A DNA stretch of 64,000 bases from Flavobacterium notoginsengisoli (GTDB taxonomy: Bacteria; Bacteroidota; Bacteroidia; Flavobacteriales; Flavobacteriaceae). The stretch is taken from assembly GCF_014207905.1 (NCBI RefSeq), contig NZ_JACHLB010000002.1, forward strand, positions 434,001 through 498,000, written 5' to 3'. Shown here piece after piece: positions 1 through 64,000 of this stretch. Below the pieces are notes generated by a model. The model was not told the DNA's origin and did no database searches. It saw only the letters and a list, made by a program, of their open reading frames with translations. Both the position numbers and the translations under genes were made by a program. How positions within the stretch are numbered: position 1 is the stretch's first letter; the number at the start of each line of letters is the position of its first letter.

Positions 1-1205
1 TTATATTCTTTACCTTTCTTGTCAACTAATCCACTTAAATAAACAGTCTGACCATCCTTGAATTTATTGTATTGGTCATCGTCCAACTCTTTACCTCTAA
101 ATTTTCTCGGAACTTCTCGCACCTCATTTTGTTGATTAGTTTGGCCGAGGCTCTGCATTTGTTGATTAGACCCACTTCGATCAAAATGAAACTCGACATA
201 ACGTTTATCTGCATTAAACTGTACAGTAGCATTGAACTCTGCGCCTTTCTTAGAAATCATTCCTTCTATGTAAAGTGGCTTTCCTTCCGCTAGAGTTTGT
301 TTTTGTCCATCATCAAGTTTAACTCCTTTTATTTCATCAGGAATTTTGATTTTATCGGTTCTCAATGCAACCAGTTCGTTAGTAAGTCTATCCACACTAA
401 TTATTGATGGAATAGTTTCACCTGTTTTAGGATTAGTCAGATTTACTACACGTCCCATATTACCTATTTGAAGCAAATTATTTTTATCTTCTTCGGTAAA
501 CTTGTGACCAAAAAACTCAAAGTTCAAGTTGGGTTCCTTACGAATACCATGGATCGCTACTACTACTTGTCCATCGTCATTTACCTGAAGTGATAATCTG
601 GCATCCATTCTAGTAACGGCAGTACCAAGATTAAGACTGACAGGTACAAGTTCATTCGTTTTGTAACCTTTCAGCAAAGGATCAAGTAGATTCATCTTTT
701 CGAGTTTATCCTTACTCAAACCGAGATTGTTCATTGTTTCCCAATCAATCTGCTCCGGTTTATAGCGATATTCGTTAGTTTCCGGTGTTGCTTGTGTTGT
801 TTCCATATTATTTTGATTTACTTGTTTTTCTTCCTGTTGTGATTCTATTTTTACTTCATGGTTTTTCATCAATTGTTTCCCTTCAGGCGTAGGATTAATA
901 ACCTGCTGCTGCATGGCACTAGCGGTATCAATTGCTAAAGGTGCAGGTACTTTGAAAAAGGAAAAATTGGTCGGATTTTTCAACTGGCTAAAAAAGTTTG
1001 AAAAAAAATTGGAGAAGAAATCACCACTTTTGTCCACGCGCATAAACTGATTCTGATTTTTCTTTGTTGGTTCTACCGTTTCCATGTTTCCTTTTTCATC
1101 AATACTTTTTACCGCCTGGATTTTCTTTTTGTCCCTATCCAGTACTAATAGTATATCAGATAATTGATCAGGACTTTCTTGCTTATCTAAAGTTTGTTGA
1201 GTCAT
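1..1205 (-). CDS. DUF4099/DUF3945 domain protein of a mobile element (3' end outside window)
   Basis: An open frame runs leftward from an ATG at 1203-1205 to the window edge with no stop, so about 401 codons are visible and the C-terminus is missing. The start reads MTQQTLDKQ. An acidic and Gln-rich linker is followed by a DUF4099-type block (YRYKPEQIDWETMNNLGL, roughly residues 140-215), then DUF3945-type repeats (KELDDDQYNKFKDGQTVYL, and LSGLVDKKGKEY at the edge). Proteins of this type are common in conjugative elements of Bacteroidota; their biochemical role is not settled. The two HTH genes just upstream on the same strand support an ICE core. Family assignment is from recognised motifs, not a search. 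Confidence 0.8.
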   Translation of the reverse strand, partial: MTQQTLDKQESPDQLSDILLVLDRDKKKIQAVKSIDEKGNMETVEPTKKNQNQFMRVDKSGDFFSNFFSNFFSQLKNPTNFSFFKVPAPLAIDTASAMQQQVINPTPEGKQLMKNHEVKIESQQEEKQVNQNNMETTQATPETNEYRYKPEQIDWETMNNLGLSKDKLEKMNLLDPLLKGYKTNELVPVSLNLGTAVTRMDARLSLQVNDDGQVVVAIHGIRKEPNLNFEFFGHKFTEEDKNNLLQIGNMGRVVNLTNPKTGETIPSIISVDRLTNELVALRTDKIKIPDEIKGVKLDDGQKQTLAEGKPLYIEGMISKKGAEFNATVQFNADKRYVEFHFDRSGSNQQMQSLGQTNQQNEVREVPRKFRGKELDDDQYNKFKDGQTVYLSGLVDKKGKEY

Positions 1206-1288
1206 GTTCTAAAAATTTATAGTTCAAAACCGAAAGTAAAGGAATCATACATCGTTTTGCGCTAAATGGCTCTTGAAGGCCGCGTTTG

Positions 1289-1597
1289 TCACTTATTGGC
1301 TGTCAACTTAGGTAAAGGAGCAGTAAAGCTTTCTCTTATGAACTGGTGTACATCAGATAATTTATAATATAGTTTTCCGCTAATGGTGTAGTATGGTAGT
1401 TTTCCTACGGAACGATACCGTTGCAAAGAGCGATTACTAATTTTAAGCATTTGAAGAAGATCCTGATTATCCAGTAATTCTTCTCCATCAATACTATTAC
1501 GTTTCTTTTGTAAATCATCCATATGGTCGCCAAGGATGTCAAGACGATCCATAATACGCTCCATCCAAGCTATAAACTCGATTCGATCAATATTCAT
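1289..1597 (-). CDS. Excisionase-like helix-turn-helix protein
   Basis: A 102-residue protein with an N-terminal coiled segment (about residues 1-35) and a MerR/excisionase-type winged helix (HTH_17 style) at about residues 40-90, seen as LLDNQDLLQMLKISNRSLQRYR followed by the wing GKLPYYTISGKLYYK. In Bacteroidota ICEs such proteins commonly control excision or expression of neighbouring transfer genes. It starts at ATG 1595-1597, 25 nt after the stop of the related gene upstream, so the two are probably co-transcribed. It is a paralogue of that gene, with the same layout of N-terminal helix, HTH and wing. The specific DNA target is unknown. Confidence 0.75.
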   Translation of the reverse strand: MNIDRIEFIAWMERIMDRLDILGDHMDDLQKKRNSIDGEELLDNQDLLQMLKISNRSLQRYRSVGKLPYYTISGKLYYKLSDVHQFIRESFTAPLPKLTANK

Positions 1598-1622
1598 AAG
1601 GATATATTTTTATTGGTTCATA

Positions 1623-1976
1623 CTATTTTTTATCAGACTTTAACTTTCTGCCTTTTTCCACGTAGCTTTTGCCTTTATCAATAAGTTCTTTTAAATACTC
1701 ATTACTGGTCTGTACTGCATTAGCATTTAACATATCCTTAATGGCTCCAATTGTATAGAAATATTGTCCATAGATTTTTGAATAGGCCAGATCACCGTTA
1801 GTTCTCATTCGCCAAAGTGTTTTTTCGCTTACATGCAGGTATTGGCATACTTCATGGTTGTTTAGCCATAAATCATCATAATTATGATCTTCTCGTTTTC
1901 GTACCGAGTCTGCAATTGCATTAATATCATTATTAAGCTTTTGCCAGATTTCTTCATCAATAGTTATAATTTTCAT
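1623..1976 (-). CDS. Excisionase-like helix-turn-helix protein
   Basis: A 117-residue protein starting at ATG 1974-1976 (MKIITIDEE). A longer frame opening with TTG at 2003 is possible but would overlap the -7 box at 2001-2008, so the internal ATG is preferred. An N-terminal helical segment is followed by a MerR/excisionase-type HTH (DLWLNNHEVCQYLHVSEKT) with the wing LAYSKIYGQYFYTIGAI, then a Lys-rich tail. It is the first gene of a two-gene unit with the HTH gene at 1289-1597. TGCCAAT-type repeats upstream are plausible operators. It probably regulates element mobility; that is inferred from family and context. Confidence 0.75.
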   Translation of the reverse strand: MKIITIDEEIWQKLNNDINAIADSVRKREDHNYDDLWLNNHEVCQYLHVSEKTLWRMRTNGDLAYSKIYGQYFYTIGAIKDMLNANAVQTSNEYLKELIDKGKSYVEKGRKLKSDKK

Positions 1977-2000
1977 TCTGCGATTTTTAAGATTGCTATA

Positions 2001-2051
2001 CAAAATTGATACACATCAATGATTTAATTTGCCAATCTATGCCAATTGGTT
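2001..2051 (-). promoter_or_regulatory. Promoter/operator region of the HTH gene pair
   Basis: Reading leftward, 2008-2001 gives CAATTTTG, one mismatch from TAnnTTTG, about 25 nt before the ATG at 1976. Upstream are TGCCAAT (about 2030-2036) and TGCCAATTGG (2040-2049). The half-sites resemble an autoregulatory operator. Binding is inferred only from repetition and position. Confidence 0.4.
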
Positions 2052-2137
2052 TTGCATTTATTTTCATATGTATAATTATAAATTAAATCCAGTTTCCTTC
2101 CTCAGAACGACTTTCCACTTAATCCAGAGATAGTATC

Positions 2138-2149
2138 TGCCAATTGGCA
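2138..2149. promoter_or_regulatory. Perfect palindrome TGCCAATTGGCA
   Basis: A 12-bp perfect palindrome whose core recurs at 2040-2049, 98 bp away, on the upstream side of the HTH gene pair. Possible operator for one of the ICE HTH or RteC regulators. Confidence 0.4.
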
Positions 2150-2159
2150 TTAGGCATAA

Positions 2160-2192
2160 AAAAAAGCAATACGTTTCTGTATTGCTTTTTTT
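2160..2192 (-). terminator. Intrinsic terminator after the RteC genes
   Basis: Arms AAGCAATAC (2164-2172) and GTATTGCTT (2179-2187) with a 6-nt loop. Read leftward, the hairpin is followed by a run of eight T. It lies about 25 nt beyond the stop of the RteC gene at 2215 and separates the RteC pair from the HTH pair. Confidence 0.8.
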
Positions 2193-2214
2193 ATTATCCT
2201 TAAATAAATACTAT

Positions 2215-3060
2215 TTAAGGTTCTTTGTCCATATATTCTTCCAAAGAGTTTTTAAGATGATCAAGAAATATTGTTCTTGACCCAGCACGAGTCTTCATCC
2301 TATGAAAAGCATGGTGAAGATCATTTATAGGAATCCTAAACAAAGCTTGAAAAACTGAACCGATTTTCCTTGCACTTATTTTTCCATGCGATAGTACTCC
2401 TGATGCATAAAGGGCGTATATTAATTCAACAAGGGCTGATTTACTATCTGTCCAAAGAAGATCTTTTGAATTATACGAGTTTTTAAACTTATGATGAAGC
2501 TCGTCCTTCTGATTTATTTTTGATAATAAATATGAGTATAGGAATTCATTCGCGATAATTCTTGCTACTTTATAGTCGTAATATGTAGAAAAATTAGATT
2601 CTACTTCAAAAACAAAACTATTTAGGCCATCATGAATATTAATTTTTCCCAGTCGAAAGTATGTATCATCGTTATCAGTTCTTCCAGATCGGTAATACCT
2701 ATAAAAATTTGAGTTTGAAATGTGATTTTTATATTCTTGCTTGAGCAATCTAAACTCGTTCAAATAATACCTAAAATACATTTTTCCACTACTGACTGGA
2801 CACCCCGTCTCAATTCTAAAAATTTTATTATAATAAATTAGTTTACCTAAGATTTCTGGTTTAACTATTTTAAAAAAGTCAATTTCATCTTGTATACTAA
2901 CAAAACCCTGTTGTATTATTTCTGCTTTAAGTTCAACCAAAAGTTCCTGTAAAAACAGTACCATCTTATAGGCCTCATCAAAAGCGGGTAAAGATTCTAA
3001 GCCTAATTTATTCTCCATACTTAGTACCTTATTTCTAATTGTAAAAACATTGTTTATCAT
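2215..3060 (-). CDS. RteC domain protein
   Basis: 281 residues if translated from ATG 3058-3060 (MINNVFTIRNK); a TTG at 3084 would add eight residues and sits in an AT-rich promoter-like stretch, so it is less likely. Family features are seen in order: an N-terminal helical region with FVSIQDEIDFFKIVKPEILGKLIYY, a central basic and aromatic region, and a C-terminal segment with SKSALVELIYALYASGVLSHGKIS. RteC of CTnDOT-type elements is a DNA-binding regulator of excision genes. It sits downstream of a second RteC gene on the same strand and ends at a terminator. It probably controls this ICE; the target is not visible. Confidence 0.85.
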   Translation of the reverse strand: MINNVFTIRNKVLSMENKLGLESLPAFDEAYKMVLFLQELLVELKAEIIQQGFVSIQDEIDFFKIVKPEILGKLIYYNKIFRIETGCPVSSGKMYFRYYLNEFRLLKQEYKNHISNSNFYRYYRSGRTDNDDTYFRLGKINIHDGLNSFVFEVESNFSTYYDYKVARIIANEFLYSYLLSKINQKDELHHKFKNSYNSKDLLWTDSKSALVELIYALYASGVLSHGKISARKIGSVFQALFRIPINDLHHAFHRMKTRAGSRTIFLDHLKNSLEEYMDKEP

Positions 3061-3175
3061 AATTATAGAGTTGTTTTTAGACAAAATTTATAATTAAAAA
3101 CAAATATTTATCCCCATATTGGGATATACTGGGAAAAATAAATTTTATAAACTATAGGAAATAGTATGGAGTATT

Positions 3176-4024
3176 TTAAAATTTTCTATCTTCTTCAGAC
3201 TCGATCTTCTTTAATAAAGATTCTCTGATCTCGTCCAAAAATTTTGTTTTATTAATCTTTCTGTGTTTTATTTCGATGAATGTATGATAGAAATCTCCTA
3301 GGCTAAGCCCAAAGATATTTTCTGTTTCATTGACGATAGTTTTAAGGTCTATTTTTTTGTTATCAAAAGAACCATTCGCATGTAGTGCATAAATTAATTC
3401 AATTAATGCTGATTTACTGCTGGACCATACTAACTTACTTTTTTGATTCTGTAGACCTTCAGGACTTTTAGAAATATAATTAAGTTCTTTCAATTTATTC
3501 TCTAAAAACACAAGCAGTAAATCATTCGAAATAATTTTGGCTAATTTATAATCCAATGGTGTTGTAAACTCATTATCTATGTGTAGATGGTACATCTCAA
3601 CCGGAAAATCTATACTATATTCTTTCCGAACAAAATACTCATGATCAAATTTCACCTCATTGTTTCTGAAGTAACCATAAAATGATAGGTTTTCAGTTAA
3701 AAACCTCCTTATGTAGAAAATTTCTTTGTTAATGTATTTCTTTTGTTTTTTAAGATTATTCAATGGCAAGTTCACCGAAATTCGATAGATCGAATTATAG
3801 TAAATCAACTTTGCAACGAATTGAGGTTTAATATGTTTAAAAAAATAAATTTCCTCATTAATATCTTTAAATCCATTTTTGAGAACTATGCTTCTTACAT
3901 CTCTAAGTTTAGAAACAATGAGGTTTATTTTTTCTTCCAGCTCAATTAAGCTACTTTCATATTCGCTGTCGGAATAAGTTGTATCGTGTAAGTCTTTAAT
4001 TAACTCTCTATAGTATTTATTCAC
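3176..4024 (-). CDS. RteC domain protein (paralogue)
   Basis: 282 residues with an apparent GTG start (the start codon reads CAC on the plus strand at 4022-4024); no nearby ATG fits. It shares the RteC landmarks of its neighbour: FKDINEEIYFFKHIKPQFVAKLIYY near residue 60 and SKSALIELIYALHANGSFDNKKIDLKT near residue 210. The spacing between these motifs is nearly the same in both proteins, but overall identity looks modest, so this is an old duplication or two acquisitions. It lies 115 nt upstream of the other RteC gene in the same direction. Confidence 0.82.
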   Translation of the reverse strand: MNKYYRELIKDLHDTTYSDSEYESSLIELEEKINLIVSKLRDVRSIVLKNGFKDINEEIYFFKHIKPQFVAKLIYYNSIYRISVNLPLNNLKKQKKYINKEIFYIRRFLTENLSFYGYFRNNEVKFDHEYFVRKEYSIDFPVEMYHLHIDNEFTTPLDYKLAKIISNDLLLVFLENKLKELNYISKSPEGLQNQKSKLVWSSSKSALIELIYALHANGSFDNKKIDLKTIVNETENIFGLSLGDFYHTFIEIKHRKINKTKFLDEIRESLLKKIESEEDRKF

Positions 4025-4145
4025 TGTTCTTCCGATTTTTAAATGAGAAACGTTCGATCTTGCCGATCAACCAAGAAACCTCTGCTCTTTAGATAATATT
4101 AATGAGAAACCAATAAAAGCAAAGCAGGTATATTTGAAGCTGTTT

Positions 4146-4174
4146 CAAGTATAACTCCTATATAGTTACACTTG
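4146..4174. repeat. Inverted repeat between chrA and the RteC genes
   Basis: Arms CAAGTATAACT (4146-4156) and AGTTACACTTG (4164-4174) pair at 10 of 11 positions around a 7-nt spacer. It lies about 34 nt beyond the chrA stop on the leftward strand. No T-run follows, so it is either a weak terminator or a protein-binding palindrome. The rest of 4025-4207 shows nothing recognisable. Confidence 0.45.
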
Positions 4175-4207
4175 GGCGGACTGATCTTTAAATTTCAAAA
4201 AGCTAAC

Positions 4208-5548
4208 TTATAATCCTATAAAATATTTCAGCAGTCCAAATAGAAGGCTTAAAACTATAAGATAGATCATACTTAGCTTAAATCTGTACAGCAGTATCAA
4301 GGATAGTACCACCCAAATTAATGAGAGGACATTAATGTTTAAATAGCTTACTGCATGGTTATGAAATAAAATATCTTCACCTAAATAAAAGGCCAGATTT
4401 ATTATTACACCCACCACGGCCGCTGTAACTAATGATAGCACGCTTTTTATTAGAAGATTGTCTTGACTCCTTTCAATAAGAGGGGCTCCCATAAAAATAA
4501 GAATGAAGTTTGGCAAAAAGGTGAAATACCCCGCCACTAATAACCCGATAACTCCCATAATTAATGACCCATCAAAATGATTAAACCCTGCCATAAAACC
4601 AATGTAAGCTAATACGATTACCAACGGGCCGGGTGTAGTTTCTGCTAGCGCAAAACCATCAATCATCTGCGTTTTGGTCAGCCACATAACTTTATTGGTC
4701 ACTACATTTGCTACATAGGGAATAACAGTGTACGACCCTCCAATTGTAAAAAAAGCTGCTTTAGTGAATAATAAGGATGAGCTTTTCCAAAAATCTGAAT
4801 CATTTAAAAAGTTTATGACCACCAAAAAAGGCACAAGCCATAAGCCAATAAAAACTATTGCTTGCATTCCCAATTTCTTTAATGAGATCTTTGGGTTGCT
4901 CTGATTAGAATTAATGTAGAAAAGATCTTCAGATATTCGTTCTTCATTTTTTTGTTGAAGCCTATCTTTAGGAAGTAAGAAATTAGGGACAGTTAGATAA
5001 ATTAAGATACCCATACCAATAATGCCAAAGATTATAAATGGCATTGGGATTTTAAAAAAATAAGATAGCACAAATGCTAGAGCTGCTATGAAGAAATGAA
5101 ATGGAGTTATTAATGCTTTTTTACCTACTTTCCATGTTGCAAATAAAATGATGGCTAACACTGCAGGCTTTAGCCCATTGAATATTGAGGTCAATAGTGA
5201 AGTATTCCCATAACGAGCATAAATAATACTGAGTCCTAATAAAATTAACATGGACGGGAGAATAAAAAATAATCCTGCCACAATGCCTCCTTTTTTCCCA
5301 TGAAGTTTCCAACCCAAATAAATGGCTAATTGATGTGCTTCTGGTCCAGGGAGTACCATACATGCGTTTAAGGCATGGTAAAACTTACTATTGCTTACCC
5401 ATTTTTTTTTCTCGACTAAGAAGTCGTGCATTATTGTAATATGTCCTGTAGTACCTCCAAAGCTAATCCATCCTAAAATGAACCAGAATTTTATGGCTTC
5501 TGAAAATAGTGGTTTTACAGGTGTCTTTTCATCTATTACTTTTTGCAT
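4208..5548 (-). CDS. chrA: ChrA chromate efflux transporter
   Basis: 446 residues, the length of long-chain ChrA proteins with two homologous chromate-transport domains. The N-terminal half has FWFILGWISFGGTTGHITIMH and LNACMVLPGPEAHQLAIYLGW; the C-terminal half repeats the pattern with FTKAAFFTIGGSYTVIPYV and GFALAETTPGPLVIVLAYIGF. Multiple hydrophobic segments place it in the inner membrane. The family exports chromate. It follows the doxX-like gene after 145 nt containing a palindrome, so it may be read from the doxX promoter, its own, or both. It is probably cargo of the ICE. Confidence 0.93.
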   Translation of the reverse strand: MQKVIDEKTPVKPLFSEAIKFWFILGWISFGGTTGHITIMHDFLVEKKKWVSNSKFYHALNACMVLPGPEAHQLAIYLGWKLHGKKGGIVAGLFFILPSMLILLGLSIIYARYGNTSLLTSIFNGLKPAVLAIILFATWKVGKKALITPFHFFIAALAFVLSYFFKIPMPFIIFGIIGMGILIYLTVPNFLLPKDRLQQKNEERISEDLFYINSNQSNPKISLKKLGMQAIVFIGLWLVPFLVVINFLNDSDFWKSSSLLFTKAAFFTIGGSYTVIPYVANVVTNKVMWLTKTQMIDGFALAETTPGPLVIVLAYIGFMAGFNHFDGSLIMGVIGLLVAGYFTFLPNFILIFMGAPLIERSQDNLLIKSVLSLVTAAVVGVIINLAFYLGEDILFHNHAVSYLNINVLSLIWVVLSLILLYRFKLSMIYLIVLSLLFGLLKYFIGL

Positions 5549-5613
5549 CTATTTTTTTGGTTTTTAAATGAACCAGACGGCCCATTAAGAAGTTAAACAC
5601 GATATGATATTAA

Positions 5614-5645
5614 TTTGGAATCAGAATATTCATTCCGATTCCAAA
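5614..5645. promoter_or_regulatory. Palindrome in front of chrA
   Basis: TTTGGAATC (5614-5622) and GATTCCAAA (5637-5645) form perfect 9-bp arms around 14 nt. The centre lies about 80 nt upstream of the chrA start and about 65 nt after the doxX stop. No T-run follows on either strand, so an operator is more likely than a terminator. No dedicated regulator gene is adjacent. Confidence 0.5.
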
Positions 5646-5693
5646 TATACAAAAACACAAACTGGTTCTTTATTTTGATACCTAAAACATGTA

Positions 5694-6158
5694 TTAGTTA
5701 TTTAGTTTTTTCTTAGAGTTGGATATGAAATTATCCACTGAATATTGACCTCCTCCCGTCAATATCAAACTCAATAACCCAGCAATGTATATGACATTAA
5801 TTTCATAACCTGGAGGACCAAACTTCGGACCCATTTCAGTTAGCCCTATCGTATTTACCGAACTAAAGCCATAATTAATATGGATAGTAAACATCGCGAC
5901 TAACATCGTAATTAATAGAGGGATTGAAATAAACCTTGTATACAGTCCGATTAAAACTGCTATACCCCCCAGTAATTCCAAATAAGGAACAAATTGCGCA
6001 TTCAAATGAGCAAAAGGTACACCAACTAAAGTTAATAGTTTTTCAAAACCACCAGTACCTCTGCTTATTTTAGCCCAACCGTGGACAATGAAGCCAATAC
6101 CTATAGCCACTCTCAAAAATAATGGTGCTAATTCGTAATAGGACTTAATTTTTTTCAT
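5694..6158 (-). CDS. DoxX family membrane protein
   Basis: 154 residues with four hydrophobic segments and the DoxX hallmarks: FLRVAIGIGFIVHGWAKI near the N-terminus, FVPYLELLGGIAVLIGLYTR in the middle, and a conserved-looking GPPGYEINVIYIAGLLSLIL near the end. DoxX relatives are inner-membrane proteins linked to thiol or oxidative stress and quinone-related redox, but the reaction is unclear for most. It is the first gene of the leftward unit with chrA. Its promoter carries the same operator as the large rightward redox operon. The 5' leader is about 90 nt. ATG at 6156-6158. Confidence 0.88.
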   Translation of the reverse strand: MKKIKSYYELAPLFLRVAIGIGFIVHGWAKISRGTGGFEKLLTLVGVPFAHLNAQFVPYLELLGGIAVLIGLYTRFISIPLLITMLVAMFTIHINYGFSSVNTIGLTEMGPKFGPPGYEINVIYIAGLLSLILTGGGQYSVDNFISNSKKKLNN

Positions 6159-6252
6159 TTTTCAATTGTTAAATGTTAATATTCTAATTCATTATTTTTC
6201 TCCAGAAAATCTTAATCTCAACTTGGAAAACGAGATCACCTGTAATAGTTTT

Positions 6253-6318
6253 CAAAGGTAAAACTGACATTGGAATTTGTTGATGACAGAATTTCCCGAA
6301 GAGATGACAATTATTCCC
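6253..6318 (-). promoter_or_regulatory. doxX-chrA promoter with paired half-sites
   Basis: Read leftward: GGGAATaatTGTCAT (6318-6304), GGGAAAttcTGTCAT (6297-6283), then exactly 22 nt, then the -7 box TACCTTTG (6260-6253), a perfect TAnnTTTG. The half-sites start 21 bp apart, two helical turns, as for AraC-family sites. No good -33 TTTG is present, which suggests activator dependence. The same layout recurs at the two other promoters of the island. Confidence 0.75.
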
Positions 6319-6452
6319 TCTGTCAAAAAAGCATTAATTAGATCATATCCTAATTATTAAGAATATACAAATACTTAATGAAAGGCTTAAATGAAAAAAT
6401 ACATCTTCTGCAATGTATTTCGAATTGAAAATTAGAAAGAAAAATCATATTC

Positions 6453-6518
6453 GGGAAAAACTGTCATGTTCTTGGGAAAAACTGACATCGATCGCAACAG
6501 GTGTTCATGGTAATTTTG
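6453..6518 (+). promoter_or_regulatory. Promoter of the redox/metal operon with paired half-sites
   Basis: GGGAAAaacTGTCAT (6453-6467) and GGGAAAaacTGACAT (6474-6488) are direct repeats 21 bp apart. After exactly 22 nt comes TAATTTTG (6511-6518), a perfect -7 box, 26 nt before the spondin-gene ATG at 6545. It mirrors the doxX promoter, giving a divergent regulatory region (6159-6544) that serves both arms of the island. Confidence 0.78.
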
Positions 6519-6544
6519 CTTTATAATTTTAAAACAAGATTTGT

Positions 6545-7849
6545 ATGAAACGAAAATCACTAGGCATGCTTTCAATATTAGGTATAACATTATTATTAGC
6601 GGCATGTAGTAAAAATGAGGATGAAATGGATAATATGATTACATCCAATAGCATCACCATTCAAAATGTACTGGATTCAAAAACACTTGTAGAATCGGGT
6701 ACTTTCAAAAACACAGGAGCATCTCCATTAATTATGCCTGGAGAATCAGTATCTTTTCAATTCTCGGCGGGTAAAGGTCAGGCGATATCATTTGCAACGA
6801 TGTATGGCTGGTCAAATGATTTATTTTTTGCACCGGAGAACCCTGGTATAAATCTTTACAAAGCAGATGGAACACCAATTGAAGGCGATGTGTCTGCTCA
6901 AATTAAACTTTGGGATAACGGAACTAGAATTAATCAACATCCAGGTGCGTCTGTAACACATCCAGGGGTTGCTGAAACCAGTACTAAAAACATTAAAGAG
7001 GTTAACGGCTCTGACGATCAAGGAAATACTTATGCGCCAGCTAAAGATCTACTAAATGCCACACTGCATTATGACGGTAATTCCCTTTTTACTCTGACAA
7101 TAAAAAATACATCTGGTAGTACAACTAATCCTACACCGTTTAGTCCAGGCGTATGGGCTATATCTTATATAGCAGGAGGCAATCTTTTGAATTCAAAAAT
7201 TCTTTTTGAATCTGGTAAGCCAACAGCAAATGGACTGACCAATCTTTCAGAAATGGGCGATAACAGTCTTATCGGTAACTATGTAAAGGAACAAACTGGA
7301 ATTTTTACACCATTATCCCCAGTTCTTGTGGTTGTTTATAATGGAATAGAAAACCCGATATATACATTGGGGCAAAAAGATGCAGGGAAAGGTTTGAAAA
7401 AACTAGCACAAATGGGAAATGCCTCAGACCTTGCTGATTACCTGAAAACCGCTAAAGGTGTTAAAAATGTTTACGTATTAAGTGCCGAAGGAAGTACTGT
7501 GTTGTTACCAAAAATTGGTAATCAAGAAGGTAGTAAAGTATCACAAAAACTTGACGTATCTAAAGGAGATCGAATCGCAATTGCGACTATGTACGGTTTA
7601 TCGAATGACTGGTTCTTTGCTTCAAAAGGAAATGGTGTAGATGCAATGTTAAAAGGTGATATTTCAAATACCATCGGTCTATTTGACAATGGAACGGCAG
7701 TAAATCAATTTCCGGGTGCAAGTATAACCCAATTTAATCTAGCTGGAACTCCAATCGCAGAAGATAAAAATATTGAGGAGGTTCCTAATCCGAATGCGTT
7801 CACAACATTGCCATCAATACCAAATATAATCAAAGTAACACTACAGTAA
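6545..7849 (+). CDS. Exported lipoprotein with two spondin domains
   Basis: 434 residues. A lipoprotein signal ends at LLLAACSKN (Cys near residue 21). The mature part is an internal duplication: ISFATMYGWSNDLFFAPENPG with LWDNGTRINQHPGASVT in the first half, and IAIATMYGLSNDWFFASKGNG with LFDNGTAVNQFPGASIT in the second. This matches bacterial spondin_N-type proteins; their bacterial function is unknown. It is the first gene after the operator promoter, so it should be among the most strongly made products of the regulon. The protein is probably anchored facing the periplasm or cell surface. The domain call rests on the repeated motif pattern. Confidence 0.85.
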   Translation: MKRKSLGMLSILGITLLLAACSKNEDEMDNMITSNSITIQNVLDSKTLVESGTFKNTGASPLIMPGESVSFQFSAGKGQAISFATMYGWSNDLFFAPENPGINLYKADGTPIEGDVSAQIKLWDNGTRINQHPGASVTHPGVAETSTKNIKEVNGSDDQGNTYAPAKDLLNATLHYDGNSLFTLTIKNTSGSTTNPTPFSPGVWAISYIAGGNLLNSKILFESGKPTANGLTNLSEMGDNSLIGNYVKEQTGIFTPLSPVLVVVYNGIENPIYTLGQKDAGKGLKKLAQMGNASDLADYLKTAKGVKNVYVLSAEGSTVLLPKIGNQEGSKVSQKLDVSKGDRIAIATMYGLSNDWFFASKGNGVDAMLKGDISNTIGLFDNGTAVNQFPGASITQFNLAGTPIAEDKNIEEVPNPNAFTTLPSIPNIIKVTLQ

Positions 7850-7893
7850 GCAGATACTGTAGTACAATTATTCATTTATAAAATTTAGAAAAA

Positions 7894-8430
7894 ATGGAAA
7901 ATCAATTCAGTCTTTTAAATAAAGAGCAATTATCATCAAAGAACAGAGAAGTCTTTGAAAAAATGGAAAAAAACTTTGGTAAAGTTCCAAATTTATACAA
8001 CGTTATTGCATACTCAGAACATGCGTTGGATGCGTACATAAAGCTTGAAGAAACACCAAATTCATTCACTCCAAAAGAGGTTGAAGCAGTGAACTTAGTC
8101 GTAAGCCAAGTAAATCAGTGTTTGTACTGTTTAAGTGCACATACCATAATTGCCCGCACAACAGGAATTACAGAAGAAGATTCGCGAGAAATTAGATTGG
8201 GTAAATTCTCAGCAGAAGAGAAAATTGACGCATTGGTAAAATTAACGGAACAAATCACCTTGAATAGAGGTCATGTCAATGACAATGCATTAGAAAAATT
8301 CTTCGAAGTGGGTTACACAAAAGAAAATCTGGTTGATCTGATATTACTTATTGGAGACAGAACGATCAGTAATCTACTATATGCAGTAACACAGGTGCCT
8401 ATCGATTTCCCAATTGCAAAATCAGTTTAA
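7894..8430 (+). CDS. AhpD-like carboxymuconolactone decarboxylase family protein
   Basis: 178 residues. The AhpD/CMD core is seen as NLVVSQVNQCLYCLSAHTIIAR, with the paired cysteines of the CxxC motif followed by SxxH, and a conserved ending PIDFPIA. AhpD-type proteins are thiol reductants or peroxidases; substrates vary. It lacks an obvious signal peptide, so it is probably cytoplasmic. It lies 44 nt after the spondin gene and 4 nt before the peroxiredoxin gene, which suggests co-transcription and a peroxide-related role. A paralogue at 11374 has lost the first Cys. Confidence 0.9.
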   Translation: MENQFSLLNKEQLSSKNREVFEKMEKNFGKVPNLYNVIAYSEHALDAYIKLEETPNSFTPKEVEAVNLVVSQVNQCLYCLSAHTIIARTTGITEEDSREIRLGKFSAEEKIDALVKLTEQITLNRGHVNDNALEKFFEVGYTKENLVDLILLIGDRTISNLLYAVTQVPIDFPIAKSV

Positions 8431-8434
8431 AAAC

Positions 8435-9124
8435 ATGAATAAGATAGCAAAAAAAATCACTGCATTGATGGGATGTTTGTCCCTGTTAATGTTAGGGCAA
8501 ACTGTTAATGCCCAAGAGAAAAAGATGGCTATGCAAGAAGGGATGAAAATGGAGCATATGGAAATGACAGCATCTATGATTCCTCAAAAAGCAGAAGATA
8601 TCAGTCCGTTGTTAGCTGGAGAAAAAATTCCAATGGCCATGTTACTGGATCAAAATGGAAAAATGGTTGATTTAAATAAGCTAGTTGCGGAAAAACCCAC
8701 CATATTGATCTTCTACCGTGGTGGCTGGTGTCCTTACTGCTCAAAACAGTTAGCAGGTCTGGAGGAAATCGCTGCGGATCTGAACAAGATCGGGTATCAG
8801 TTATTGGCTGTTAGTACCGACAAGCCAGATGGGCTAATGGAATCCGCGCAAAAAGAAAATTTGAAATATACTTTACTGTCAGATGCGGATGTATCAGTTG
8901 CGAAAAAATTCGGTATTGCATTTAAAGCACCAAAAGGATACTGGGATTTATTACCGAAATCAAGTGGTGGTAAAAACACAGAATTATTATTACCAGTGCC
9001 ATCCGTATTTATACTGGATCGTAAAGGGAAAATAAATTTTGAATACATCAATCCGGATATAACGCAAAGACTGAAACCACAGCTTTTGAAAGTAGTTGCG
9101 GAAACTATTATTAACGATTTATAA
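8435..9124 (+). CDS. Exported peroxiredoxin-like protein (AhpC/TSA family)
   Basis: 229 residues from ATG 8435; an in-frame TTG further upstream overlaps the previous gene and is not needed. A signal peptide ends near TVNAQ, followed by a Met-rich stretch (KKMAMQEGMKMEHMEM) that could bind copper or act as an oxidant sink. The redoxin fold has ILIFYRGGWCPYCSKQLAGL, with a CPYC centre. The family reduces peroxides or thiols. The export signal puts it in the periplasm, with the thioredoxin, Msr and DsbD products of the same operon. It is 11 nt from the next gene. Confidence 0.9.
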   Translation: MNKIAKKITALMGCLSLLMLGQTVNAQEKKMAMQEGMKMEHMEMTASMIPQKAEDISPLLAGEKIPMAMLLDQNGKMVDLNKLVAEKPTILIFYRGGWCPYCSKQLAGLEEIAADLNKIGYQLLAVSTDKPDGLMESAQKENLKYTLLSDADVSVAKKFGIAFKAPKGYWDLLPKSSGGKNTELLLPVPSVFILDRKGKINFEYINPDITQRLKPQLLKVVAETIINDL

Positions 9125-9135
9125 AAAAGAAGAAG

Positions 9136-9603
9136 ATGAAAAGTTTAAGATTAATACTGCCAATGGCAATTGCGTTTTTCTTACTGACCGCTTTAGGAAA
9201 TATGGCTATGGCGCAACAGATGTCTAAAAAGCATATGGATACTATGGCCAAAGAGATCAAATTTTCTGACGGTAAGTGGAAAGACATTGCAGCAATGGCA
9301 AAAAAGAATAAAAAATATGTGTTTGTTGATGCCTATACCACATGGTGCGGACCATGTAAGCTGCTTAAATCACAAACGTTTAGAGAGAAAGAGGTGATCA
9401 GTTTCTTTAATAAAAACTTCATTAATGTATCCGTAGATATGGAGAAAGGTGAAGGTTTGACATTAGCCCAGACCTGGGATGTAACTGCCTACCCTACATT
9501 ATTGTTCTTTAATCCTGAAGGAAAGCTTATTATGAAGCATTTGGGATTTGTAGATGGAGCAAGACTTATCGAAATTGGAAAACAATCATTAGCAAAAATG
9601 TAA
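9136..9603 (+). CDS. Exported thioredoxin-family protein
   Basis: 155 residues with a signal peptide (hydrophobic residues about 5-25, cleavage likely after AMAQ) and a thioredoxin fold carrying YTTWCGPCKLLKS, the classic WCGPC active site, plus the cis-Pro region DVTAYPTLLFF. It is a predicted periplasmic thiol-disulfide carrier. In this operon it could pass electrons from DsbD to MsrA, MsrB or the peroxiredoxin; that link is inferred from context. Spacing to both neighbours is 11 nt. Confidence 0.9.
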   Translation: MKSLRLILPMAIAFFLLTALGNMAMAQQMSKKHMDTMAKEIKFSDGKWKDIAAMAKKNKKYVFVDAYTTWCGPCKLLKSQTFREKEVISFFNKNFINVSVDMEKGEGLTLAQTWDVTAYPTLLFFNPEGKLIMKHLGFVDGARLIEIGKQSLAKM

Positions 9604-9614
9604 AACTAGAACAG

Positions 9615-10379
9615 ATGGGCAATTGGGATTTGAACAATAAACGTGCTTTAGTGACAGGTGGAACTAAAGGAATTGGGAAAGCGACGGTAATTGAGTTGGC
9701 TGAATTAGGAGCTCAGGTATTATTTACTGGAAGAGATGAGAAAACCGTAGAACTGGTAGAACAGGAACTGCGAGCATTGGGGCATCAGGTTTTTGGATTA
9801 AAAGCCGATGTGACAAGCACAGATCATCGTCATAAAGTGAAGGATTGGATTGACAGCAGATGGAAATCACTGGATATTTTAGTAAATAATGCCGGAATAA
9901 ATATTCGGAAACCAACATTAGACTACCTGGAGAGTGAATACAGACAGTTGTTGGAGGTAAACCTAATTGCACCATTTGAATTATCTAGGTTACTACATCA
10001 ATATTTAAAGGGGACCACTGTGGGAGTGGTGATTAATGTGGCTTCAGTAGCGGGCATCATGGATGCCCGCACAGGGGCTCCTTACGGAATTTCAAAAAGT
10101 GGTTTAATTCATTTAGGACGAAGTTTGGCAAATGAATGGGCTACAGATAACATAAGAGTAAATACAGTATCACCTTGGTTTACCAGAACACCAGCAACAG
10201 AAAGTGTGCTGACAAATCAAGAAAAACTTGAAAAAATTATTTCAAGAACGCCCTTAGGGAGAGTTGCTAATGACAAGGAAATAGCTTCAGTTATCGCTTT
10301 TTTAGCGATGGATAAGGCTTCATTTGTAAATGGACAAAATATTGTCGTTGATGGAGGTGCTTCGGCTGCAATTTTGTAA
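9615..10379 (+). CDS. Short-chain dehydrogenase/reductase
   Basis: 254 residues, a classical SDR. It has the nucleotide-binding motif TGGTKGIGKAT near residue 16, NNAGIN, the catalytic serine in NVASVAG, and YGISK as the catalytic Tyr/Lys. The ending FVNGQNIVVDGG is typical. It resembles the tropinone-reductase-like and gluconate-dehydrogenase-like group, but the substrate cannot be read from sequence. No signal peptide, so it is cytoplasmic. It sits in the redox operon after the thioredoxin gene. It may detoxify reactive carbonyls made during oxidant stress (inference). Confidence 0.88.
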   Translation: MGNWDLNNKRALVTGGTKGIGKATVIELAELGAQVLFTGRDEKTVELVEQELRALGHQVFGLKADVTSTDHRHKVKDWIDSRWKSLDILVNNAGINIRKPTLDYLESEYRQLLEVNLIAPFELSRLLHQYLKGTTVGVVINVASVAGIMDARTGAPYGISKSGLIHLGRSLANEWATDNIRVNTVSPWFTRTPATESVLTNQEKLEKIISRTPLGRVANDKEIASVIAFLAMDKASFVNGQNIVVDGGASAAIL

Positions 10380-10511
10380 ATTTAGTATAACGCAATGAAT
10401 TTCAGCCCCAATAGCTACCCCTAGAATGAAAAGATACTATAGATAGATCTTTTAATAAGTCAAAAGTTCCACATAGTAACTGAAAATAATATTAAATACA
10501 AATTATAAACA

Positions 10512-11372
10512 ATGTTAAGCGAATATAAAGATAATACACTGGCTCAGTTCTCGATGCATGTCAATTGTAATCTGTTTAAAGGTCCAGGTTTAACGAAACC
10601 GAGTAAGCCGATAAATACCTTTGTCTACAATAAGGGGCAAGAGCAATCGGTGAAGATAGATGAAATTACATACACCATGCCTGCCGGTTCAATTTTGCCA
10701 CTAGTGGCGAATCAAAATTTTGTATTCGAACACCCAGACCGTCTTGTCGCCTGGCAATTTAACAGAGAGTTTTATTGTATTGTAGATCATGATGCAGAGG
10801 TGGGATGTGTTGGTTTTTTATTTTATGGCATTGAGCATCCGATGTTTATTCAGCTGAATCAAGCTGAAATTGATGAAATGGAACAATTGCAAAAAATGTT
10901 CAGCTTAGAGTGGCCTTCCAAAGATAATTTTCAGGGAGAGATGCTTAGGACATTACTCAAATATCTCATCATAAAGGTAACTAGAACGGCTAAACTACAG
11001 AATGATAGCTACCAAAAGTTCTCTGATGAAAAGATGGATATTGTTCGAAAATTCTCACTACTGCTTGAAGAGAAATTTAAAACCCAGCACGGAGTCAAAT
11101 ATTATGCTGAACAACTTAACAAATCACCCAAGACATTAAGTAACATATTTGCGATCTTGGGTCAGCCATCTCCTTCCAAAATTATCCACACAAGGGTCAT
11201 ACTGGAAGCTAAGAGATACTTACACTATACTGATAAAACAGCAAAGGAAATTGCTTACGAAATCGGTTTTGAGAGTCCCGCACATTTTAGTCGTTTCTTT
11301 AAACTCCAAACAGGATTAAGCATATCCGAATTTAAAGAAATAAAGCTTCAAAAAAATAAAACGAAGGAATAA
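10512..11372 (+). CDS. AraC-family transcriptional regulator, candidate regulon controller
   Basis: 286 residues. The N-terminal part (about 1-150) fits a cupin-like sensor; the C-terminal 100 residues form the AraC/XylS double HTH, with VKYYAEQLNKSPKTLSNIF as the first and KTAKEIAYEIGFESPAHFSRFFKLQTG as the conserved second. The 132-nt gap before it (10380-10511) holds no clear -7 box and none of the GGGAAA-N3-TGTCAT sites, so it may be read through from the main promoter. AraC proteins typically bind half-sites about 21 bp apart, as at 6283-6318 and 6453-6488. It is the only regulator inside the cargo, hence the best candidate. The signal it senses is unknown. Confidence 0.9.
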   Translation: MLSEYKDNTLAQFSMHVNCNLFKGPGLTKPSKPINTFVYNKGQEQSVKIDEITYTMPAGSILPLVANQNFVFEHPDRLVAWQFNREFYCIVDHDAEVGCVGFLFYGIEHPMFIQLNQAEIDEMEQLQKMFSLEWPSKDNFQGEMLRTLLKYLIIKVTRTAKLQNDSYQKFSDEKMDIVRKFSLLLEEKFKTQHGVKYYAEQLNKSPKTLSNIFAILGQPSPSKIIHTRVILEAKRYLHYTDKTAKEIAYEIGFESPAHFSRFFKLQTGLSISEFKEIKLQKNKTKE

Positions 11373-11373
11373 A

Positions 11374-11913
11374 ATGATAACGATAGATATACCCAACGGA
11401 GAAGATTTAGACACAGAAAACAAAAATTTCTGGTTGTATTTCAAAGAGCGATTAGGAAGGGTGCCAAATCTATATGCATCGATGATGCATTCAAAAAATG
11501 CACTCAGTAATTATTATCAATTTCATACGAGAATGGTATCACTTACCAAGAAGGAAACAGAAGCTATTATGTTAGTTGTTTCTGAGGAGAACCAATCCTT
11601 GTATTGTTTAAGTGCACACACGATGATTGGTAAGTTAAATGGATTCAGCGATGAGCAGATCATGCAGATACGTCAAGGTCAAGTGAAATTTGACCATAAA
11701 TTAAATGTATTGGTAAGTTTTGTTAAAGGCGTGATCACAGGTAAAGAAAAAGAGCTAAATCTTCTGGAAAACTGTTTCAATGTTGGATACAGTCAGGAAA
11801 ACATTATAGATATACTGCATATTATAGGTGACAGCTATATTACAAATTACACAACTAAAGTTTTTAACGTTCCTATAGACTTTCCTATAGCGGAAAAAAT
11901 GAATCAGCCATGA
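11374..11913 (+). CDS. AhpD/CMD-like protein lacking one active-site cysteine
   Basis: 179 residues, a paralogue of the protein at 7894. The core reads LVVSEENQSLYCLSAHTMIGK, so the CxxC is SxxC: the first Cys is replaced by Ser while the second Cys and the His are kept. The ending VPIDFPIAE matches the paralogue. Loss of one Cys should prevent a CxxC disulfide cycle, so it may be a one-Cys enzyme, a partner subunit, or inactive. It starts 1 nt after the AraC stop, and its own stop overlaps the msrA start (ATGA), which points to tight co-translation. Confidence 0.87.
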   Translation: MITIDIPNGEDLDTENKNFWLYFKERLGRVPNLYASMMHSKNALSNYYQFHTRMVSLTKKETEAIMLVVSEENQSLYCLSAHTMIGKLNGFSDEQIMQIRQGQVKFDHKLNVLVSFVKGVITGKEKELNLLENCFNVGYSQENIIDILHIIGDSYITNYTTKVFNVPIDFPIAEKMNQP

Positions 11914-12587
11914 AAGCAAGAATTAGCTATAAATATATGATTGGCATATTTGCCATTATCCTGGGTTTTTCAGTAGCTGTAAACGCCCAAAAAAAAGACG
12001 GTAGTGTACAGAGTGGTGGAAACCCCAAATCCAAAAGACTGAAGATGGACAAAAATAAGGTGGATACAGCAACATTTGCCGCAGGCTGTTTCTGGTGTGT
12101 GGAGGAACAATTCAAAATGCTAAAAGGGGTTATTTCAGTGACTTCTGGTTTTACAGGCGGACATGTAGAAAATCCATCATATAAAGATGTGACCACAGGA
12201 ATCACAGGACATGCTGAAGCCTGCAATATTGTGTACGATCCAACTAAAATAAGTTATAAAGAACTTTTACAAGCGTTTTTTGTAGCACATGACCCGACTC
12301 AGCTTAACCGTCAGGGAGAAGATATCGGTACGCAGTACCGATCGGCGATATTCTACCATAATGAGGAACAAAAGAAAGAAGCACAGTTTTATATTTCAAG
12401 GCTGGATACAGAAAAGGCATACCAGAAAAAAATAGTTACAGAAGTGAGCCCATTCAAAAAATTCTATAAAGCAGAGGATTATCATCAGAATTACTACGAA
12501 AATAATGCTAAGGTTCCGTATTGTCAGCTGATTATAAAACCGAAGGTAGAGAAATTTAAAAAGGCTTTCGCTGGAAAATTAAAATAA
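11910..12587 (+). CDS. msrA: Exported peptide-methionine (S)-S-oxide reductase
   Basis: 225 residues. A signal peptide (GIFAIILGFSVAVNAQ) is followed by the MsrA domain with the catalytic AAGCFWCVEEQF, the GHAEACNIVYDP motif and GTQYRSAIFYHNEEQ. MsrA reduces the S epimer of methionine sulfoxide in proteins. Most bacterial MsrA is cytoplasmic; the signal makes this one periplasmic. It overlaps the preceding CMD gene by 4 nt and lies 5 nt before msrB, with dsbD next, which matches a DsbD-fed periplasmic Msr pathway. Confidence 0.95.
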   Translation: MKARISYKYMIGIFAIILGFSVAVNAQKKDGSVQSGGNPKSKRLKMDKNKVDTATFAAGCFWCVEEQFKMLKGVISVTSGFTGGHVENPSYKDVTTGITGHAEACNIVYDPTKISYKELLQAFFVAHDPTQLNRQGEDIGTQYRSAIFYHNEEQKKEAQFYISRLDTEKAYQKKIVTEVSPFKKFYKAEDYHQNYYENNAKVPYCQLIIKPKVEKFKKAFAGKLK

Positions 12588-12592
12588 AGGAT

Positions 12593-13147
12593 ATGAAAAA
12601 CATCATCAACAGTTTAGCTATTATAATGGCCTTATGTTTTTTGGGTTCTTTTGAATCAAAAGCGCAGGCAAATAGCTCACAGACGCAAAATCCATACTAT
12701 TCGCGTACAGATACAAGTAAGCTAAACGTTTCGAATGCGGAATGGAAAAAAATATTAAAACCTAGTGTTTATGAGGTGGCAAGGTTAAAAGGTACTGAAA
12801 GAGCTTTTACCGGAAAATACTGGGACAGTGATGTCAAAGGGACGTATTACTGTGCAGTATGTGGAAATGAACTGTTCAGATCTGATGCAAAGTTTTCAAG
12901 TACCTGTGGATGGCCAAGCTTCTTTGAAACAGTGAGAAAAAACAGCGTATTATATAAGGTAGACAATTCGCATGGAATGCATAGAACAGAAGTACTATGT
13001 GCGAGATGTGATTCTCATCTGGGACACATTTTTGATGATGGTCCGGCTCCTAATCATAAAAGATTCTGTATGAATTCAAATGTACTGGATTTTCAGCCTT
13101 TCAATCAAGCTAAAAACAGTATCAAAACTAAATCTAACATTAAATGA
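12593..13147 (+). CDS. msrB: Exported peptide-methionine (R)-S-oxide reductase
   Basis: 184 residues with a signal peptide ending near SKAQA. The MsrB fold shows zinc-binding CxxC pairs (CAVCGNELF and CARCDSHLGH), the substrate motif CGWPSF and the catalytic KRFCMNSN. It reduces the R epimer of methionine sulfoxide. Together with MsrA it covers both epimers in the periplasm. Its stop overlaps the dsbD start (ATGA). Methionine sulfoxide in exported proteins is a typical product of hypochlorous acid, which fits the island theme. Confidence 0.95.
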   Translation: MKNIINSLAIIMALCFLGSFESKAQANSSQTQNPYYSRTDTSKLNVSNAEWKKILKPSVYEVARLKGTERAFTGKYWDSDVKGTYYCAVCGNELFRSDAKFSSTCGWPSFFETVRKNSVLYKVDNSHGMHRTEVLCARCDSHLGHIFDDGPAPNHKRFCMNSNVLDFQPFNQAKNSIKTKSNIK

Positions 13148-15135
13148 AAAACTGGCTATCAATTATTTTACTGATCTTTTCAATATCATTCGCTAATGCG
13201 CAGATAAAGAATGTCGTAAAATGGGAATATAAAATTGAAAAAAACGGGGCCAATGAATACCAGGCAGTACTTTCAGCGAGCATTGATAAAGGATGGCACA
13301 TGTATTCAAAAGATTTGCCCAAGAATAGTGGAATTCCGACGGAATTTAAGACTAATTCTCCTGATATCGAGCTGATTGGAAATACCGTAGAAGCGGGTAA
13401 GAAAGTACGGGAATTTAGCAAAGCTTTTGGTGTCGAAATTGTCTATTTTTCGGATAAAGTTGATTTTGTTCAAAAGTTTAAATTAAAAAATCCGAATGCC
13501 TTAGCGAAAGTCAGCAGCGAGATCACTTATCAGGTTTGTGATGATAAAGTCTGCTTGGCTCCTAATACACTAGAATTTGAAGAAACCATTAATGCACCAT
13601 TACAGGGAAAAGATGCGATAAAGCAAGAAAATGCAAGTTCAGGTGAATTACTGAACTCTACTGAACTTAAAGTGCAAAGTATAGATATTACGCATCCGTT
13701 AACTACGGAGGGCGCTGTCGAATCTGTAACTGAATCAGGAAATGGATTGGTTTTTATACTAGGTTTTTTAGGTGGATTAATAGCACTATTAACGCCTTGT
13801 GTTTTTCCGATGATACCCTTGACGGTATCATTTTTCACAAAAGGTAGTGAAAACAAGGCAAAAGGCCGTAGAAATGCTATTATTTATGGTGTATTTATTT
13901 TAGGTATATTTTTGAGTCTGAGTATCCCATTTCACTTATTGCAGGGTGTCAGTGGAAGTGTATTTAACGAGATTGCAACCAATGTCTGGTTAAACCTGGT
14001 ATTCTTTGTTGTTTTCTTATTCTTTGCCCTGAGCTTTTTCGGATACTACAACATTACATTACCGAGCTGGTTACTGAACAAATCCTCAAAAGCAGAGGAA
14101 GCAGGTGGAATCGTAGGTATATTCTTTATGGCCTTGACACTGGTTATTGTATCATTCTCTTGTACCGGTCCGATTCTGGGCAGTTTATTGGGAGGTGTCG
14201 CATCGACCTCGACCAATGTTCCGTTATTATTGACGTTTGCGTTGGGAGGATTCGGACTGGCATGGGCCTTGGTTTTTGGGTTTCTGGCGCTATTTCCACA
14301 GGTATTGTCGTCTTTGCCAAAATCAGGAAGCTGGATGAACACATTGAAAGTAGTGATGGGATTCCTTGAACTTGCACTGGCATTGAAATTTCTTTCTAAG
14401 GCCGATTTGGTATCCAAAACGCTTTTATTGAAAAGAGAGGTTTTTGTGGCGATTTGGGTCGTGATTGGAATCGCATTAGTGTTGTACTTATTTGGTAAAA
14501 TAAAGTTCCCATATGACCGGAAGGATGAAAAGATTGGAAAAACCCGTAAAATAATTGGAGGATTAACAGCGGTTTTCATTGCATATCTGACAATAGGGCT
14601 ATTTCCTACAACAAAACCTAATTTGACCTTGTTAAGCGGAATTCTTCCTCCACTTAATGTCAGCCTCTATTCAAATCCGAGTGATGGTATTTTGGGATTA
14701 CATCCGGAGCATGACTTCTACAAAGGTCTTGAAATTGCAAAGAAAGAAAATAAGCCTGTTTTACTAGATTTTACAGGATACGGCTGTGAAAACTGCCGTA
14801 AAATGGAAGAGTTTGTTTGGAGTAAAGATGATATACTGCCCATTCTGCAGGATGACTTAGTTCTTGTATCACTCTATGTGGATGACCGGGAAGAATTACC
14901 AAAAACCGAGCAAAAGGCTGTTGATCTGGGTAATGGTCAAAAGAAAAAGATTAAAACCATAGGCGATAAATGGTCCTTATTCCAGCAGATTAATTTTAAT
15001 AATAACTCGCAACCGCATTATGTTTTACTTACACCTGAGGGACAGGTAATCAATAAACCTGTATCGGGTTATATGTCTAAGGATGAATTTAAGACGTTTC
15101 TAACGATTGGACTAAAATATTTTAAAAATAAATAG
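13144..15135 (+). CDS. dsbD: DsbD-type transmembrane thiol reductase
   Basis: 663 residues in the three-part DsbD layout. There is a signal peptide (to about residue 19) and an N-terminal periplasmic domain with ITYQVCDDKVCLAP; a multi-pass membrane core from about residue 195 with LLTPCVFPMIPLTVSFF and SFSCTGPILG, carrying the two membrane cysteines; and a C-terminal thioredoxin domain with YGCENCRKME near residue 550. It moves electrons from cytoplasmic thioredoxin to periplasmic partners. Directly after msrB with overlapping ATGA, it is the likely reductant source for MsrA, MsrB and the exported thioredoxin. Confidence 0.93.
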   Translation: MKNWLSIILLIFSISFANAQIKNVVKWEYKIEKNGANEYQAVLSASIDKGWHMYSKDLPKNSGIPTEFKTNSPDIELIGNTVEAGKKVREFSKAFGVEIVYFSDKVDFVQKFKLKNPNALAKVSSEITYQVCDDKVCLAPNTLEFEETINAPLQGKDAIKQENASSGELLNSTELKVQSIDITHPLTTEGAVESVTESGNGLVFILGFLGGLIALLTPCVFPMIPLTVSFFTKGSENKAKGRRNAIIYGVFILGIFLSLSIPFHLLQGVSGSVFNEIATNVWLNLVFFVVFLFFALSFFGYYNITLPSWLLNKSSKAEEAGGIVGIFFMALTLVIVSFSCTGPILGSLLGGVASTSTNVPLLLTFALGGFGLAWALVFGFLALFPQVLSSLPKSGSWMNTLKVVMGFLELALALKFLSKADLVSKTLLLKREVFVAIWVVIGIALVLYLFGKIKFPYDRKDEKIGKTRKIIGGLTAVFIAYLTIGLFPTTKPNLTLLSGILPPLNVSLYSNPSDGILGLHPEHDFYKGLEIAKKENKPVLLDFTGYGCENCRKMEEFVWSKDDILPILQDDLVLVSLYVDDREELPKTEQKAVDLGNGQKKKIKTIGDKWSLFQQINFNNNSQPHYVLLTPEGQVINKPVSGYMSKDEFKTFLTIGLKYFKNK

Positions 15136-15137
15136 TT

Positions 15138-15581
15138 ATGAAAACACCAGCTAAAAAACAACAGAATGCCGGTATGATTGTGATGATCTTAGGGACAGCA
15201 CTCGTACTATTATGGATCGGTATATTCAAATTTACACCGACTGAAGCTAAAGGAATAAAACCTTTGATGGAAAATCAACCATTATTGTCATGGATGTATA
15301 GTGTGTTGAGTGTTCAAGGAGTCTCCAACTTCATTGGTTTGGTAGAAATTGCAACCGCAGTTTTGCTTATTGTAGGACTGAAAATAAACAAACTGTTGAA
15401 GTATGCTGGTGCTTTATTAATCTTAACTTTTGTAATCACGATTAGCTTCTTGTTTACAACACCAGGTGTGTGGAAAAGTGTCGATGGCGTTCCAGTGACG
15501 GACTTTTTTATTCTAAAAGATCTGATTCCCCTAGGTTTAGGTATCGTTCTGTGGAATGACGACCGAAGTGTATCGAAATAA
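15138..15581 (+). CDS. YkgB/DUF417 family membrane protein
   Basis: 147 residues with four hydrophobic segments. The DUF417 pattern is visible: WIGIFKFTPTEAKGIKPLMENQPLLSW, LVEIATAVLLIVGL, and the end VTDFFILKDLIPLGLGIVLW. E. coli RclC (YkgB), part of the reactive-chlorine regulon under the AraC-type RclR, is in this family. It starts 2 nt after dsbD. A second family member at 27450 has the same operator in its promoter. The molecular function of the family is not known. Confidence 0.85.
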   Translation: MKTPAKKQQNAGMIVMILGTALVLLWIGIFKFTPTEAKGIKPLMENQPLLSWMYSVLSVQGVSNFIGLVEIATAVLLIVGLKINKLLKYAGALLILTFVITISFLFTTPGVWKSVDGVPVTDFFILKDLIPLGLGIVLWNDDRSVSK

Positions 15582-15615
15582 CTTCAAATAACATATAGAT
15601 TCTCTATTATTAAAA

Positions 15616-16044
15616 ATGGCGCATTTTAAATTCATATCATCCATCAAAAACAAACTAGCTCGATCAATGAGTTGGATGATATGTATTCTTGCGTTTTCAA
15701 GTCAGATATTCTTTTTCTCTGCACATTATCAGCTTGATCATCATAATGATGTTTCTGAATGTGGAATGTCTCAAACAATGAAAGATTGCAGTCAAGAAAA
15801 AAACTGTGATTTGGATTGTTGTTGTAAGCCACATTCACATCAGGGGAAAAGTTGCCCAAGCACCTGTGACTCAAATTGCTGTTTGAGTTTATGCCATAGA
15901 ACTCATTTTTTTATTTTTCAATCAGATGCGAAGAACTCTTCGATCATTATTGATAGTAATCAGATTTTGAGTAAAAATATATACCCGCAATTTACCTCCC
16001 ATGTGATTCCGATATGGGTGCCTCCCAAGATAGATATTTTGTAG
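15616..16044 (+). CDS. Cys/His-rich membrane-associated protein, probably metal binding
   Basis: 142 residues. An N-terminal hydrophobic segment (about 18-35) is followed by a region dense in Cys and His: HYQLDHHND, DCSQEKNCDLDCCCKPHSH, CPSTCDSNCCLSLCH. The C-terminus has WVPPKI. The arrangement recalls the small HYC_CC_PP-type proteins found next to metal efflux pumps in Bacteroidota, though the Y is followed by Q rather than C. It probably binds copper, silver or zinc in the periplasm and links the thiol part of the operon to the pump genes downstream. No enzymatic motif is seen. Confidence 0.65.
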   Translation: MAHFKFISSIKNKLARSMSWMICILAFSSQIFFFSAHYQLDHHNDVSECGMSQTMKDCSQEKNCDLDCCCKPHSHQGKSCPSTCDSNCCLSLCHRTHFFIFQSDAKNSSIIIDSNQILSKNIYPQFTSHVIPIWVPPKIDIL

Positions 16045-16091
16045 ATATAGGAAAAAACGAGTCGTAAAGATCATCTTTTCCTAAATCTGAA

Positions 16092-16117
16092 GAAGGTATT
16101 CAAATTACCTTCTCTTT
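16092..16117 (+). terminator. Possible weak terminator between the redox and metal parts
   Basis: Arms GAAGGTA (16092-16098) and TACCTTC (16106-16112) are perfect, followed only by TCTTT. It may lower read-through into the pump genes. The rest of 16045-16222 shows an AGGG/CCCT inverted pair near 16138-16155 but no clear -7 box. Confidence 0.35.
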
Positions 16118-16222
16118 CAATGGCTAATGCATATTGACAGGGACTTTTATGCCCTAAAAAAAGAAGAAAATTCTTCAATTAAAATTAAAAATCAATAAAC
16201 AAATAACTAAAAATTGAATACA

Positions 16223-16870
16223 ATGAAATATCTAATCTTAAGTATCATCACGTTAACTTTTTTGGCTTCGTGCAGTAATAACTCACAAAAAGAAACTTCA
16301 AAAATGGATACCGCTATGGCATCTATGAGCGCAGAAGAAATGGCTAACATGAAGACTGATGAAATGAGCAACAAAAATGATGCTCACATGGCAAGTATGG
16401 AAAATATGGAGATGAGTGATGACCACATGGCAAGTTCAAATAGTTTCTCAGGTTTATATATGCACTATGAACACCTTTCTGGTGCATTGGCGTCCGATGA
16501 TGCAAAAGAAGCATCAACAGCAGCTTCTGGAATTTTAGAAGCGTTGAATCAAGTTAAAGTAAAGGATGTCGAAGCGTCCAAAAAAGCTGCAGTAGAAATG
16601 CAATTAAAGGCATTGAAAAAATACAGTACTGAAATCATCAACAATCAGGCTGATATTGCTAAACAAAGACAGGCATTTAGTCATCTAAGTGAGCGTTTTT
16701 ACGAGCTGGCGAAAAATGTAGGTATAGGAAAAACAATGTACAAAGCACATTGCCCGATGTACAATGATAAAAAGGGAGCAATTTGGTTAAGTAGTGAAAA
16801 CAAAATCAAAAACCCTTACTACGGTAGTGCAATGTTGTCATGTGGTTCTGTTCAGGAAAAACTAAAATAA
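16223..16870 (+). CDS. DUF3347 lipoprotein, metal-efflux associated
   Basis: 215 residues from ATG 16223 (MKYLILSII); a TTG nine bases upstream is less likely. The lipoprotein signal ends at FLASCSNN. A Met/His-rich linker (SAEEMANMKTDEMS, HMASMENMEMSDDHM) precedes the DUF3347 domain, whose end carries AHCPMYNDKKGAIWLSS and NPYYGSAMLSCG. DUF3347 proteins accompany or fuse to Cus-type adaptors in Bacteroidota and probably hand over Cu(I) or Ag(I) by Met and Cys ligands. It lies 7 nt before the pump gene. Confidence 0.85.
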   Translation: MKYLILSIITLTFLASCSNNSQKETSKMDTAMASMSAEEMANMKTDEMSNKNDAHMASMENMEMSDDHMASSNSFSGLYMHYEHLSGALASDDAKEASTAASGILEALNQVKVKDVEASKKAAVEMQLKALKKYSTEIINNQADIAKQRQAFSHLSERFYELAKNVGIGKTMYKAHCPMYNDKKGAIWLSSENKIKNPYYGSAMLSCGSVQEKLK

Positions 16871-16877
16871 AAAAGTC

Positions 16878-18161
16878 ATGGTTCAAAAATTGATTGAACT
16901 GTCACTCCGAAACAGGTATATAGTGCTAGCAATAGCACTATCCCTGTTTGTCTGGGGTGTATTTGCAGTTAAACAAAATCCGATAGATGCTATTCCTGAT
17001 TTATCAGAGAATCAAGTCATTGTTTTTACAGAATGGATGGGCCGAAGTCCTCAGATCATGGAAGACCAGGTGACTTTCCCTTTAGTATCGAATCTCCAAG
17101 GGATTTCCAAGGTAAAGAATATCAGAGGTACTTCCATGTTTGGGATGAGCTTTGTTTACATCATATTCGATGATGATGTCGATATATACTGGGCCAGAAC
17201 CCGTGTACTGGAACGACTAAACTATGCGCAGAGACTACTACCTCAAAATGTAACGCCAACATTGGGTCCTGATGGAACTGGTGTTGGACATGTTTTTTGG
17301 TATACATTGGATGCAAAAGGCATGGATTTAGGTGAACAACGAGCTACCCAGGACTGGTATGTGAAATTAGCACTCCAAACTGTTCCTGGAGTTTCGGAAG
17401 TTTCTTCATTTGGTGGATTTGAAAAGCAGTATCAACTTATCGTCGATCCCGCAAAGCTTCAATTCTATCATCTTTCCTTAACAAATATCATAGATAAAGT
17501 CAAAGCGAACAACAACGATGTCGGTGGCCGGAAATTTGAGATGAGCGATGCCGGTTATATTATCCGCGGTTTGGGCTATATAAAAAACAAAACAGATATA
17601 GAAAATATAGCTGTTGCCAATAACAACGGTATTCCGGTACGTGTAAAAGACATCGGCAGTGTTCAGATGGGAGGAGATCTCCGTTTGGGTATTTTTGATG
17701 AAAATGGAAATGGAGAGGTTGTCGGAGGAATCGTTGTGATGCGCTATGGTGAAAACGCCGACAAAGTAATCAGCGCTGTTAAGGCCAAGATGAAGGAAAT
17801 CGAAAAAGGACTGCCGGAAGGCGTTCATTTTAAAACAGCATATGACCGCAGTGAACTGATCGAAGCTGCAATCGAGAACATCAAAGGTAAGCTTGGTGAA
17901 GAGATGCTTGCCGTATCCTTAATTGTGATTGTTTTTCTATTTCACTGGCGAAGTGCTGTTAGTATCATTATACAAATCCCAATTACAATAGCGATCAGTT
18001 TTATTTTATTGAACGCATTTGGATTATCATCGAATATCATGTCGCTGACCGGTATTGCCTTGGCAATTGGTGTAATTGTGGACAATGGTATTATCATGGC
18101 TGAGAACTCCTATCGAAACCTGGCAGATTGGCAGGCTAAACACGCACCTAAAAAAGATTAG
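16878..18161 (+). CDS. cusA: CusA-type RND metal pump, N-terminal part (frame-interrupted)
   Basis: 427 residues ending at TAG 18159-18161. It covers TM1 (about residues 12-30), the first periplasmic pore domains and TM2-TM4, including the family motif GIALAIGVIVDNGIIMAENSYRN with the proton-relay Asp. The frame stops in the cytoplasmic loop after TM4. The remainder follows in the +1 frame from 18163. Together the halves give about 1070 residues, the normal size of a heavy-metal RND pump (CusA/CzcA). The stop lies 3 nt after a run of six A (18150-18155); one A fewer would join both halves. It is a frameshift, a sequence error, or a split subunit. Confidence 0.9.
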   Translation: MVQKLIELSLRNRYIVLAIALSLFVWGVFAVKQNPIDAIPDLSENQVIVFTEWMGRSPQIMEDQVTFPLVSNLQGISKVKNIRGTSMFGMSFVYIIFDDDVDIYWARTRVLERLNYAQRLLPQNVTPTLGPDGTGVGHVFWYTLDAKGMDLGEQRATQDWYVKLALQTVPGVSEVSSFGGFEKQYQLIVDPAKLQFYHLSLTNIIDKVKANNNDVGGRKFEMSDAGYIIRGLGYIKNKTDIENIAVANNNGIPVRVKDIGSVQMGGDLRLGIFDENGNGEVVGGIVVMRYGENADKVISAVKAKMKEIEKGLPEGVHFKTAYDRSELIEAAIENIKGKLGEEMLAVSLIVIVFLFHWRSAVSIIIQIPITIAISFILLNAFGLSSNIMSLTGIALAIGVIVDNGIIMAENSYRNLADWQAKHAPKKD

Positions 18162-18162
18162 A

Positions 18163-20100
18163 ATGAAAAATTTGTTTAGAAAAATCAGAGACAATAGTTA
18201 TTATAAAATACCCAAGGAAGAACGTTTAGCAATTATTGAACAATCCTGTAAACAGGTATCCAGAGGAGTATTTTTTTCTACGATAATTATTATAGCGTCT
18301 TTTCTTCCTGTGTTTTTATTAACTGGTCAGGAAGGTAAATTATTTCATCCGCTGGCTTATACCAAAACATTTATCCTATTGGTGGATGCGATTTTGGTTG
18401 TTACACTGGCGCCTGTACTAATTTCCTTTTTTATGAAAGGTAAATTCAGAAGCGAAAATGCCAATCCAGTGAATCGCGTACTGGAACGTGTTTACGAGCC
18501 TTTACTAAGAATCTGTATGAAGTGGCGAAAAACCACCATTGGTATTAATATTTTGGCTTTAATCATCAGTATTCCTATGATTATGAGTCTAGGACGAGAA
18601 TTTATGCCACCACTGGATGAAGGGTCAATTTTATTTATGCCGGTAACACTGCCCGATGTCTCCAATTCTGAGGTTAAAAGAATACTACAGGTGCAAGATA
18701 AATTAATAGCATCTGTACCGGAAGTAAAGAACGTATTGGGTAAAGCTGGACGGGCAAATACAGCAACGGATAATTCACCAATCAGTATGATTGAGACGAT
18801 TGTCCTATTGAAACCTAAAAGTGAATGGCGAAAAGGAAAGACAAAAGAGGATATTATCAATGAGCTGAACAACAAGCTACAAATGCCTGGTGTTACAAAT
18901 GGTTGGACACAACCAATCATTAATAGGATCAATATGCTTTCTACCGGTATCCGCACCGATGTCGGAGTTAAGGTATATGGACAGAACTTGGATACCATAG
19001 CTGCTTTTTCACAAAAGGTCAAACAGGAGTTACAAGGGATAACAGGTGTTAAAGACCTTTATGTTGAACCAATCACAGGTGGTAAATACATCGATATTGC
19101 GATTAAACGTGAGGAAATCGGAAGATACGACCTGACTGTAGATGATGTAAATAACATTGTGGAAAGCGCTTTGGGAGGTGTTCGTCTAACTACAACGGTC
19201 GAAGGAAGACAGCGTTTTTCTGTAAATGCACGATTTGCGCAGGATTTTCGCGATGATCTCGGTGCTTTAAAAAGACTCCAGGTGCAGACCAGTCAATTTG
19301 GACCTATTCCTTTGGAAGCTGTGGCCGACATTAGCCTGTCGGAAGGTCCTCCTATGATTAATTCTGAAAACGCATTATTACGAGGAACAGTATTGTTTAA
19401 TGTGCGGGATCGGGATTTGGGTAGTACTGTCGAAGAAGCACAGGCCCGATTAAATAATATGATGACGAAACTTCCTAAAGGTTATTTTCTGGAATGGAGC
19501 GGACAATATGAGAATTTGATTCGTGGAGAGAAAACCTTAAAGATGATTATGCCTTTAGTGCTTGTGATCATATTTGTATCCATGTATTTTGCTTTTCATT
19601 CCGCACGTGAAGCATTGTTAAGTTTAATTACAATTCCTTTTGCGCTTATCGGTGGGGCGTACATGGTATATTTCTGGGGCGTAAATCTGTCGGTAGCTGT
19701 GGCAGTAGGTTTTATAGCACTGTTTGGCCTGGCGGTCGAGACCGGTATTGTCATGGTGATCTATCTCAATGATGCCATGCAACAATTGGTTGCTCTAAAA
19801 GGGAATTCACGCGAGACCATTACTCGTGAAGATATCCGTGAATATGTATTACATGGTGCAGCAAAAAGACTACGTCCTAAGCTGATGACCGTATGCGTAG
19901 CATTGTTTGGTTTGGTGCCTATTTTATGGAGTTCCGGAGTCGGTAGTGATGTGATGAAACCTATCGTTCTACCTATGATCGGAGGCGTATTTACATCTTC
20001 TATACATATCCTGTTAGTCACCCCAATTATTTTCTTAATGAGTAAAGAGTACGAGTTGAGGAAATACGGAAAAATAGAAGTATTGGACGTAAAACATTAA
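18163..20100 (+). CDS. cusA: CusA-type RND metal pump, C-terminal part
   Basis: 645 residues if translated from ATG 18163, 1 nt after the stop of the N-terminal part; the frame is open further upstream (to 18076) but that reading is a shadow of the first part. It begins in the TM4-TM5 cytoplasmic loop (EERLAIIEQSCKQVSRGVF), continues with TM5-TM7, the second pore domain with LFMPVTLPDVSNSE and INMLSTGIRTDVGVKVYG typical of Cu/Ag pumps, and TM8-TM12 (LFGLAVETGIVMVIYLND). TolC and two adaptors follow. It is needed for any functional pump; translation could restart at the ATG or follow slippage. Confidence 0.9.
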   Translation: MKNLFRKIRDNSYYKIPKEERLAIIEQSCKQVSRGVFFSTIIIIASFLPVFLLTGQEGKLFHPLAYTKTFILLVDAILVVTLAPVLISFFMKGKFRSENANPVNRVLERVYEPLLRICMKWRKTTIGINILALIISIPMIMSLGREFMPPLDEGSILFMPVTLPDVSNSEVKRILQVQDKLIASVPEVKNVLGKAGRANTATDNSPISMIETIVLLKPKSEWRKGKTKEDIINELNNKLQMPGVTNGWTQPIINRINMLSTGIRTDVGVKVYGQNLDTIAAFSQKVKQELQGITGVKDLYVEPITGGKYIDIAIKREEIGRYDLTVDDVNNIVESALGGVRLTTTVEGRQRFSVNARFAQDFRDDLGALKRLQVQTSQFGPIPLEAVADISLSEGPPMINSENALLRGTVLFNVRDRDLGSTVEEAQARLNNMMTKLPKGYFLEWSGQYENLIRGEKTLKMIMPLVLVIIFVSMYFAFHSAREALLSLITIPFALIGGAYMVYFWGVNLSVAVAVGFIALFGLAVETGIVMVIYLNDAMQQLVALKGNSRETITREDIREYVLHGAAKRLRPKLMTVCVALFGLVPILWSSGVGSDVMKPIVLPMIGGVFTSSIHILLVTPIIFLMSKEYELRKYGKIEVLDVKH

Positions 20101-20104
20101 GACG

Positions 20105-21355
20105 ATGAAAAAGATACTTATAACGGTCATTTCCATAATAAGTTTTAGTGCTTTTGGATATGGCCAATCACGCATGAATTTAGATAGCATTTTAAATAAA
20201 ATAGCTGTAAATCATCCGGTGGCTAAAATGTACGATGCAAACATTCGTGCTTCAGATGAAGCTGCAAAAGGCGCTCGAAGCTGGATGGCTCCTGAAATTG
20301 GTACCGGACTATATATGGTACCTTACAATGTGGGATTATGGAAACGTGATCCATCAGGAGCAAGTGGAGCCGGTCAATATATGATTTCTGTTCAGCAGAT
20401 GATTGCCAATAAAAGTGAATTAGATGCTAATGCGAAATATATGGCGGCTGTATCGGTGTACGACCGTGAAGCTAAAAAGGCTTCCTTGAACGAGCTTTAT
20501 GCAGCTGCCAAGAAAAGTTATTATGCCTGGATATTACTGGATAAGAAGTTAAAAGTAATTGATGAAAGCGAAACGGCTTTGAATTTCATGATCCAAAGTG
20601 CAGAAATCAGGTATAAAAATAGTTTAGGTAAAATAAATGCTTACTATAAAGCAAAGGCCGCTGTTGGAAATTTGGGAAACCAACGCATTATGTTAAAAAA
20701 TGAGATCCAGCAGCGAAAAATATTGTTAAACACACTGATGAACAGGGATAAAAATGAAAATTTTGAGATAGATCCCGAATACCGTTTAAAAGACTACAAT
20801 AAAGTAGACAGTTCGTACTTCAGTGAACATAGAAGTGATATTAAAGCCATTGATGGTAACTTTCGTTTAGCTGGCCTGCAACAAAATTTGGAGCGGACAA
20901 AGCTGAAGCCGCAATTTGGTTTCAGGTATGACCATATGTTTGGATTTGGAGGTGTACCTGGCCAATATACATTAATGGCAATGGTAAAACTACCTATTGC
21001 AGGATGGTCATCTAAACAATACAAAGCAAACATAGAAAGCCTAAAATGGAAAATGGAAGGATATCAGGCACAGAAACAAATGATGCTTAATGATGCTTCC
21101 GGACAATCAGAAGGCTTGATGGTAGCCATAACTAACAAAAAGCAACAGGTTGCTTTGTATGAAGGAAACATCGTTCCTGCATTAAAGAAAAATTTTCAAA
21201 CAACCCAACTTAGTTACGAGCAGAATACGGGTGATCTATTTGAGCTTTTTGATGCTTGGGATACCTTAAATAAGACCCAATTGGAATATTTTGAGCAATT
21301 GCAGTCGCTCTTAGATATGCAAGCTGAATTAGACCGGGTGCTGGAACAAAAATAA
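20105..21355 (+). CDS. TolC-family outer-membrane channel protein
   Basis: 416 residues with a signal peptide ending near FGYGQ. It is mostly long amphipathic helices with the two-fold TolC repeat (EAAKGARSWMAPEIGTG in the first half, RLAGLQQNLERTKLKPQFGF in the second) and the C-terminal LFDAWDTLNKTQLEYFEQL. It is the outer-membrane exit duct for the CusA-type pump. It starts 4 nt after the pump stop and 7 nt before the first adaptor, so all are one unit. The length is close to CusC-type proteins. Confidence 0.9.
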   Translation: MKKILITVISIISFSAFGYGQSRMNLDSILNKIAVNHPVAKMYDANIRASDEAAKGARSWMAPEIGTGLYMVPYNVGLWKRDPSGASGAGQYMISVQQMIANKSELDANAKYMAAVSVYDREAKKASLNELYAAAKKSYYAWILLDKKLKVIDESETALNFMIQSAEIRYKNSLGKINAYYKAKAAVGNLGNQRIMLKNEIQQRKILLNTLMNRDKNENFEIDPEYRLKDYNKVDSSYFSEHRSDIKAIDGNFRLAGLQQNLERTKLKPQFGFRYDHMFGFGGVPGQYTLMAMVKLPIAGWSSKQYKANIESLKWKMEGYQAQKQMMLNDASGQSEGLMVAITNKKQQVALYEGNIVPALKKNFQTTQLSYEQNTGDLFELFDAWDTLNKTQLEYFEQLQSLLDMQAELDRVLEQK

Positions 21356-21362
21356 AAGAATC

Positions 21363-22661
21363 ATGAGAAAATTTAAATCTCTACATCTGATATCTTATGG
21401 CAGTTTGATAGCAATTGGACTTTCGACACTTTTGCTCACCAGCTGTACAGATCAGAAAAAAGAACATAAAGAAAGTAATTTAAAAACAGAAAATTCACAT
21501 GAACAGCACGCTGATCATGGAGAAGAAGACGTTTATACATGCCCTATGCATCCGCATGTGCATGAACATAAAGGAGGAAGTTGTCCCATCTGTGGAATGC
21601 CCTTGGTCAAAAAAGGAAAAGGGAGCGCAACGGTAAAAGATGTTGATTTAGCGACTTTATTAAAGCCAACAAATGATTATGTCGTTTCGCAGGTTCCTGT
21701 AACCAATGTTTCAACAGCGGATCAGGAAGTGACTTTAGAATCCTTAGGACGTATCGATTATGACACAAGGCTTAATAATACAATCTCTTCTAAAATAGCA
21801 GGGAGAATTGAAAAGCTGTATGTAAAATATAGATACCAACATATCCATAAGGGAATGCCCGTAATGGATATATATAGCCCTGAACTGGTTACCGCAGAAC
21901 AAGAATACCTATTTCTAATTAAAAGTGATCCTGAAAATAGTGCTTTGATAAAAGTCGCTCAGAACAAACTAATGTTGCTGGGGATGACGCAATCTCAGAT
22001 TAATGATCTGGTCAGAAAAGGGAAACCATCTTACGTTGTAACGGTGTATAGCAATTATTCTGGCCATGTCCATGAGGCTGGAAATATGGGCGGAAGTAAT
22101 TCGAATGCTATGGGACAATCAGGTATGAGCGAAGAATTGCCCATTAAAGAAGGAATGTACGTTCAGCGTGGTCAAACTGTTTTTCAGCTTTTTAATACAG
22201 ATCGTAGTTGGGTTCTGCTTAACTTTTTTGCAGAACAGGCTTCACTGATAAAAAAAGGAATGCCTATTAAAGTCGTAGCCGAAACAGCGCCTGACCGCAG
22301 TTTTCAAGCCAAAATAGATTTTATTGAACCATTTTACAGACAGAACAGTAAGACCCTTTCTGCCAGAGCATTTTTCAATAACAGCGAATTAAAAATTCCT
22401 ATTGGAAGTCAGGTGAAAGCATCGCTGAATGTAACACTCACAGGTAAGAGATGGCTTCCGGAAACAGCCGTAATATCTTTAGGACTTCGTCACGTTGTTT
22501 TCTTGAAACAAGGCGGAGGATTTCAGGTAAAACAGGTTCAAACGGGTGTTACAATAAATGGTAAAGTGGAGATCTTGAGCGGACTTGAATCAGACGATAA
22601 TGTTGCGATTAATGCGCAATATCTGATAGATAGTGAAAGCTTTATCAAAACAGAAAATTAA
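21363..22661 (+). CDS. CusB-type periplasmic adaptor with heavy-metal-binding domain
   Basis: 432 residues. The lipoprotein signal ends at LLTSCTDQ. A His-rich linker leads to a heavy-metal-binding domain (YTCPMHPHVHEH and CPICGMPLVKK, about residues 58-82), then the membrane-fusion-protein core: RIDYDTRLNNTISSKIAGRIEKLYVKY, a helical hairpin (AEQEYLFLIKSDP), a barrel (QVPV...LNVTLTG) and a C-terminal domain. It links pump and TolC and can pass metal to the pump. A second adaptor follows 20 nt later. Confidence 0.9.
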   Translation: MRKFKSLHLISYGSLIAIGLSTLLLTSCTDQKKEHKESNLKTENSHEQHADHGEEDVYTCPMHPHVHEHKGGSCPICGMPLVKKGKGSATVKDVDLATLLKPTNDYVVSQVPVTNVSTADQEVTLESLGRIDYDTRLNNTISSKIAGRIEKLYVKYRYQHIHKGMPVMDIYSPELVTAEQEYLFLIKSDPENSALIKVAQNKLMLLGMTQSQINDLVRKGKPSYVVTVYSNYSGHVHEAGNMGGSNSNAMGQSGMSEELPIKEGMYVQRGQTVFQLFNTDRSWVLLNFFAEQASLIKKGMPIKVVAETAPDRSFQAKIDFIEPFYRQNSKTLSARAFFNNSELKIPIGSQVKASLNVTLTGKRWLPETAVISLGLRHVVFLKQGGGFQVKQVQTGVTINGKVEILSGLESDDNVAINAQYLIDSESFIKTEN

Positions 22662-22681
22662 TAAAATTCAAAATCATAGCA

Positions 22682-23920
22682 ATGAAAACAAAATATCTTG
22701 TTATAGTGCTAATGGTCTTTGCAACTATAGCACTCCTTTTTGTGGCATGTACCCACGAAAAAAAAGAAGGCTCAAAAGATAGTGATACCTATTATACCTG
22801 TTCAATGCATCCTCAGGTTAATGAATCACATCCTGGACATTGTCCAATTTGTCATATGGATTTAATTGCCGTAAAAAAAGGCCAGCAACAAATGACAACA
22901 GAAGTTCAGCTGAGTCCATCACAGATACAATTAGGTAATATTAAAACCGATACCCTCTCAGAGGGTACCGGTAATAATCAGCAGGTATTAACTGGAACCC
23001 TGACTTATGATCAAACGACTGCAAGTGCTGTAAGTGCGCGCGTGTCTGGAAGAGTAGATAAACTTTATTACAAGGCTTTAGGTGAATTTGTGCCTGCAGG
23101 TGCTAAATTATATGATTTATATAGTGAAGAACTGAACGATGCAAAAGAGCAATATCGCAATCTACTAGAAAAAGAACGCACGCTTGGCAATACAATGGTT
23201 GATTATAAGCAATTAATTCAAGCGGCAAAGAACAAGCTGGAGTTATGGGGACTTTCTGAAAATCAGATACATGATATCGACCAATCGAAGCAGTCCAATA
23301 TCCTAACTAGCTTTTATAGTAAGGAGTCGGGCTATATTACTGAAATCAATATCATGCAAGGTGATTACCTGTCTGAAGGAACAACTGTTATACGATTATC
23401 GAACTTGTCCTCTCTTTGGGTAGAAGCACAAGCATACACCTCGCAATTACCAAGGATTGAAAAGGGAACAAAAGCCATTGTGAACATTCCCGATCTGTCA
23501 GATAAAACCATAAATGGGAATATCACGTTCGTTAATCCTGAGATAGATCCTACAACCAGAATAAATTTAATTCGGGTGAGTATCCCTAATGGCGATCACA
23601 AGTTGCAACCGGGAATGGCCGCATATGTTACAATCCAATCCCCTAGTCGAAAAGGAATATTTCTCCCCATTAATGCGGTTTTAAGAAATGGAAAAATGGC
23701 TTCGGTTTGGGTCCAGATTGCACCGGATAAATTTAAGAGCAAAATGGTAACAATAGGTGAAGAAGGTAATGGCTTGATTGAAGTCCTTTCAGGTGTAGAA
23801 AAAGGCGAAGTCATTGTTATATCAGGTGCATACTTATTGCAGAGCGAGTATGTCTTTAGGAATGGAAGTGATCCTATGGCGGGAATGAATATGAATATGA
23901 ATATGGGTTCAATGAAATAG
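22682..23920 (+). CDS. Second CusB-type adaptor with heavy-metal-binding domain
   Basis: 412 residues, also a predicted lipoprotein (LLFVACTHEK). The metal-binding domain reads YTCSMHPQVNESHPGHCPICHMDL (residues about 38-61). The fusion-protein core follows: SARVSGRVDKLYYKALGEFVPAG, the hairpin DAKEQYRNLLEKE, a barrel, and the C-terminal GAYLLQSEYVF. The tail is Met-rich (GMNMNMNMGSM). It is divergent from the first adaptor, so this is not a recent copy. Two adaptors for one pump may form a mixed hexamer, or one may act as a metallochaperone. Confidence 0.9.
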   Translation: MKTKYLVIVLMVFATIALLFVACTHEKKEGSKDSDTYYTCSMHPQVNESHPGHCPICHMDLIAVKKGQQQMTTEVQLSPSQIQLGNIKTDTLSEGTGNNQQVLTGTLTYDQTTASAVSARVSGRVDKLYYKALGEFVPAGAKLYDLYSEELNDAKEQYRNLLEKERTLGNTMVDYKQLIQAAKNKLELWGLSENQIHDIDQSKQSNILTSFYSKESGYITEINIMQGDYLSEGTTVIRLSNLSSLWVEAQAYTSQLPRIEKGTKAIVNIPDLSDKTINGNITFVNPEIDPTTRINLIRVSIPNGDHKLQPGMAAYVTIQSPSRKGIFLPINAVLRNGKMASVWVQIAPDKFKSKMVTIGEEGNGLIEVLSGVEKGEVIVISGAYLLQSEYVFRNGSDPMAGMNMNMNMGSMK

Positions 23921-23952
23921 TAGATTTTTAACAAGAATATAATCAATAAAAA

Positions 23953-25374
23953 ATGAACGAAAAGCTAAAAGAGCTATATAACGCGGAAACGTTTCGGGAA
24001 AACGGCTACGATTTAATTGATTTGCTTGCAGACTTTCTTACAGACTCTCAGCGTGCAGAAAACAAGGTGAATAACTGGCTCCCTCCATCAGAGCAACTTG
24101 AGTACTGGGAGAATTACGATACCTCAAACTCATCTCCAAAGCAGTTTTTTGCCGATATATTGGAAAAATCTATCAATGTTCACCATCCCAAATACATGGG
24201 GCATCAGATTTCACCTACCGCGCCATTGGCTGCTTTATCTAGTTTAGTTGTATCCATAGTTAATAATGGTGCAGCTGTATATGAAATGGGAGCTGCAGGT
24301 ACAGCAATTGAAAAAGTCATAATCAATAAAATTGCAAAAAAGATTGGCTTTGATGAAAATGCTGATGGTTTTGTAACCTCTGGAGGTTCTCTGGCTAATC
24401 TAACTGCTTTACTTACTGCGAGGAAGAAAATATGTGTTGATAGTCCAATCGGAAATCAAGCTGTAATGGTGTCTTCCGAAGCCCATTACAGTATCGAAAA
24501 GGCTCTTAGAATTATGGGATTAGAAGAAGAAAATATTATTAAAATCCCTATAAATGAGCATTTCAATATGAAAACCAGTGCTTTAAAGGATTCTTATCAT
24601 GAAGCACAAGCAAATGGTAAAAAAATATTTGCGGTGGTTGGTAGTGCTCCGTCAACGTCTACTGGATCACATGATAATTTAGAGGAGATCGCCAGGTTTT
24701 GTAATGAACATAGTATTTGGTTCCATGTTGATGCAGCACATGGTGGTGGTGCTATTTTTTCGACCAAATACAGATACCTATTAGCGGGCTTGGAAAAAGC
24801 AGATTCGGTGACCATAGACGGGCATAAAATGTTAATGATGCCTTCCATTATGAGTTTTCTATTTTTTAAGAACGGTTCAGATTCTTACGCAGCCTTTAAA
24901 CAAAGGGCTGCGTATCTATGGGACAAAGAAAAAAATAATGAATGGCAAGATTTAGCTAAGCGTACTTTTGAATGCACAAAAAATATCATGAGTATCCAAT
25001 TTTACGCCATACTTAAGTTTTATGGTGAAGGAGTATTCGATGATTTTGTGACCCGATTATATGATGTAGCTAAAATGTTTGCAACTGACGTAGCGGTAAG
25101 GCAAGACTTTGAGTTACTGCTGCAGCCACAAGCTAATATTGTATGCTTTAGATACTTAGTGGAAGGCTGGACAGATAGCAGGTTGAATCAATTGAACCGG
25201 GCAATAAGAGAATATTTATTAAAAGAAGGAGATTTTTACATTGTGCAAACTACAATAAACGACAACGTGTATTTGCGCATAACTTTTATGAATCCTAATA
25301 CAACAGGAATCCATACAGCCAAATTGCTAAAAAAAATCCAAGCGTTATCTTCTTTTCTTGTTGCCTATTTTTAG
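23953..25374 (+). CDS. Group II PLP-dependent amino-acid decarboxylase
   Basis: 473 residues. Landmarks of the aromatic-amino-acid/glutamate decarboxylase family are present: HPKYMGHQISPTAPLAAL near residue 80, GFVTSGGSLANLTALLTAR (PLP phosphate site), FHVDAAHGGG (Asp to the pyridine nitrogen, DAAHGG) and SVTIDGHKMLMMP with the PLP-binding Lys. The substrate is unclear (aspartate, glutamate, diaminobutyrate or an aromatic acid). It begins 32 nt after the second adaptor, so it is probably co-transcribed with the efflux genes, which is unexpected. A role in amine or polyamine production, or proton consumption during stress, is inference. Confidence 0.88.
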   Translation: MNEKLKELYNAETFRENGYDLIDLLADFLTDSQRAENKVNNWLPPSEQLEYWENYDTSNSSPKQFFADILEKSINVHHPKYMGHQISPTAPLAALSSLVVSIVNNGAAVYEMGAAGTAIEKVIINKIAKKIGFDENADGFVTSGGSLANLTALLTARKKICVDSPIGNQAVMVSSEAHYSIEKALRIMGLEEENIIKIPINEHFNMKTSALKDSYHEAQANGKKIFAVVGSAPSTSTGSHDNLEEIARFCNEHSIWFHVDAAHGGGAIFSTKYRYLLAGLEKADSVTIDGHKMLMMPSIMSFLFFKNGSDSYAAFKQRAAYLWDKEKNNEWQDLAKRTFECTKNIMSIQFYAILKFYGEGVFDDFVTRLYDVAKMFATDVAVRQDFELLLQPQANIVCFRYLVEGWTDSRLNQLNRAIREYLLKEGDFYIVQTTINDNVYLRITFMNPNTTGIHTAKLLKKIQALSSFLVAYF

Positions 25375-25435
25375 CAGACTACGTCATGCTAAGTAAAATA
25401 TTGACACTCAAAATAGTAATAGAAAATAAAATTTC

Positions 25436-26230
25436 ATGAATAATAATAGAAGAAAATTCATTAAAAGCAGTCTTTCATTAGGTGCTATGGGAATGATGTT
25501 ACCGAGTCAGATAACAGCTAGTGTTGCAAAACCTGAACCTAATATATCTACACAGATCTTAAAACCGGAAGTATTATTTTTTGATATAAACGAAACAATC
25601 TTAGATTTGGAACCGCTAAAGAAATCCGTAAATACGTTACTTAAAAGTAACGATTTAGGAACATTATGGTTTTCTACAATGCTACAATATTCCTTTGTAA
25701 CATCGCTTTCCAATCAATATTTTGATTTTGGAAAAATTGGAGTATCAGCTTTACAAATGGTTGCAGATACAAATAATATCAATATTACTGAAGAGCAAGC
25801 ACAAAATGTGGTTAAGCATATTTTGAATTTAAAACCACACCCAGATGTAAAAGAAGGGTTGCAACTTTTGAAAAATGCAGGATACAAAATGGTATCATTT
25901 ACGAACTCTTCTAACTTTGGCGTACAGCAACAATTAAAAAATGCTTCAATCAATGAGTTTTTTGATGACAGTATAAGTGTTGAAGATTTTGGTAAGTTCA
26001 AGCCTGATATGAACGTTTATCAATGGGCCGCACGTAAAATGAAGACGCCAAATAACAAATGTTTACTCGTTGCAGCTCATGGATGGGACATAGCAGGAGC
26101 ATTATGGGCGGATTGGCAAGGGGCATTCTTACGAAGACCTGGACAAACATTGTTTCCGTTAGCACCAAAGCCACATTTTGATAAAGCCAACCTGCTAGAA
26201 CTCGCACAAGAATTAGTAGGATTGAAATAA
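25436..26230 (+). CDS. Haloacid dehalogenase type II with a Tat-like signal
   Basis: 264 residues. The N-terminus NNNRRKFIKSSLSLGAMGMM looks like a twin-arginine signal. The HAD type II motifs follow: FFDINETILDL (nucleophile Asp, near residue 50), SFTNSSNFGVQ, FGKFKPDMNVY and VAAHGWDIAGALWADW. The family hydrolyses L-2-haloacids, and many members act on other substrates. Export of a dehalogenase is unusual. It ends the rightward operon at a strong terminator. In a chlorine-stress setting, removing halogenated acids is an attractive but untested role. Confidence 0.87.
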   Translation: MNNNRRKFIKSSLSLGAMGMMLPSQITASVAKPEPNISTQILKPEVLFFDINETILDLEPLKKSVNTLLKSNDLGTLWFSTMLQYSFVTSLSNQYFDFGKIGVSALQMVADTNNINITEEQAQNVVKHILNLKPHPDVKEGLQLLKNAGYKMVSFTNSSNFGVQQQLKNASINEFFDDSISVEDFGKFKPDMNVYQWAARKMKTPNNKCLLVAAHGWDIAGALWADWQGAFLRRPGQTLFPLAPKPHFDKANLLELAQELVGLK

Positions 26231-26273
26231 ACAGCAATGATCGGTGAAGCCGAATAGCTGAACATTATGAAAG

Positions 26274-26309
26274 AGCGTTAATGTCTTATAATAGACATTA
26301 ACGCTTTTC
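26274..26309. terminator. Bidirectional terminator between the two arms of the island
   Basis: Perfect 12-bp arms AGCGTTAATGTC (26274-26285) and GACATTAACGCT (26294-26305) with an 8-nt loop, then TTTT rightward. It ends the long rightward operon, and its right arm includes the stop codon of the convergent PepSY gene (26298-26300). Confidence 0.85.
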
Positions 26310-27383
26310 CTTTTTTTTATACCATATGTATAGACCTGTAAAGCCCAAGACAACAGGAAACATACCAATAAAGAGATAAAAAAATCTTACTAGGTAGCCT
26401 CCCCAAGCGCCTATATGGAGCTGGTAGTTTATCCATGACATTCTTTTATCAAAGCTTGATTCTTCTATGTTTTTAAATTCTATAGGTGCGCCAGTTTTAG
26501 TATCAAACAGAATAAAACTGGATTTACCTGCATACAACGGAAATTTATTTGTGGAAATATGTCCTTTAACCACAATGGGCATGTTATTTAATTGGGGAAT
26601 ATCTATTGCAATTACTGCAAAACTAGGATATGATGCTTTCGTGTATTTTAAAATACTATCCAGGTTTGCTCCAATGGAACCCGTCCTGTAATCCCTTTGA
26701 TGATGACTTGTATGACTAGCTGTTAAAGATGGCCAATTGATCCAAATGCCACTAATAATCAAAATGCTATTTAAAACAATCGACCATACGCCTAACACCC
26801 TGTGCCATAAAGAAGCCTTATTTTTTCTTTTTTTAAATGTGATCTGAAATGTGAGGGTTTTCCAAAAATGCTTTTTATATACGATTACTCCGGAAATAAT
26901 TGAAATCATCATAAGTACTCCCACTATAACAACAATCATTTCTCCTAAACGTCCTGATAAAAGATTGTAATGTAAACTATAAAGCCATCTAAAGAACATT
27001 CCTACGGATTCCTCATAATTGCCATCTCGAATTACCTGCCCGGTGTATTGATCTATAAATACGTATGCCAAACTGTTATCGAATAAATCATTTTGAAACC
27101 TGTATAACATAAATTCATAAGGTTCATAGCGATTTTCAGGAAAATCATGAAGCACAATTTTTTTAATATCAGGATACTTTTCTTGTACTATTCGATAGAC
27201 ACTGTCTACAGATAATTTCACTTTGTGACTTTCACGATGATAGATAGTTTTATTCACATACCGATCAACATCTTTTCTAAATAAAAGAAGAGTACCACTT
27301 AAACTTATAACTACGAAGATTACTCCTAATATTCGACCGAGCCATTTGTGGAGCTGGAAAAAATATTTAATTTTCCAGCCCAT
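26298..27383 (-). CDS. PepSY-domain transmembrane protein
   Basis: 361 residues. It has the PepSY_TM layout: an N-terminal helix (HKWLGRILGVIFVVISLSGTLLLF), a PepSY-like periplasmic region (VDSVYRIVQEKYPDIKKI), further helices (WHRVLGVWSIVLNSILIISGIWINWP) and a C-terminal helix ending in YIWYKKKEKR. Conserved His residues near the helix ends (FQLHKWLGR, SLHYNLLSG, WHRVLG, YQLHIG) suggest haem or metal binding and a ferric/cupric reductase-like role. It is downstream of the YkgB gene (66-nt gap) and so probably under the same operator promoter. Confidence 0.88.
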   Translation of the reverse strand: MGWKIKYFFQLHKWLGRILGVIFVVISLSGTLLLFRKDVDRYVNKTIYHRESHKVKLSVDSVYRIVQEKYPDIKKIVLHDFPENRYEPYEFMLYRFQNDLFDNSLAYVFIDQYTGQVIRDGNYEESVGMFFRWLYSLHYNLLSGRLGEMIVVIVGVLMMISIISGVIVYKKHFWKTLTFQITFKKRKNKASLWHRVLGVWSIVLNSILIISGIWINWPSLTASHTSHHQRDYRTGSIGANLDSILKYTKASYPSFAVIAIDIPQLNNMPIVVKGHISTNKFPLYAGKSSFILFDTKTGAPIEFKNIEESSFDKRMSWINYQLHIGAWGGYLVRFFYLFIGMFPVVLGFTGLYIWYKKKEKR

Positions 27384-27449
27384 TCAAATATGATCTATTA
27401 ACCTCATTAATAAGCACTGCTAAATACGTAAGAAACATTAATTAATTAA

Positions 27450-27986
27450 CTATTCTTCCGAAGCTATAAAAGGTTGGATTGATTCTTCAGCAATTGCTTT
27501 CTTTCTAAAAGTTTGTAGAATAAACAGACTCAATGAAAAACCAATTAAATCCTTGAACAAGAATAGTCCTAAAAAGGTCATGTAACCAATACCGTTCACA
27601 TTAACTATTGTTTCAGGCGTAGTAATCAACATGGAGCCCGTCACAAAGAACATCAGCATAGTAACGAAAGTACCGAAAATTCCTATTTTAGGTTTTTTGA
27701 GTCCGATTAAGATTAGGATAGCACCAACCCATTCTGTAACACCTATTAAATCAGAACCAATATACGGCCCAAAGAGTTTAAAGTGCCAGCTGATTAAAGG
27801 ACTGTTTTCTACCAAAGGAATAATTCCTTCCGCACCTGGAGCTGTCATTTTATATGTTCCTGCCCACAGGAGCATGATCGCTAAAGTAGCTACCCCAGCT
27901 TTAAAAGGTAAGTTTTTCGCTTCAATAAAAGCGGTTTGATTTAATAATTTCGATTGAAATTTTCCAGTTAATGATTTTTGTTCCAT
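27450..27986 (-). CDS. YkgB/DUF417 family membrane protein (second copy)
   Basis: 178 residues. A 30-residue N-terminal extension precedes four hydrophobic segments with the DUF417 pattern: LLWAGTYKMTAPGAEGIIPLVENSPLISWHF, GVTEWVGAILILIGLKKP and FLGLFLFKDLIGFSLSLF. It is a paralogue of the protein at 15138, with matching xGIxPLxENxPLxSW blocks. E. coli RclC belongs to this family. Its promoter carries the island operator at 28043-28057. It probably forms a two-gene unit with the PepSY gene. Function unknown. Confidence 0.87.
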   Translation of the reverse strand: MEQKSLTGKFQSKLLNQTAFIEAKNLPFKAGVATLAIMLLWAGTYKMTAPGAEGIIPLVENSPLISWHFKLFGPYIGSDLIGVTEWVGAILILIGLKKPKIGIFGTFVTMLMFFVTGSMLITTPETIVNVNGIGYMTFLGLFLFKDLIGFSLSLFILQTFRKKAIAEESIQPFIASEE

Positions 27987-28012
27987 ATTTTTGAAGTATA
28001 AAATTTATACTG

Positions 28013-28057
28013 CAAAATTGGGTCAATTTAGTTATCCGGTAAATGACAAATTTTCCC
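28013..28057 (-). promoter_or_regulatory. YkgB-PepSY promoter with the island operator
   Basis: Read leftward: GGGAAAattTGTCAT (28057-28043), exactly 22 nt, then CAATTTTG (28020-28013), one mismatch from TAnnTTTG, 26 nt before the ATG at 27986. The position 21 bp further upstream (28064-28078) is degenerate, matching about half of the 12 informative bases. This third copy links the unit to the doxX and spondin promoters. Confidence 0.7.
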
Positions 28058-28175
28058 GAAGAAATACACTATTTTCATTTAAACACATAATTAAATACTA
28101 TTTTTTCGACTAATGTTTAGGTTTAAATTGATTGTACATAGTAAGAGTTGGTAAAAATTGTACAATATGATAATG

Positions 28176-28619
28176 CTAATTGGAATAGTACATTGTATAC
28201 TTGTCAATTCCATCACCAAAGCCGTTTGGAACAATATTGTTTAGCTTAAAACCAATTTTTTCGTAGAATTTAGCCGTATGTTGTGAAGTTTCAATTATGT
28301 AACTTTTATTTGGGAATTTTCTTTGTAATTCCTTTATTCTATAATTTGAAAAAGATAACCCTATTCCTTTTCCATGGTATTTTTTGTGGACCATTCCCCA
28401 TGATAAGCCACCGCTATCTGTACTTTTATCAAAAAATATTCCACCACAGGCTATTATTTGGTTTTCCTCTTTTACAACGAAGTAATAACCATCTGTAACT
28501 TGATCCAGATATTTTTCAAATAATTCTAATTCACCCTCAGCAAAAAACTTAGGTCTATTACTTTCAAAAATATTAATGCAAGACGTTTTGAAAGCTGATT
28601 TATATTCAAGAATTTTCAT
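28176..28619 (-). CDS. GNAT-family N-acetyltransferase
   Basis: 147 residues with the GNAT fold. The acetyl-CoA motif region shows WGMVHKKYHGKGIGLSFSNYRIKEL (the Q/RxxGxG/A element is KYHGKGIG), followed by SYIIETSQHTAKFYEKIGF, the typical end strand and helix. The substrate is unknown. It reads leftward as a single gene without an island operator. It may be the last ICE cargo gene or the first gene of the flanking debris region. Confidence 0.85.
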   Translation of the reverse strand: MKILEYKSAFKTSCINIFESNRPKFFAEGELELFEKYLDQVTDGYYFVVKEENQIIACGGIFFDKSTDSGGLSWGMVHKKYHGKGIGLSFSNYRIKELQRKFPNKSYIIETSQHTAKFYEKIGFKLNNIVPNGFGDGIDKYTMYYSN

Positions 28620-29161
28620 TATCGTAAAAATACATTATTTATATACAAAATCAACTCCATTCTCTCAATAGGATTAATATCCGATTCTTATTTTTACTTT
28701 ATCACCTTGTAGGATGTAAAAACTTATTAATTTACAATTTTAGAAACTGCGTAAGCACTTATTAATAGAATCCCTATATCATGGTTTTTTTATAATATGA
28801 TCTCTTATGGATTTAAGTGCAACAGTCATATATGTATTTACTGTAGACATAGAAATCTGAATAATTAAATATAAAAAAAATTATAAAATTATTCCGTTGA
28901 CACAGCTCACGTTACAGTCTCCCGAATAAATTCGGAGCTTTTTGTTTATTATATTTCTGCAATTTACCTCTCTTATTCAATTGTTTTTTATATCCAATTC
29001 TTCTTTATTTATTATACGTTAACCATTTATTTAGTACCTTTGTTACAATGATTTACAAGGTAATCGGGTGAAATCGAGTGTAATAAGCACCATTACTAAA
29101 TCGTTACCGATAGGTTTATCTACTTCTGTAATCTGCTCTTTATAAGTCAATTTAGACTTAA
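28620..29161. other. Non-coding junction stretch, candidate ICE end
   Basis: About 540 bases without a convincing gene. It holds a terminator-like hairpin (28919-28943) and a short direct repeat AATCGGGTG/AATCGAGTG at 29062-29070 and 29072-29080 (10-bp period), then IS3 debris. It separates ICE cargo from chromosome-like genes. No tRNA is seen. Confidence 0.35.
28919..28943 (+). terminator. Terminator-like hairpin with no gene before it
   Basis: CTC-C-CGAAT (28919-28927, one bulged C) pairs with ATTCGGAG (28930-28937), then CTTTTTG. No rightward gene lies upstream within 500 bp, so it may be left from a lost gene. Confidence 0.4.
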
Positions 29162-29887
29162 TTCATCTTTTATTTTAAAAAACATTACGGACGCAATAAA
29201 ATTACAAAGGAACTTCATAAGCTTGGTTATGTTATATGTCAGGAAAGGGTTTCTTTTTACATGCGGGAGTTAGGCCTGCGCCGCATTAAAAAAAGAAAAT
29301 TTAAGCCTACTACAGCTTCTAAGCATACTTATTACACAGCTCCAAATATCCTGGACAGAAACTTTCAGGTGCATTCCCACTCCCAGGTATGGGCATCTGA
29401 TATTACCTATCTTCAGACTACAAAAGGTTTTTTATATCTCACCATCATTATTGATCTGTATGACCGTAAAATAATAGGCTGGAACCTGGGCTCAAGTCTC
29501 GCCGGTAAAAATACTACTCTGCCGGCTCTCAAAATGGCGGTGGCAAACCGGACTGCAGCTGAGGGCCTCATCTTTCATTCTGACAGGGGTGTTCAGTACG
29601 CCAACAGAGCCTTTTCTAAGGAGCTGTCTTCCTATAAGTTTATAAAAAGCATGAGCCGTAAAGGATGCAGCTGTGACAATGCTGTATCGGAAAGCTTTTT
29701 CAGTTCGCTGAAAAGAGAGTTAATAGATCCGAGAAATAGCTTATTTACCCGCAGAAAGATGCGACAGGAAATATATGAATTTATTGAAAACTGGTATAAT
29801 ACAAAGAGAATTCACACCTCTCTGAATAATAAAACGATAGAGCAGTTTAATAACGATTATTACTTAGAAACAGGGATTAGAATATGA
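29162..29887 (+). pseudogene. IS3-family transposase OrfB, 5'-truncated
   Basis: The open frame starts just after an in-frame stop (29159-29161); homology-like sequence begins near HYGRNKITKELHKLG, so the N-terminal HTH part is gone. An ATG at 29261 could give a 208-residue product. The catalytic DDE triad is intact: WASDITYL, FHSDRGVQY and NAVSESFF, with 35 residues between the second D and the E. The C-terminus is complete (WYNTKRIHTSLNNKT). Without its N-terminal DNA-binding part it is unlikely to transpose by itself. The stop overlaps the next frame (ATGA). Confidence 0.85.
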
Positions 29888-30336
29888 AGCAGGACAATAA
29901 AAAAAGTGCTGCAGATCTTTATGCTGCCAGTCTGGAACTAGAGATTAAAAAAGCAGAACTGAAGTTTGAAATCTTGAAAAATGCCGGCAGCTGCATTTCG
30001 AAGAAGAAAGACGTGCTTCATGATTTCATCCTGCAGAATGAAAAGCGCTACTCCATCCGGTTAATGACCGAAGTTTTAGGGGCCAGCAGGTACTGGTATC
30101 ATAAATGGAAAAAAAATCCGCTTAATGAAACAAAGCGCAGAAAGATCTTGATGCATCAGGAAATAACCAGACTCTTCTTTGCATTTGAAAGACGTTACGG
30201 GAGCGAAAGAATTGCTGTGGAACTAAGGCATGCAGGGCATAAGATATCTAGTAAAACGGTTAGAAATTATATGCGGGAACTGGGACTTTCAGCGAGAGGC
30301 AAAAAAGAATTAACCGGGGTGCGGATCCGCAGCTGA
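29884..30336 (+). pseudogene. IS3-family transposase, N-terminal part of a different element
   Basis: 150 residues. A coiled segment (LELEIKKAELKFEILKNAG) like the OrfA leucine zipper runs straight into the OrfB N-terminus (YSIRLMTEVLGASRYWYHKW, the HTH_21 region) and FFAFERRYGSERIAVELRHAGHKIS, then ends soon after NYMRELGLS with no DDE domain. It covers the part missing from the preceding fragment, but where the two overlap (YMRELGL region) they differ, so they come from two elements. The order is C-terminal part first, N-terminal part second. No terminal inverted repeats were found. Confidence 0.75.
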
Positions 30337-30701
30337 TACTGTATCCTGTTTTGAAGTGCCAGTGTGATGGATATAAAAAATATGTAATTTAAAATCATAA
30401 ACTGTAGGGAATCGAAGCAGCATTAGGGTAAATTTGTCCTATAGTAAGTAAGGTAAAAAAGCTTTTTTAATCAGGAAAAAAAGATGGAACTTGCGGGTTT
30501 CGTCTGAAGGTGGATGATGCTCAAGGAGGACATGAGAATCTTAATTTCCGGTGTGCTTGTTTCTTGTCTTTTTCATAAACTATAAATTTAATTCCTTTTT
30601 TTCCTTATAATTATAGTTTCAAAAAAACAAGCCATGAAATAACTCAATTTCTGGCATCGGTTGAACAACAAGAAATATATAAGACAATAGGATGTTAATA
30701 C

Positions 30702-30791
30702 AGTTTCGAACCTAAGCTTTTTAGAGCCTTATTTTGCTGAAGTTTTAACTTTTTAAAATCCAAATGTGCCACGATTCTGCCACAAAACTTA
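30702..30791. repeat. Dispersed ~90-nt repeat, copy A
   Basis: Begins AGTTTCGAACCTAA (30702-30715) and ends ATGTGCCACGATTCTGCC plus ACAAAACTTA (to 30791). Copy B lies at 36702-36790 in the same orientation. The ends are well conserved and the middle diverges. There is no coding capacity. Confidence 0.6.
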
Positions 30792-30903
30792 AAGCAATAA
30801 CTTGACGAACTTTTTATGCTAATAAAATTTCGACCGATCCTCACGAATATTACTAATATCAAGATTTTAAATATTAAAATAGATTGCTAAAAATCTAAAT
30901 TGG

Positions 30904-31008
30904 TTATAAATTTTCTTCTTTTTCATTTAAAAATTTTCGTACTGCTACATCTGCTATTTTAGCAAGAAATTTCAAAATATCTGTTGCTTCTTCAAATGTC
31001 ACATTCAT
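30904..31008 (-). CDS. Small hypothetical protein (34 aa)
   Basis: A short frame from ATG 31006-31008 to TAA 30904-30906, reading MNVTFEEATDILKFLAKIA then DVAVRKFLNEKEENL. The composition (amphipathic helix, acidic/basic balance) looks coding rather than random. It follows a degenerate frame with the same sense three bases upstream. Not recognised; probably the intact part of a decaying two-gene remnant. Confidence 0.35.
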   Translation of the reverse strand: MNVTFEEATDILKFLAKIADVAVRKFLNEKEENL

Positions 31009-31011
31009 TCC

Positions 31012-31143
31012 TTAATCATTAAGCATTTTTTGAGCTTCCAGAAGCGTAATTAACTATTCAGGCAATTCCATTTGATAAGGTAGAACTACATCAATAGCAA
31101 TCCTATATAATTGAAAGACCAATAAATTTTCCAAGTAATCAAT
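31012..31143 (-). pseudogene. Degenerate small gene with in-frame stop
   Basis: The leftward frame reads DVVLPYQMELPE, then TAG (31056-31054), then LITLLEAQKMLND and TAA (31014-31012). The sense resumes cleanly across the TAG, as in a gene broken by a point mutation. The 5' end is unclear. It is followed within 3 nt by the small frame at 30904-31008. Confidence 0.35.
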
Positions 31144-31380
31144 TTGTGGAAAGAAGTCATACAGAAAATATTGGCATACGAATTAATAAGTAATTACCAA
31201 AAAAACTCTTTGCCTTTATATCTCATCTTGTCTAAAGAACCAGTCTTAAATTTAGACTTTATTATCTATAATGCTATGGACATTGTATTAACGTATAAAA
31301 ATTACCAATTTACTGTTGATTATAAATTAGATTTTGATGTCATAGGCAAAATTGTAATTTATAAAGAGCTAAGGATCTAA
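31144..31380 (+). CDS. Uncertain small open frame (78 aa)
   Basis: Opens with TTG and has no recognisable domain; the C-terminal half is a run of alternating hydrophobic residues (NYQFTVDYKLDFDVIGKIVIY) that could be beta strands. It has no clear promoter and lies in a debris region with an antisense remnant next to it. It may be the tail of a lost gene. Nothing else is recognisable between 30337 and 31712 apart from the repeat at 30702 and the remnants at 30904-31143. Confidence 0.2.
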   Translation: MWKEVIQKILAYELISNYQKNSLPLYLILSKEPVLNLDFIIYNAMDIVLTYKNYQFTVDYKLDFDVIGKIVIYKELRI

Positions 31381-31712
31381 CTGCTCATTTAGATTTGCTG
31401 ATGAGCTTTAGTTTTCTCCTTTCTGCTTTTATGATGAGCTCAAGATCTGTTTACCGGTTTCGTCAAGCTATGGCTTAGGGTTTCTTTAAAATGCAGAAGA
31501 TCATCTCAGATCTATGCTGCCAGTTGTATCTTATAAGATCCTAATATTTTGATATATGAAAATGGTGTTAGGTGATTAGCTGTAAAGCTAAATAAATTTA
31601 TTTTACATAATTTGTAGAAACACATCTTAACCAATATTGGACCATCACCATTATAAACTCCATCTGAAGTTAGCAATAATGCACAATGAAAAATAAATAC
31701 AAAGAAAGTTTC

Positions 31713-33299
31713 TTAAATTGTATCCTCTGTTTGCCTTAAGGGTAGGGTAACCGTAAATTCAGCGCCGTTGTCCTTTTCCCCGGCTGCAGTTATTTTACCA
31801 TTATGCCTTTCGGCAATCTTTCTGCACAGGGCAAGTCCAAGGCCGTTTCCCTCATACTCATCTTTGGAATGAAGTCTTTCAAATGCCGTAAAAATCTTTT
31901 CTGCAAATTCTGCATCAATTCCAATACCATTATCCTTTATTTTTATCTGTACAAAATCATGGCCGTTACTATTGATGATACTGCTTGTTATTATAACTCT
32001 TGGAGGCTGGTCCGCTTTGGAAAATTTTAAGGCATTTTGCAGGAGGTTATAGAAAAGCTGGTTAATTAAAATCGGCGCTCCCTGAATCTCGGGAAGATCA
32101 GAAGTAACTAAAATAGCACCTTTTTCCTTTATAATCAGTTCTAGATCTATTTTTATATCTTCAATCACCTCATTGAGATCTATGGTTTCGATATGCTGTA
32201 AAGTTTTATCCAGGGTCGAATAGTTCAAAATTCCTTCTATAATGTTTTCCATTCTCTGGGCAGACTGGCTTACTTTATGAAGGTATTTTTTAGATTTGTC
32301 ATTAACATTGTCTTCAATATCATTTCGTAAAAGGGTATTGAAAAATTTAATTTTTCGTAACGGTTCGCGAAGATCGTGGCTCACTACACTGGCAAAATGC
32401 ATCAGATCGCTATTAGAACGCGTGAGCTCATTTGTACGGCTTGCGACCTGCTTTTTTAGTTCCTCCTGAAATTCCTTATGCTCGTGTATATCCTGAACAA
32501 TCCCGATGATGGTCTTTGCAGACCCGTCCTTGTCCTTGATAATCTTTCCATTGATTTTAGCCCAGCGGTAGGAGCCGTCATCATTTAAAATCCGCGCCTC
32601 ATAGCATATTTTTCCGGTTGCCTCAGCCTGCTGGTGTGCTTTTTCGCGCGCCGGGAGGTCCTCTGGATGAAGTTTTGCAATTAAATCGTCATTGGTTGTT
32701 TCGCTTCCAATGGAACAGATCGTATTGAAATTTGCTGAAGTCTTGATTTTTTTGGTCTCAAGGTCTATTTCATAACTTCCTATCCCGGAGCTTTCTATGG
32801 CTATGGTTAATTTTTCATTCGATTTCAGGGTTTCTTCTTTTGCTTTGTGCAGATCTGTGATGTCGGCGCCGGTATTAAGCACGCCATAGACTTTTCCATG
32901 CTCGTCAAAGAGCGGAATAAAACTATAATTAAAGTAATGTTCGGTCATAATCCCCTGCATGACCAAATCTACTTTTTTTCCTACAGCATGAAAGGCAGTT
33001 CCGGTTTTAAGAACGCCAAGCGCCTCATCGAGAATCTGCTGGTTTTCAATTTCTGGAACGACACTGAGATAGGTTTTTCCAAGTACATCATTTCCTTTGC
33101 CCCATGTTTTGATCATGGCATCATTGGCCAGTGCAATTTCTAAATTATCTCCCACATACACTCCGACGGGAAGAGGGATAGCATCAATTATATTTTGTAG
33201 AAGCCCTGGATTACGGTACATAGCGTTAGATTTGATTGGTATAGTTTTAATGGCGAAGCTATTGGCTTTTAAATGTTTATGGTTACATGAATTCTGCAT
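31713..33299 (-). CDS. Soluble PAS-domain sensor histidine kinase
   Basis: 528 residues without membrane segments. Domains in order: PAS (about 28-150, IIDAIPLPVGVYVGDN), a second PAS with PAC (about 160-285, ending IVQDIHEHKEF), HisKA with the phosphorylated His in MHFASVVSHDLREPLRK, and HATPase_c with NQLFYNLLQNALKFSK (N box), IKIKDNGIGID (G1) and GNGLGLALCRKI (G2). It is a cytoplasmic sensor of a small ligand or redox state. No cognate response regulator is adjacent; orphan CheY-like genes at 36171, 50781, 58355 and 58843 are possible partners. Confidence 0.92.
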   Translation of the reverse strand: MQNSCNHKHLKANSFAIKTIPIKSNAMYRNPGLLQNIIDAIPLPVGVYVGDNLEIALANDAMIKTWGKGNDVLGKTYLSVVPEIENQQILDEALGVLKTGTAFHAVGKKVDLVMQGIMTEHYFNYSFIPLFDEHGKVYGVLNTGADITDLHKAKEETLKSNEKLTIAIESSGIGSYEIDLETKKIKTSANFNTICSIGSETTNDDLIAKLHPEDLPAREKAHQQAEATGKICYEARILNDDGSYRWAKINGKIIKDKDGSAKTIIGIVQDIHEHKEFQEELKKQVASRTNELTRSNSDLMHFASVVSHDLREPLRKIKFFNTLLRNDIEDNVNDKSKKYLHKVSQSAQRMENIIEGILNYSTLDKTLQHIETIDLNEVIEDIKIDLELIIKEKGAILVTSDLPEIQGAPILINQLFYNLLQNALKFSKADQPPRVIITSSIINSNGHDFVQIKIKDNGIGIDAEFAEKIFTAFERLHSKDEYEGNGLGLALCRKIAERHNGKITAAGEKDNGAEFTVTLPLRQTEDTI

Positions 33300-33335
33300 T
33301 TTGTATCATAATTCCAATAATACAGCTGATTGTTT

Positions 33336-33629
33336 CTATTGTTTCTGCTTCGATTTTTTGTTATTGGAAATGACCCGCTGCTCGCTGCACTTAAAGCGTT
33401 TAGTTGCGTCACTGCGTTTCCGCTTATGTTTTGTTTGACAGTTTTCTACTCTTTTACGCCAAAGTATATAGCTGCCGGGTTTGAGTTCCTTCTTCATTAA
33501 AATTTTTACATCAGCTTCCTGAAGCTCAAACTGATATGCAATGGCCTCAAAAGGGGTTCTGTCTTCCCATGCCATTTCAATGATTCGGTCCAGGTCACGA
33601 TCGGGAAATTGCCGTTTTAATTTTTTCAT
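33336..33629 (-). CDS. TIGR03643 family small protein
   Basis: 97 residues. It carries the family core DRIIEMAWEDRTPFEAI, FELQEADVKILMKKELKPGSYILWRKRV and the basic tail. The fold looks like a small helical DNA-binding-like domain, but the function is not known. In flavobacteria such genes often sit near photolyase/cryptochrome and SDR genes. Here an SDR and an SDR-DUF2867 gene lie on the opposite strand across a 245-nt AT-rich gap. The C-terminal 25 residues are very Lys/Arg-rich. Confidence 0.8.
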   Translation of the reverse strand: MKKLKRQFPDRDLDRIIEMAWEDRTPFEAIAYQFELQEADVKILMKKELKPGSYILWRKRVENCQTKHKRKRSDATKRFKCSEQRVISNNKKSKQKQ

Positions 33630-33874
33630 AATTGTATTTTTTGAGGGATTCCCAATAGGGAATTAAGCAAAGCATAGCTAATTTAGATAAAATAATTTTT
33701 ATTTTGTTTAATATTTATTTAAAATAGTTAAACAATTATTACCTTTAACATTAAGATATCATCTTATATGAAATACCCCTTTAGCTTTTTTGATAATTAA
33801 TAAATAATATCTTATTTTCTTGAAAATCATAGCAGAAACAATCAGAACGGTTCTTTAATTCTAATCTTTAAAAA

Positions 33875-34558
33875 ATGAAAACTATTGTAATTGTTGGCGG
33901 CAGTAAAGGAATCGGTAATGGTGTTTTAGTGCAGCAGCTGGAAAATTATAAGGTTATTAATATCAGCAGGGCAGCTCCCGATATTACCCATCCAAACTTA
34001 ATTCATTTTTCAGTTGATGTGCTCCGGGATCCTTTGCCTGAATTTGAAAGTATTGATGCCCTGGTGTATTGTCCGGGGTCCATAAACCTGAAACCCATTT
34101 TGAGCTTAAGTCTTGATGATTTCAGAAATGATTTTGAAATTAATGTGGTGGGCGCCGTCAAAGTGATTCAGCATTATCTGCCTGCATTAAAGAAAGGAAA
34201 AAATCCTTCGATTGTTTTATTCAGTACTGTTGCGGCAAAATTAGGAATGCCTTTTCATGCCAGTGTAGCAACAGCGAAAGCTGCCGTTGAGGGACTCGTT
34301 AAATCACTCGGCGCTGAACTTGCCCCGTTAATCCGAATCAATGGTATTGCGCCGACTATTACAGAAACTTCTTTGTCCGGATCTATTTTAAGAAACGACC
34401 GGATGAAAGAAAATATGATCGAACGACACCCTTTGAAAAATTACCTCAAACCCCATGAGGTTGCCCGTATGGCAGGATATCTTATCTCTGAAGATGCAGC
34501 ATCAATTTCAGGTCAGGTTCTCTCAATGGATTATGGTTTGGTAAGCTTTAAATTGTAA
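33875..34558 (+). CDS. SDR-family protein with altered active site
   Basis: 227 residues with the Rossmann motif VGGSKGIGNGV near the N-terminus and the SDR ending SISGQVLSMDYG. The catalytic segment reads FHASVATAKAAVEGL: where classical SDRs have YxxxK the Tyr position is Val, while Lys is kept; FSTVAA retains the Ser. A conventional dehydrogenase reaction is therefore doubtful. It lies 12 nt before the DUF2867 gene, so they form an operon. The substrate is unknown. Confidence 0.82.
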   Translation: MKTIVIVGGSKGIGNGVLVQQLENYKVINISRAAPDITHPNLIHFSVDVLRDPLPEFESIDALVYCPGSINLKPILSLSLDDFRNDFEINVVGAVKVIQHYLPALKKGKNPSIVLFSTVAAKLGMPFHASVATAKAAVEGLVKSLGAELAPLIRINGIAPTITETSLSGSILRNDRMKENMIERHPLKNYLKPHEVARMAGYLISEDAASISGQVLSMDYGLVSFKL

Positions 34559-34570
34559 AACAGCTCAAAA

Positions 34571-35983
34571 ATGAAAATTCTTTTAACAGGCGCTACAGGT
34601 TATATCGGCAAGAGGCTTTTGCCCTTGTTACTTGATCATGGAAATGAAGTAATCTGCTGTGTCAGGGATAAAAACAGGTTTTGTTTTCCTGAACAGTTTA
34701 AAAATAAAATAAAGGTTATCGAAGTTGATTTTCTGGATCCGGAAAGTCTGAAGAATATTCCCAATGATATAGATGCCGCTTATTACCTGATCCACTCGAT
34801 GTCAGGAGCTTCTAATTATGATGAACTGGAAAGTATTTCTGCAAATTATTTCATTGAAAAAATAAACCAGACAAATGCAAAACAAATTATTTACCTGAGC
34901 GGAATTGTAAATGACCAATCATTATCCAAACATTTATCCTCAAGAAAGGCTGTAGAAGAAATTTTAAAAACCGCAGCAGTTCCATCAACTGTACTCAGAG
35001 CGGGAATTATAGTAGGATCAGGAAGTGCTTCTTTTGAAATAATACGCGATCTGGTGGATAAACTCCCCATTATGATTACCCCAAAATGGCTCAATACGAA
35101 ATGCCAGCCGATTGCGATCAGCGATGTTTTAGAATTTTTAATCCGATCACTGTTAAATCCATTAACGTATAATGAAAGTTTTGATATCGGGGGACCTGAT
35201 ATATTGACCTACAAAGAAATGCTGCTGGAGTTTGCCAAAGCAAAAAAACTCCAAAGATATATTTATACAGTACCGGTGATGACTCCAAAATTATCGTCTT
35301 ACTGGCTGTATTTTGTGACGTCAACTTCTTTTAAGCTGGCCTCGGCGTTGGTCAGCAGTATGAAAGTGGAAGTCGTCTGCAGCGATAACAGGATTAATAG
35401 TTTACTGGCAGTTACACCTATCTCTTACAGACAGGCATTAGAAAGGGCTTTGAAAAAGATTAGTGATGATGATATTATTTCAAGCTGGAAAGATTCACAA
35501 GTAAGCGGGCAATTCAAAGGAAATGTTTCTCAATATTTAAAGGTTCCTAAAAAAGGCTGTTATATAGACAGAAGAAAAAGAACAATTATAAACAGGGAAT
35601 ATACAATTGCAAGAATTTGGTCAATAGGCGGAGAAACAGGATGGTATTATGCCGACTGGCTTTGGGATTTGCGTGGGTTCATCGATAAGATTTTTGGCGG
35701 TGTGGGGACCAGAAGGGGAAGAACACATAAAAAGGAAATACATGCAGGAGATGCACTCGATTTCTGGAGGGTTGTATACGCCAATAAAAAGGAAGGTAAA
35801 TTGATTTTATATGCCGAAATGAAACTTCCGGGTGAAGCCTGGCTGGAATTTAAAATAATCAACAATACCTTATATCAGGCTGCTACTTTTAAGCCGCGCG
35901 GACTTATGGGCAAAATATATTGGTATTCTGTCTTGCCATTCCATGGTTTTATATTTGATGGAATGCTTAAAAAACTAATTTAA
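34571..35983 (+). CDS. NAD(P)-binding SDR with C-terminal DUF2867
   Basis: 470 residues. The N-terminal half is an atypical (NmrA-like) SDR with LLTGATGYIGKRLLPLL and YLIHSMSG. The C-terminal half (from about residue 310) is DUF2867, seen as TIARIWSIGGETGWYYADWLWDLRGFIDKI, GDALDFWRVV and the ending YSVLPFHGFIFDGM. This fusion is widespread in Bacteroidota, and its reaction is unknown. It is second in the operon with the SDR at 33875. A short open stretch after the stop (36000-36130) may be decayed coding sequence. Confidence 0.87.
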   Translation: MKILLTGATGYIGKRLLPLLLDHGNEVICCVRDKNRFCFPEQFKNKIKVIEVDFLDPESLKNIPNDIDAAYYLIHSMSGASNYDELESISANYFIEKINQTNAKQIIYLSGIVNDQSLSKHLSSRKAVEEILKTAAVPSTVLRAGIIVGSGSASFEIIRDLVDKLPIMITPKWLNTKCQPIAISDVLEFLIRSLLNPLTYNESFDIGGPDILTYKEMLLEFAKAKKLQRYIYTVPVMTPKLSSYWLYFVTSTSFKLASALVSSMKVEVVCSDNRINSLLAVTPISYRQALERALKKISDDDIISSWKDSQVSGQFKGNVSQYLKVPKKGCYIDRRKRTIINREYTIARIWSIGGETGWYYADWLWDLRGFIDKIFGGVGTRRGRTHKKEIHAGDALDFWRVVYANKKEGKLILYAEMKLPGEAWLEFKIINNTLYQAATFKPRGLMGKIYWYSVLPFHGFIFDGMLKKLI

Positions 35984-36141
35984 GGATACAGCGGACAACA
36001 TGGGCTGGCACCGGACTGTATTACGGCAGGGAATTGTACTGGTATAGTCTTATTTTTAATATTCTGCAGTTTAAAAGGGTTTGTAAAATGAGATCCTGGG
36101 AGCATCTTTTGCAGCATATAATTTCATTTGGACATTTTTAG

Positions 36142-36149
36142 TACATTTG
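36142..36149 (+). promoter_or_regulatory. -7 box of the response-regulator gene
   Basis: TACATTTG matches TAnnTTTG and lies 21 nt before ATG 36171. It overlaps the second copy of a 12-bp direct repeat CATTTGGACATT (36125-36136 and 36144-36155). No -33 TTTG sits at the usual distance. Confidence 0.45.
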
Positions 36150-36170
36150 GACATTACAAAACCGCTTGAT

Positions 36171-36677
36171 ATGATAAGTGCTGAGAATCCGGATGCTGAA
36201 AGCCCAAAAGAAAAAGAGCCGGTAAAAATTCTGCTGGCCGAGGATGATAAAGACGACCAGGAATTGTTTATCGATGCCCTGGATGAAGCGCAGATTGCTT
36301 CTGAGGTAACGACCGTTGAAAACGGGCAGGAGCTCCTCGATACCCTCAGGGATGAATCCCAGAGCGATCCCGATATTATTTTTATCGATGTCAATATGCC
36401 CGTTAAAGGAGGAAAGCAGGCGCTGGAAGAAATAAAGGGAGATAAAGAGCTTCGGGACATTCCTGCCGTTATGCTGTCCACCTGGGATCATCCTGCAGAT
36501 ATTGAAGATACCTTTGATAAGGGGGCGGACCTCTATGTCCAGAAGCCCAATTCTTTTAATGGCTTTGTACTGGTACTAAAGAAGGTCTTCTTTCTGCACT
36601 GGGCCAAAGCTTTATTGGGTCCGGTTAAAAATTTATTTTTTGTTTCTGAAAAGAATATATCTCGCGGGGACTCCTAA
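36171..36677 (+). CDS. CheY-like single-domain response regulator
   Basis: 168 residues from ATG 36171, chosen because the -7 box lies just upstream. The receiver has the acidic pair EDDKDD, the phosphorylated Asp in IIFIDVNMPVKGG, and the Lys in DLYVQKPNSF. A 25-residue tail after the domain (KNLFFVSEKNISRGDS) is not typical of receivers. There is no output domain, so it works by protein contact, like Rcp1-type regulators. No kinase is adjacent. Confidence 0.9.
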   Translation: MISAENPDAESPKEKEPVKILLAEDDKDDQELFIDALDEAQIASEVTTVENGQELLDTLRDESQSDPDIIFIDVNMPVKGGKQALEEIKGDKELRDIPAVMLSTWDHPADIEDTFDKGADLYVQKPNSFNGFVLVLKKVFFLHWAKALLGPVKNLFFVSEKNISRGDS

Positions 36678-36701
36678 GTGCTCTTACCAGTGTTATCTAA
36701 A

Positions 36702-36790
36702 AGTTTCGAACCTAAACAGCTTAATCTTTGGTTTTGTTGACTATTTGGTTTTCAAAAGTGCTATGTGCCACAATTCTGCCGCAAAACTTA
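36702..36790. repeat. Dispersed ~90-nt repeat, copy B
   Basis: AGTTTCGAACCTAA (36702-36715) and ATGTGCCACAATTCTGCC plus GCAAAACTTA (to 36790) match copy A at 30702-30791, same orientation, 6000 bp apart. The stretch 36678-36983 otherwise shows nothing recognisable. Confidence 0.6.
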
Positions 36791-36983
36791 GAATAGTAAA
36801 ATATCTTTAAAAACCGCTTTAATCTTTTGTGGCAAAATTGAAGGCAGCTGCAGTCTTTATTTTGTAATATGATCTCTTTATTTTTTATAGGTTTAGGAAT
36901 TAATCAGTTGTATAAAGCATATCAGAAATATTTCAAATCTCATCAGATTAATTTAATGGATTGATAGAAGTGCCCTTTGAGGA

Positions 36984-37997
36984 TTATTCAGACCAGTCCC
37001 TAATCCATTTACTCAATGTCCGGCACCATTGGTCGTCGTCATTCAAACATGGAATTGCTAAAAACTCTTCTCCTCCTTTTGCTTCAAAATCTTCTTTGGC
37101 ACGCATAGCGATTTCTTCGAGTGTTTCTAAACAGTCTGAAACAAAAGCCGGAGTAACAACGGCCAATTTCTTGATTCCTTTTGCCGGCATATTATCAATT
37201 TCAACATCTGTATAAGGTTCTAACCATTTATCTCCTTCTAAACGCGATTGAAATGTCAGACTGTATTGATCTTCGGAAAGACCTAATAATTTAACGACTT
37301 GTCTTGTAGTTTCATAACATTGGTGGCGATAGCAGAATTCGTGCGCCGGAGATGGCGTGGTGCAGCAGGATCCGTCAATTTTACAATGCGATTTTGTTAC
37401 GTCGGTTTTGCGGATATGACGTTCTGGAATTCCGTGATACGAGAACAACAAATGATCATATTCAAAACCAACTACATGTTTCTGAATTGAATCGGCCAAA
37501 TTCTTGATGTAATCTGGTTTATTATAAAATGCTGGAACATCAGTAAATGTCATGTGCGGGAATTTCTTCTTGCGAATTTCCTCAGCCTTTACCAAAATAG
37601 TCAAAGTCGAAGCCATCGCATATTGTGGATATAGTGGAAAAAGCATTACATCTGTAACTCCTTTATCGCTCAATTCCTGAAGTCCTTTTTCGATGGTCAT
37701 GCTTCCGTAACGCATTGCTAAGGAAACGGGAACATTTACTAAAGGCTGTAGTTTTTGCTGCATTCTTTCTGAAAGAACAACTAATGGAGAACCTTCTTCC
37801 CACCAGATTTTTGCGTAAGCGTGCGCAGATTCTTCTGGTCTTTTTCTTAAAATAATGCCGCGAACTAGTAAAGCTCTTAATAAATACGGAACATCGATCA
37901 CGTATTTATCCATTAAAAATTCATCTAAATACGGTTTGACATCTTTTGGCGCGGGACTTTCGGGAGATCCTAAATTTACTAATAATACTCCTTTCAT
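36984..37997 (-). CDS. hemH: Ferrochelatase
   Basis: 337 residues. It has GVLLVNLGSPESP at the N-terminus, the catalytic-site region LLFSYHGIPERHIRKTD with the conserved His, the Cys-rich block CCTTPSPAHEFCYRHQC, and LTFQSRLEGDKWLEPYT and PAFVSDCLETLEEI. It inserts Fe2+ into protoporphyrin IX, the last step of haem synthesis. It is downstream of the AraC gene in the same direction (92-nt gap). hemA lies about 6 kb away on the other side of the exported haem-protein cluster. Confidence 0.96.
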   Translation of the reverse strand: MKGVLLVNLGSPESPAPKDVKPYLDEFLMDKYVIDVPYLLRALLVRGIILRKRPEESAHAYAKIWWEEGSPLVVLSERMQQKLQPLVNVPVSLAMRYGSMTIEKGLQELSDKGVTDVMLFPLYPQYAMASTLTILVKAEEIRKKKFPHMTFTDVPAFYNKPDYIKNLADSIQKHVVGFEYDHLLFSYHGIPERHIRKTDVTKSHCKIDGSCCTTPSPAHEFCYRHQCYETTRQVVKLLGLSEDQYSLTFQSRLEGDKWLEPYTDVEIDNMPAKGIKKLAVVTPAFVSDCLETLEEIAMRAKEDFEAKGGEEFLAIPCLNDDDQWCRTLSKWIRDWSE

Positions 37998-38089
37998 TAT
38001 CTTTTTTGTTTTAAGATTTGTTCTAATTTTTCCTCAAACTCAGTGCTTGCCGCTTCTTAGAAATTAATTAATATATTTTTATTTATGCT

Positions 38090-38980
38090 CTAATCTATAA
38101 AAGCGATACTGTTTTTATGATGGGTATTAATGGACATCAGATATCTTTTTGGGGTTGTGGAAAATTTCTTCTTGAATCCCGCAATAAAGTGGCTTCCGGT
38201 GCTATATCCTATTTTCAGGCCGACTTCATTTACATTGTAAGAACCGCTGTCCAATAGTTTTAGGGCAAAATCCATTTTGTAATCAAAGAGAAAACCATAA
38301 ACCGTATCACCATAAATTTGTTTGAAGCCTATTTTTAATTTTTTCATATTCAGTCCAATTTCATCTGCCAACTGCTGTAGTCTTGGCGGTTCGGCCATAT
38401 TGGCGATAAGTATTTCTCTGGCTTTTTTGATTTTCAGAACGTTATCTTCATCAATCAAAAAAGGACATTGCACTGCGTTTGGATCTTCCATTTTATTGAG
38501 ATACAAGCTCAATAATTCATATCCTTTTCCTTTATAATAAAGGTTCTTTAGGGAAGGATGAAGGCTGTAATGAAACAGCTGGCTCAAAACAACAGCCATA
38601 GAAGGACTGATGTTCCCTTCGGTATAATACTTTTTTTTCTTCCTATCGGGGCTTAAAATAGAAATATAATCTGCCTGAACGGAAAATAACGAGTGAAATT
38701 TATTAATCGAAACAATAACAGAAATAACCCATGAATTTGGAGAAAGTTTTAACTTAAGCAATGACTGTTGCTGCAGATTGCACAAAATCAGTGATTTTTC
38801 CTCTTTCAATTCTAAAGTGCAATGATCCTGACTGGACAAAAAAAATGCATTGCCTTTTAGTCCGAAATGAAACTGTATTAGGCCGGCATCTATTTCGTGC
38901 TGTGCAGAAAAAGATTCTGAGCTGTCGTTCTGGAAACGGATAAGGGTAAGGCCGTCCTCAATTTGTATTTCTTCCTCCAT
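38090..38980 (-). CDS. AraC-family transcriptional regulator in the haem locus
   Basis: 296 residues. An N-terminal sensor-like half is followed by the AraC double HTH (PPRLQQLADEIGLNMKKLKIGFKQ and NVNEVGLKIGYSTGSHFIAGFKKKF). AraC genes of this kind sit between hemA and hemH in many flavobacteria, so regulation of haem genes is plausible. It could also control the YceI/cytochrome operon that lies upstream on the same strand. The ligand is unknown. Confidence 0.9.
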   Translation of the reverse strand: MEEEIQIEDGLTLIRFQNDSSESFSAQHEIDAGLIQFHFGLKGNAFFLSSQDHCTLELKEEKSLILCNLQQQSLLKLKLSPNSWVISVIVSINKFHSLFSVQADYISILSPDRKKKKYYTEGNISPSMAVVLSQLFHYSLHPSLKNLYYKGKGYELLSLYLNKMEDPNAVQCPFLIDEDNVLKIKKAREILIANMAEPPRLQQLADEIGLNMKKLKIGFKQIYGDTVYGFLFDYKMDFALKLLDSGSYNVNEVGLKIGYSTGSHFIAGFKKKFSTTPKRYLMSINTHHKNSIAFID

Positions 38981-39027
38981 TTTTTTTATATAAAAATTAC
39001 TGACTTTTCAAGATAGTGTTCAGGAGG

Positions 39028-39579
39028 TTATTGTCTATTGGTTTCTAAGACTGCGGCAACCTGGATATTTATTTTATTGGAAAGCTTGCTTTTAACCAAA
39101 TTTGGGATTTCAATATTAAAATCACTGGCATTTACGCTGAAATTACATGAAATGCTGACACCTGATGGTGATCTGCTTATCTTTGCAGCAGTATTTATAT
39201 CCCTGGATTTACCGTGAAGTTCTAATTTGCCTTTAATAATAAAATCTTTGGGATTTACTGTTAGGCTTTGAAGATCAAACCCTTGTATTTTTCCTTTAAA
39301 TACGGCTTTTGGATATTGGTCACTTTCGATATAATTTTCATTAAAGTGTTCTTCCATTAAAGCAACCTTAAACTGGAAACCTTTCATCAGGGCTAAACTT
39401 GCAATCTCTCCTGTTGCTGGATTCAAAACAAAAGTAACATTCTGATTTACTGCTTTAACTTCTTCAAAAGAAGGAACGGAAGCTTCAAAAATGACTTTTG
39501 CCGATTTACTGATCATTTTTTCTTGTGATACGCCAATGGCGCAAAAACACAGCATTGCAATAAGTATTGTTTTTTTCAT
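39028..39579 (-). CDS. Exported YceI-family protein
   Basis: 183 residues. The signal peptide ends near AIGVSQ. The YceI lipocalin-like barrel shows KVIFEASVPSFEEVKAVN, FNENYIESDQYPKAVFKGKI and FIIKGKLELHGKSRDI. YceI proteins bind polyisoprenoids such as quinones in the periplasm. It is a tandem paralogue of the gene at 39626; strong similarity along the whole length shows a relatively recent duplication. It is the last gene of the cytochrome-YceI-YceI unit. Confidence 0.9.
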   Translation of the reverse strand: MKKTILIAMLCFCAIGVSQEKMISKSAKVIFEASVPSFEEVKAVNQNVTFVLNPATGEIASLALMKGFQFKVALMEEHFNENYIESDQYPKAVFKGKIQGFDLQSLTVNPKDFIIKGKLELHGKSRDINTAAKISRSPSGVSISCNFSVNASDFNIEIPNLVKSKLSNKINIQVAAVLETNRQ

Positions 39580-39625
39580 TATTTTGCCTTTATTTTTTTA
39601 TAAAATCATTCTGTTTTATGCAGTC

Positions 39626-40165
39626 TTATTTTAAAACTGCAATAATTTGAATTTTGACTTTATTATCCAGTTTATATTTAATAAGCGCTGGAATTGGAAT
39701 GTTAAAATCACTCGCATTTACTTCAAAATCAGATATAAAGGTGACTCGGGAACCCGATCTTGTAATTTTTGCATCGGCACTTATATCCTTGGATTTTCCA
39801 TGCACTTCTAACTTTCCTTTTACGGTGTAATCTTTATAATCTTCTGTAAGACTTTTAATATCGAATCCTTCTATTTGCCCTCTAAAAATAGCTTTCGGAT
39901 ATTTATCGGTTTCCATGTAATTTTCATTAAAATGTTCTTCCATTAATGCCATTTCAAATTCAAATCCTTTCATTAAAGCCAGACTTGCTACTTCTCCAGT
40001 TGCGGGATTCAAAACAAAAGTTACATTGCTGTTAGTTCCTGCAACCGGCTGAAAAGAAGGTACTGAAGCTTCCAGAGTTATTGTTGCAGATTTGGTTACT
40101 ATTTTTTCTTGTGAAAAAACAATAAAAGAAGCCAATAGCATTGGCATTATTATGATTTTCTTCAT
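39626..40165 (-). CDS. Exported YceI-family protein (paralogue)
   Basis: 179 residues from ATG 40163-40165 (MKKIIIMPML). A longer frame to 40210 would overlap the upstream cytochrome gene and disrupt the signal peptide, so it is rejected. The barrel motifs are those of its neighbour: TITLEASVPSFQPVAGTN, FNENYMETDKYPKAIFRGQI and YTVKGKLEVHGKSKDI. It starts 14 nt after the cytochrome stop. Predicted periplasmic binder of a lipid or quinone. Confidence 0.9.
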   Translation of the reverse strand: MKKIIIMPMLLASFIVFSQEKIVTKSATITLEASVPSFQPVAGTNSNVTFVLNPATGEVASLALMKGFEFEMALMEEHFNENYMETDKYPKAIFRGQIEGFDIKSLTEDYKDYTVKGKLEVHGKSKDISADAKITRSGSRVTFISDFEVNASDFNIPIPALIKYKLDNKVKIQIIAVLK

Positions 40166-40179
40166 GTTGCTGTTATAGA

Positions 40180-40548
40180 TTATTTTTCTAATAATCCATC
40201 CTGATTCCATTTATTTATAATGTCAATAGTCGCTTGAGGCAATCTTGGGCCACCTTGCGGCATTAAGGAACTATCTCCATTTTCTAAAGAAATTCGTGTA
40301 AGCAGTCCACGATTTAAAACTGCATTTTTAACCTGTTCATAAGTAACTAAAGACATCGGCGCTCCATTTTTAGGAACTGCCGCATGGCATACAACACAGT
40401 TATTATCAATAATAGATTTTACATTTTGGTTGTATGTTGCCAAACCATTAATTGGTGTAGAGTCAATTAAAGTACTTGGATCATCGTTGGCACAGCTTAC
40501 AAAAATTGAAGCTAATGATGAGATGGCCAGAAGGGTTTTTAAATTCAT
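40180..40548 (-). CDS. Small c-type cytochrome lipoprotein
   Basis: 122 residues. The lipoprotein signal ends at IFVSCANDD. One CxxCH haem site is present (DNNCVVCHAAVPKNG), and SSLMPQGGPRLP offers the distal Met ligand. It resembles the cytochromes of planctomycete-type/SHOCT-free c-type families fused to sugar oxidases, but stands alone. It is the first gene of the leftward unit with two YceI genes. It probably carries electrons or senses redox state in the periplasm. Confidence 0.87.
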   Translation of the reverse strand: MNLKTLLAISSLASIFVSCANDDPSTLIDSTPINGLATYNQNVKSIIDNNCVVCHAAVPKNGAPMSLVTYEQVKNAVLNRGLLTRISLENGDSSLMPQGGPRLPQATIDIINKWNQDGLLEK

Positions 40549-40719
40549 AAGATTGGTTTTTAGTTATAAATAAATGCATGATTTTTTTAAGGATCATCAG
40601 GCATTTCAAAATTATATACGTTGAAAAGAATAATACAGATTTGGCAAGAGGCATATTTAATGATTTAAATCCAATAGGTATTTTTTAACGTAGATAATTT
40701 GAAATACTAAAAACCAGTT

Positions 40720-41109
40720 ATGAGAAAAAAAATACTAATTACAATTTTCCTTTTTATAATAATCGGAATTTCAGCGTACCTCTACATCTACAAAGGGCAT
40801 AGAAATATAGAATCAGAAACTGCCGATTATGTTGTAACCGTTAACGAACTGGAAAGAGAGTTTACTTCAAACGACAGGCTGGCTTACATCAAATATCAGG
40901 ACAAAACAATTGAACTATGTGCACGAGTAACAAGTATTGATAAAGCCAGTAATGGAATTGTTATGAGCGAAAAAGTATTTGTGACATTCAAAAAATGTTT
41001 GCCGCAAAATATTATATCTGGAAAAACCCTAAAAATTAAAGGGCGTTTTTTAGGATATGACGAATTGCTCCAGGAATTTAAAATAGACCAATCTTCAGTT
41101 GTACACTAA
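40720..41109 (+). CDS. OB-fold protein (tRNA_anti-like), membrane anchored
   Basis: 129 residues. One N-terminal hydrophobic segment (about 5-24) is followed by a periplasmic OB-fold-like domain: FTSNDRLAYIKYQDKTIELCARVTSI, SEKVFVTFKKCLPQN, LKIKGRFLGYDELLQEFKIDQS. This matches the tRNA_anti-like family of exported Bacteroidota proteins, which probably do not bind RNA. It is the first gene of the rightward set, 27 nt before the DUF5777 gene, and divergent from the cytochrome unit. Confidence 0.82.
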   Translation: MRKKILITIFLFIIIGISAYLYIYKGHRNIESETADYVVTVNELEREFTSNDRLAYIKYQDKTIELCARVTSIDKASNGIVMSEKVFVTFKKCLPQNIISGKTLKIKGRFLGYDELLQEFKIDQSSVVH

Positions 41110-41136
41110 TACAAATAACAATTTAAAACTAACCTC

Positions 41137-41976
41137 ATGAAAAACTTTATTCTATTATTTTTTTTATTTCCGCTGTTAACCTTCTCCCAAACCGATTTAT
41201 TGTCTGGAGTAGAAACTCCTTTTGCAAAAGAAAAAGTGACATCTGCATTCAAAGCCTTAAAAATCGTTAATCTCGAATCTACAAAATTGGCCGCAAAAGG
41301 CGATTTGTATTTTGTTGTTGCACACCGATTCGGCTCTATTAAAGATGGTTTTGAAGGTTTTTATGGACTCGATAATGCCAATACGCAGATTAAATTTATT
41401 TACGGTGTAACAAATGGACTTAATGTAAGTGCAGCCCGAAGTGAATTTGCTTATGACTTTGCAACAAAATATATGCTGTTTCCTCAAATAAAAGACGGCT
41501 TTCCTGTTACTATTGCCGGATTTAATAGTTTGTCTATTAATAACACATTAAAAGAAAGCCTTTATCCGAAGCTTCAATTTAAAGACAGGCTGACTTATGT
41601 AGCACAGCTGTTAATTTCCAGAAAATTTTCTGAAAAGCTGTCTTTAGAAATTGTGCCGTCATTCTTTCATCAAAACTTTGTTGATGATGTAGACCAAAGC
41701 AATTCCCAATATGCCATAGGATTTGGAGGAAGATATAAATTCGCTAAGCGCTGGTCCTTAAATATGGATTATGCGGCGCATTTAAACAGAGCGCCAAATT
41801 CACTTTATAAAAATCCGCTGTCTATAGGTTTTGATTTAGAAACCGGCGGACATGTTTTCCAAATGCATTTTACCAGTTCACAGGCAATTGATGAGGCTGG
41901 GTATCTGGGAAGAACCACTGGCGACTGGACAAAAGGAGATATATTTTTTGGATTTAATCTTGCCAGGGTTTTCTAG
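41137..41976 (+). CDS. DUF5777-type outer-membrane beta-barrel protein
   Basis: 279 residues. A signal peptide ends near LLTFSQ. The sequence is a chain of amphipathic strands with Gly/aromatic turns: VAHRFGSIKDGFEGFYGLDNAN, GVTNGLNVSAARSE, IGFGGRYKFAKRWSLNMDYAAHLN, ending GDIFFGFNLARVF with a terminal Phe as in outer-membrane barrels. DUF5777 proteins often sit beside YceI and cytochrome genes. It probably forms a pore or scaffold for the redox proteins; the cargo is unknown. Confidence 0.85.
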   Translation: MKNFILLFFLFPLLTFSQTDLLSGVETPFAKEKVTSAFKALKIVNLESTKLAAKGDLYFVVAHRFGSIKDGFEGFYGLDNANTQIKFIYGVTNGLNVSAARSEFAYDFATKYMLFPQIKDGFPVTIAGFNSLSINNTLKESLYPKLQFKDRLTYVAQLLISRKFSEKLSLEIVPSFFHQNFVDDVDQSNSQYAIGFGGRYKFAKRWSLNMDYAAHLNRAPNSLYKNPLSIGFDLETGGHVFQMHFTSSQAIDEAGYLGRTTGDWTKGDIFFGFNLARVF

Positions 41977-42104
41977 TATCTTCTTTATAATTAAATTATT
42001 AGGTAATTTCTGTATTTAAAATGATTCTAAATTGATTGTTTTTCTATTATTTCTAAAACCGCAGCGATGAAGTGCACGTAGATAATTTTAAAACCATAAA
42101 AATT

Positions 42105-42539
42105 ATGAAAACTAATAAAATAATCAAAAAAGGACTTTTAATTCTCAGCGGAATATTTGTACTGTTTGCCGCGATTTTGCTTTTTCACATTATAACGGCC
42201 AAACCCCCAGTTTATGACACCCCAAATCTTCAGGTAAGCAGAATCGATTTTAAATCAGACATCGATTCTCTGCAGGCCAGAAAAATCTGTGCCGACCTGA
42301 GAAGCATAAAAGGTCTGACATCAGACTCTATCATTGTTAAAAGAAATGTTGTGGTGTACTTCCATAATAATAAAATTACAAACTCGGAGAAAGTTTTCAA
42401 TGAGCTGATGGCTAAAGGAAGTTATGATGCGCAGCGTTATATACTGCCGGCAAATTTAGCAGACAAAGAAGTATGCCCAATGAATCAAAATAGTTTGAGC
42501 TATAGACTGTCTCAAAAAATAAATCGTTTTTTTAATTAA
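42105..42539 (+). CDS. Hypothetical membrane-anchored protein, ferredoxin-fold-like
   Basis: 144 residues from ATG 42105; the frame opens earlier (42072) but the internal start gives a proper N-terminal anchor (GLLILSGIFVLFAAILLFHI). The periplasmic part (ARKICADLRSIKGLTSDSI, NVVVYFHNNKITNSEKVFNELM) has the beta-alpha-beta rhythm of a heavy-metal-associated domain, but no CxxC is in the metal loop. Not confidently recognised. It lies 20 nt before the globin gene, so the two are probably co-transcribed. Confidence 0.65.
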   Translation: MKTNKIIKKGLLILSGIFVLFAAILLFHIITAKPPVYDTPNLQVSRIDFKSDIDSLQARKICADLRSIKGLTSDSIIVKRNVVVYFHNNKITNSEKVFNELMAKGSYDAQRYILPANLADKEVCPMNQNSLSYRLSQKINRFFN

Positions 42540-42559
42540 CCCTTTAATACTTTAAATTT

Positions 42560-43150
42560 ATGAAAGTTTATTCAAAACTTACACTTAGTGTACTAATTGC
42601 TGCATCGGCAGCTATGATTTCCTGCAGCAGTAATGACGATGAAAGCCCTGCACCGGTTAAGGCTTCTATCTATGAGCGATTAGGCGGAACTAAAATGGTT
42701 TCTGATCCTGATAATTCCGGCCAGATGATTGAACAGGGACGTTTGAGTTTCCGCAAAGTGGTAAATTCAACTATCGGATTGATTGTTGCTGATATCCAAT
42801 CGAACGCATCAGGCAATCTGCAGGCACATTTTGCTCCTTTACTGGCAGAAACGGGAACTACCCAGTCTACCAATATTGCTAAATTATCAGATAATCTGAC
42901 TGATTTCTTTTCGTTTAATACGGGAGGAACAAATGCTGTAAATACATATTCTGGTTTGAACATGGTTGCAGCTCATGATCCTGCAAAAAATCCTCGTATG
43001 GGAACAAAATCCAGCAATGCAGATTATACAAAATTTGAAGGATATGTTGGAGCTGCTGCCAATGCGAATGGCGTTGCTTCAAATACAGAACTTTATACTG
43101 ATATAGTTGCTGTTTTGGAATCATTGAGAACCCCTATAGTTCAAAAATAA
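42560..43150 (+). CDS. Exported group I truncated-globin-like lipoprotein
   Basis: 196 residues. The lipoprotein signal ends at AAMISCSSND. The mature part follows the truncated-globin plan: SIYERLGGTKM at the start, a helix B/E-like region with FAPLLAE and LSDNLTDFFSFNTGG, then TYSGLNMVAAHDP with the candidate proximal His, and ADYTKFEGYVGAAANANGV plus VAVLESLRTPIV at the end. Bacterial truncated globins are usually cytoplasmic; this one is exported. It could bind O2 or NO in the periplasm or at the surface. It ends at a terminator. Confidence 0.78.
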   Translation: MKVYSKLTLSVLIAASAAMISCSSNDDESPAPVKASIYERLGGTKMVSDPDNSGQMIEQGRLSFRKVVNSTIGLIVADIQSNASGNLQAHFAPLLAETGTTQSTNIAKLSDNLTDFFSFNTGGTNAVNTYSGLNMVAAHDPAKNPRMGTKSSNADYTKFEGYVGAAANANGVASNTELYTDIVAVLESLRTPIVQK

Positions 43151-43160
43151 GTTTATTCTC

Positions 43161-43190
43161 AAAAACGCTGCCTTTTTCAGGCAGCGTTTT
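43161..43190 (+). terminator. Terminator after the globin gene
   Basis: Arms AACGCTGCC (43164-43172) and GGCAGCGTT (43180-43188) with TTTT at the end, 13 nt beyond the globin stop. The mirrored A-run on the left side would allow leftward use too. Confidence 0.85.
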
Positions 43191-43373
43191 ATATTTCAAT
43201 ACTGTTTGAAGTACATAAATATTTTTCAAAATCTGTCAGCTTTATAATATAAGTAAATTATATAAAACCGCAGTTTAAATCCATTTATTCCACAGTGATC
43301 TAAAAAGCACTTCCGGCGCTGTTATATAAATCTGCAGTTACTAATTTTTGAACTTTTTAAGGAAACCATAAAT

Positions 43374-44678
43374 ATGGAAAATTTTACTATGTCCGGATCC
43401 ACTACTTTTTACGCATTAGGGCTAAGCTACAAGAAAGCAGATGCAGTTATAAGAGGAAAATTTAGTTTAGATGCCCAGGCACAATCTGATTTATTGCTGC
43501 AGGCTAAGGCAGAAGGCATAGAATCATTGGTTGTTACTTCTACCTGCAATAGAACTGAAATTTATGGTTTTGCCCATCATCCTTATCAACTGATCAAACT
43601 GCTTTGCGAGAACAGCAATGGCTCTGTAGAAGAATTTCAGCAGGCTGCTTATATATATAAGAATGAAGAAGCTGTCAGCCATATGTTCCGGGTAGGGACA
43701 GGTTTAGACAGTCAGATTTTGGGTGATTTTGAAATCATCAGCCAGATTAAAACCGCCTTTAGCAATAGTAAACGGGAAGGTTTGGTCAATACATTTCTGG
43801 ACCGGCTGGTCAATACAGTTATTCAGGCGAGCAAAAAAGTTAAAACGGAGACGAAAATTTCTTCTGGTGCTACGTCAGTTTCTTTTGCATCAGTGCAGTA
43901 TATTATCCAAAATGTGGCGGATATTGGAAACAAAAATATTTTGTTATTCGGAACAGGGAAAATAGGAAGAAATACGTGCGAAAACTTAGTAAAACATACT
44001 AAAAACAGCCATATTGCCCTTATAAACAGAACAAAAAACAAAGCCGAATTATTGGCCGGTAAGCTGAATGTTATTGTAAAAGATTATGCTGATTTAAAAC
44101 AGGAACTGCAGCAGGCCGATGTGCTTGTTGTAGCTACAGGAGCACAAAATCCCACTATTGACAAAACATCTCTTGCTTTACAGAAACCCTTATTGATTCT
44201 GGATTTATCCATCCCGCGCAATGTAGATACCAATGTAGAAGAAATACCCGGCGTAACTTTAATACAACTGGATGATTTATCTCAAATTACTGATGACACG
44301 CTGGAAAAGAGAAAACAGCATATTCCTGCTGCAGAAGCCATTATTGATGATCTGAAATTAGAACTGAATACCTGGGTGAACGGCCGAAAATGTGCTCCAA
44401 CTATCCATGCCTTAAAATCCAAGCTAAATGATATTGTATCGGCAGAATTTGCTTTTCAAAAAAAGAAAACAGCCCATTTTGATGATGCACAGATGGATTT
44501 AATCAGTTCAAGAATTATTCAAAAATTAACAAACCATTTTGCCAGCCATTTAAAAAATGAAAACACTTCAGTGGATCAAAGTATTGAATTCATTGAAAAA
44601 GTATTTCAGATAGGACACCTTGCACCGAATAAGGCTTCTTCACCAATAGAAGAAAAATACAAAATCAATCTGTCATAA
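43374..44678 (+). CDS. hemA: Glutamyl-tRNA reductase
   Basis: 434 residues from ATG 43374 with GGAAA a few bases upstream; an internal ATG at 43389 is the alternative. Motifs: LGLSYKKADA near the N-terminus, VTSTCNRTEIYG with the catalytic Cys, RVGTGLDSQILGDFEI, the NADPH motif LLFGTGKIGRNTCENL, and DLSIPRNVD. It reduces glutamyl-tRNA to glutamate-1-semialdehyde, the first committed step of the C5 haem pathway. It is transcribed away from hemH and the AraC gene. Confidence 0.96.
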   Translation: MENFTMSGSTTFYALGLSYKKADAVIRGKFSLDAQAQSDLLLQAKAEGIESLVVTSTCNRTEIYGFAHHPYQLIKLLCENSNGSVEEFQQAAYIYKNEEAVSHMFRVGTGLDSQILGDFEIISQIKTAFSNSKREGLVNTFLDRLVNTVIQASKKVKTETKISSGATSVSFASVQYIIQNVADIGNKNILLFGTGKIGRNTCENLVKHTKNSHIALINRTKNKAELLAGKLNVIVKDYADLKQELQQADVLVVATGAQNPTIDKTSLALQKPLLILDLSIPRNVDTNVEEIPGVTLIQLDDLSQITDDTLEKRKQHIPAAEAIIDDLKLELNTWVNGRKCAPTIHALKSKLNDIVSAEFAFQKKKTAHFDDAQMDLISSRIIQKLTNHFASHLKNENTSVDQSIEFIEKVFQIGHLAPNKASSPIEEKYKINLS

Positions 44679-44743
44679 ATGCTTAATCCCCTTCAGTTTC
44701 AAACTTACAGCAAAGTTCTGAAGGAAGTGATGCAAAAATAGAA

Positions 44744-44773
44744 CCCGTCAGCTGCGCTGCACGCTGCGACGGG
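44744..44773. repeat. Long imperfect hairpin downstream of hemA
   Basis: CCCGTC (44744-44749) and GACGGG (44768-44773) enclose GC and GCG/CGC pairs with a bulge and a mismatch. No T-run follows. It may be a factor-assisted terminator or a repeat unit. The remaining sequence from 44679 to 45487 is AT-rich and shows no gene. Confidence 0.4.
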
Positions 44774-45487
44774 CTTGTCCATAAACATAATCTTCCAAAA
44801 AATGTTTACTTAATTCTGCATGGGAGTAATCAATTCCTCATTTGGTAAAGTTATACTAATTAATTTGGTGATAATTACATGATTATTAATTAATTTTATA
44901 ATTAGCCTTTTTTACTATAAACTGCCTCACATCATTGATTTATGTTTATAAAAGAATCGGGCCGGCGTACCAAACGCTTCAGGAGTAAACTAATTTTCTG
45001 CCTCAGCTGAGCAATAATTGATAATCAGAGAATGAGAGCGGAAAATTCAATAAATCATGAATAGCTAACCATTTTTAATGGGTTTTCATTATTTCAATTA
45101 AATAGAAATTCAAATAAAAGGAGTATGAGTCTATTCCATTTTTGGTGTTCGAATCCTGTTGACTTTTAACTTACGCCAAGCTTCAATTTTATCTTATTTT
45201 AAAGTGAATTTGGAATATGATTATTTAAAATTGCTGGTCAAAAATAGTTTATAAGCATCGTCGGCATTAAACGTTAAAAACGTTAAACTTAAACTTTTTA
45301 ATCAAATAAAGTATCAGTGGAAAGTATGTAATTATTGAAAGCAGGCTTTAAAATTCTACTTTGGCGGCACAAATTTAAACTATTACCATAGAGAATATTC
45401 AAATCAAAATTTGACGATGATTTTAGATTTTTTTACTACGGCTAACGGATTTGGGTAAAGTTCCGCCAAAGTGCAGTATTGAATCCC

Positions 45488-45525
45488 AAAAAGCGCATAT
45501 TGAAAAGGATCAATATGCGCTTTTT
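45488..45525. terminator. Terminator after the anti-sigma gene
   Basis: AAAAAGCGCATATTG (45488-45502 region) pairs with CAATATGCGCTTTTT (45511-45525); A-run and T-run on both sides make it bidirectional. It lies 20 nt beyond the stop of the leftward anti-sigma gene. Confidence 0.85.
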
Positions 45526-45545
45526 AGTCAGGACTTTTTATGGAA

Positions 45546-46334
45546 TTAGACTTTTCCTAAAGTATAAAGCTGCTCCATTGTAGGTGCAAGGCTTCCCCCT
45601 GCAGGTTCCAGCGTGATGCCAAAAGCTTCAGCTGAATCGGTTTGGCTTACAGCGAAGATTTTTTGAGAGTTTTCTTCAAAATTATCCAGCAGACCAATAC
45701 TTGTCGGGGTAAGCACCGGACTTAGTTTTAAAGACCAAACCTGGTAAACCATTCCTTTTGGAGGGTTTGGCAGACCTGCCGCGTCGACATAAGTCGTTTT
45801 TGTTTCTTTGTTCCAGTACACTTTTGCAAATGATGCCGGAGATACCGATTGTCCGCCCAGAGCAACGCTTGTGTTTTTAATGTCTCTCACAATGCTGAGG
45901 ATTTTCTCAGTCTGTTTATTCTGCTGGTCTAAAAAAGCATATTCTCTTTCAATTTTATTTTTTTCGCCTCCAGCCTCAGAGAGTGCCTGTTTAGATTTTG
46001 ACAGTTCTAAAGTCTGGTATCCAAAACCTAAGAGCAGTAATACGGCAGCCGCCCAGCTCAAGTACTGCGAACGGTTAGATGGTGATTTTATATTGATAAC
46101 TTTACCATCGTTAAGCTCTAAACGCGCTTTTATTTTGTCGAAATTGGCAACCGAATGGAAAGGCGAGAAGCTTGATGATAAGGCTGAAACAGCTTTTTCT
46201 ATAGCAATGATTTCACTTTCAACCTCGGGGTTTTCTCTGGCCAATTCGGCAATTTCCAGGTTTTCTTTTTCTGTAAGCAGGCCGTAAACGTACAGTTCTA
46301 ATATGCCTGATTCAATATATTGCTTCGCTTCCAT
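45546..46334 (-). CDS. Anti-sigma factor, RskA type
   Basis: 262 residues. An N-terminal cytoplasmic zinc-less anti-sigma helix region (SGILELYVYGLLTEKENLEIAELA) is followed by one membrane helix (YLSWAAAVLLLLGFGY, about residues 92-108), a coiled segment, and the C-terminal RskA-type domain (WNKETKTTYVDAAGLPNPPKGMVYQVWSLK, GSLAPT). It starts right after the sigma stop with no gap, so it is co-translated. It holds the sigma factor until an envelope signal releases it. Confidence 0.9.
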   Translation of the reverse strand: MEAKQYIESGILELYVYGLLTEKENLEIAELARENPEVESEIIAIEKAVSALSSSFSPFHSVANFDKIKARLELNDGKVINIKSPSNRSQYLSWAAAVLLLLGFGYQTLELSKSKQALSEAGGEKNKIEREYAFLDQQNKQTEKILSIVRDIKNTSVALGGQSVSPASFAKVYWNKETKTTYVDAAGLPNPPKGMVYQVWSLKLSPVLTPTSIGLLDNFEENSQKIFAVSQTDSAEAFGITLEPAGGSLAPTMEQLYTLGKV

Positions 46335-46865
46335 TTATATCTTTAAATAATTTCTTAAATCGTTGATACAGTTTCTATTTTGTGTCTTTACAGTTCCCAG
46401 AGGTATAGCTAGCTCTTCTGAAGCTTCCTGCTGGGTATATCCTTTAAAGAACAGCAGATCAATAATCTCAATGCATTTTGGTTTCAGTTTTTTAACGAAC
46501 TCCTGAATACCAATTGCATCTAGTTTATTAGCTAATTTATTGCTGTCATCTAACAGATTTACGAAATTATCCGAAGAAAGGTTTTTTTGGGTGTTGTTGA
46601 AATTTTTGGATCGCAGCTTGTCAATCGATGTATTCCTAGCAATATTAAGGATCCAGGTGTAGAACCGGCCCTTGCTTTCACTGTAGCTATCGATGTTTTT
46701 CCAGATTTTTACAAAGACTTCCTGCAGGACATCTTCGGCTTCTTCCCGGTTTTTTACCAGAACATTTATGACCGAAAACAAGCTTTTTGAGTACATATCG
46801 TAGAGATGGGTGAAAGCTCTTTCATCTTTTTTGCGGATTAATACCAATAATTCTTCTTGGCTCAT
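46335..46865 (-). CDS. ECF RNA polymerase sigma factor
   Basis: 176 residues. Region 2 shows FTHLYDMYSKSLFSVINVLVKNREEAEDVLQEVFVKIWKN with the -10 recognition segment, then GRFYTWILNIARNTSIDKLRS. Region 4 shows IDLLFFKGYTQQEASEELAIPLGTVKTQNRN. It is a typical ECF sigma factor paired with the RskA anti-sigma gene. Targets are unknown; the fasciclin gene about 1.1 kb away in the opposite direction is a candidate because fasciclin and RskA-controlled sigma genes are often neighbours. Confidence 0.93.
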   Translation of the reverse strand: MSQEELLVLIRKKDERAFTHLYDMYSKSLFSVINVLVKNREEAEDVLQEVFVKIWKNIDSYSESKGRFYTWILNIARNTSIDKLRSKNFNNTQKNLSSDNFVNLLDDSNKLANKLDAIGIQEFVKKLKPKCIEIIDLLFFKGYTQQEASEELAIPLGTVKTQNRNCINDLRNYLKI

Positions 46866-47975
46866 AGGATTGGATTTAAAGCTTAAATAAATTTTAATTT
46901 CGTATAAAGTGGTAATGCCGGATAAAGGTAATTTATTTTTTACGCAAATAATCCAAAAGCAGAAATAAAGGGCATCACTTTAAAAAATCCCAATTTTCGA
47001 GGGTGTATGCTGTGCTGCTGTTTTAATCTTGCAGAAATCGATAATTTTGCCTCTTTCTTAATGCCGGATGCAGAACTTTTGTCTTGTTTAGCTGCATCCA
47101 TTTTTTTGCGGCTCCTTTCAGTAGAGAGTTACATTCCATTAGAGATTGATTTTTTTTCATGCAAATAGGATTATTGCTTTTAGAGATGCACAACGGCATT
47201 GAACTGATCTCCTTCTTATATTTTGAGGACATCCTTTGAATTGCTGATTTTTTGAGTTGCTTACGTTGTTTTTAGAGTTGGAATAACAGTTTTTAAGTTT
47301 TAAATTTGTAAATATGACAAAACTGATAACCTTAAAATATTTATGCATTTTTTCCGCTCATCTTCGGTAATTCCAATGAGTACGCTTGAGAGAAATATAA
47401 ACTGTTTTCGGGACAGCTTCTGCTGGCCCAGCAGTAAAAGCTGTTTTGTTTTTAAAAGTTGTTTTTTGAGCATTGTCCTGAATGGAATGGTGTGGAAATG
47501 CAAATATAAACCGCCAGCGCGGTTCTCTCTAGGATATAATGTTAATGTAATACCAATTTTGAAAGGCCTTTACATATGTGCCGATAAAACCACCAGCAGT
47601 TCAGCAATAAACTGATGCATTTTCATAAAGGACTCAAGGTGCCTGCGTAAAGAAGTTGCCAGATTTATTGGATAAAAACAGCTTCATCCATATGATGCTG
47701 CTTTTATAGATAGGTAAGGCCTAAAGATATTGGTGATATTGCCGGCCTTGAACATTCCAGCTAAATTTTAGAAGATGGGTTTTTTAATTTTTGAGCCTTT
47801 TTCAATATCGCCTGGAAAAATAGAAGAAAAATTATTTTTTTTATAAGCCTAAGAAGCAGGATTTAAAGCATTTGTGCTTTTTTATTTCATTTTTTTCAAT
47901 ATTATTTTTTTTTCATGAAAACCAGAAAGCAGTTTAAAGCGTAGATGACTTTATAACTTTAAAAAAAATGTAATT
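46866..47975. other. Non-coding stretch of about 1.1 kb
   Basis: Several overlapping short frames occur on both strands (for example 47300-47503 leftward and 47343-47615 rightward), but none has a recognisable domain, a consistent start or good coding character, and they overlap each other. No repeat or RNA gene is seen. It contains the divergent promoter areas of the sigma and fasciclin genes. Confidence 0.4.
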
Positions 47976-48530
47976 ATGAAAACTAGAAATTTTTTAGCCT
48001 TGGCAGTCTTAGCATTGGGATTCGGATTTACGATGAACGCTCAGAAAACCGTGATGGTGGGAGGGGCAGCAATGTATCCAAATAAAAACATAATAGAAAA
48101 TGCAGTCAACTCTAAGGACCACACCACACTTGTGGCGGCGGTAAAAGCTGCGGGACTGGTAGAGACGCTTCAGGGAAAAGGCCCTTTTACCGTATTTGCG
48201 CCGACAAATGAAGCCTTCGGCAAACTTCCTGCAGGAACAGTAGACAATTTACTGAAACCGGAAAACATGAAAATGCTGCAGACTATTCTGACCTACCATG
48301 TGGTTGCCGGAAAGATGAACAGTTCCGATATTGAAAAAGTTATAAAAGCAGGAAAAGGAAAAGCAGTGCTGAAAACAGTAAGCGGGGGTACGCTGACAGC
48401 CTGGATGGAGGGTAAGGATTTATATATCAGCGATGAGAACGGCAATAAGTCTAAAGTTAGCATAGCGGACGTAAACCAGTCAAACGGTGTAATCCATGTG
48501 GTTGATACTGTCCTGCTTCCAAAGATGTAA
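47976..48530 (+). CDS. Exported fasciclin-domain protein
   Basis: 184 residues. A signal peptide ends near GFTMNAQ. A single FAS1 domain spans about residues 50-183: DHTTLVAAVKAAGLVETLQGKGPFTVFAPTNEAF (H1 box), TYHVVAGKMNSSDI (YH motif region) and NGVIHVVDTVLLP (H2 box). FAS1 proteins mediate adhesion or bind ligands in the envelope. A terminator follows. It is possibly under control of the nearby ECF sigma factor (inference). Confidence 0.92.
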   Translation: MKTRNFLALAVLALGFGFTMNAQKTVMVGGAAMYPNKNIIENAVNSKDHTTLVAAVKAAGLVETLQGKGPFTVFAPTNEAFGKLPAGTVDNLLKPENMKMLQTILTYHVVAGKMNSSDIEKVIKAGKGKAVLKTVSGGTLTAWMEGKDLYISDENGNKSKVSIADVNQSNGVIHVVDTVLLPKM

Positions 48531-48554
48531 TACTGTAAAGAGATTGTATGTGAT

Positions 48555-48582
48555 AAGCCCCTTTTTTAAAGGGGCTTTTTTA
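48555..48582 (+). terminator. Terminator after the fasciclin gene
   Basis: AAGCCCC (48555-48561) and GGGGCTT (48571-48577) with an A/T loop, followed by TTTT. About 25 nt after the stop. Confidence 0.9.
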
Positions 48583-48750
48583 TGCTTTTCAGTGTTTGGA
48601 TTTCCCGGCGGAAAGAAGTGAAGACCGGCAGGCTTTAAATGATGCCGCTTTTTTAATTTTATGCAGTTCTAAAGCCTGCGGCTGGAGATCATGTTTCTTA
48701 TCGGAAAAGGTAGAAATCAAAAAAGACATATCAATTGAAATATTTTTATT

Positions 48751-49965
48751 TTATAATCCGACTGACTCGTTTTCCAGCAGGTATTCTTTCCTTATTTTCT
48801 GGTTCATTTTACTTAGCACCGATGTGAACAGATCATCGGACTCTTCAGGTCTGGTTTCTTTTAAGATTTTAGCTTTTACAAGAGAAAAATAGATATGTTC
48901 GGCCGGCAGCTCTTTTTCAATCTGACAAAGAATCTGCAACGCCTGCTGCGTTTTTCCAATTTTAGCCAGACAAAAGCAATAGTTCAGTCTTGCAATAGGA
49001 GACAGGTAGACCTGCTGCATGATTTCATGTAATTTCACAATATCAAGCCAGTCATTTTGTGTTAGCTCCGCAATGGAAATGTACCTGCTGATAATAACCG
49101 CTTCAAGATAAAAACGGTTTAAGGTTTTGGGCTTTTTAAGATAATGAAAGCCTAAAGCTATCAGTTCCGTATTCCATTTTTCGCGGTCCTGGCTGAAAAA
49201 AGAAATGAGCCTGCCATTGACAACCCGGGCTGCACTTCTTGCGGCATGAAAGCAGAAAAGAGCCATCAGACTGCCTGTGGAGCCATACTTATAGCGGCCG
49301 TATAAAAGTTTAGTCAGAGCCATTGCGTCCAGGCATAAATCTTCATTGAAAACCCCTTGGGCCTTTTCATCAAAACAGTCGTAGCCTATATTAAAAACAG
49401 CGTAAAATATTTCTTCTGCCCTGGCGATATCTTCCCTGACCGCTGCTATTGAATCCAGTTCGACAGTTTTGCCCTTAAATTGGGACTGGATGTTTTTCTT
49501 TGTCCTGTTAATGCTTTTGTAAACGGCTTCTTTACCCATCAAGGTGCAGCCGCTTATTTCAGATAGGCTTAACCCAAAAATATCTTTAAGAACAAAGAGT
49601 ATTTTGGCTTGGCTGGAAATATTTTCTACAGCAGATATAAAGAGAACGGTCTGAAGCCGCAGGTCAGTTTGGCAGCTTTCCGCCGCAGAACCTTCAATAT
49701 GTTCCGCAGAAAAACTGTTTTTTTCTTTGTCCTTTTTGATCTGGTTCAGAAGGTCATTTCGGGCAACGATGAAAAGCCAGTTTTCCATATTGTTCAGGAT
49801 GGTATTCTGGCTGCGTATTTTTAAGGATTTTAATAAGGAATTATGAATGGCATCCTCAATTTCAGAAATATAATCTGCACCAAACTTATTTAATAACGCT
49901 GCAAACAGCTTTCCGTACAAGACCCGGTAATTCTTTTCTTCCCCGAAAAACATTTCATTGCCCAT
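48751..49965 (-). CDS. ECF42-like sigma factor with C-terminal helical-repeat domain
   Basis: 404 residues, far longer than standard ECF factors. The N-terminal third has sigma region 2 (ISEIEDAIHNSLLKSLK, ENWLFIVARNDLLNQIKKDK) and region 4 (FVLKDIFGLSLSEISGCTLMGKEAVYKSINRTKKNI). The C-terminal two thirds are a helical DUF6596/TPR-like extension (ALTKLLYGRYKYGSTGSLMALFCFHAARSAAR, LSPIARLNYCFCLAKIGK). In this sigma group the extension replaces an anti-sigma factor. It overlaps the upstream YCII gene by 11 nt, the usual gene pair of the group. Confidence 0.9.
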   Translation of the reverse strand: MGNEMFFGEEKNYRVLYGKLFAALLNKFGADYISEIEDAIHNSLLKSLKIRSQNTILNNMENWLFIVARNDLLNQIKKDKEKNSFSAEHIEGSAAESCQTDLRLQTVLFISAVENISSQAKILFVLKDIFGLSLSEISGCTLMGKEAVYKSINRTKKNIQSQFKGKTVELDSIAAVREDIARAEEIFYAVFNIGYDCFDEKAQGVFNEDLCLDAMALTKLLYGRYKYGSTGSLMALFCFHAARSAARVVNGRLISFFSQDREKWNTELIALGFHYLKKPKTLNRFYLEAVIISRYISIAELTQNDWLDIVKLHEIMQQVYLSPIARLNYCFCLAKIGKTQQALQILCQIEKELPAEHIYFSLVKAKILKETRPEESDDLFTSVLSKMNQKIRKEYLLENESVGL

Positions 49966-50311
49966 AATCTTCCATTTCCATTATCTGACGGATTTCGGTA
50001 GTGCCTCCGCAAAGATGCGTGGGACATTCCTTAGCCAGTTCGACAGCCGTTTTTAAATCCTCTGCCTGCAGTAAGTAATATCCCCCAATAATTTCTTTGG
50101 ATTCCAGATGAGGCCCGTCTTTGATGATGCAGTCTTTCCCGCTGATCAAAACACTTTTTTCCTGCAGTCCGTCGCCTGAAATCAAATGTCCTGCCGCGGC
50201 TAATCTCTCTGCCCACCTCATATGCGCATCAGCCAGTTGCTGCATTTCTTTTGAAGAGAGCTCGTTTAGTTTTTCAATGTCTTCATGAAGTAATAATAGG
50301 AACTTTTTCAT
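49955..50311 (-). CDS. YCII/DGPF-domain protein
   Basis: 118 residues with the YCII fold: KFLLLLHEDIEKLNELS, the DGPHLESKEIIGGYYLLQAED segment (DGPF-like, ending before 60% of the chain), and AVELAKECPTHLCGGTTEIRQI. DGPF proteins accompany ECF42 sigma factors in many bacteria and may sense a metabolite. It is upstream of and overlapping the sigma gene, so the two are co-translated. Confidence 0.9.
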   Translation of the reverse strand: MKKFLLLLHEDIEKLNELSSKEMQQLADAHMRWAERLAAAGHLISGDGLQEKSVLISGKDCIIKDGPHLESKEIIGGYYLLQAEDLKTAVELAKECPTHLCGGTTEIRQIMEMEDYGQ

Positions 50312-50780
50312 AATAAATTATTTTTAAAATTTCATTAAAGACATCTGGGTGTTCCGGTTTTGGACATTTATTTATTTTTTTTCAAAATAAAAAGCCATTT
50401 GGACCCTTGTGTGTGATGGATGTAGAATTCCAGCTGTTACTGGGCTGCATCTGAATTCAAAAAAACTAATAAAACTAAGGAGATTTTTTTAAATCTGCTT
50501 AGTTTTTATGCTTTAGTTATGAATCTGCTTTTAAAATTCTTTGAATCGGTAATCTCAAATAGGACGGGATGAATTCTTGCTTTTGGGCCGCTGAAAAAAC
50601 AGCTTTAACTTTTTGCCGCAAAGTTGAGAGAAGCTTTCCGCTGTTCGGCTTGCAGCAGAGAAGAGTCTGCATTTAATGAATTAAACCCCATGTGAAGAGT
50701 TCAAAATTTAAAAAAGGGCATGTTTTATAAAAAACAATCCCTTTTTAATAGTTGTAAGCAATGCAATGGAAATCTGCAGT
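50312..50780. other. Intergenic stretch, no gene seen
   Basis: AT-rich. It contains TTTTGGACATTT near 50357 and CCATTTGGACCC near 50395, similar to the repeat before the response regulator at 36171, and a TTTTGCCGCAAAG segment near 50609. No coding frame of substance. Confidence 0.3.
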
Positions 50781-51164
50781 TTAGAAATTCTTTATGGCTG
50801 CCATAATATCCTTTCGCTGCTGCTGCAGCGAATATTGTTTGGTAAGGAAAAATGCGGCCTTGTTTTCCATGGCAAAATTCCTGTCCAAATCACTTGAAGA
50901 TGTCGTATATATGATAACCGGTATATCCTTCAGGTCGGGATCCATTTTAATGTGCTGCAAGAAGGTACGCCCGTCCATTATGGGCATATTGAGGTCCAGA
51001 AAAATCAAATCCGGCTTTGTAAAGTTTTCAGATTTAAGTTTTTCAAAGGCATCTGCGCCATTTATGGCTTGCTGCAAAACAATTGAGGGATGGTCTTCGG
51101 CAAGCAGTTCAGCAAAGATTTCGCGGTCGTCTGGATCATCATCAATTAAAAAAATGGTCGTCAT
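50781..51164 (-). CDS. CheY-like response regulator partnered with the six-PAS kinase
   Basis: 127 residues from ATG 51162-51164 (MTTIFLIDDDPDD). Receiver motifs are complete: IDDDPDDREIF, LIFLDLNMPIMDG with the phosphorylated Asp, YTTSSSD, and AAFFLTKQYS with the Lys. There is no output domain. It is 49 nt downstream of the large kinase gene on the same strand and is therefore its most likely partner. Confidence 0.92.
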   Translation of the reverse strand: MTTIFLIDDDPDDREIFAELLAEDHPSIVLQQAINGADAFEKLKSENFTKPDLIFLDLNMPIMDGRTFLQHIKMDPDLKDIPVIIYTTSSSDLDRNFAMENKAAFFLTKQYSLQQQRKDIMAAIKNF

Positions 51165-51213
51165 ATGTGTAATAATGGAGTGTAAATATACTATTTTCCC
51201 TCCTAATTTTTTA

Positions 51214-54200
51214 TCATCCCCCATTTTTTTCGTGCACTGCAGGCATAATAATAGTAAAAACAGTGCCTGAGCCTTCCTGCGATGCGGCAGTAATTTCACC
51301 ATTATGGTTCTGCATGATCTTGCGGCACATGGCAAGGCCGATTCCGGTGCCTGAATACTGGTCGTTTCCATGCAGGCGCTGGAAGATATTGAAAATCTGT
51401 TCGGCGTACTGCTGTGAGAATCCAATGCCGTTATCGCGCACTTCTATTTTGATATAGGGAAGTTCCAGATCCAGTGCATGCAGCCTGAGTTGAGCTTCTG
51501 GAACAGGCTGTGCGTTAATGCTGATTTCGGGCCTGGTGCCGGGCTTGGTATATTTCAGGGCATTGGAGAGCAGATTGCCGAAAAGCTGTGACATCTGAAG
51601 CGGTATGGCCTGCACGAGGGGAAGCTGCCCGATGCTTACCTGGGCATTTTTCTGTTCGATGACCAGGTCAAAATCTGCCAATATTTCGCTGAGCACTGTA
51701 TTGAGGTTTACCGGTACAAATTGATGTGAAATATGGGTGAGCTTTGAAAACTGCAGCACATCCTTAATGAGGTTCTCCATCCTTCTGGAAGAAGAGCTGA
51801 TCTTGTCGATATAAGTATTTACCTTCTCGGGGTTCTTTCCCAGATTGTTCTGCAGCAGATCGGTAAAAACGCTGATCTTTCTTATGGGTTCCTGCAGGTC
51901 GTGGGAGGCGATATAGGCAAACTGCGAAAGCTCGCGGTTGTTGGCCTCCAGTTCGGCATTTTTAGTCTGCAGCTCGGCGGTCTGTTCCTTTACCTTGAAG
52001 GTAAGCTCCTGCTGGAGTTCCTTTTCTTTGGTCACGTCCTGCGCCGTGCCGCTGAGTGATTTTACCACACCATCCTTGCCGTACTGCACCTGGGCGTTGG
52101 CATGGATAATGCGCTGCTGTCCTGTTATTTTGTTTACAATCTGAAATTCATAATCATAAAATTGTTCGGCCGAACCGCTGAGGGCCTCTTCCAGGGCCGC
52201 GGCAACTTTATGCCTGTAGGGTTCGCTGATGCGCTGCAGGAACTCTTCCCGGTCTGCGGTGCCGGCGCTTAAACCGAGCCACTCCTTAAAACGGTCCGAA
52301 CAGGTAATGGTTTTAGTTTCGGCGTCGAGCGTCCATGTGGAGAGTTCGGCCAGTTCAATAGCCCCTGCGAGCGCCATCCTTGTCTCTTCGAGTTTTTTGG
52401 TGGCGATGACCTGATCGGTAACGTCAATGGCAATGTCCATAACTCCGTAAATCGTGCCTTTGGAGTCGCGGATCGGGGTATAGGTAAACTCAAAGTAGTA
52501 GGTGCTGATTTTTCCGTCGAGCTTCAGGTCCGCCGGTACGGAATGGCCGTAATAGGTTTCGCCTGTACGGTAGACCTGCTGCAGGATATCCATAAAAGGC
52601 TGCCCCCTTAATTCGGGAACGGCTTCTTCCAAGGGCAGCCCTATCACGGAGCTGTCCTTGCCCCAGTATCCAATCATGATATCATTGGCAATTTCGATCT
52701 TCATATCCAGTCCTGTAAAGAGGCAGATCCCCACGGGGGACTGCTCGATCATCGAGGTGAGCTGGTTCTGGCTTTCAATAACGGCCTGGCGCACGGAAAT
52801 TATTTCATCGATGTCCATGCAGAACCCGGCGTAGCCGCCGTACTGTCCGTCGGCATCATAAAAAGGGTCGCCGGCGGCGCGGCACCAGATCAGCTGCCCA
52901 TTGTTTTTCCTTGCCCGGAAAAGCACATCAAAATGGCTTTTCTGCTCCAGGGCCTTAAGGTATGCTTCTTTGGTTTTTTTATAGTCCTGCTCGGCAATGA
53001 CCCAGGTCCATTTTCCCTCCAGCAGTTCCTGGTAGGGCACCCCTGTGAAATCAATAAGGGTTTTGTTGAAATAGGTAAACATTCCCTGCGGATTGGAAAG
53101 CCATAACCCGGTAGGGGAGCTGTCGGTTACATTTGAAAAATGGCGGTCTGCCTCCCGCTTGTTCATCTCAAGTCGTGACTGTGCCTGCTCAAGGGCCAGA
53201 CGGCTGTTTTCTTTTTCGGTGATGTCGGCGACCGTTCCGGAGAACATCGGTGCTTTTGCTTCGGAATTGACGATGCGTGCCGCTGATATGGCAATGTGGT
53301 GTATGCTGCCGTCGTCCCAAATAACCCTTGGGGCATAGTTAAAGGTGCCATTTTCCATGCCGCTTTTGATGGCGCCGGTTCTCAGATGCAGGTCATCGGG
53401 ATGCACGTATTTGAGGAAATCCTTCCTGCCCAGGCCGGGTTTAAAATTCCCGGTGAGTATCCTGCTGAATTCAGCGGAATACTCCAGGGTATCAGCGGCA
53501 TAATCCACGCTGAAAAGTCCCAGAGCCATGCTCTGTATGGTAAGATCGGTGAGCTGTCTTGATTTTTGAAGCTCTTGAGCCGCTTTGCGGTGCTGGGTGA
53601 TATCCTGCAGAATGCCGTTAAAGCGGTAAGCGGTTTTAGTATTGTCAAACCATGCCTTTCCAAGGGCATGCACAATCCGCGGTATTTTGGTAATGGGGTG
53701 GATGATGGTATACTCAATATCGTATCGCCCGCCTGATTCGTATCGGAGGGCATAATTAATTGATTCAGTGACACGCTGACGGTCCTTCTCTGCGACTGCC
53801 CCCAGGGCATGTTCGAGTTTCACCTGCTGATCGGCTTTGAGCCCGAACCAGTCCTTGAGCCTTGCATTTGAAGAAAAGCTCCGTGTCCTTGGATCCAGGT
53901 CATAAGTCCCAAATTCGGCTGCGTTGATGGCAAATTCCAGCTCGTCGCTGCTTTGCTGCAGATGAAGTCTGCTGTTTACTTTTTCAGTGGTTTCATTGCA
54001 GATTACCAATACACCCTTGATCTGGCGGCGGTCGTCCCTTATCGGGCTATAGCTGAAAGTCCAGTATACGTCTTCCATTTTGCCGTTTCGGAATATTGGC
54101 AGCAGCAGGTCGTCGTACCAGATGCTTTCTCCCGTTGACAGCACTTTTTGAATCAGCGGATGGATAAAATCCCATATTTCAGGCCAGCAGTCCACGGCTT

Positions 54201-54576
54201 TCTGTCCCATGGCTTTGGGATGTCTGCCCTCATTTCCGAAACTGGGACGATAGGCATCATTGTAGAACTGTATCAGCTGATCACCCCACCAGAGAAACAT
54301 CGGAAATTTTGAGCACACGATTGTGGCAATGGTGTTTTTGAGGTTCTCCGGCCAGTTGTCCGGAGTGCCCAAAGTATGGCTTTCCCAGTCAATTTTTTCA
54401 ATTAGCTCGGCGGCTTCACCTCCATTTTGAAGAAAGTAAAAGTCTGAAGTATTTGGTTCTTGATTCAATTTTCTAGTTTTAGGAAGGGCTGCTGCATACA
54501 GGATAACAGTTTTGGTTTTTGTAAAAGTAAGCAATTTTATTTTTTGTTGCGGTTCCGATGGAACGGACTTCTTCAT
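51214..54576 (-). CDS. Large soluble histidine kinase with six PAS domains
   Basis: 1120 residues without membrane segments. Six PAS-type modules can be counted (starting near residues 60, 210, 345, 490, 610 and 740; for example EFAINAAEFGTYDLD, NVTDSSPTGLWLSN, MIEQSPVGICLFTG, AIELAELSTWTLD). HisKA follows with FAYIASHDLQEPIRK and HATPase_c with QLFGNLLSNALKYTK, IEVRDNGIGFS and GTGIGLAMCRKI. The start (ATG 54574-54576) is uncertain because the first 35 residues look unstructured. It is co-directional with the response regulator at 50781. Confidence 0.93.
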   Translation of the reverse strand: MKKSVPSEPQQKIKLLTFTKTKTVILYAAALPKTRKLNQEPNTSDFYFLQNGGEAAELIEKIDWESHTLGTPDNWPENLKNTIATIVCSKFPMFLWWGDQLIQFYNDAYRPSFGNEGRHPKAMGQKAVDCWPEIWDFIHPLIQKVLSTGESIWYDDLLLPIFRNGKMEDVYWTFSYSPIRDDRRQIKGVLVICNETTEKVNSRLHLQQSSDELEFAINAAEFGTYDLDPRTRSFSSNARLKDWFGLKADQQVKLEHALGAVAEKDRQRVTESINYALRYESGGRYDIEYTIIHPITKIPRIVHALGKAWFDNTKTAYRFNGILQDITQHRKAAQELQKSRQLTDLTIQSMALGLFSVDYAADTLEYSAEFSRILTGNFKPGLGRKDFLKYVHPDDLHLRTGAIKSGMENGTFNYAPRVIWDDGSIHHIAISAARIVNSEAKAPMFSGTVADITEKENSRLALEQAQSRLEMNKREADRHFSNVTDSSPTGLWLSNPQGMFTYFNKTLIDFTGVPYQELLEGKWTWVIAEQDYKKTKEAYLKALEQKSHFDVLFRARKNNGQLIWCRAAGDPFYDADGQYGGYAGFCMDIDEIISVRQAVIESQNQLTSMIEQSPVGICLFTGLDMKIEIANDIMIGYWGKDSSVIGLPLEEAVPELRGQPFMDILQQVYRTGETYYGHSVPADLKLDGKISTYYFEFTYTPIRDSKGTIYGVMDIAIDVTDQVIATKKLEETRMALAGAIELAELSTWTLDAETKTITCSDRFKEWLGLSAGTADREEFLQRISEPYRHKVAAALEEALSGSAEQFYDYEFQIVNKITGQQRIIHANAQVQYGKDGVVKSLSGTAQDVTKEKELQQELTFKVKEQTAELQTKNAELEANNRELSQFAYIASHDLQEPIRKISVFTDLLQNNLGKNPEKVNTYIDKISSSSRRMENLIKDVLQFSKLTHISHQFVPVNLNTVLSEILADFDLVIEQKNAQVSIGQLPLVQAIPLQMSQLFGNLLSNALKYTKPGTRPEISINAQPVPEAQLRLHALDLELPYIKIEVRDNGIGFSQQYAEQIFNIFQRLHGNDQYSGTGIGLAMCRKIMQNHNGEITAASQEGSGTVFTIIMPAVHEKNGG

Positions 54577-55082
54577 CCGGTATGCTGTTTCTGCCTAACA
54601 GCCAGCGTAAAAAAATAGTTTTTGTCATGCGTAAAATTAATTTTTCCGCTGTGGCAGCTTTTATACAATTTTTATGGAAAATTTTAAAATTGTCACTTTT
54701 AAGTCTTTAGTTTTTCAACTGCATTTGCGGCATAAAAATTTAGTTAAATAATGCCAAACACTACATCTGCATACTGTACTGGCATTTTAAGGTTTTGTCT
54801 GTGGGAAGCCGGAGCCGACTATTTTTTTTAACCATTTTTTTGGATGTGTTAATTTAGAATCCTGGCTGTTTTAAAAGCATTGATCCGCATCGCTTTTAAA
54901 GAGTGTCTGATGTCTTACTGCTTATTTATTTCTAAAAAAAACGCAGGGCGGATGCTGTTAGATTTTTTATCTTTGAAATATTCAATTTTTATTTAGGCCT
55001 TTAGCTGAAACTTTTAATAAAAATTGTGATGATTTCAACTAAATTAGAAGCCCTGTAATTTGGTTAAGCATGATGGGATACT
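54577..55082. other. Intergenic stretch, no gene seen
   Basis: AT-rich, about 500 bp between the divergent kinase and DUF1016 genes. It contains CATTTGCGGCATAAAA near 54723. No terminator, RNA gene or clear -7 box was identified. Confidence 0.3.
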
Positions 55083-55553
55083 ATGGCGGAAAATATAAAT
55101 AATACAGCGTTTATTGAAGCGGATTTAATCAGCGAGTTATCCCGCCTTGCCGAGCAGACCAAACAGCAGGCTAACAGTTCTTCAGTGCTGCTTTTTTGGG
55201 AAATTGGATTTAAAATTAATGAAACAATACTTGATAAAAAACTATCAGAAAACGCACGACAGATCGTGACTGCCTTGTCGTTGGAACTAACGGATAAATT
55301 CGGCAGCAATTTTGAAGAAAAAAATCTTCGGACAATGATGCGGTTTGCTGATGAGTTTGCAGACAAAGAAATTGTCGCGAGACTGTCCCGGCAATTAAGA
55401 TGGTCCCACTTTTTAGCTATTCTGCCTATCAACAATACAGAGGCTAAACTCTTCTATGCCAATCAGATTAAGGACCTGCTGATGAGCGTCAATGATTTAG
55501 GAGAGCAGATAGCCGCGAAAACTTTTAAACGTACTGAAACAGGAAAATATTAA
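55083..55553 (+). pseudogene. DUF1016 N-terminal domain protein, nuclease part missing
   Basis: 156 residues matching only the N-terminal domain of YhcG-type DUF1016 proteins: SSVLLFWEIGFKINETILDKKLSENARQIVTALS, FGSNFEEKNLRTMMRFADEF and SRQLRWSHFLAILPI. Full-length relatives are about 340 residues, with a C-terminal PDDEXK nuclease. Here the frame stops shortly after IAAKTFKRTE, and no nuclease sequence is visible in 55554-55876. It is either a truncated remnant or a free-standing DNA-binding-like domain. No partner gene is adjacent. Confidence 0.75.
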
Positions 55554-55815
55554 CAGAACATCTCCATTTGATGGACAGTACTCTTTTAAAGAACCTCCTG
55601 GGATGTTTTTTTAAATATAGGAAATGTTTTTTTAGAAAAGACTTGTTACAGGAATACTTGGTTAGGTAAAAAAATGGAGAAGATTTAATTTAGTTTTACT
55701 TTTTATCATCAAAATCAAATCGCCGGCATATAGAATTGCAGTATCTCATTATCAGTCTCTGATTGCTTTTATAAAAAATAGAGTATTTTGATGTAAATTT
55801 TTATTGCAGCCAATA

Positions 55816-55850
55816 AAAACCTCTGCAGACTGCTATTGCAGAGGTTTTGT
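55816..55850 (-). terminator. Terminator after the SDR gene
   Basis: AAAACCTCTGCA (55816-55827) and TGCAGAGGTTTT (55837-55848) form a perfect hairpin about 28 nt beyond the SDR stop, with T-rich flanks on both strands. The rest of 55554-55876 holds no gene. Confidence 0.85.
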
Positions 55851-55876
55851 ACTTTATAAATCCTCTCTCTGATTGA

Positions 55877-56881
55877 TTATGGATTGCCTTCACCGCCGCT
55901 TGAGCCATAAATCTGCCCAGTTGCATAGCTGGCATCTTCAGCGGCGAGCTGTACATAAATGGAAGCCAGTTCGGCCGGCTGTCCTGGTCTCCCCAAAGGA
56001 GTTTGGGATCCAAATTCTTTGAGTTTTTCCATACTGGCACCTCCGCTTACCTGCAATGCAGTCCACACTGGTCCTGGGGCTACACCGTTCACTCTGATTC
56101 CTTTTGGTGCCAGCTGTCTGGCCAGTGATTTGATGTAATTTGTAGTGGCGGCTTTTGTCTGGGCATAATCGTATAAATCTTCGGTGGGAGCATAGGCCTG
56201 CACAGAACTTGTTCCGATGATGGATGATCCCGGTTTCAGGTAAGGCAGCGCCGCTTTGATAATCCAGAAAGGAGCATAAATATTGGTTTTCATGGTCCAG
56301 TCAAATTCTTCTGAGGAAATATCTAAAATGGATTGGTGAGCCTGCTGTCTTGCCGCGTTGTTGACTACTATATCTAATCCGCCAAGGGCTTGGGCTGCCT
56401 GATCGACAAGAGATCTGCAGAACGTCTCATCGCGGAGATCCCCGGGAATGGCAGCAGCCTTTCTTCCTGCGGCTTCAATGAGCTGGATCACTTCCTTTGC
56501 ATCTTCCTCTTCGGTAGGGTAATAGTTTATGGCAACATCAGCTCCTTCTCTTGCATAAGCAATTGCGGCGGCTCTTCCCAAACCGGAATCGCCTCCTGTA
56601 ATGAGGGCCTTACGGCCTTTTAATCGTCCTGTGCCTTTGTAGCTTTCTTCACCATGATCCGGTCTCGGATCCATTTTACTGACAAGACCCGGCCATGGCT
56701 GCGACTGCTCATTGAAGGGCGGTACTGCATATTTGGTGACAGGGTCTTGCATTTCAGCAGCATGGCTGTTTTGCTGTGCGGCTGGATTTAAGGTGTTTTC
56801 GCTGTGCAGCGCGCTTTCTCCAAGTGCAGGTGCCACACCGGTCTGCTCAGCATTCTGCGGTATATTGTTTTTGCTTTCCAT
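55877..56881 (-). CDS. SDR oxidoreductase with N-terminal extension (YghA-like)
   Basis: 334 residues from ATG 56881 (an ATG two codons upstream is equally possible). A disordered N-terminal extension of about 85 residues, rich in Asn, Gln and Ala, precedes the classical SDR: ALITGGDSGLGRAAAIAYAREGADVAI, NNAARQQ, the Ser in GTSSVQAYAP, and YAQTK as the catalytic pair, ending SYATGQIYGSSGGEGNP. It resembles stress-related SDRs such as YghA/general-stress oxidoreductases. The substrate is unknown. Confidence 0.92.
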   Translation of the reverse strand: MESKNNIPQNAEQTGVAPALGESALHSENTLNPAAQQNSHAAEMQDPVTKYAVPPFNEQSQPWPGLVSKMDPRPDHGEESYKGTGRLKGRKALITGGDSGLGRAAAIAYAREGADVAINYYPTEEEDAKEVIQLIEAAGRKAAAIPGDLRDETFCRSLVDQAAQALGGLDIVVNNAARQQAHQSILDISSEEFDWTMKTNIYAPFWIIKAALPYLKPGSSIIGTSSVQAYAPTEDLYDYAQTKAATTNYIKSLARQLAPKGIRVNGVAPGPVWTALQVSGGASMEKLKEFGSQTPLGRPGQPAELASIYVQLAAEDASYATGQIYGSSGGEGNP

Positions 56882-57119
56882 AATCATTTACTTTTTGCAT
56901 TTTTAAAAATCATCTTCTTTTTTCCTAAAAAAAATGGAATCAAATTTAAAAAACGAACCAGCCTTCATTATTATAAGATTACAGCAATTTTTTGCAAGAT
57001 ATAGAGTATCGAATGGTAATCTGCTGTTTTCAGCTGTGCATTGCGATCAGCCGCTTCTTGGGAAGCTCAAAATTTAGATGGTCCTCTTTTACAGCGTTTT
57101 GTGTTTTTTGTCCCGCTTT

Positions 57120-58070
57120 TTAATTCTCTATCCGGGCAGCTTGGGCCACCATTCGAAACAGAGGTTCGTATTTTCTCAGCTGGTGATCCAGATTCTGGTG
57201 CGCAGCAGCAGGGCCGATGCTGCCCTGCAGGCAGTATAACTTGCCCCCACTTGCCGCCATAAACTGGAGCATGCGCACCTTCATGTTTTTTTGGGGCTCG
57301 TCCAAAATTTCCTCTATTTCCGCCATTATGCCCGGCATATCATCGATGGTAACCGGCTCTGTGCGGATCAGCCTGCTTTGCGGGGGTATCATTTCCTGCA
57401 TGGATTTTTCATTAAGTGCAAGGTTTTGGTATTCTTGGGGCAGATCATGAATTACGATCAGTATCTTTTCATTTCCTTTTCCCTCACAGCTGGTAAACTG
57501 CTGCACGGCTGCGGGCATTTGGGCTTCCTGCGCCTCCCAGCTTTTGGGTATCGGCAGCACAACCACGCTTTGGTCTGCTTTGGGATGGCCCTTTGTGGAG
57601 AATTTTACCGTATGGCCGTCGATTATTTCCTGATGGGGCGCGTCATGGTAGGCAAAGGCGAGCAGGCCTTTGGGAAGAGCGGCAGCCGGGCTGAACCCTA
57701 TTTTGTCTTTGACGGCCTGAAGAAATTTGGCCGTATATTCTTTCTTTTCAATAGGGTGCTGCAGCTGCTGGTTTATCAGGGAGTCAATGTGTTTTTGAAA
57801 GCTGCTGAACTGCGGATCAGCGAGCTGCTGCCGCAGAAAGAGTTCCGCATTTTTCTCTGCCCTTCCAAATACCGCCTGAGCCTTTTGCTGAAGGTCGGCC
57901 GCTTCTTTTGCAAAGGCAGGGAATTGGCTGGCGGCCTTTTTCAGGGCGGCACTCTGTCCTTTCAAAAAAGCATAGGTTTCCATGGCAAGAAGCACTTTAG
58001 GATCATGGTGCTGCTGCGGATAACACCCCCAGACAGCCAGTGCACAAAAAAGGAGCAATAGGGTTCTCAT
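57120..58070 (-). CDS. Hypothetical lipoprotein
   Basis: 316 residues. The lipoprotein signal ends at ALAVWGCYPQ (Cys 16). The N-terminal third is helical and Ala/Gln/Lys-rich (AASQFPAFAKEAADLQQKAQAVFGRAEK); the C-terminal part has a mixed fold with HTVKFSTKGHPKADQSVVVLPIP, NEKILIVIHDLPQEY and GKLYCLQGSIG. No family recognised. It stands alone, leftward, with a non-coding flank on each side. Envelope location is the only safe statement. A long frame on the opposite strand is a shadow. Confidence 0.7.
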   Translation of the reverse strand: MRTLLLLFCALAVWGCYPQQHHDPKVLLAMETYAFLKGQSAALKKAASQFPAFAKEAADLQQKAQAVFGRAEKNAELFLRQQLADPQFSSFQKHIDSLINQQLQHPIEKKEYTAKFLQAVKDKIGFSPAAALPKGLLAFAYHDAPHQEIIDGHTVKFSTKGHPKADQSVVVLPIPKSWEAQEAQMPAAVQQFTSCEGKGNEKILIVIHDLPQEYQNLALNEKSMQEMIPPQSRLIRTEPVTIDDMPGIMAEIEEILDEPQKNMKVRMLQFMAASGGKLYCLQGSIGPAAAHQNLDHQLRKYEPLFRMVAQAARIEN

Positions 58071-58354
58071 AGTCTGCAGTTCTAATTTAAAACCAAAATA
58101 ATACAGATAGGCAAGGATGAAAAATCCTATAAAAACGCAAAAATAATCTTCACGGCAGCATTGTTCTTATATAATTCCAAAATAGAGTTGTAAAATTTCC
58201 ACATCTGGAGGCCAGCATCCATTTGCCGCAGAAAATCGCCGTACCTTTAAGGCGGCTTTATAGGTGATTTATCTTTTTTTGCCTGCCGCGCCAAACCGCA
58301 TCGGGCTAAAAACCGTATTTAACTGCAGCCGAGGAGCTTAAAAATGTATGTGCC

Positions 58355-58738
58355 ATGTTATATAGAAATATTCTGCTTATCGATGATGACCGTGAAGATG
58401 CCGAGCTGTTTATGGAAGCGGTAGACCAGCTCAATAAAAACATACTGCTGCGATGGGAGAGCAGTCCGCAGACTGCCTTGGAAGAACTCAGGGGGTCTGA
58501 TAAGCTGCCCGAACTGATTTTTCTAGATTATAATATGCCCAGAATCAATGGGCTGGAGCTGCTGGTCTCTTTAAAAAATGACGCAAGGCTGAAGGATATT
58601 CCTGTAGTGATGATCTCGACCCCCTCAGCGGATTTCATGAAGAGCAAAATCGGGCAGCATAACATCCTTGCCTATATCAGCAAGCCCAACAGTTTTGGCG
58701 AGCTTCTTTCCCAGCTGGATTCGCTTTTGCAGCCATAG
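58355..58738 (+). CDS. CheY-like response regulator
   Basis: 127 residues, a single receiver: LLIDDDREDAELF, LIFLDYNMPRINGLELL with the phosphorylated Asp, MISTPS and LAYISKPNSFGELL with the Lys. There is no output domain. The KPNSF motif matches the regulator at 36171, so the two belong to one subgroup (Rcp1-like). No kinase adjacent; convergent with the regulator at 58843. Confidence 0.92.
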   Translation: MLYRNILLIDDDREDAELFMEAVDQLNKNILLRWESSPQTALEELRGSDKLPELIFLDYNMPRINGLELLVSLKNDARLKDIPVVMISTPSADFMKSKIGQHNILAYISKPNSFGELLSQLDSLLQP

Positions 58739-58842
58739 ACATTTTGATGTTTCGAGCAAGAAAAAAAATAGAAAGCCTCAACAGATTTTACCTGAAGTTC
58801 AGCGGGCGGATTGGTACAATATAAATAAAGCAGAGGTGCTTT

Positions 58843-59271
58843 TTACAATGCTGATCCCGGAGTAAGGCTTAGGCGCCAGTATTCCACAATGTTTTTTATC
58901 ATGGCTTGATAGACTGAGAAGTCTTCTTCTTTCCTAAAGTATCCCTGTACTTGGCAGCGGTACGCCCTGAGCACATTTTCTGGGTTTTTCGAGGTGGAAA
59001 GAAAGATGTAAGGAGTACATTTCTCGCGGATTTCCGTCAGGGCAAGTATCTGTTCGCGGAGTTCAAAGCCATTAATCTTGGGCATATTGATATCTGACAA
59101 AATAAGGAAAGGCCTCACCTTCGAATTGGAAAGGTAAGAAAAGGCATCCATTGGGTCTTCAATGAATTTTATTTTGTTGGGATAGTCCAGGCTTTCAAAA
59201 ATATCCTTAAGGAAGAGCCTGTCATCCTCGTCATCTTCGATTATTATTATTATTTCTCCGTTACTTCTCAT
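58843..59271 (-). CDS. CheY-like response regulator
   Basis: 142 residues, a single receiver: IIIEDDEDDRLFLKDIF, FLILSDINMPKINGFEL with the Asp, FLSTSKN and VQGYFRKEEDFSVY with the Lys. It differs from the other orphan receivers in the Lys region (FRKE rather than SKPNSF). No output domain and no adjacent kinase. It converges on the regulator at 58355 with a gap of about 100 nt. Confidence 0.9.
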   Translation of the reverse strand: MRSNGEIIIIIEDDEDDRLFLKDIFESLDYPNKIKFIEDPMDAFSYLSNSKVRPFLILSDINMPKINGFELREQILALTEIREKCTPYIFLSTSKNPENVLRAYRCQVQGYFRKEEDFSVYQAMIKNIVEYWRLSLTPGSAL

Positions 59272-59495
59272 GTCTTAAAGATGCGCTTTAAATTAAGTAA
59301 TTTAGCTTTGTCCAGTTTTGATTTTCCATTGTGAGGGCTAAACGTTTTTAAGATTCTGCCTTCCTAAAATTAAATCATTTCCTTATTTTTTTCTTACAGT
59401 AAATTTTATTTTTCTTACTAAATTAACATGTACGGTAAAATGCTGCTTGTCTTTTTTTTAACAGTACCCGGTGCTGCGGCTGCGGTCTTAATTGC

Positions 59496-59503
59496 TATAT
59501 TTG
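59496..59503 (+). promoter_or_regulatory. -7 box before the small protein at 59545
   Basis: TATATTTG is a perfect TAnnTTTG, 41 nt before ATG 59545. It lies inside the longer frame that starts at 59428 and so favours the shorter gene. Confidence 0.45.
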
Positions 59504-59544
59504 ATAGGAGAATTACAACTACCCTAACATACAGATCTTTCACA

Positions 59545-59790
59545 ATGGAAAAAGCAATACAATTAAAGGTGAGAAAAGATTTGGACCCGCACCAGCAGCT
59601 CACCGTGATCAAGCTCAAAGGGAGCCTGATTTCGAAAGGCTATACCGAGATCATCCATATCCTGGACCAGGACGAGGAGTATCATCTCAATACCTTTGAA
59701 ACGGATCTGGAGAAGCGCGGTGAAGCCCGGCAGTATATAACGGCCTTTATCGATCAGGAAAACCTTGCCGATGCGATTACCTTAAAGTAA
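59545..59790 (+). CDS. Hypothetical small protein (81 aa)
   Basis: 81 residues from ATG 59545 (MEKAIQLKVRKDLDPHQQL). The frame is open to 59428 with a hydrophobic segment, but a perfect -7 box lies inside that part and its composition changes, so the shorter form is preferred. Acidic and Lys-rich helices are predicted (VIKLKGSLISKGYTEIIHILDQDEEYHLNTF). Not recognised. It is followed by a strong terminator. It may belong to the mobile element that begins to the right. Confidence 0.55.
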   Translation: MEKAIQLKVRKDLDPHQQLTVIKLKGSLISKGYTEIIHILDQDEEYHLNTFETDLEKRGEARQYITAFIDQENLADAITLK

Positions 59791-59818
59791 TGCGGCTTTG
59801 GCAGGCATTGGAATCCAG

Positions 59819-59849
59819 AGCCCGCCGTCCGGGAGGACGGCGGGCTTTC
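59819..59849 (+). terminator. GC-rich terminator
   Basis: AGCCCGCCGTCC (59819-59830) and GGACGGCGGGCT (59835-59846) form a perfect 12-bp stem with a 4-nt loop, followed by TTTCGGG. It is about 30 nt after the small gene at 59545. Confidence 0.85.
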
Positions 59850-59871
59850 GGGCTTTGATTTCACTGCATAA

Positions 59872-59896
59872 AAAAAGCCGATATGCTTATCGGCTT
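59872..59896 (-). terminator. Terminator overlapping the end of the PcfJ gene
   Basis: AAGCCGATA (59875-59883) pairs with TATCGGCTT (59888-59896). Read leftward the hairpin is followed by a T-run. The stem includes the last codons and stop of the PcfJ gene. It ends the SSB-to-PcfJ unit. Confidence 0.85.
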
Positions 59897-61200
59897 ATAA
59901 TTTTGGGTTTTCTTTTTTTCATGCGCTCCTTTATCTGATACAAGTTTTGGCTCAGCAGCTGCAGGATCTGTCTGTGATGTCTGGAGGGCTTGTTTTTCAT
60001 TCCCCTGCACTGCAGGATTTCCATACGGCTGAGTGAAATTTCGATGGTTTCTACGGAATTCTCGCAGACCTTTGCCGAGAGTATCAGCGAATCTTTTCTA
60101 ACATAATACTCATTGGTGAACACGCAATGCCCCAAGTCGTCGCCCTCGGCCATAAAATCTTTTACTTCTTCAATAACGGAAATGCTGAGCTGCCCATCGC
60201 GGAACGACAGCCCGAAAAAGCGCTTTTTGTCGCTTGCATATCTTTTCTGCGCCTTTTCGATTTCAAGGCGCAGGTCGCGGAGTTTTTTCTTGCGAAGCAA
60301 GTCCCTTTTCTTTTTTACTAAATGGTCGTGCGCTTCACTGAGGTTATCGGGGCATACATAGAGCGCACACGAAAGGTCTTTTTTGAAATACCGCAGCAGT
60401 TCGAGATAATCCTCCCAAACGGGGACATCTGAAATTTTGTAATGGTTTCGGATGACGGTTTTGACCGCCTGCCAGTTGCGGCGGATGTTCTGCCGTGATG
60501 CGCACAGGTAATACTGCAACAGGTTCAGCTGTTTTGCCTTTAGCAGGGTCTCGGCGATGGGGTCGCTTAGAAGCGATGAAAACAATAAGTGCGGTGCAAT
60601 GTCATATACCGAAGTCTTGAATCCGTTGCGTTTTAAAATCGGAAGCACTTTCATCTGCGGATAGACCTTGAAAGGATTGATATAGAATCGGGCGTTGCGG
60701 ACGAAGTCCTTTGGCTTTATTTCAAGCGGGGAATAGAATTTCCAAGCATCAAGGCTACTGGAAAACACATTGGTGCTGAGCGCAAGGGTGCGCACTTCCC
60801 CTTTGGGGTTTATCCAATGCTGCATGACTTCCTTATGGAAATAGCAGGGCAGGAAATTCTTTTTCATGTGTTTATGAGATATGACCATGCGCACCACCTG
60901 ATACCCTGCACATTGCTGCACTACGGCAAAATATTCGCTTTCTTTGAAATGCACCTGATTATAAGGCATCATTTTGAGTCTGCCTGCACAGGCAGGGCAG
61001 GAAGTGAACTTGGCGCAGGTGGTTGGACAGGAGGGTTTCCAAACGTGGGCGCAGTCCAGGCAGTAGAACCTGCTGCGGGACAACACACCCCATTTGAGAA
61101 AAATAGTCTGCTCTGCCCAAGTAAATACCTCTTCTCTGATAGGCGCAAGAGAGGCGCTCAGCGCCGTCAGCTGCTTTTCGATGATGGTTTTGGGTGTCAT
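59887..61200 (-). CDS. PcfJ-like protein
   Basis: 437 residues. It has a zinc-ribbon-like segment near residue 45 (CLDCAHVWKPSCPTTCAKFTSCPAC) and a C-terminal PcfJ core with ISVIEEVKDFMAEGDDLGHCVFTNEYYVRKDSLILSAK. PcfJ-like proteins are carried by conjugative plasmids and ICEs, usually next to PcfK; their role in mobility is not defined. The start overlaps the PcfK stop by 4 nt (ATGA). This pair marks the start of the second mobile element in the window. Confidence 0.88.
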   Translation of the reverse strand: MTPKTIIEKQLTALSASLAPIREEVFTWAEQTIFLKWGVLSRSRFYCLDCAHVWKPSCPTTCAKFTSCPACAGRLKMMPYNQVHFKESEYFAVVQQCAGYQVVRMVISHKHMKKNFLPCYFHKEVMQHWINPKGEVRTLALSTNVFSSSLDAWKFYSPLEIKPKDFVRNARFYINPFKVYPQMKVLPILKRNGFKTSVYDIAPHLLFSSLLSDPIAETLLKAKQLNLLQYYLCASRQNIRRNWQAVKTVIRNHYKISDVPVWEDYLELLRYFKKDLSCALYVCPDNLSEAHDHLVKKKRDLLRKKKLRDLRLEIEKAQKRYASDKKRFFGLSFRDGQLSISVIEEVKDFMAEGDDLGHCVFTNEYYVRKDSLILSAKVCENSVETIEISLSRMEILQCRGMKNKPSRHHRQILQLLSQNLYQIKERMKKRKPKIISR

Positions 61201-61586
61201 AGGTCAAAGAGTTTCAGAGTGGTCTGCACCGCAGGTTTTACGTCTTTTTTTACGGTTGGAACAGGTTCGCTTTTGACTGGCGCAGCAGGGATTTCGGGCT
61301 GCGTAAAAAGGTCGGACGGTGCAGGGGTCTGCACCACGGCTCTGCACGCAATCGATGCAGGCTTGCCGATAGAATCATCGGTGTAGTACTTTACTGCCAT
61401 GTCGAAGATTTCCTGATTGTCAAAGGCGCACAAGCCTGTTTTTTTGACCTCGCCGAAGATATAATGGATGCAGCTTTCCAAGTTTTTGGAAGCTTTGGCA
61501 TAGTTTGTCTCAAAGGCGGCATCGCCCTGCGCCAAAGTGCTGAGGTATTTCTCTATGGCATTTTTAAAATTTTCAGAAGCTTTCAT
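61197..61586 (-). CDS. PcfK-like protein
   Basis: 129 residues: FKNAIEKYLSTLAQGDAAFETNYAKASKNLESCIHYIFGEVKK, then GLCAFDNQEIFDMAVKYYTDDSIGKP and a Pro/Val-rich linker ending TLKLFDL. This matches PcfK proteins found with PcfJ on mobile elements. The stop overlaps the PcfJ start. Function unknown, probably helps DNA processing or element replication. Confidence 0.88.
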   Translation of the reverse strand: MKASENFKNAIEKYLSTLAQGDAAFETNYAKASKNLESCIHYIFGEVKKTGLCAFDNQEIFDMAVKYYTDDSIGKPASIACRAVVQTPAPSDLFTQPEIPAAPVKSEPVPTVKKDVKPAVQTTLKLFDL

Positions 61587-61612
61587 AAGAATAGATTTAA
61601 GGTTGAAAATTT

Positions 61613-61972
61613 CTATTCAAAGAGCCTAGAATAGAGCTCATAACAATATTCCTCGAAGCAGAGCCAGCAGACAAAGGTGTAATGCGGTGCCCCAAATCGG
61701 TTTTCGATCGGCTCGCCGACAGCTTCTTCCAATTCAGTACGTATATTTTCAAGGTCATCGATATGTTCGATGTAAAACGCTTTGCAGTCCGTGTGGTAGA
61801 TAAATTCTGAAATCATGCCGCTCACGCATCCTCCCTGCTGCAAATCAAGGAAAAAGGATTTGAGCTTTTCCCTGCGTTTTCCGCTGTAGGAAGTAATGCT
61901 TTTTAGGATAATTTCATTAAAGGCATCGCTTACACGGTACCCACTGTAATTTGATCTTTCTAAGGCTTTCAT
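61613..61972 (-). CDS. DUF7222-like protein of mobile elements
   Basis: 119 residues, probably soluble: VSDAFNEIILKSITSYSGKRREKLKSFFLDLQQGGCVSGMISEFIYHTDCKAFYIEH, then HYTFVCWLCFEEYCYELYSRLFE. I associate this pattern with the small DUF7222 proteins that occur with SSB, PcfK and PcfJ in Bacteroidota elements. Function unknown. It is 26 nt before PcfK and 44 nt after SSB in the same unit. Confidence 0.7.
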   Translation of the reverse strand: MKALERSNYSGYRVSDAFNEIILKSITSYSGKRREKLKSFFLDLQQGGCVSGMISEFIYHTDCKAFYIEHIDDLENIRTELEEAVGEPIENRFGAPHYTFVCWLCFEEYCYELYSRLFE

Positions 61973-62016
61973 ACTATTTCATTTAGGCGTGTATAAAAAT
62001 TTAATGGAGATAACAA

Positions 62017-62403
62017 TTAGAAGGGCAGGTCGTCAGGCTCTTCGTTTTTATTGTCCTTTTCAGCCGCGGGTACTGCTTTTGTGCTCTGCGTCTGTGGGAA
62101 TACAAGGATTTTAATATCCGAGGTGTGAAAGGTCAAAGCGCCGTGCGCACGGGCGTCATTTCCGATATAGACATTCAGTCCGATGCGTCCGAAGAGCTGG
62201 ACGAGAGTACCTTTTTTAAGCCACTGCACCAGTCCCGACCTGAGCCAGTAAGAACAGTCGATATAGGTTACAATCTTTTTGACCTCTGTGCTTCCTTTGG
62301 GTTTATAGCTGTCGTTGACCGCTATGGAGAAGTTTACGACCTCACGGTTTTCTTTTACTTTGAAAACGGAGGCATCTTTTACAATTCGTCCTGTGATTTC
62401 CAT
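62017..62403 (-). CDS. ssb: Single-stranded DNA-binding protein of a mobile element
   Basis: 128 residues. An OB fold with MEITGRIVKDASVF, REVVNFSIAVNDSYKPKGS, YIDCSYWLRSGLVQWLKKGTLVQLFGRIG and a short linker ending in the acidic tip EEPDDLPF, which binds partner enzymes. It lacks the usual RFSTG-like spacing of chromosomal SSB, which suggests a plasmid- or ICE-type SSB. First gene of the leftward unit SSB-DUF7222-PcfK-PcfJ and divergent from xseA. Confidence 0.9.
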   Translation of the reverse strand: MEITGRIVKDASVFKVKENREVVNFSIAVNDSYKPKGSTEVKKIVTYIDCSYWLRSGLVQWLKKGTLVQLFGRIGLNVYIGNDARAHGALTFHTSDIKILVFPQTQSTKAVPAAEKDNKNEEPDDLPF

Positions 62404-62509
62404 GACAATAAAGTTTTAGTGAATACTCTTTTAAGTTTTCTTTTCCCCTGCTTCCCAAATGAAATTTTTCAAAAGAAAAAACGGGAAAAAAGAAAGCAGA
62501 AGAAAAGTG

Positions 62510-62606
62510 TCCGGATACCGAACCGGAGTGCTATAAGTCCCGAAGGGCGGCCAGGGGCCGTTATGCGCATGCAGGTGAGGGCGGGCACTACTTTGGCTGC
62601 CCTTTT
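62510..62606 (+). ncRNA. GC-rich structured block between ssb and xseA, possible small RNA or leader
   Basis: In an AT-rich gap (62404-62723), this block has TCCGG/CCGGA arms (62510-62514, 62523-62527), GGCC-AGG-GGCC, the palindrome ATGCGCAT, and GGGCA (62583-62587)/TGCCC (62598-62602) followed by TTTT, which looks like a rightward terminator. No coding frame is convincing. It could be a leader of xseA, a small RNA or a transfer-related site. Confidence 0.35.
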
Positions 62607-62723
62607 AACCCGTTTTGAATTGAAAATTAACCTCTCTTTTTTCTGTTTTTGAGATCCGCCTGAGAATAGCTATCTTAGCGGTGAAGAAGAAAAAACAAAC
62701 AGCAGCAGACCCCTAAAAACAAT

Positions 62724-64000
62724 ATGGGACCAGACCAGTATATCAGACTCTCACAGCTCACCGGCCAGATCCAGGATACGATCCATTCCCGCTTTAAGGG
62801 ACAGACGTACTGGGTAGTGGCTGATATCACCAACCATTCCTTCAAGGCAGATAAAAAGATCCATTATTTTGAACTGGTGGAGAAATCAGAGAAAGGCAGT
62901 GTGATCACTGCTAAAATAATGGGCAAGAGCTGGGGAGCAGGAGCGCTGAAGATCCTTGATTTTGAAATCATCACCGGACAGCGTTTTACCAACAACCTTC
63001 ATGTTCTTGTTCAGGTGAGCGTGGATTTCCATCCGCTGTACGGTCTCTCGGTAAACCTTCTGGATATCGACAGCAATTTCATGCTCGGCATCCTGGAACA
63101 GCAGCGCAACGCTACCCTTACAAGGCTTGTAAGGGAAAATGATTTTATACACAAAGAAGGCGAGGGATACTCCACGCTGAACAGCCGTCTTAAATTTGCG
63201 GCAGTAATCCAGAGGGTTGCGGTGATTTCCTCAAGCAGTTCTGCCGGGAATGAGGATTTCCGCCATACGATGCAGCATAATGATTTTGGCTATGTTTTTC
63301 AGATTGATGACTATCATACCGTTGTGCAGGGGGACAATAACGCCAAGCTGTTCCTAAATAAACTCATAGAAGTCTATAATACCGGAATTCCTTATGATGC
63401 CGTTGTCATTACAAGGGGAGGCGGATCGCAGTCTGATTTTCTGATTTTCGACAACTACAATATCGGAAGGGCTGTCGCAAAATTCCCGATCCCTGTGATA
63501 ACCGGCATCGGACACCAGAAAAATGTCAGCATTACCGATCTGATGGCCCATACCCATACCAAAACCCCAACCAAGGCGGCGGAGTTCATCATAGCGCACA
63601 ACCGCAGTTTCGAGCAGCACATACTCTCGCTGCAAAGGACCATAGCCATCAAATCCCAGCAGCTTTTCCTCGGGCATTACAAGGAACTCAGCGAGATCAA
63701 AAATCTGGTCAGCCATAATGCAAGGGAACTGATTGCCGCGAAGAAAGAAGGGCTTATGCTGCAAAAGCAGCATATTTCGCAGGCTAGCCGAAACCTGCTG
63801 GCAGAAAAAAAGCAGCATCTTCTGCTGGCTGCGCAAAAAGCACTGCAAAGGCCGCAGAGCATCATCCAGCAGGAAAACAGCAATCTTCAGCATTTAAAAG
63901 CGAACCTGAAGATCTTTACCAGCCAGTACCTGCGAAGCCGCAGACTCCAATTGGAGGACCACCATAAAACTATAAAGCTGCTCTCCCCGCAGAATGTGCT
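62724..64000 (+). CDS. xseA: Exonuclease VII large subunit-like protein (3' end outside window)
   Basis: About 425 residues are visible from ATG 62724. An N-terminal OB fold (IRLSQLTGQIQDTIHSRFKG, ITNHSFKADKKIHYFELV) is followed by VDFHPLYGLSVNLLDID, FAAVIQRVAVISSSSSAG, DAVVITRGGGSQSDFLIFDN and PVITGIGHQKNVSITDL, then TKTPTKAAEFI and a long Gln/Lys-rich coiled coil. These are the XseA landmarks. In typical XseA the motif is GHETD or GHERD; here it is GHQKN, so the conserved Asp is Asn. The small subunit may lie beyond the edge. It is divergent from ssb. Confidence 0.9.
   Translation, partial: MGPDQYIRLSQLTGQIQDTIHSRFKGQTYWVVADITNHSFKADKKIHYFELVEKSEKGSVITAKIMGKSWGAGALKILDFEIITGQRFTNNLHVLVQVSVDFHPLYGLSVNLLDIDSNFMLGILEQQRNATLTRLVRENDFIHKEGEGYSTLNSRLKFAAVIQRVAVISSSSSAGNEDFRHTMQHNDFGYVFQIDDYHTVVQGDNNAKLFLNKLIEVYNTGIPYDAVVITRGGGSQSDFLIFDNYNIGRAVAKFPIPVITGIGHQKNVSITDLMAHTHTKTPTKAAEFIIAHNRSFEQHILSLQRTIAIKSQQLFLGHYKELSEIKNLVSHNARELIAAKKEGLMLQKQHISQASRNLLAEKKQHLLLAAQKALQRPQSIIQQENSNLQHLKANLKIFTSQYLRSRRLQLEDHHKTIKLLSPQNV

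Follow-up and report, generated by a model that had tools for sequence, protein, structure and literature searches.

A paired direct-repeat operator at a fixed distance from the TAnnTTTG box, and a linked AraC-family regulator, before putative oxidant-defence genes of Flavobacterium notoginsengisoli and other Bacteroidota

In Flavobacterium notoginsengisoli (RefSeq assembly GCF_014207905.1), a doxX-chrA unit and a long operon rich in redox genes are read in opposite directions from one divergent region, and the question raised by this locus is whether a single regulator acts on both through a shared operator, and in response to which signal. We studied a stretch of 64,000 nucleotides (contig NZ_JACHLB010000002.1, positions 434,001 to 498,000 of the forward strand; hereafter the window, with positions counted from its first letter). 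An original prediction, made from the letters of the window, had placed paired half-sites before both units, named the AraC-family protein encoded in the rightward operon as their activator, and proposed a mobile stress regulon. The comparison of genomes described below supports this interpretation, and a regulator that switches on genes of oxidant repair very probably docks at the paired sites. To the whole of our preferred reading, in which the AraC-family protein would bind the repeat, activate oxidant-defence promoters and sense its signal through a C-x3-H-x2-E-x2-C element, we give a probability of roughly 0.8.

Direct reading of both strands confirmed the predicted positions of half-sites and boxes, the 21-bp spacing and the 22-nt gaps on both sides of the divergent region (Table 1). 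Each promoter carries two 15-nt half-sites (GGGAAnnnnTGnCAT), which start 21 bp apart and leave 6 nt between them, and a TAnnTTTG box follows the near half-site after 22 nt. The half-site consensus originally given is exact in two of the four half-sites and has one mismatch in the other two.

Table 1. Features of the divergent region, of the genes behind it and of the third site, in window coordinates.
Feature	Position	Strand	Evidence
Distal half-site, leftward promoter (GGGAATAATTGTCAT)	6304..6318	-	Sequence; one of only two pairs in genome
Near half-site, leftward promoter (GGGAAATTCTGTCAT)	6283..6297	-	Sequence; pair rarity in genome
-7 box, leftward promoter (TACCTTTG)	6253..6260	-	22 nt after near half-site; gap conserved in related loci
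Distal half-site, rightward promoter (GGGAAAAACTGTCAT)	6453..6467	+	Sequence; pair rarity in genome
Near half-site, rightward promoter (GGGAAAAACTGACAT)	6474..6488	+	Sequence; pair rarity in genome
-7 box, rightward promoter (TAATTTTG)	6511..6518	+	22 nt after near half-site; first-gene ATG 26 nt further
DoxX-family gene, first of leftward unit	5694..6158	-	Pfam DoxX; NCBIfam NF050144 HvfX family
ChrA-type chromate transporter, second of leftward unit	4208..5548	-	Pfam Chromate_transp
Spondin-domain lipoprotein-like protein, first of rightward operon	6545..7849	+	NCBIfam NF038123
AhpD-like (carboxymuconolactone decarboxylase family) protein	7894..8430	+	Pfam CMD
AhpC/TSA-type peroxiredoxin-like protein (listed ORF start 8414)	8423..9124	+	Pfam AhpC-TSA
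Thioredoxin-like protein	9136..9603	+	Pfam Thioredoxin
Short-chain dehydrogenase (SDR)	9615..10379	+	Pfam adh_short_C2
AraC-family regulator, proposed activator; C89-x3-H93-x2-E96-x2-C99	10512..11372	+	Pfam HTH_18; site linkage; residue conservation; model
Second AhpD-like protein	11374..11913	+	Pfam CMD
Methionine sulfoxide reductase A (MsrA)	11910..12587	+	Pfam PMSR
Methionine sulfoxide reductase B (MsrB)	12593..13147	+	Pfam SelR
DsbD-like thiol:disulfide transmembrane protein	13144..15135	+	Pfam DsbD_TM
RclC-like DUF417 membrane protein	15138..15581	+	29% to E. coli RclC, E 1e-17; below NCBIfam RclC cut-off
Third site, degraded distal half-site	28064..28078	-	Sequence
Third site, exact near half-site (GGGAAAATTTGTCAT)	28043..28057	-	Sequence
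Third site, box (CAATTTTG)	28013..28020	-	22 nt after near half-site
Second RclC-like DUF417 gene, behind third site	27450..27986	-	25% to E. coli RclC
PepSY_TM protein, gene after second RclC-like gene	26298..27383	-	Family search

Single half-sites with up to 3 mismatches were not above chance in the 64-kb window (80 found, 75.9 expected), and the weight of the argument therefore rests on the paired form only; TAnnTTTG by itself was likewise not enriched there (73 found, 83.5 expected). The pair, within 3 mismatches over its 20 fixed positions, was found at these two places only in the whole 5.5-Mb genome, and the reversed pattern gave no match at 3 mismatches in the same 5.5 Mb. One half-site match with 3 mismatches at 6256-6270, which overlaps the left box, was judged to be chance. 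Scans of positions 5600-17000 for sigma-70 promoters (49 promoter-like sequences found, 41.7 expected) and for terminators (11 found, 7.4 expected) were uninformative.

We searched the AraC-family protein against genome contigs and kept the best 80 of 179 relatives, corresponding to 78 distinct loci of 49-75% identity that were selected without regard to the site; with the window added, these made 79 sources. The record titles of these best 80 of 179 relatives name Flavobacteriaceae, Sphingobacteriaceae, Chitinophagaceae, Cytophagales and others. Two loci, from an Ignavibacteriaceae MAG (L009, 75% AraC identity) and a Rhodoglobus MAG (L082, 50%), are filed outside Bacteroidota, which probably reflects binning errors or transfer.

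The 78 loci and the window held 100 paired sites within 5 mismatches of 20 (2 at 0, 7 at 2, 17 at 3, 22 at 4 and 52 at 5 mismatches), a count that includes repeats, as L007, L008 and L028 are near-identical. As controls on the same loci, the reversed pattern gave 14 matches, all at 5 mismatches, and a pattern with CCCTT in place of GGGAA gave 10 (2 at 4 and 8 at 5 mismatches). When gaps of 10-35 nt were scanned, exact TAnnTTTG boxes were found at 22 nt in 43 cases, at 21 nt in 5 and at 23 nt in 1, and at no other gap; these numbers include the same repeats, and a recount over 93 distinct sites gave 38, 3 and 1, with none elsewhere between 10 and 35. Neither control yielded an exact TAnnTTTG at gaps of 10-35. 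Boxes with one mismatch, at the 93 distinct sites, numbered 26 at gap 22, one at gap 21 and 21 at other gaps (10, 14, 15, 27, 30 and 35), 10 of the latter at gap 30.

By the combined pattern rule, the site is present in 67 of the 79 sources, window included, and 80 distinct site sequences give the approximate consensus GGGAAATAnnGnCAA nnnnnC GGGAAnTnnnGnYAT, N22, TAnnTTTG. Thus the motif, for which conservation upstream of homologous operons had been proposed as a check, is conserved there, with its gap fixed at 22 nt and rarely at 21 or 23. A profile placed a site above all reversed-sequence maxima in 75/79 sources, a figure that is partly circular because most of these sites, the third site of the window included, trained it; the independent part of the result consists of 9 of the 12 sources missed by the pattern, eight of them scoring 32-40 and one (L038) 9.4. 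No profile site was found in 4 of the 79 sources. In two loci (L032, 6599-6655; L036, 5910-5966), a weaker half-site lies one 21-bp step further upstream, forming a triple repeat before the spondin operon.

We additionally identified a third copy of the operator in the window, absent from the original prediction, at 28078-28043 on the minus strand (28013-28078 with its box), which keeps the 22-nt gap. Its box stands 26 nt upstream of the second RclC-like DUF417 gene, and the PepSY_TM gene comes next. The copy has 5 mismatches, which kept it out of the 3-mismatch genome scan. It scores 23.9 in the profile and is the lowest of the profile's own training sites, to which it belongs; the main sites score 42.1 and 51.9, and no other place in the window exceeds 6.6.

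The genes behind these sites include two encoding AhpD-like proteins, a peroxiredoxin, a thioredoxin, MsrA, MsrB, a DsbD-like protein and two RclC-like proteins, and this content suggests oxidant defence. From gene content alone, we infer that the regulon would defend against a strong oxidant of thiols and methionine akin to hypochlorous acid. Cus-type efflux genes lie downstream of the rightward run in the same direction. The CusA-type gene among them (16878-20100) appears as two overlapping ORFs, 16878-18161 and 18076-20100, and may therefore be split or frameshifted.

Which genes stand first behind the site elsewhere was assessed at 87 sites that had been selected for a box at gaps of 21-23, of which 83 were readable, the window's three sites and near-duplicate loci included. 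The best match among window genes was most commonly the spondin-domain protein (43/83), then the AhpD-like (13), RclC-like (8) and peroxiredoxin (3) proteins, AraC itself (2), DoxX (1) and MsrA (1), and 12 first genes matched no window gene. Four of these 12 were scanned for families and proved to be an alpha/beta hydrolase, two YHS-domain proteins and an OsmC-like protein, and several more resemble that hydrolase by eye; first genes of these three kinds count against the oxidant reading. MsrB followed by MsrA lies directly behind the site in two further loci (L123 and L129). To our knowledge, the spondin domain has no known role in oxidant defence, and a literature search for spondin-domain proteins together with oxidative stress found nothing.

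The regulator is a stand-alone protein of 286 aa, with a C-terminal double helix-turn-helix domain (Pfam HTH_18, E 3.4e-19) and, in the Pfam scan, no sensor domain of a named type. Its structure model is confident (pLDDT 89.4, pTM 0.85), and is least certain at the Cys/His/Glu element (mean pLDDT 77 for residues 81-90 and 64 for residues 91-100). The nearest solved folds found with Foldseek were Rns, CsvR and ToxT, and for the N-terminal domain RhaR and AraC, the matches to whole AraC-family chains being loose (TM 0.3-0.4), and a sequence search of the PDB returned a single match, the DNA-binding protein AdpA.

The element C-x3-H-x2-E-x2-C occurs in 89/89 close relatives, defined as AraC-like ORFs at E<=1e-20 in the 78 loci, the window and three paralogue loci, and in 0/14 weaker AraC matches of the same loci; it is absent from the window's other AraC protein (38090-38980), and thus marks the sub-family of the regulator. 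Both C89 and C99 are invariant in all 89, as are C89, H93, E96 and C99 in 44 aligned sequences; Cys19 is not conserved. We regard the element as a candidate sensor; it may have a structural or metal-binding role and not act as a redox switch.

If the signal were a metal (copper or zinc, for instance, bound at C89, H93, E96 and C99), the AraC-family protein would still bind the sites and the genes would form a metal-stress regulon. We consider this unlikely: the invariant Cys2HisGlu residues, the Cus-type efflux genes, ChrA and the HvfX family membership of the DoxX gene speak for it, but no metal gene was found at the first position after the site in related loci, and within flanks of up to 10 kb in the 78 loci the window's CusA was matched in only two and ChrA in one, at 22-26% identity.

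In the preferred reading of an oxidant signal, the AraC-family protein would bind the direct repeat GGGAAnnnnTGnCAT N6 GGGAAnnnnTGnCAT, probably with one protomer per half-site, and would activate a Bacteroidota-type TAnnTTTG promoter starting 22 nt downstream. This would apply to both divergent promoters and, with less strength, to the one in front of the RclC-like gene at 27986. The oxidant would be sensed through the invariant C-x3-H-x2-E-x2-C of the N-terminal domain. Activation would be self-amplifying if araC is co-transcribed with the rightward operon, which is not certain because a 132-nt gap precedes araC. We infer the binding, the activation rather than repression, the chemical signal and the role of the Cys/His/Glu element from comparison of sequences. 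AraC-family proteins can also repress, and the repeats might instead serve a repressor or a dual regulator; this is improbable, since the near half-site stops 22 nt short of the -7 box, in the region of about -35, leaves the box and the start uncovered, and keeps its position in related loci. An operator at about -35 is typical of class II activators.

We investigated the distribution of site and regulator in 299 genomes from the host's family, with a cut-off of E<=1e-60 for AraC and up to 3 mismatches for the site with its box; at most 8 AraC candidates were scored per genome, so that some relatives may be missed. The site and box were found in 39/299 genomes (the reversed pattern in 2/299), and the AraC protein in 41/299. 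The site was present in 30 of the 41 AraC-positive versus 9 of the 258 AraC-negative genomes (Fisher p 3e-24, or 2e-23 with the window's own genome left out), and no site at 3 mismatches was found in 11 of the 41. The 39 genomes held 52 sites, 43 of them in the 30 AraC-positive genomes, where 42/43 lay within 10 kb of araC, and many of the araC-linked sites are directly downstream of it. Nine site-bearing genomes fall below the AraC cut-off. In seven of them a 40-48% AraC relative that carries the Cys/His/Glu element was found near the site, adjacent to it in six and at a distance of about 4 kb in one (L129). In another (L128), the site is followed by an AhpD-like gene and no AraC was found in the 11 kb read, and in the last (L131) the site looks like chance. 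The proposed link between AraC protein and operator is thus supported by co-occurrence and proximity, both in these 299 genomes and in the loci chosen by AraC similarity, and the predicted regulator-operator pair is widespread in Bacteroidota, across many genera.

Two copies of the paired operator, about 250-270 bp apart on the same strand and adjoining araC, were found in eleven family genomes (G019, G034, G036, G044, G072, G145, G156, G169, G246, G248 and G267, some of which correspond to loci L086-L090 and L092).

Three AraC paralogues in the genome of F. notoginsengisoli (L004, L005 and L006) also carry C-x3-H-x2-E-x2-C, and have as neighbours a hydrolase, an AhpD-like gene and a full-length DUF417 gene. 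In 15 of the 18 loci formed by these paralogues and their relatives, the 22-nt gap is kept and the half-site ends in TCCAT; such a half-site at this gap was not found in L108, L110 and L112. Across 177 boxes, an NCAT-type end was most frequent at gap 22 (15 boxes), followed by gap 43 (22+21; 6 boxes) and gap 6 (5 boxes). A half-site that varies at a constant gap would be expected of an AraC protein that recognises the half-site and a polymerase that sets the spacing.

That another regulator, encoded elsewhere, binds the sites, with the linkage to AraC reflecting conserved gene order only, is highly improbable. AraC binding is here a prediction, and L128 combines the site and an AhpD-like target with no AraC in the 11 kb read, but against this, the site is kept across different first genes and gene orders where the AraC family is near, in more distant AraC paralogues the half-site at this position has another sequence, and direct repeats averaging 21 bp are the form predicted for the AraC-type domains of Bacteroides (PMC3878776). 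Chance, or a recent functionless duplication, of the two promoters has next to no probability, for although single half-sites are common by chance and the divergent region has two facing stretches with 89% complementarity over 18 nt, it is already contradicted by the conservation found, namely the rarity of the pair in the genome, its recurrence in distant genera and the lack of exact boxes at other gaps.

The regulon had also been described as mobile, which appears to hold for the present copy and not for the system as a whole. Two adjacent RteC genes adjoin the redox cluster on its left, and conjugative-transposon genes lie about 20-45 kb to the left of this copy (together in window 1-4024 and contig 389-434 kb). 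Genes for TraG, TraJ, TraK, TraM, TraN, MobB and MobC are on this contig, to the left of the RteC genes and at a distance of about 18-39 kb from them. An AraC orthologue (E<=1e-60) was found in 2/81 genomes of the genus, the window's own included, and the nearest protein relatives among the best 80 of 179 are in other genera. This fits acquisition of the present copy on a conjugative element. We take the conjugative-transposon genes to be of CTnDOT/ERL type, elements with which the locus shares Bacteroidetes transfer genes and RteC, and the redox cluster would then be cargo of such an element. The regulator-operator pair is not confined to a mobile element, since it occurs in many Bacteroidota genera. 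Four TraM genes are present in the genome, one of the others lying some 36 kb beyond the window's right end; type I restriction-like genes were seen by eye among the conjugative-transposon genes left of the cluster, and no plasmid match at near identity was found for positions 6000-16200.

If the preferred reading is true, a phylum of common soil, water and gut bacteria gains an oxidant-response regulator with a readable operator, from which regulons could be predicted directly from genomes, and spondin-domain lipoproteins, DUF417 proteins and AhpD-like proteins would be tied to one stress. It would also provide an inducible promoter of defined geometry for Bacteroidota, and a defence set near a conjugative element would help to explain its spread. 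Any tractable species would allow an immediate test of the 22-nt rule.

Finally, we compared the locus with known systems. The original prediction had been unable to match the regulon to a described one, and we likewise found no description of the operator, the AraC family or the regulon in the open-licence literature, which is weak evidence of absence. Its suggestion of an AraC-type geometry stands, in that two direct half-sites lie 21 bp apart beside a promoter, as they do for E. coli AraC at araI1-I2, whose regulatory domain, with that of RhaR, is among the nearest folds of the regulator's model. E. coli AraC differs in its half-site sequence and promoter type, and the present locus has no sugar genes. 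The geometry is not new, because direct repeats averaging 21 bp are predicted for the AraC-type domains of Bacteroides hybrid two-component systems (HTCS; PMC3878776), and is therefore of a known kind. An AraC-type DNA-binding domain and repeats of about 21 bp are common to both systems; HTCS, however, are sensor-kinase fusions for glycans, whereas the present regulator stands alone and has an oxidant-defence target set.

A further parallel concerns RclR, an AraC-family activator responding to reactive chlorine. On exposure to HOCl, E. coli RclR switches on rclABC by means of Cys21/Cys89 (PMC7464077); in P. aeruginosa, RclR activates rclX, a member of the AhpD family, and confers protection from both HOCl and HOSCN (PMC7950407). 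A relation of the regulator to E. coli RclR (NP_414839) was rejected by sequence, as BLASTP gave no significant similarity (best E 0.37), and RclR has a Cupin_6 domain that the window regulator lacks. The cysteines of RclR (Cys21/Cys89; PMC7464077) and of the window regulator (C89/C99) differ and are not comparable in position, because the sequences do not align, and a search of the E. coli rcl region for the operator, with 3 mismatches allowed, gave no match. The gene comparison covered rclC and rclX-type genes. Within it, RclC-like and AhpD-like genes both stand behind the site, which are the kinds of target shared with E. coli rclC (DUF417) and the P. aeruginosa rclX family (PMC7464077 and PMC7950407); the two window RclC-like proteins score 65.4 and 61.3 bits against a cut-off of 275 in NCBIfam RclC (NF040476), and are DUF417 relatives, not certified RclC. 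Thus, sequence and domain content set the regulator apart from RclR, yet its predicted targets are similar to those of RclR regulons. We tentatively suggest, at somewhat less than even odds, that Bacteroidota have a phylum-wide RclR counterpart of their own, an AraC-family protein with an unrelated sensor and a metal-thiol switch at C-x3-H-x2-E-x2-C, which would control AhpD-like, RclC-like and methionine-sulfoxide-repair genes through one rigid promoter (21-bp direct repeat, 22 nt, TAnnTTTG), with sub-families that have changed the half-site and kept the 22-nt geometry.
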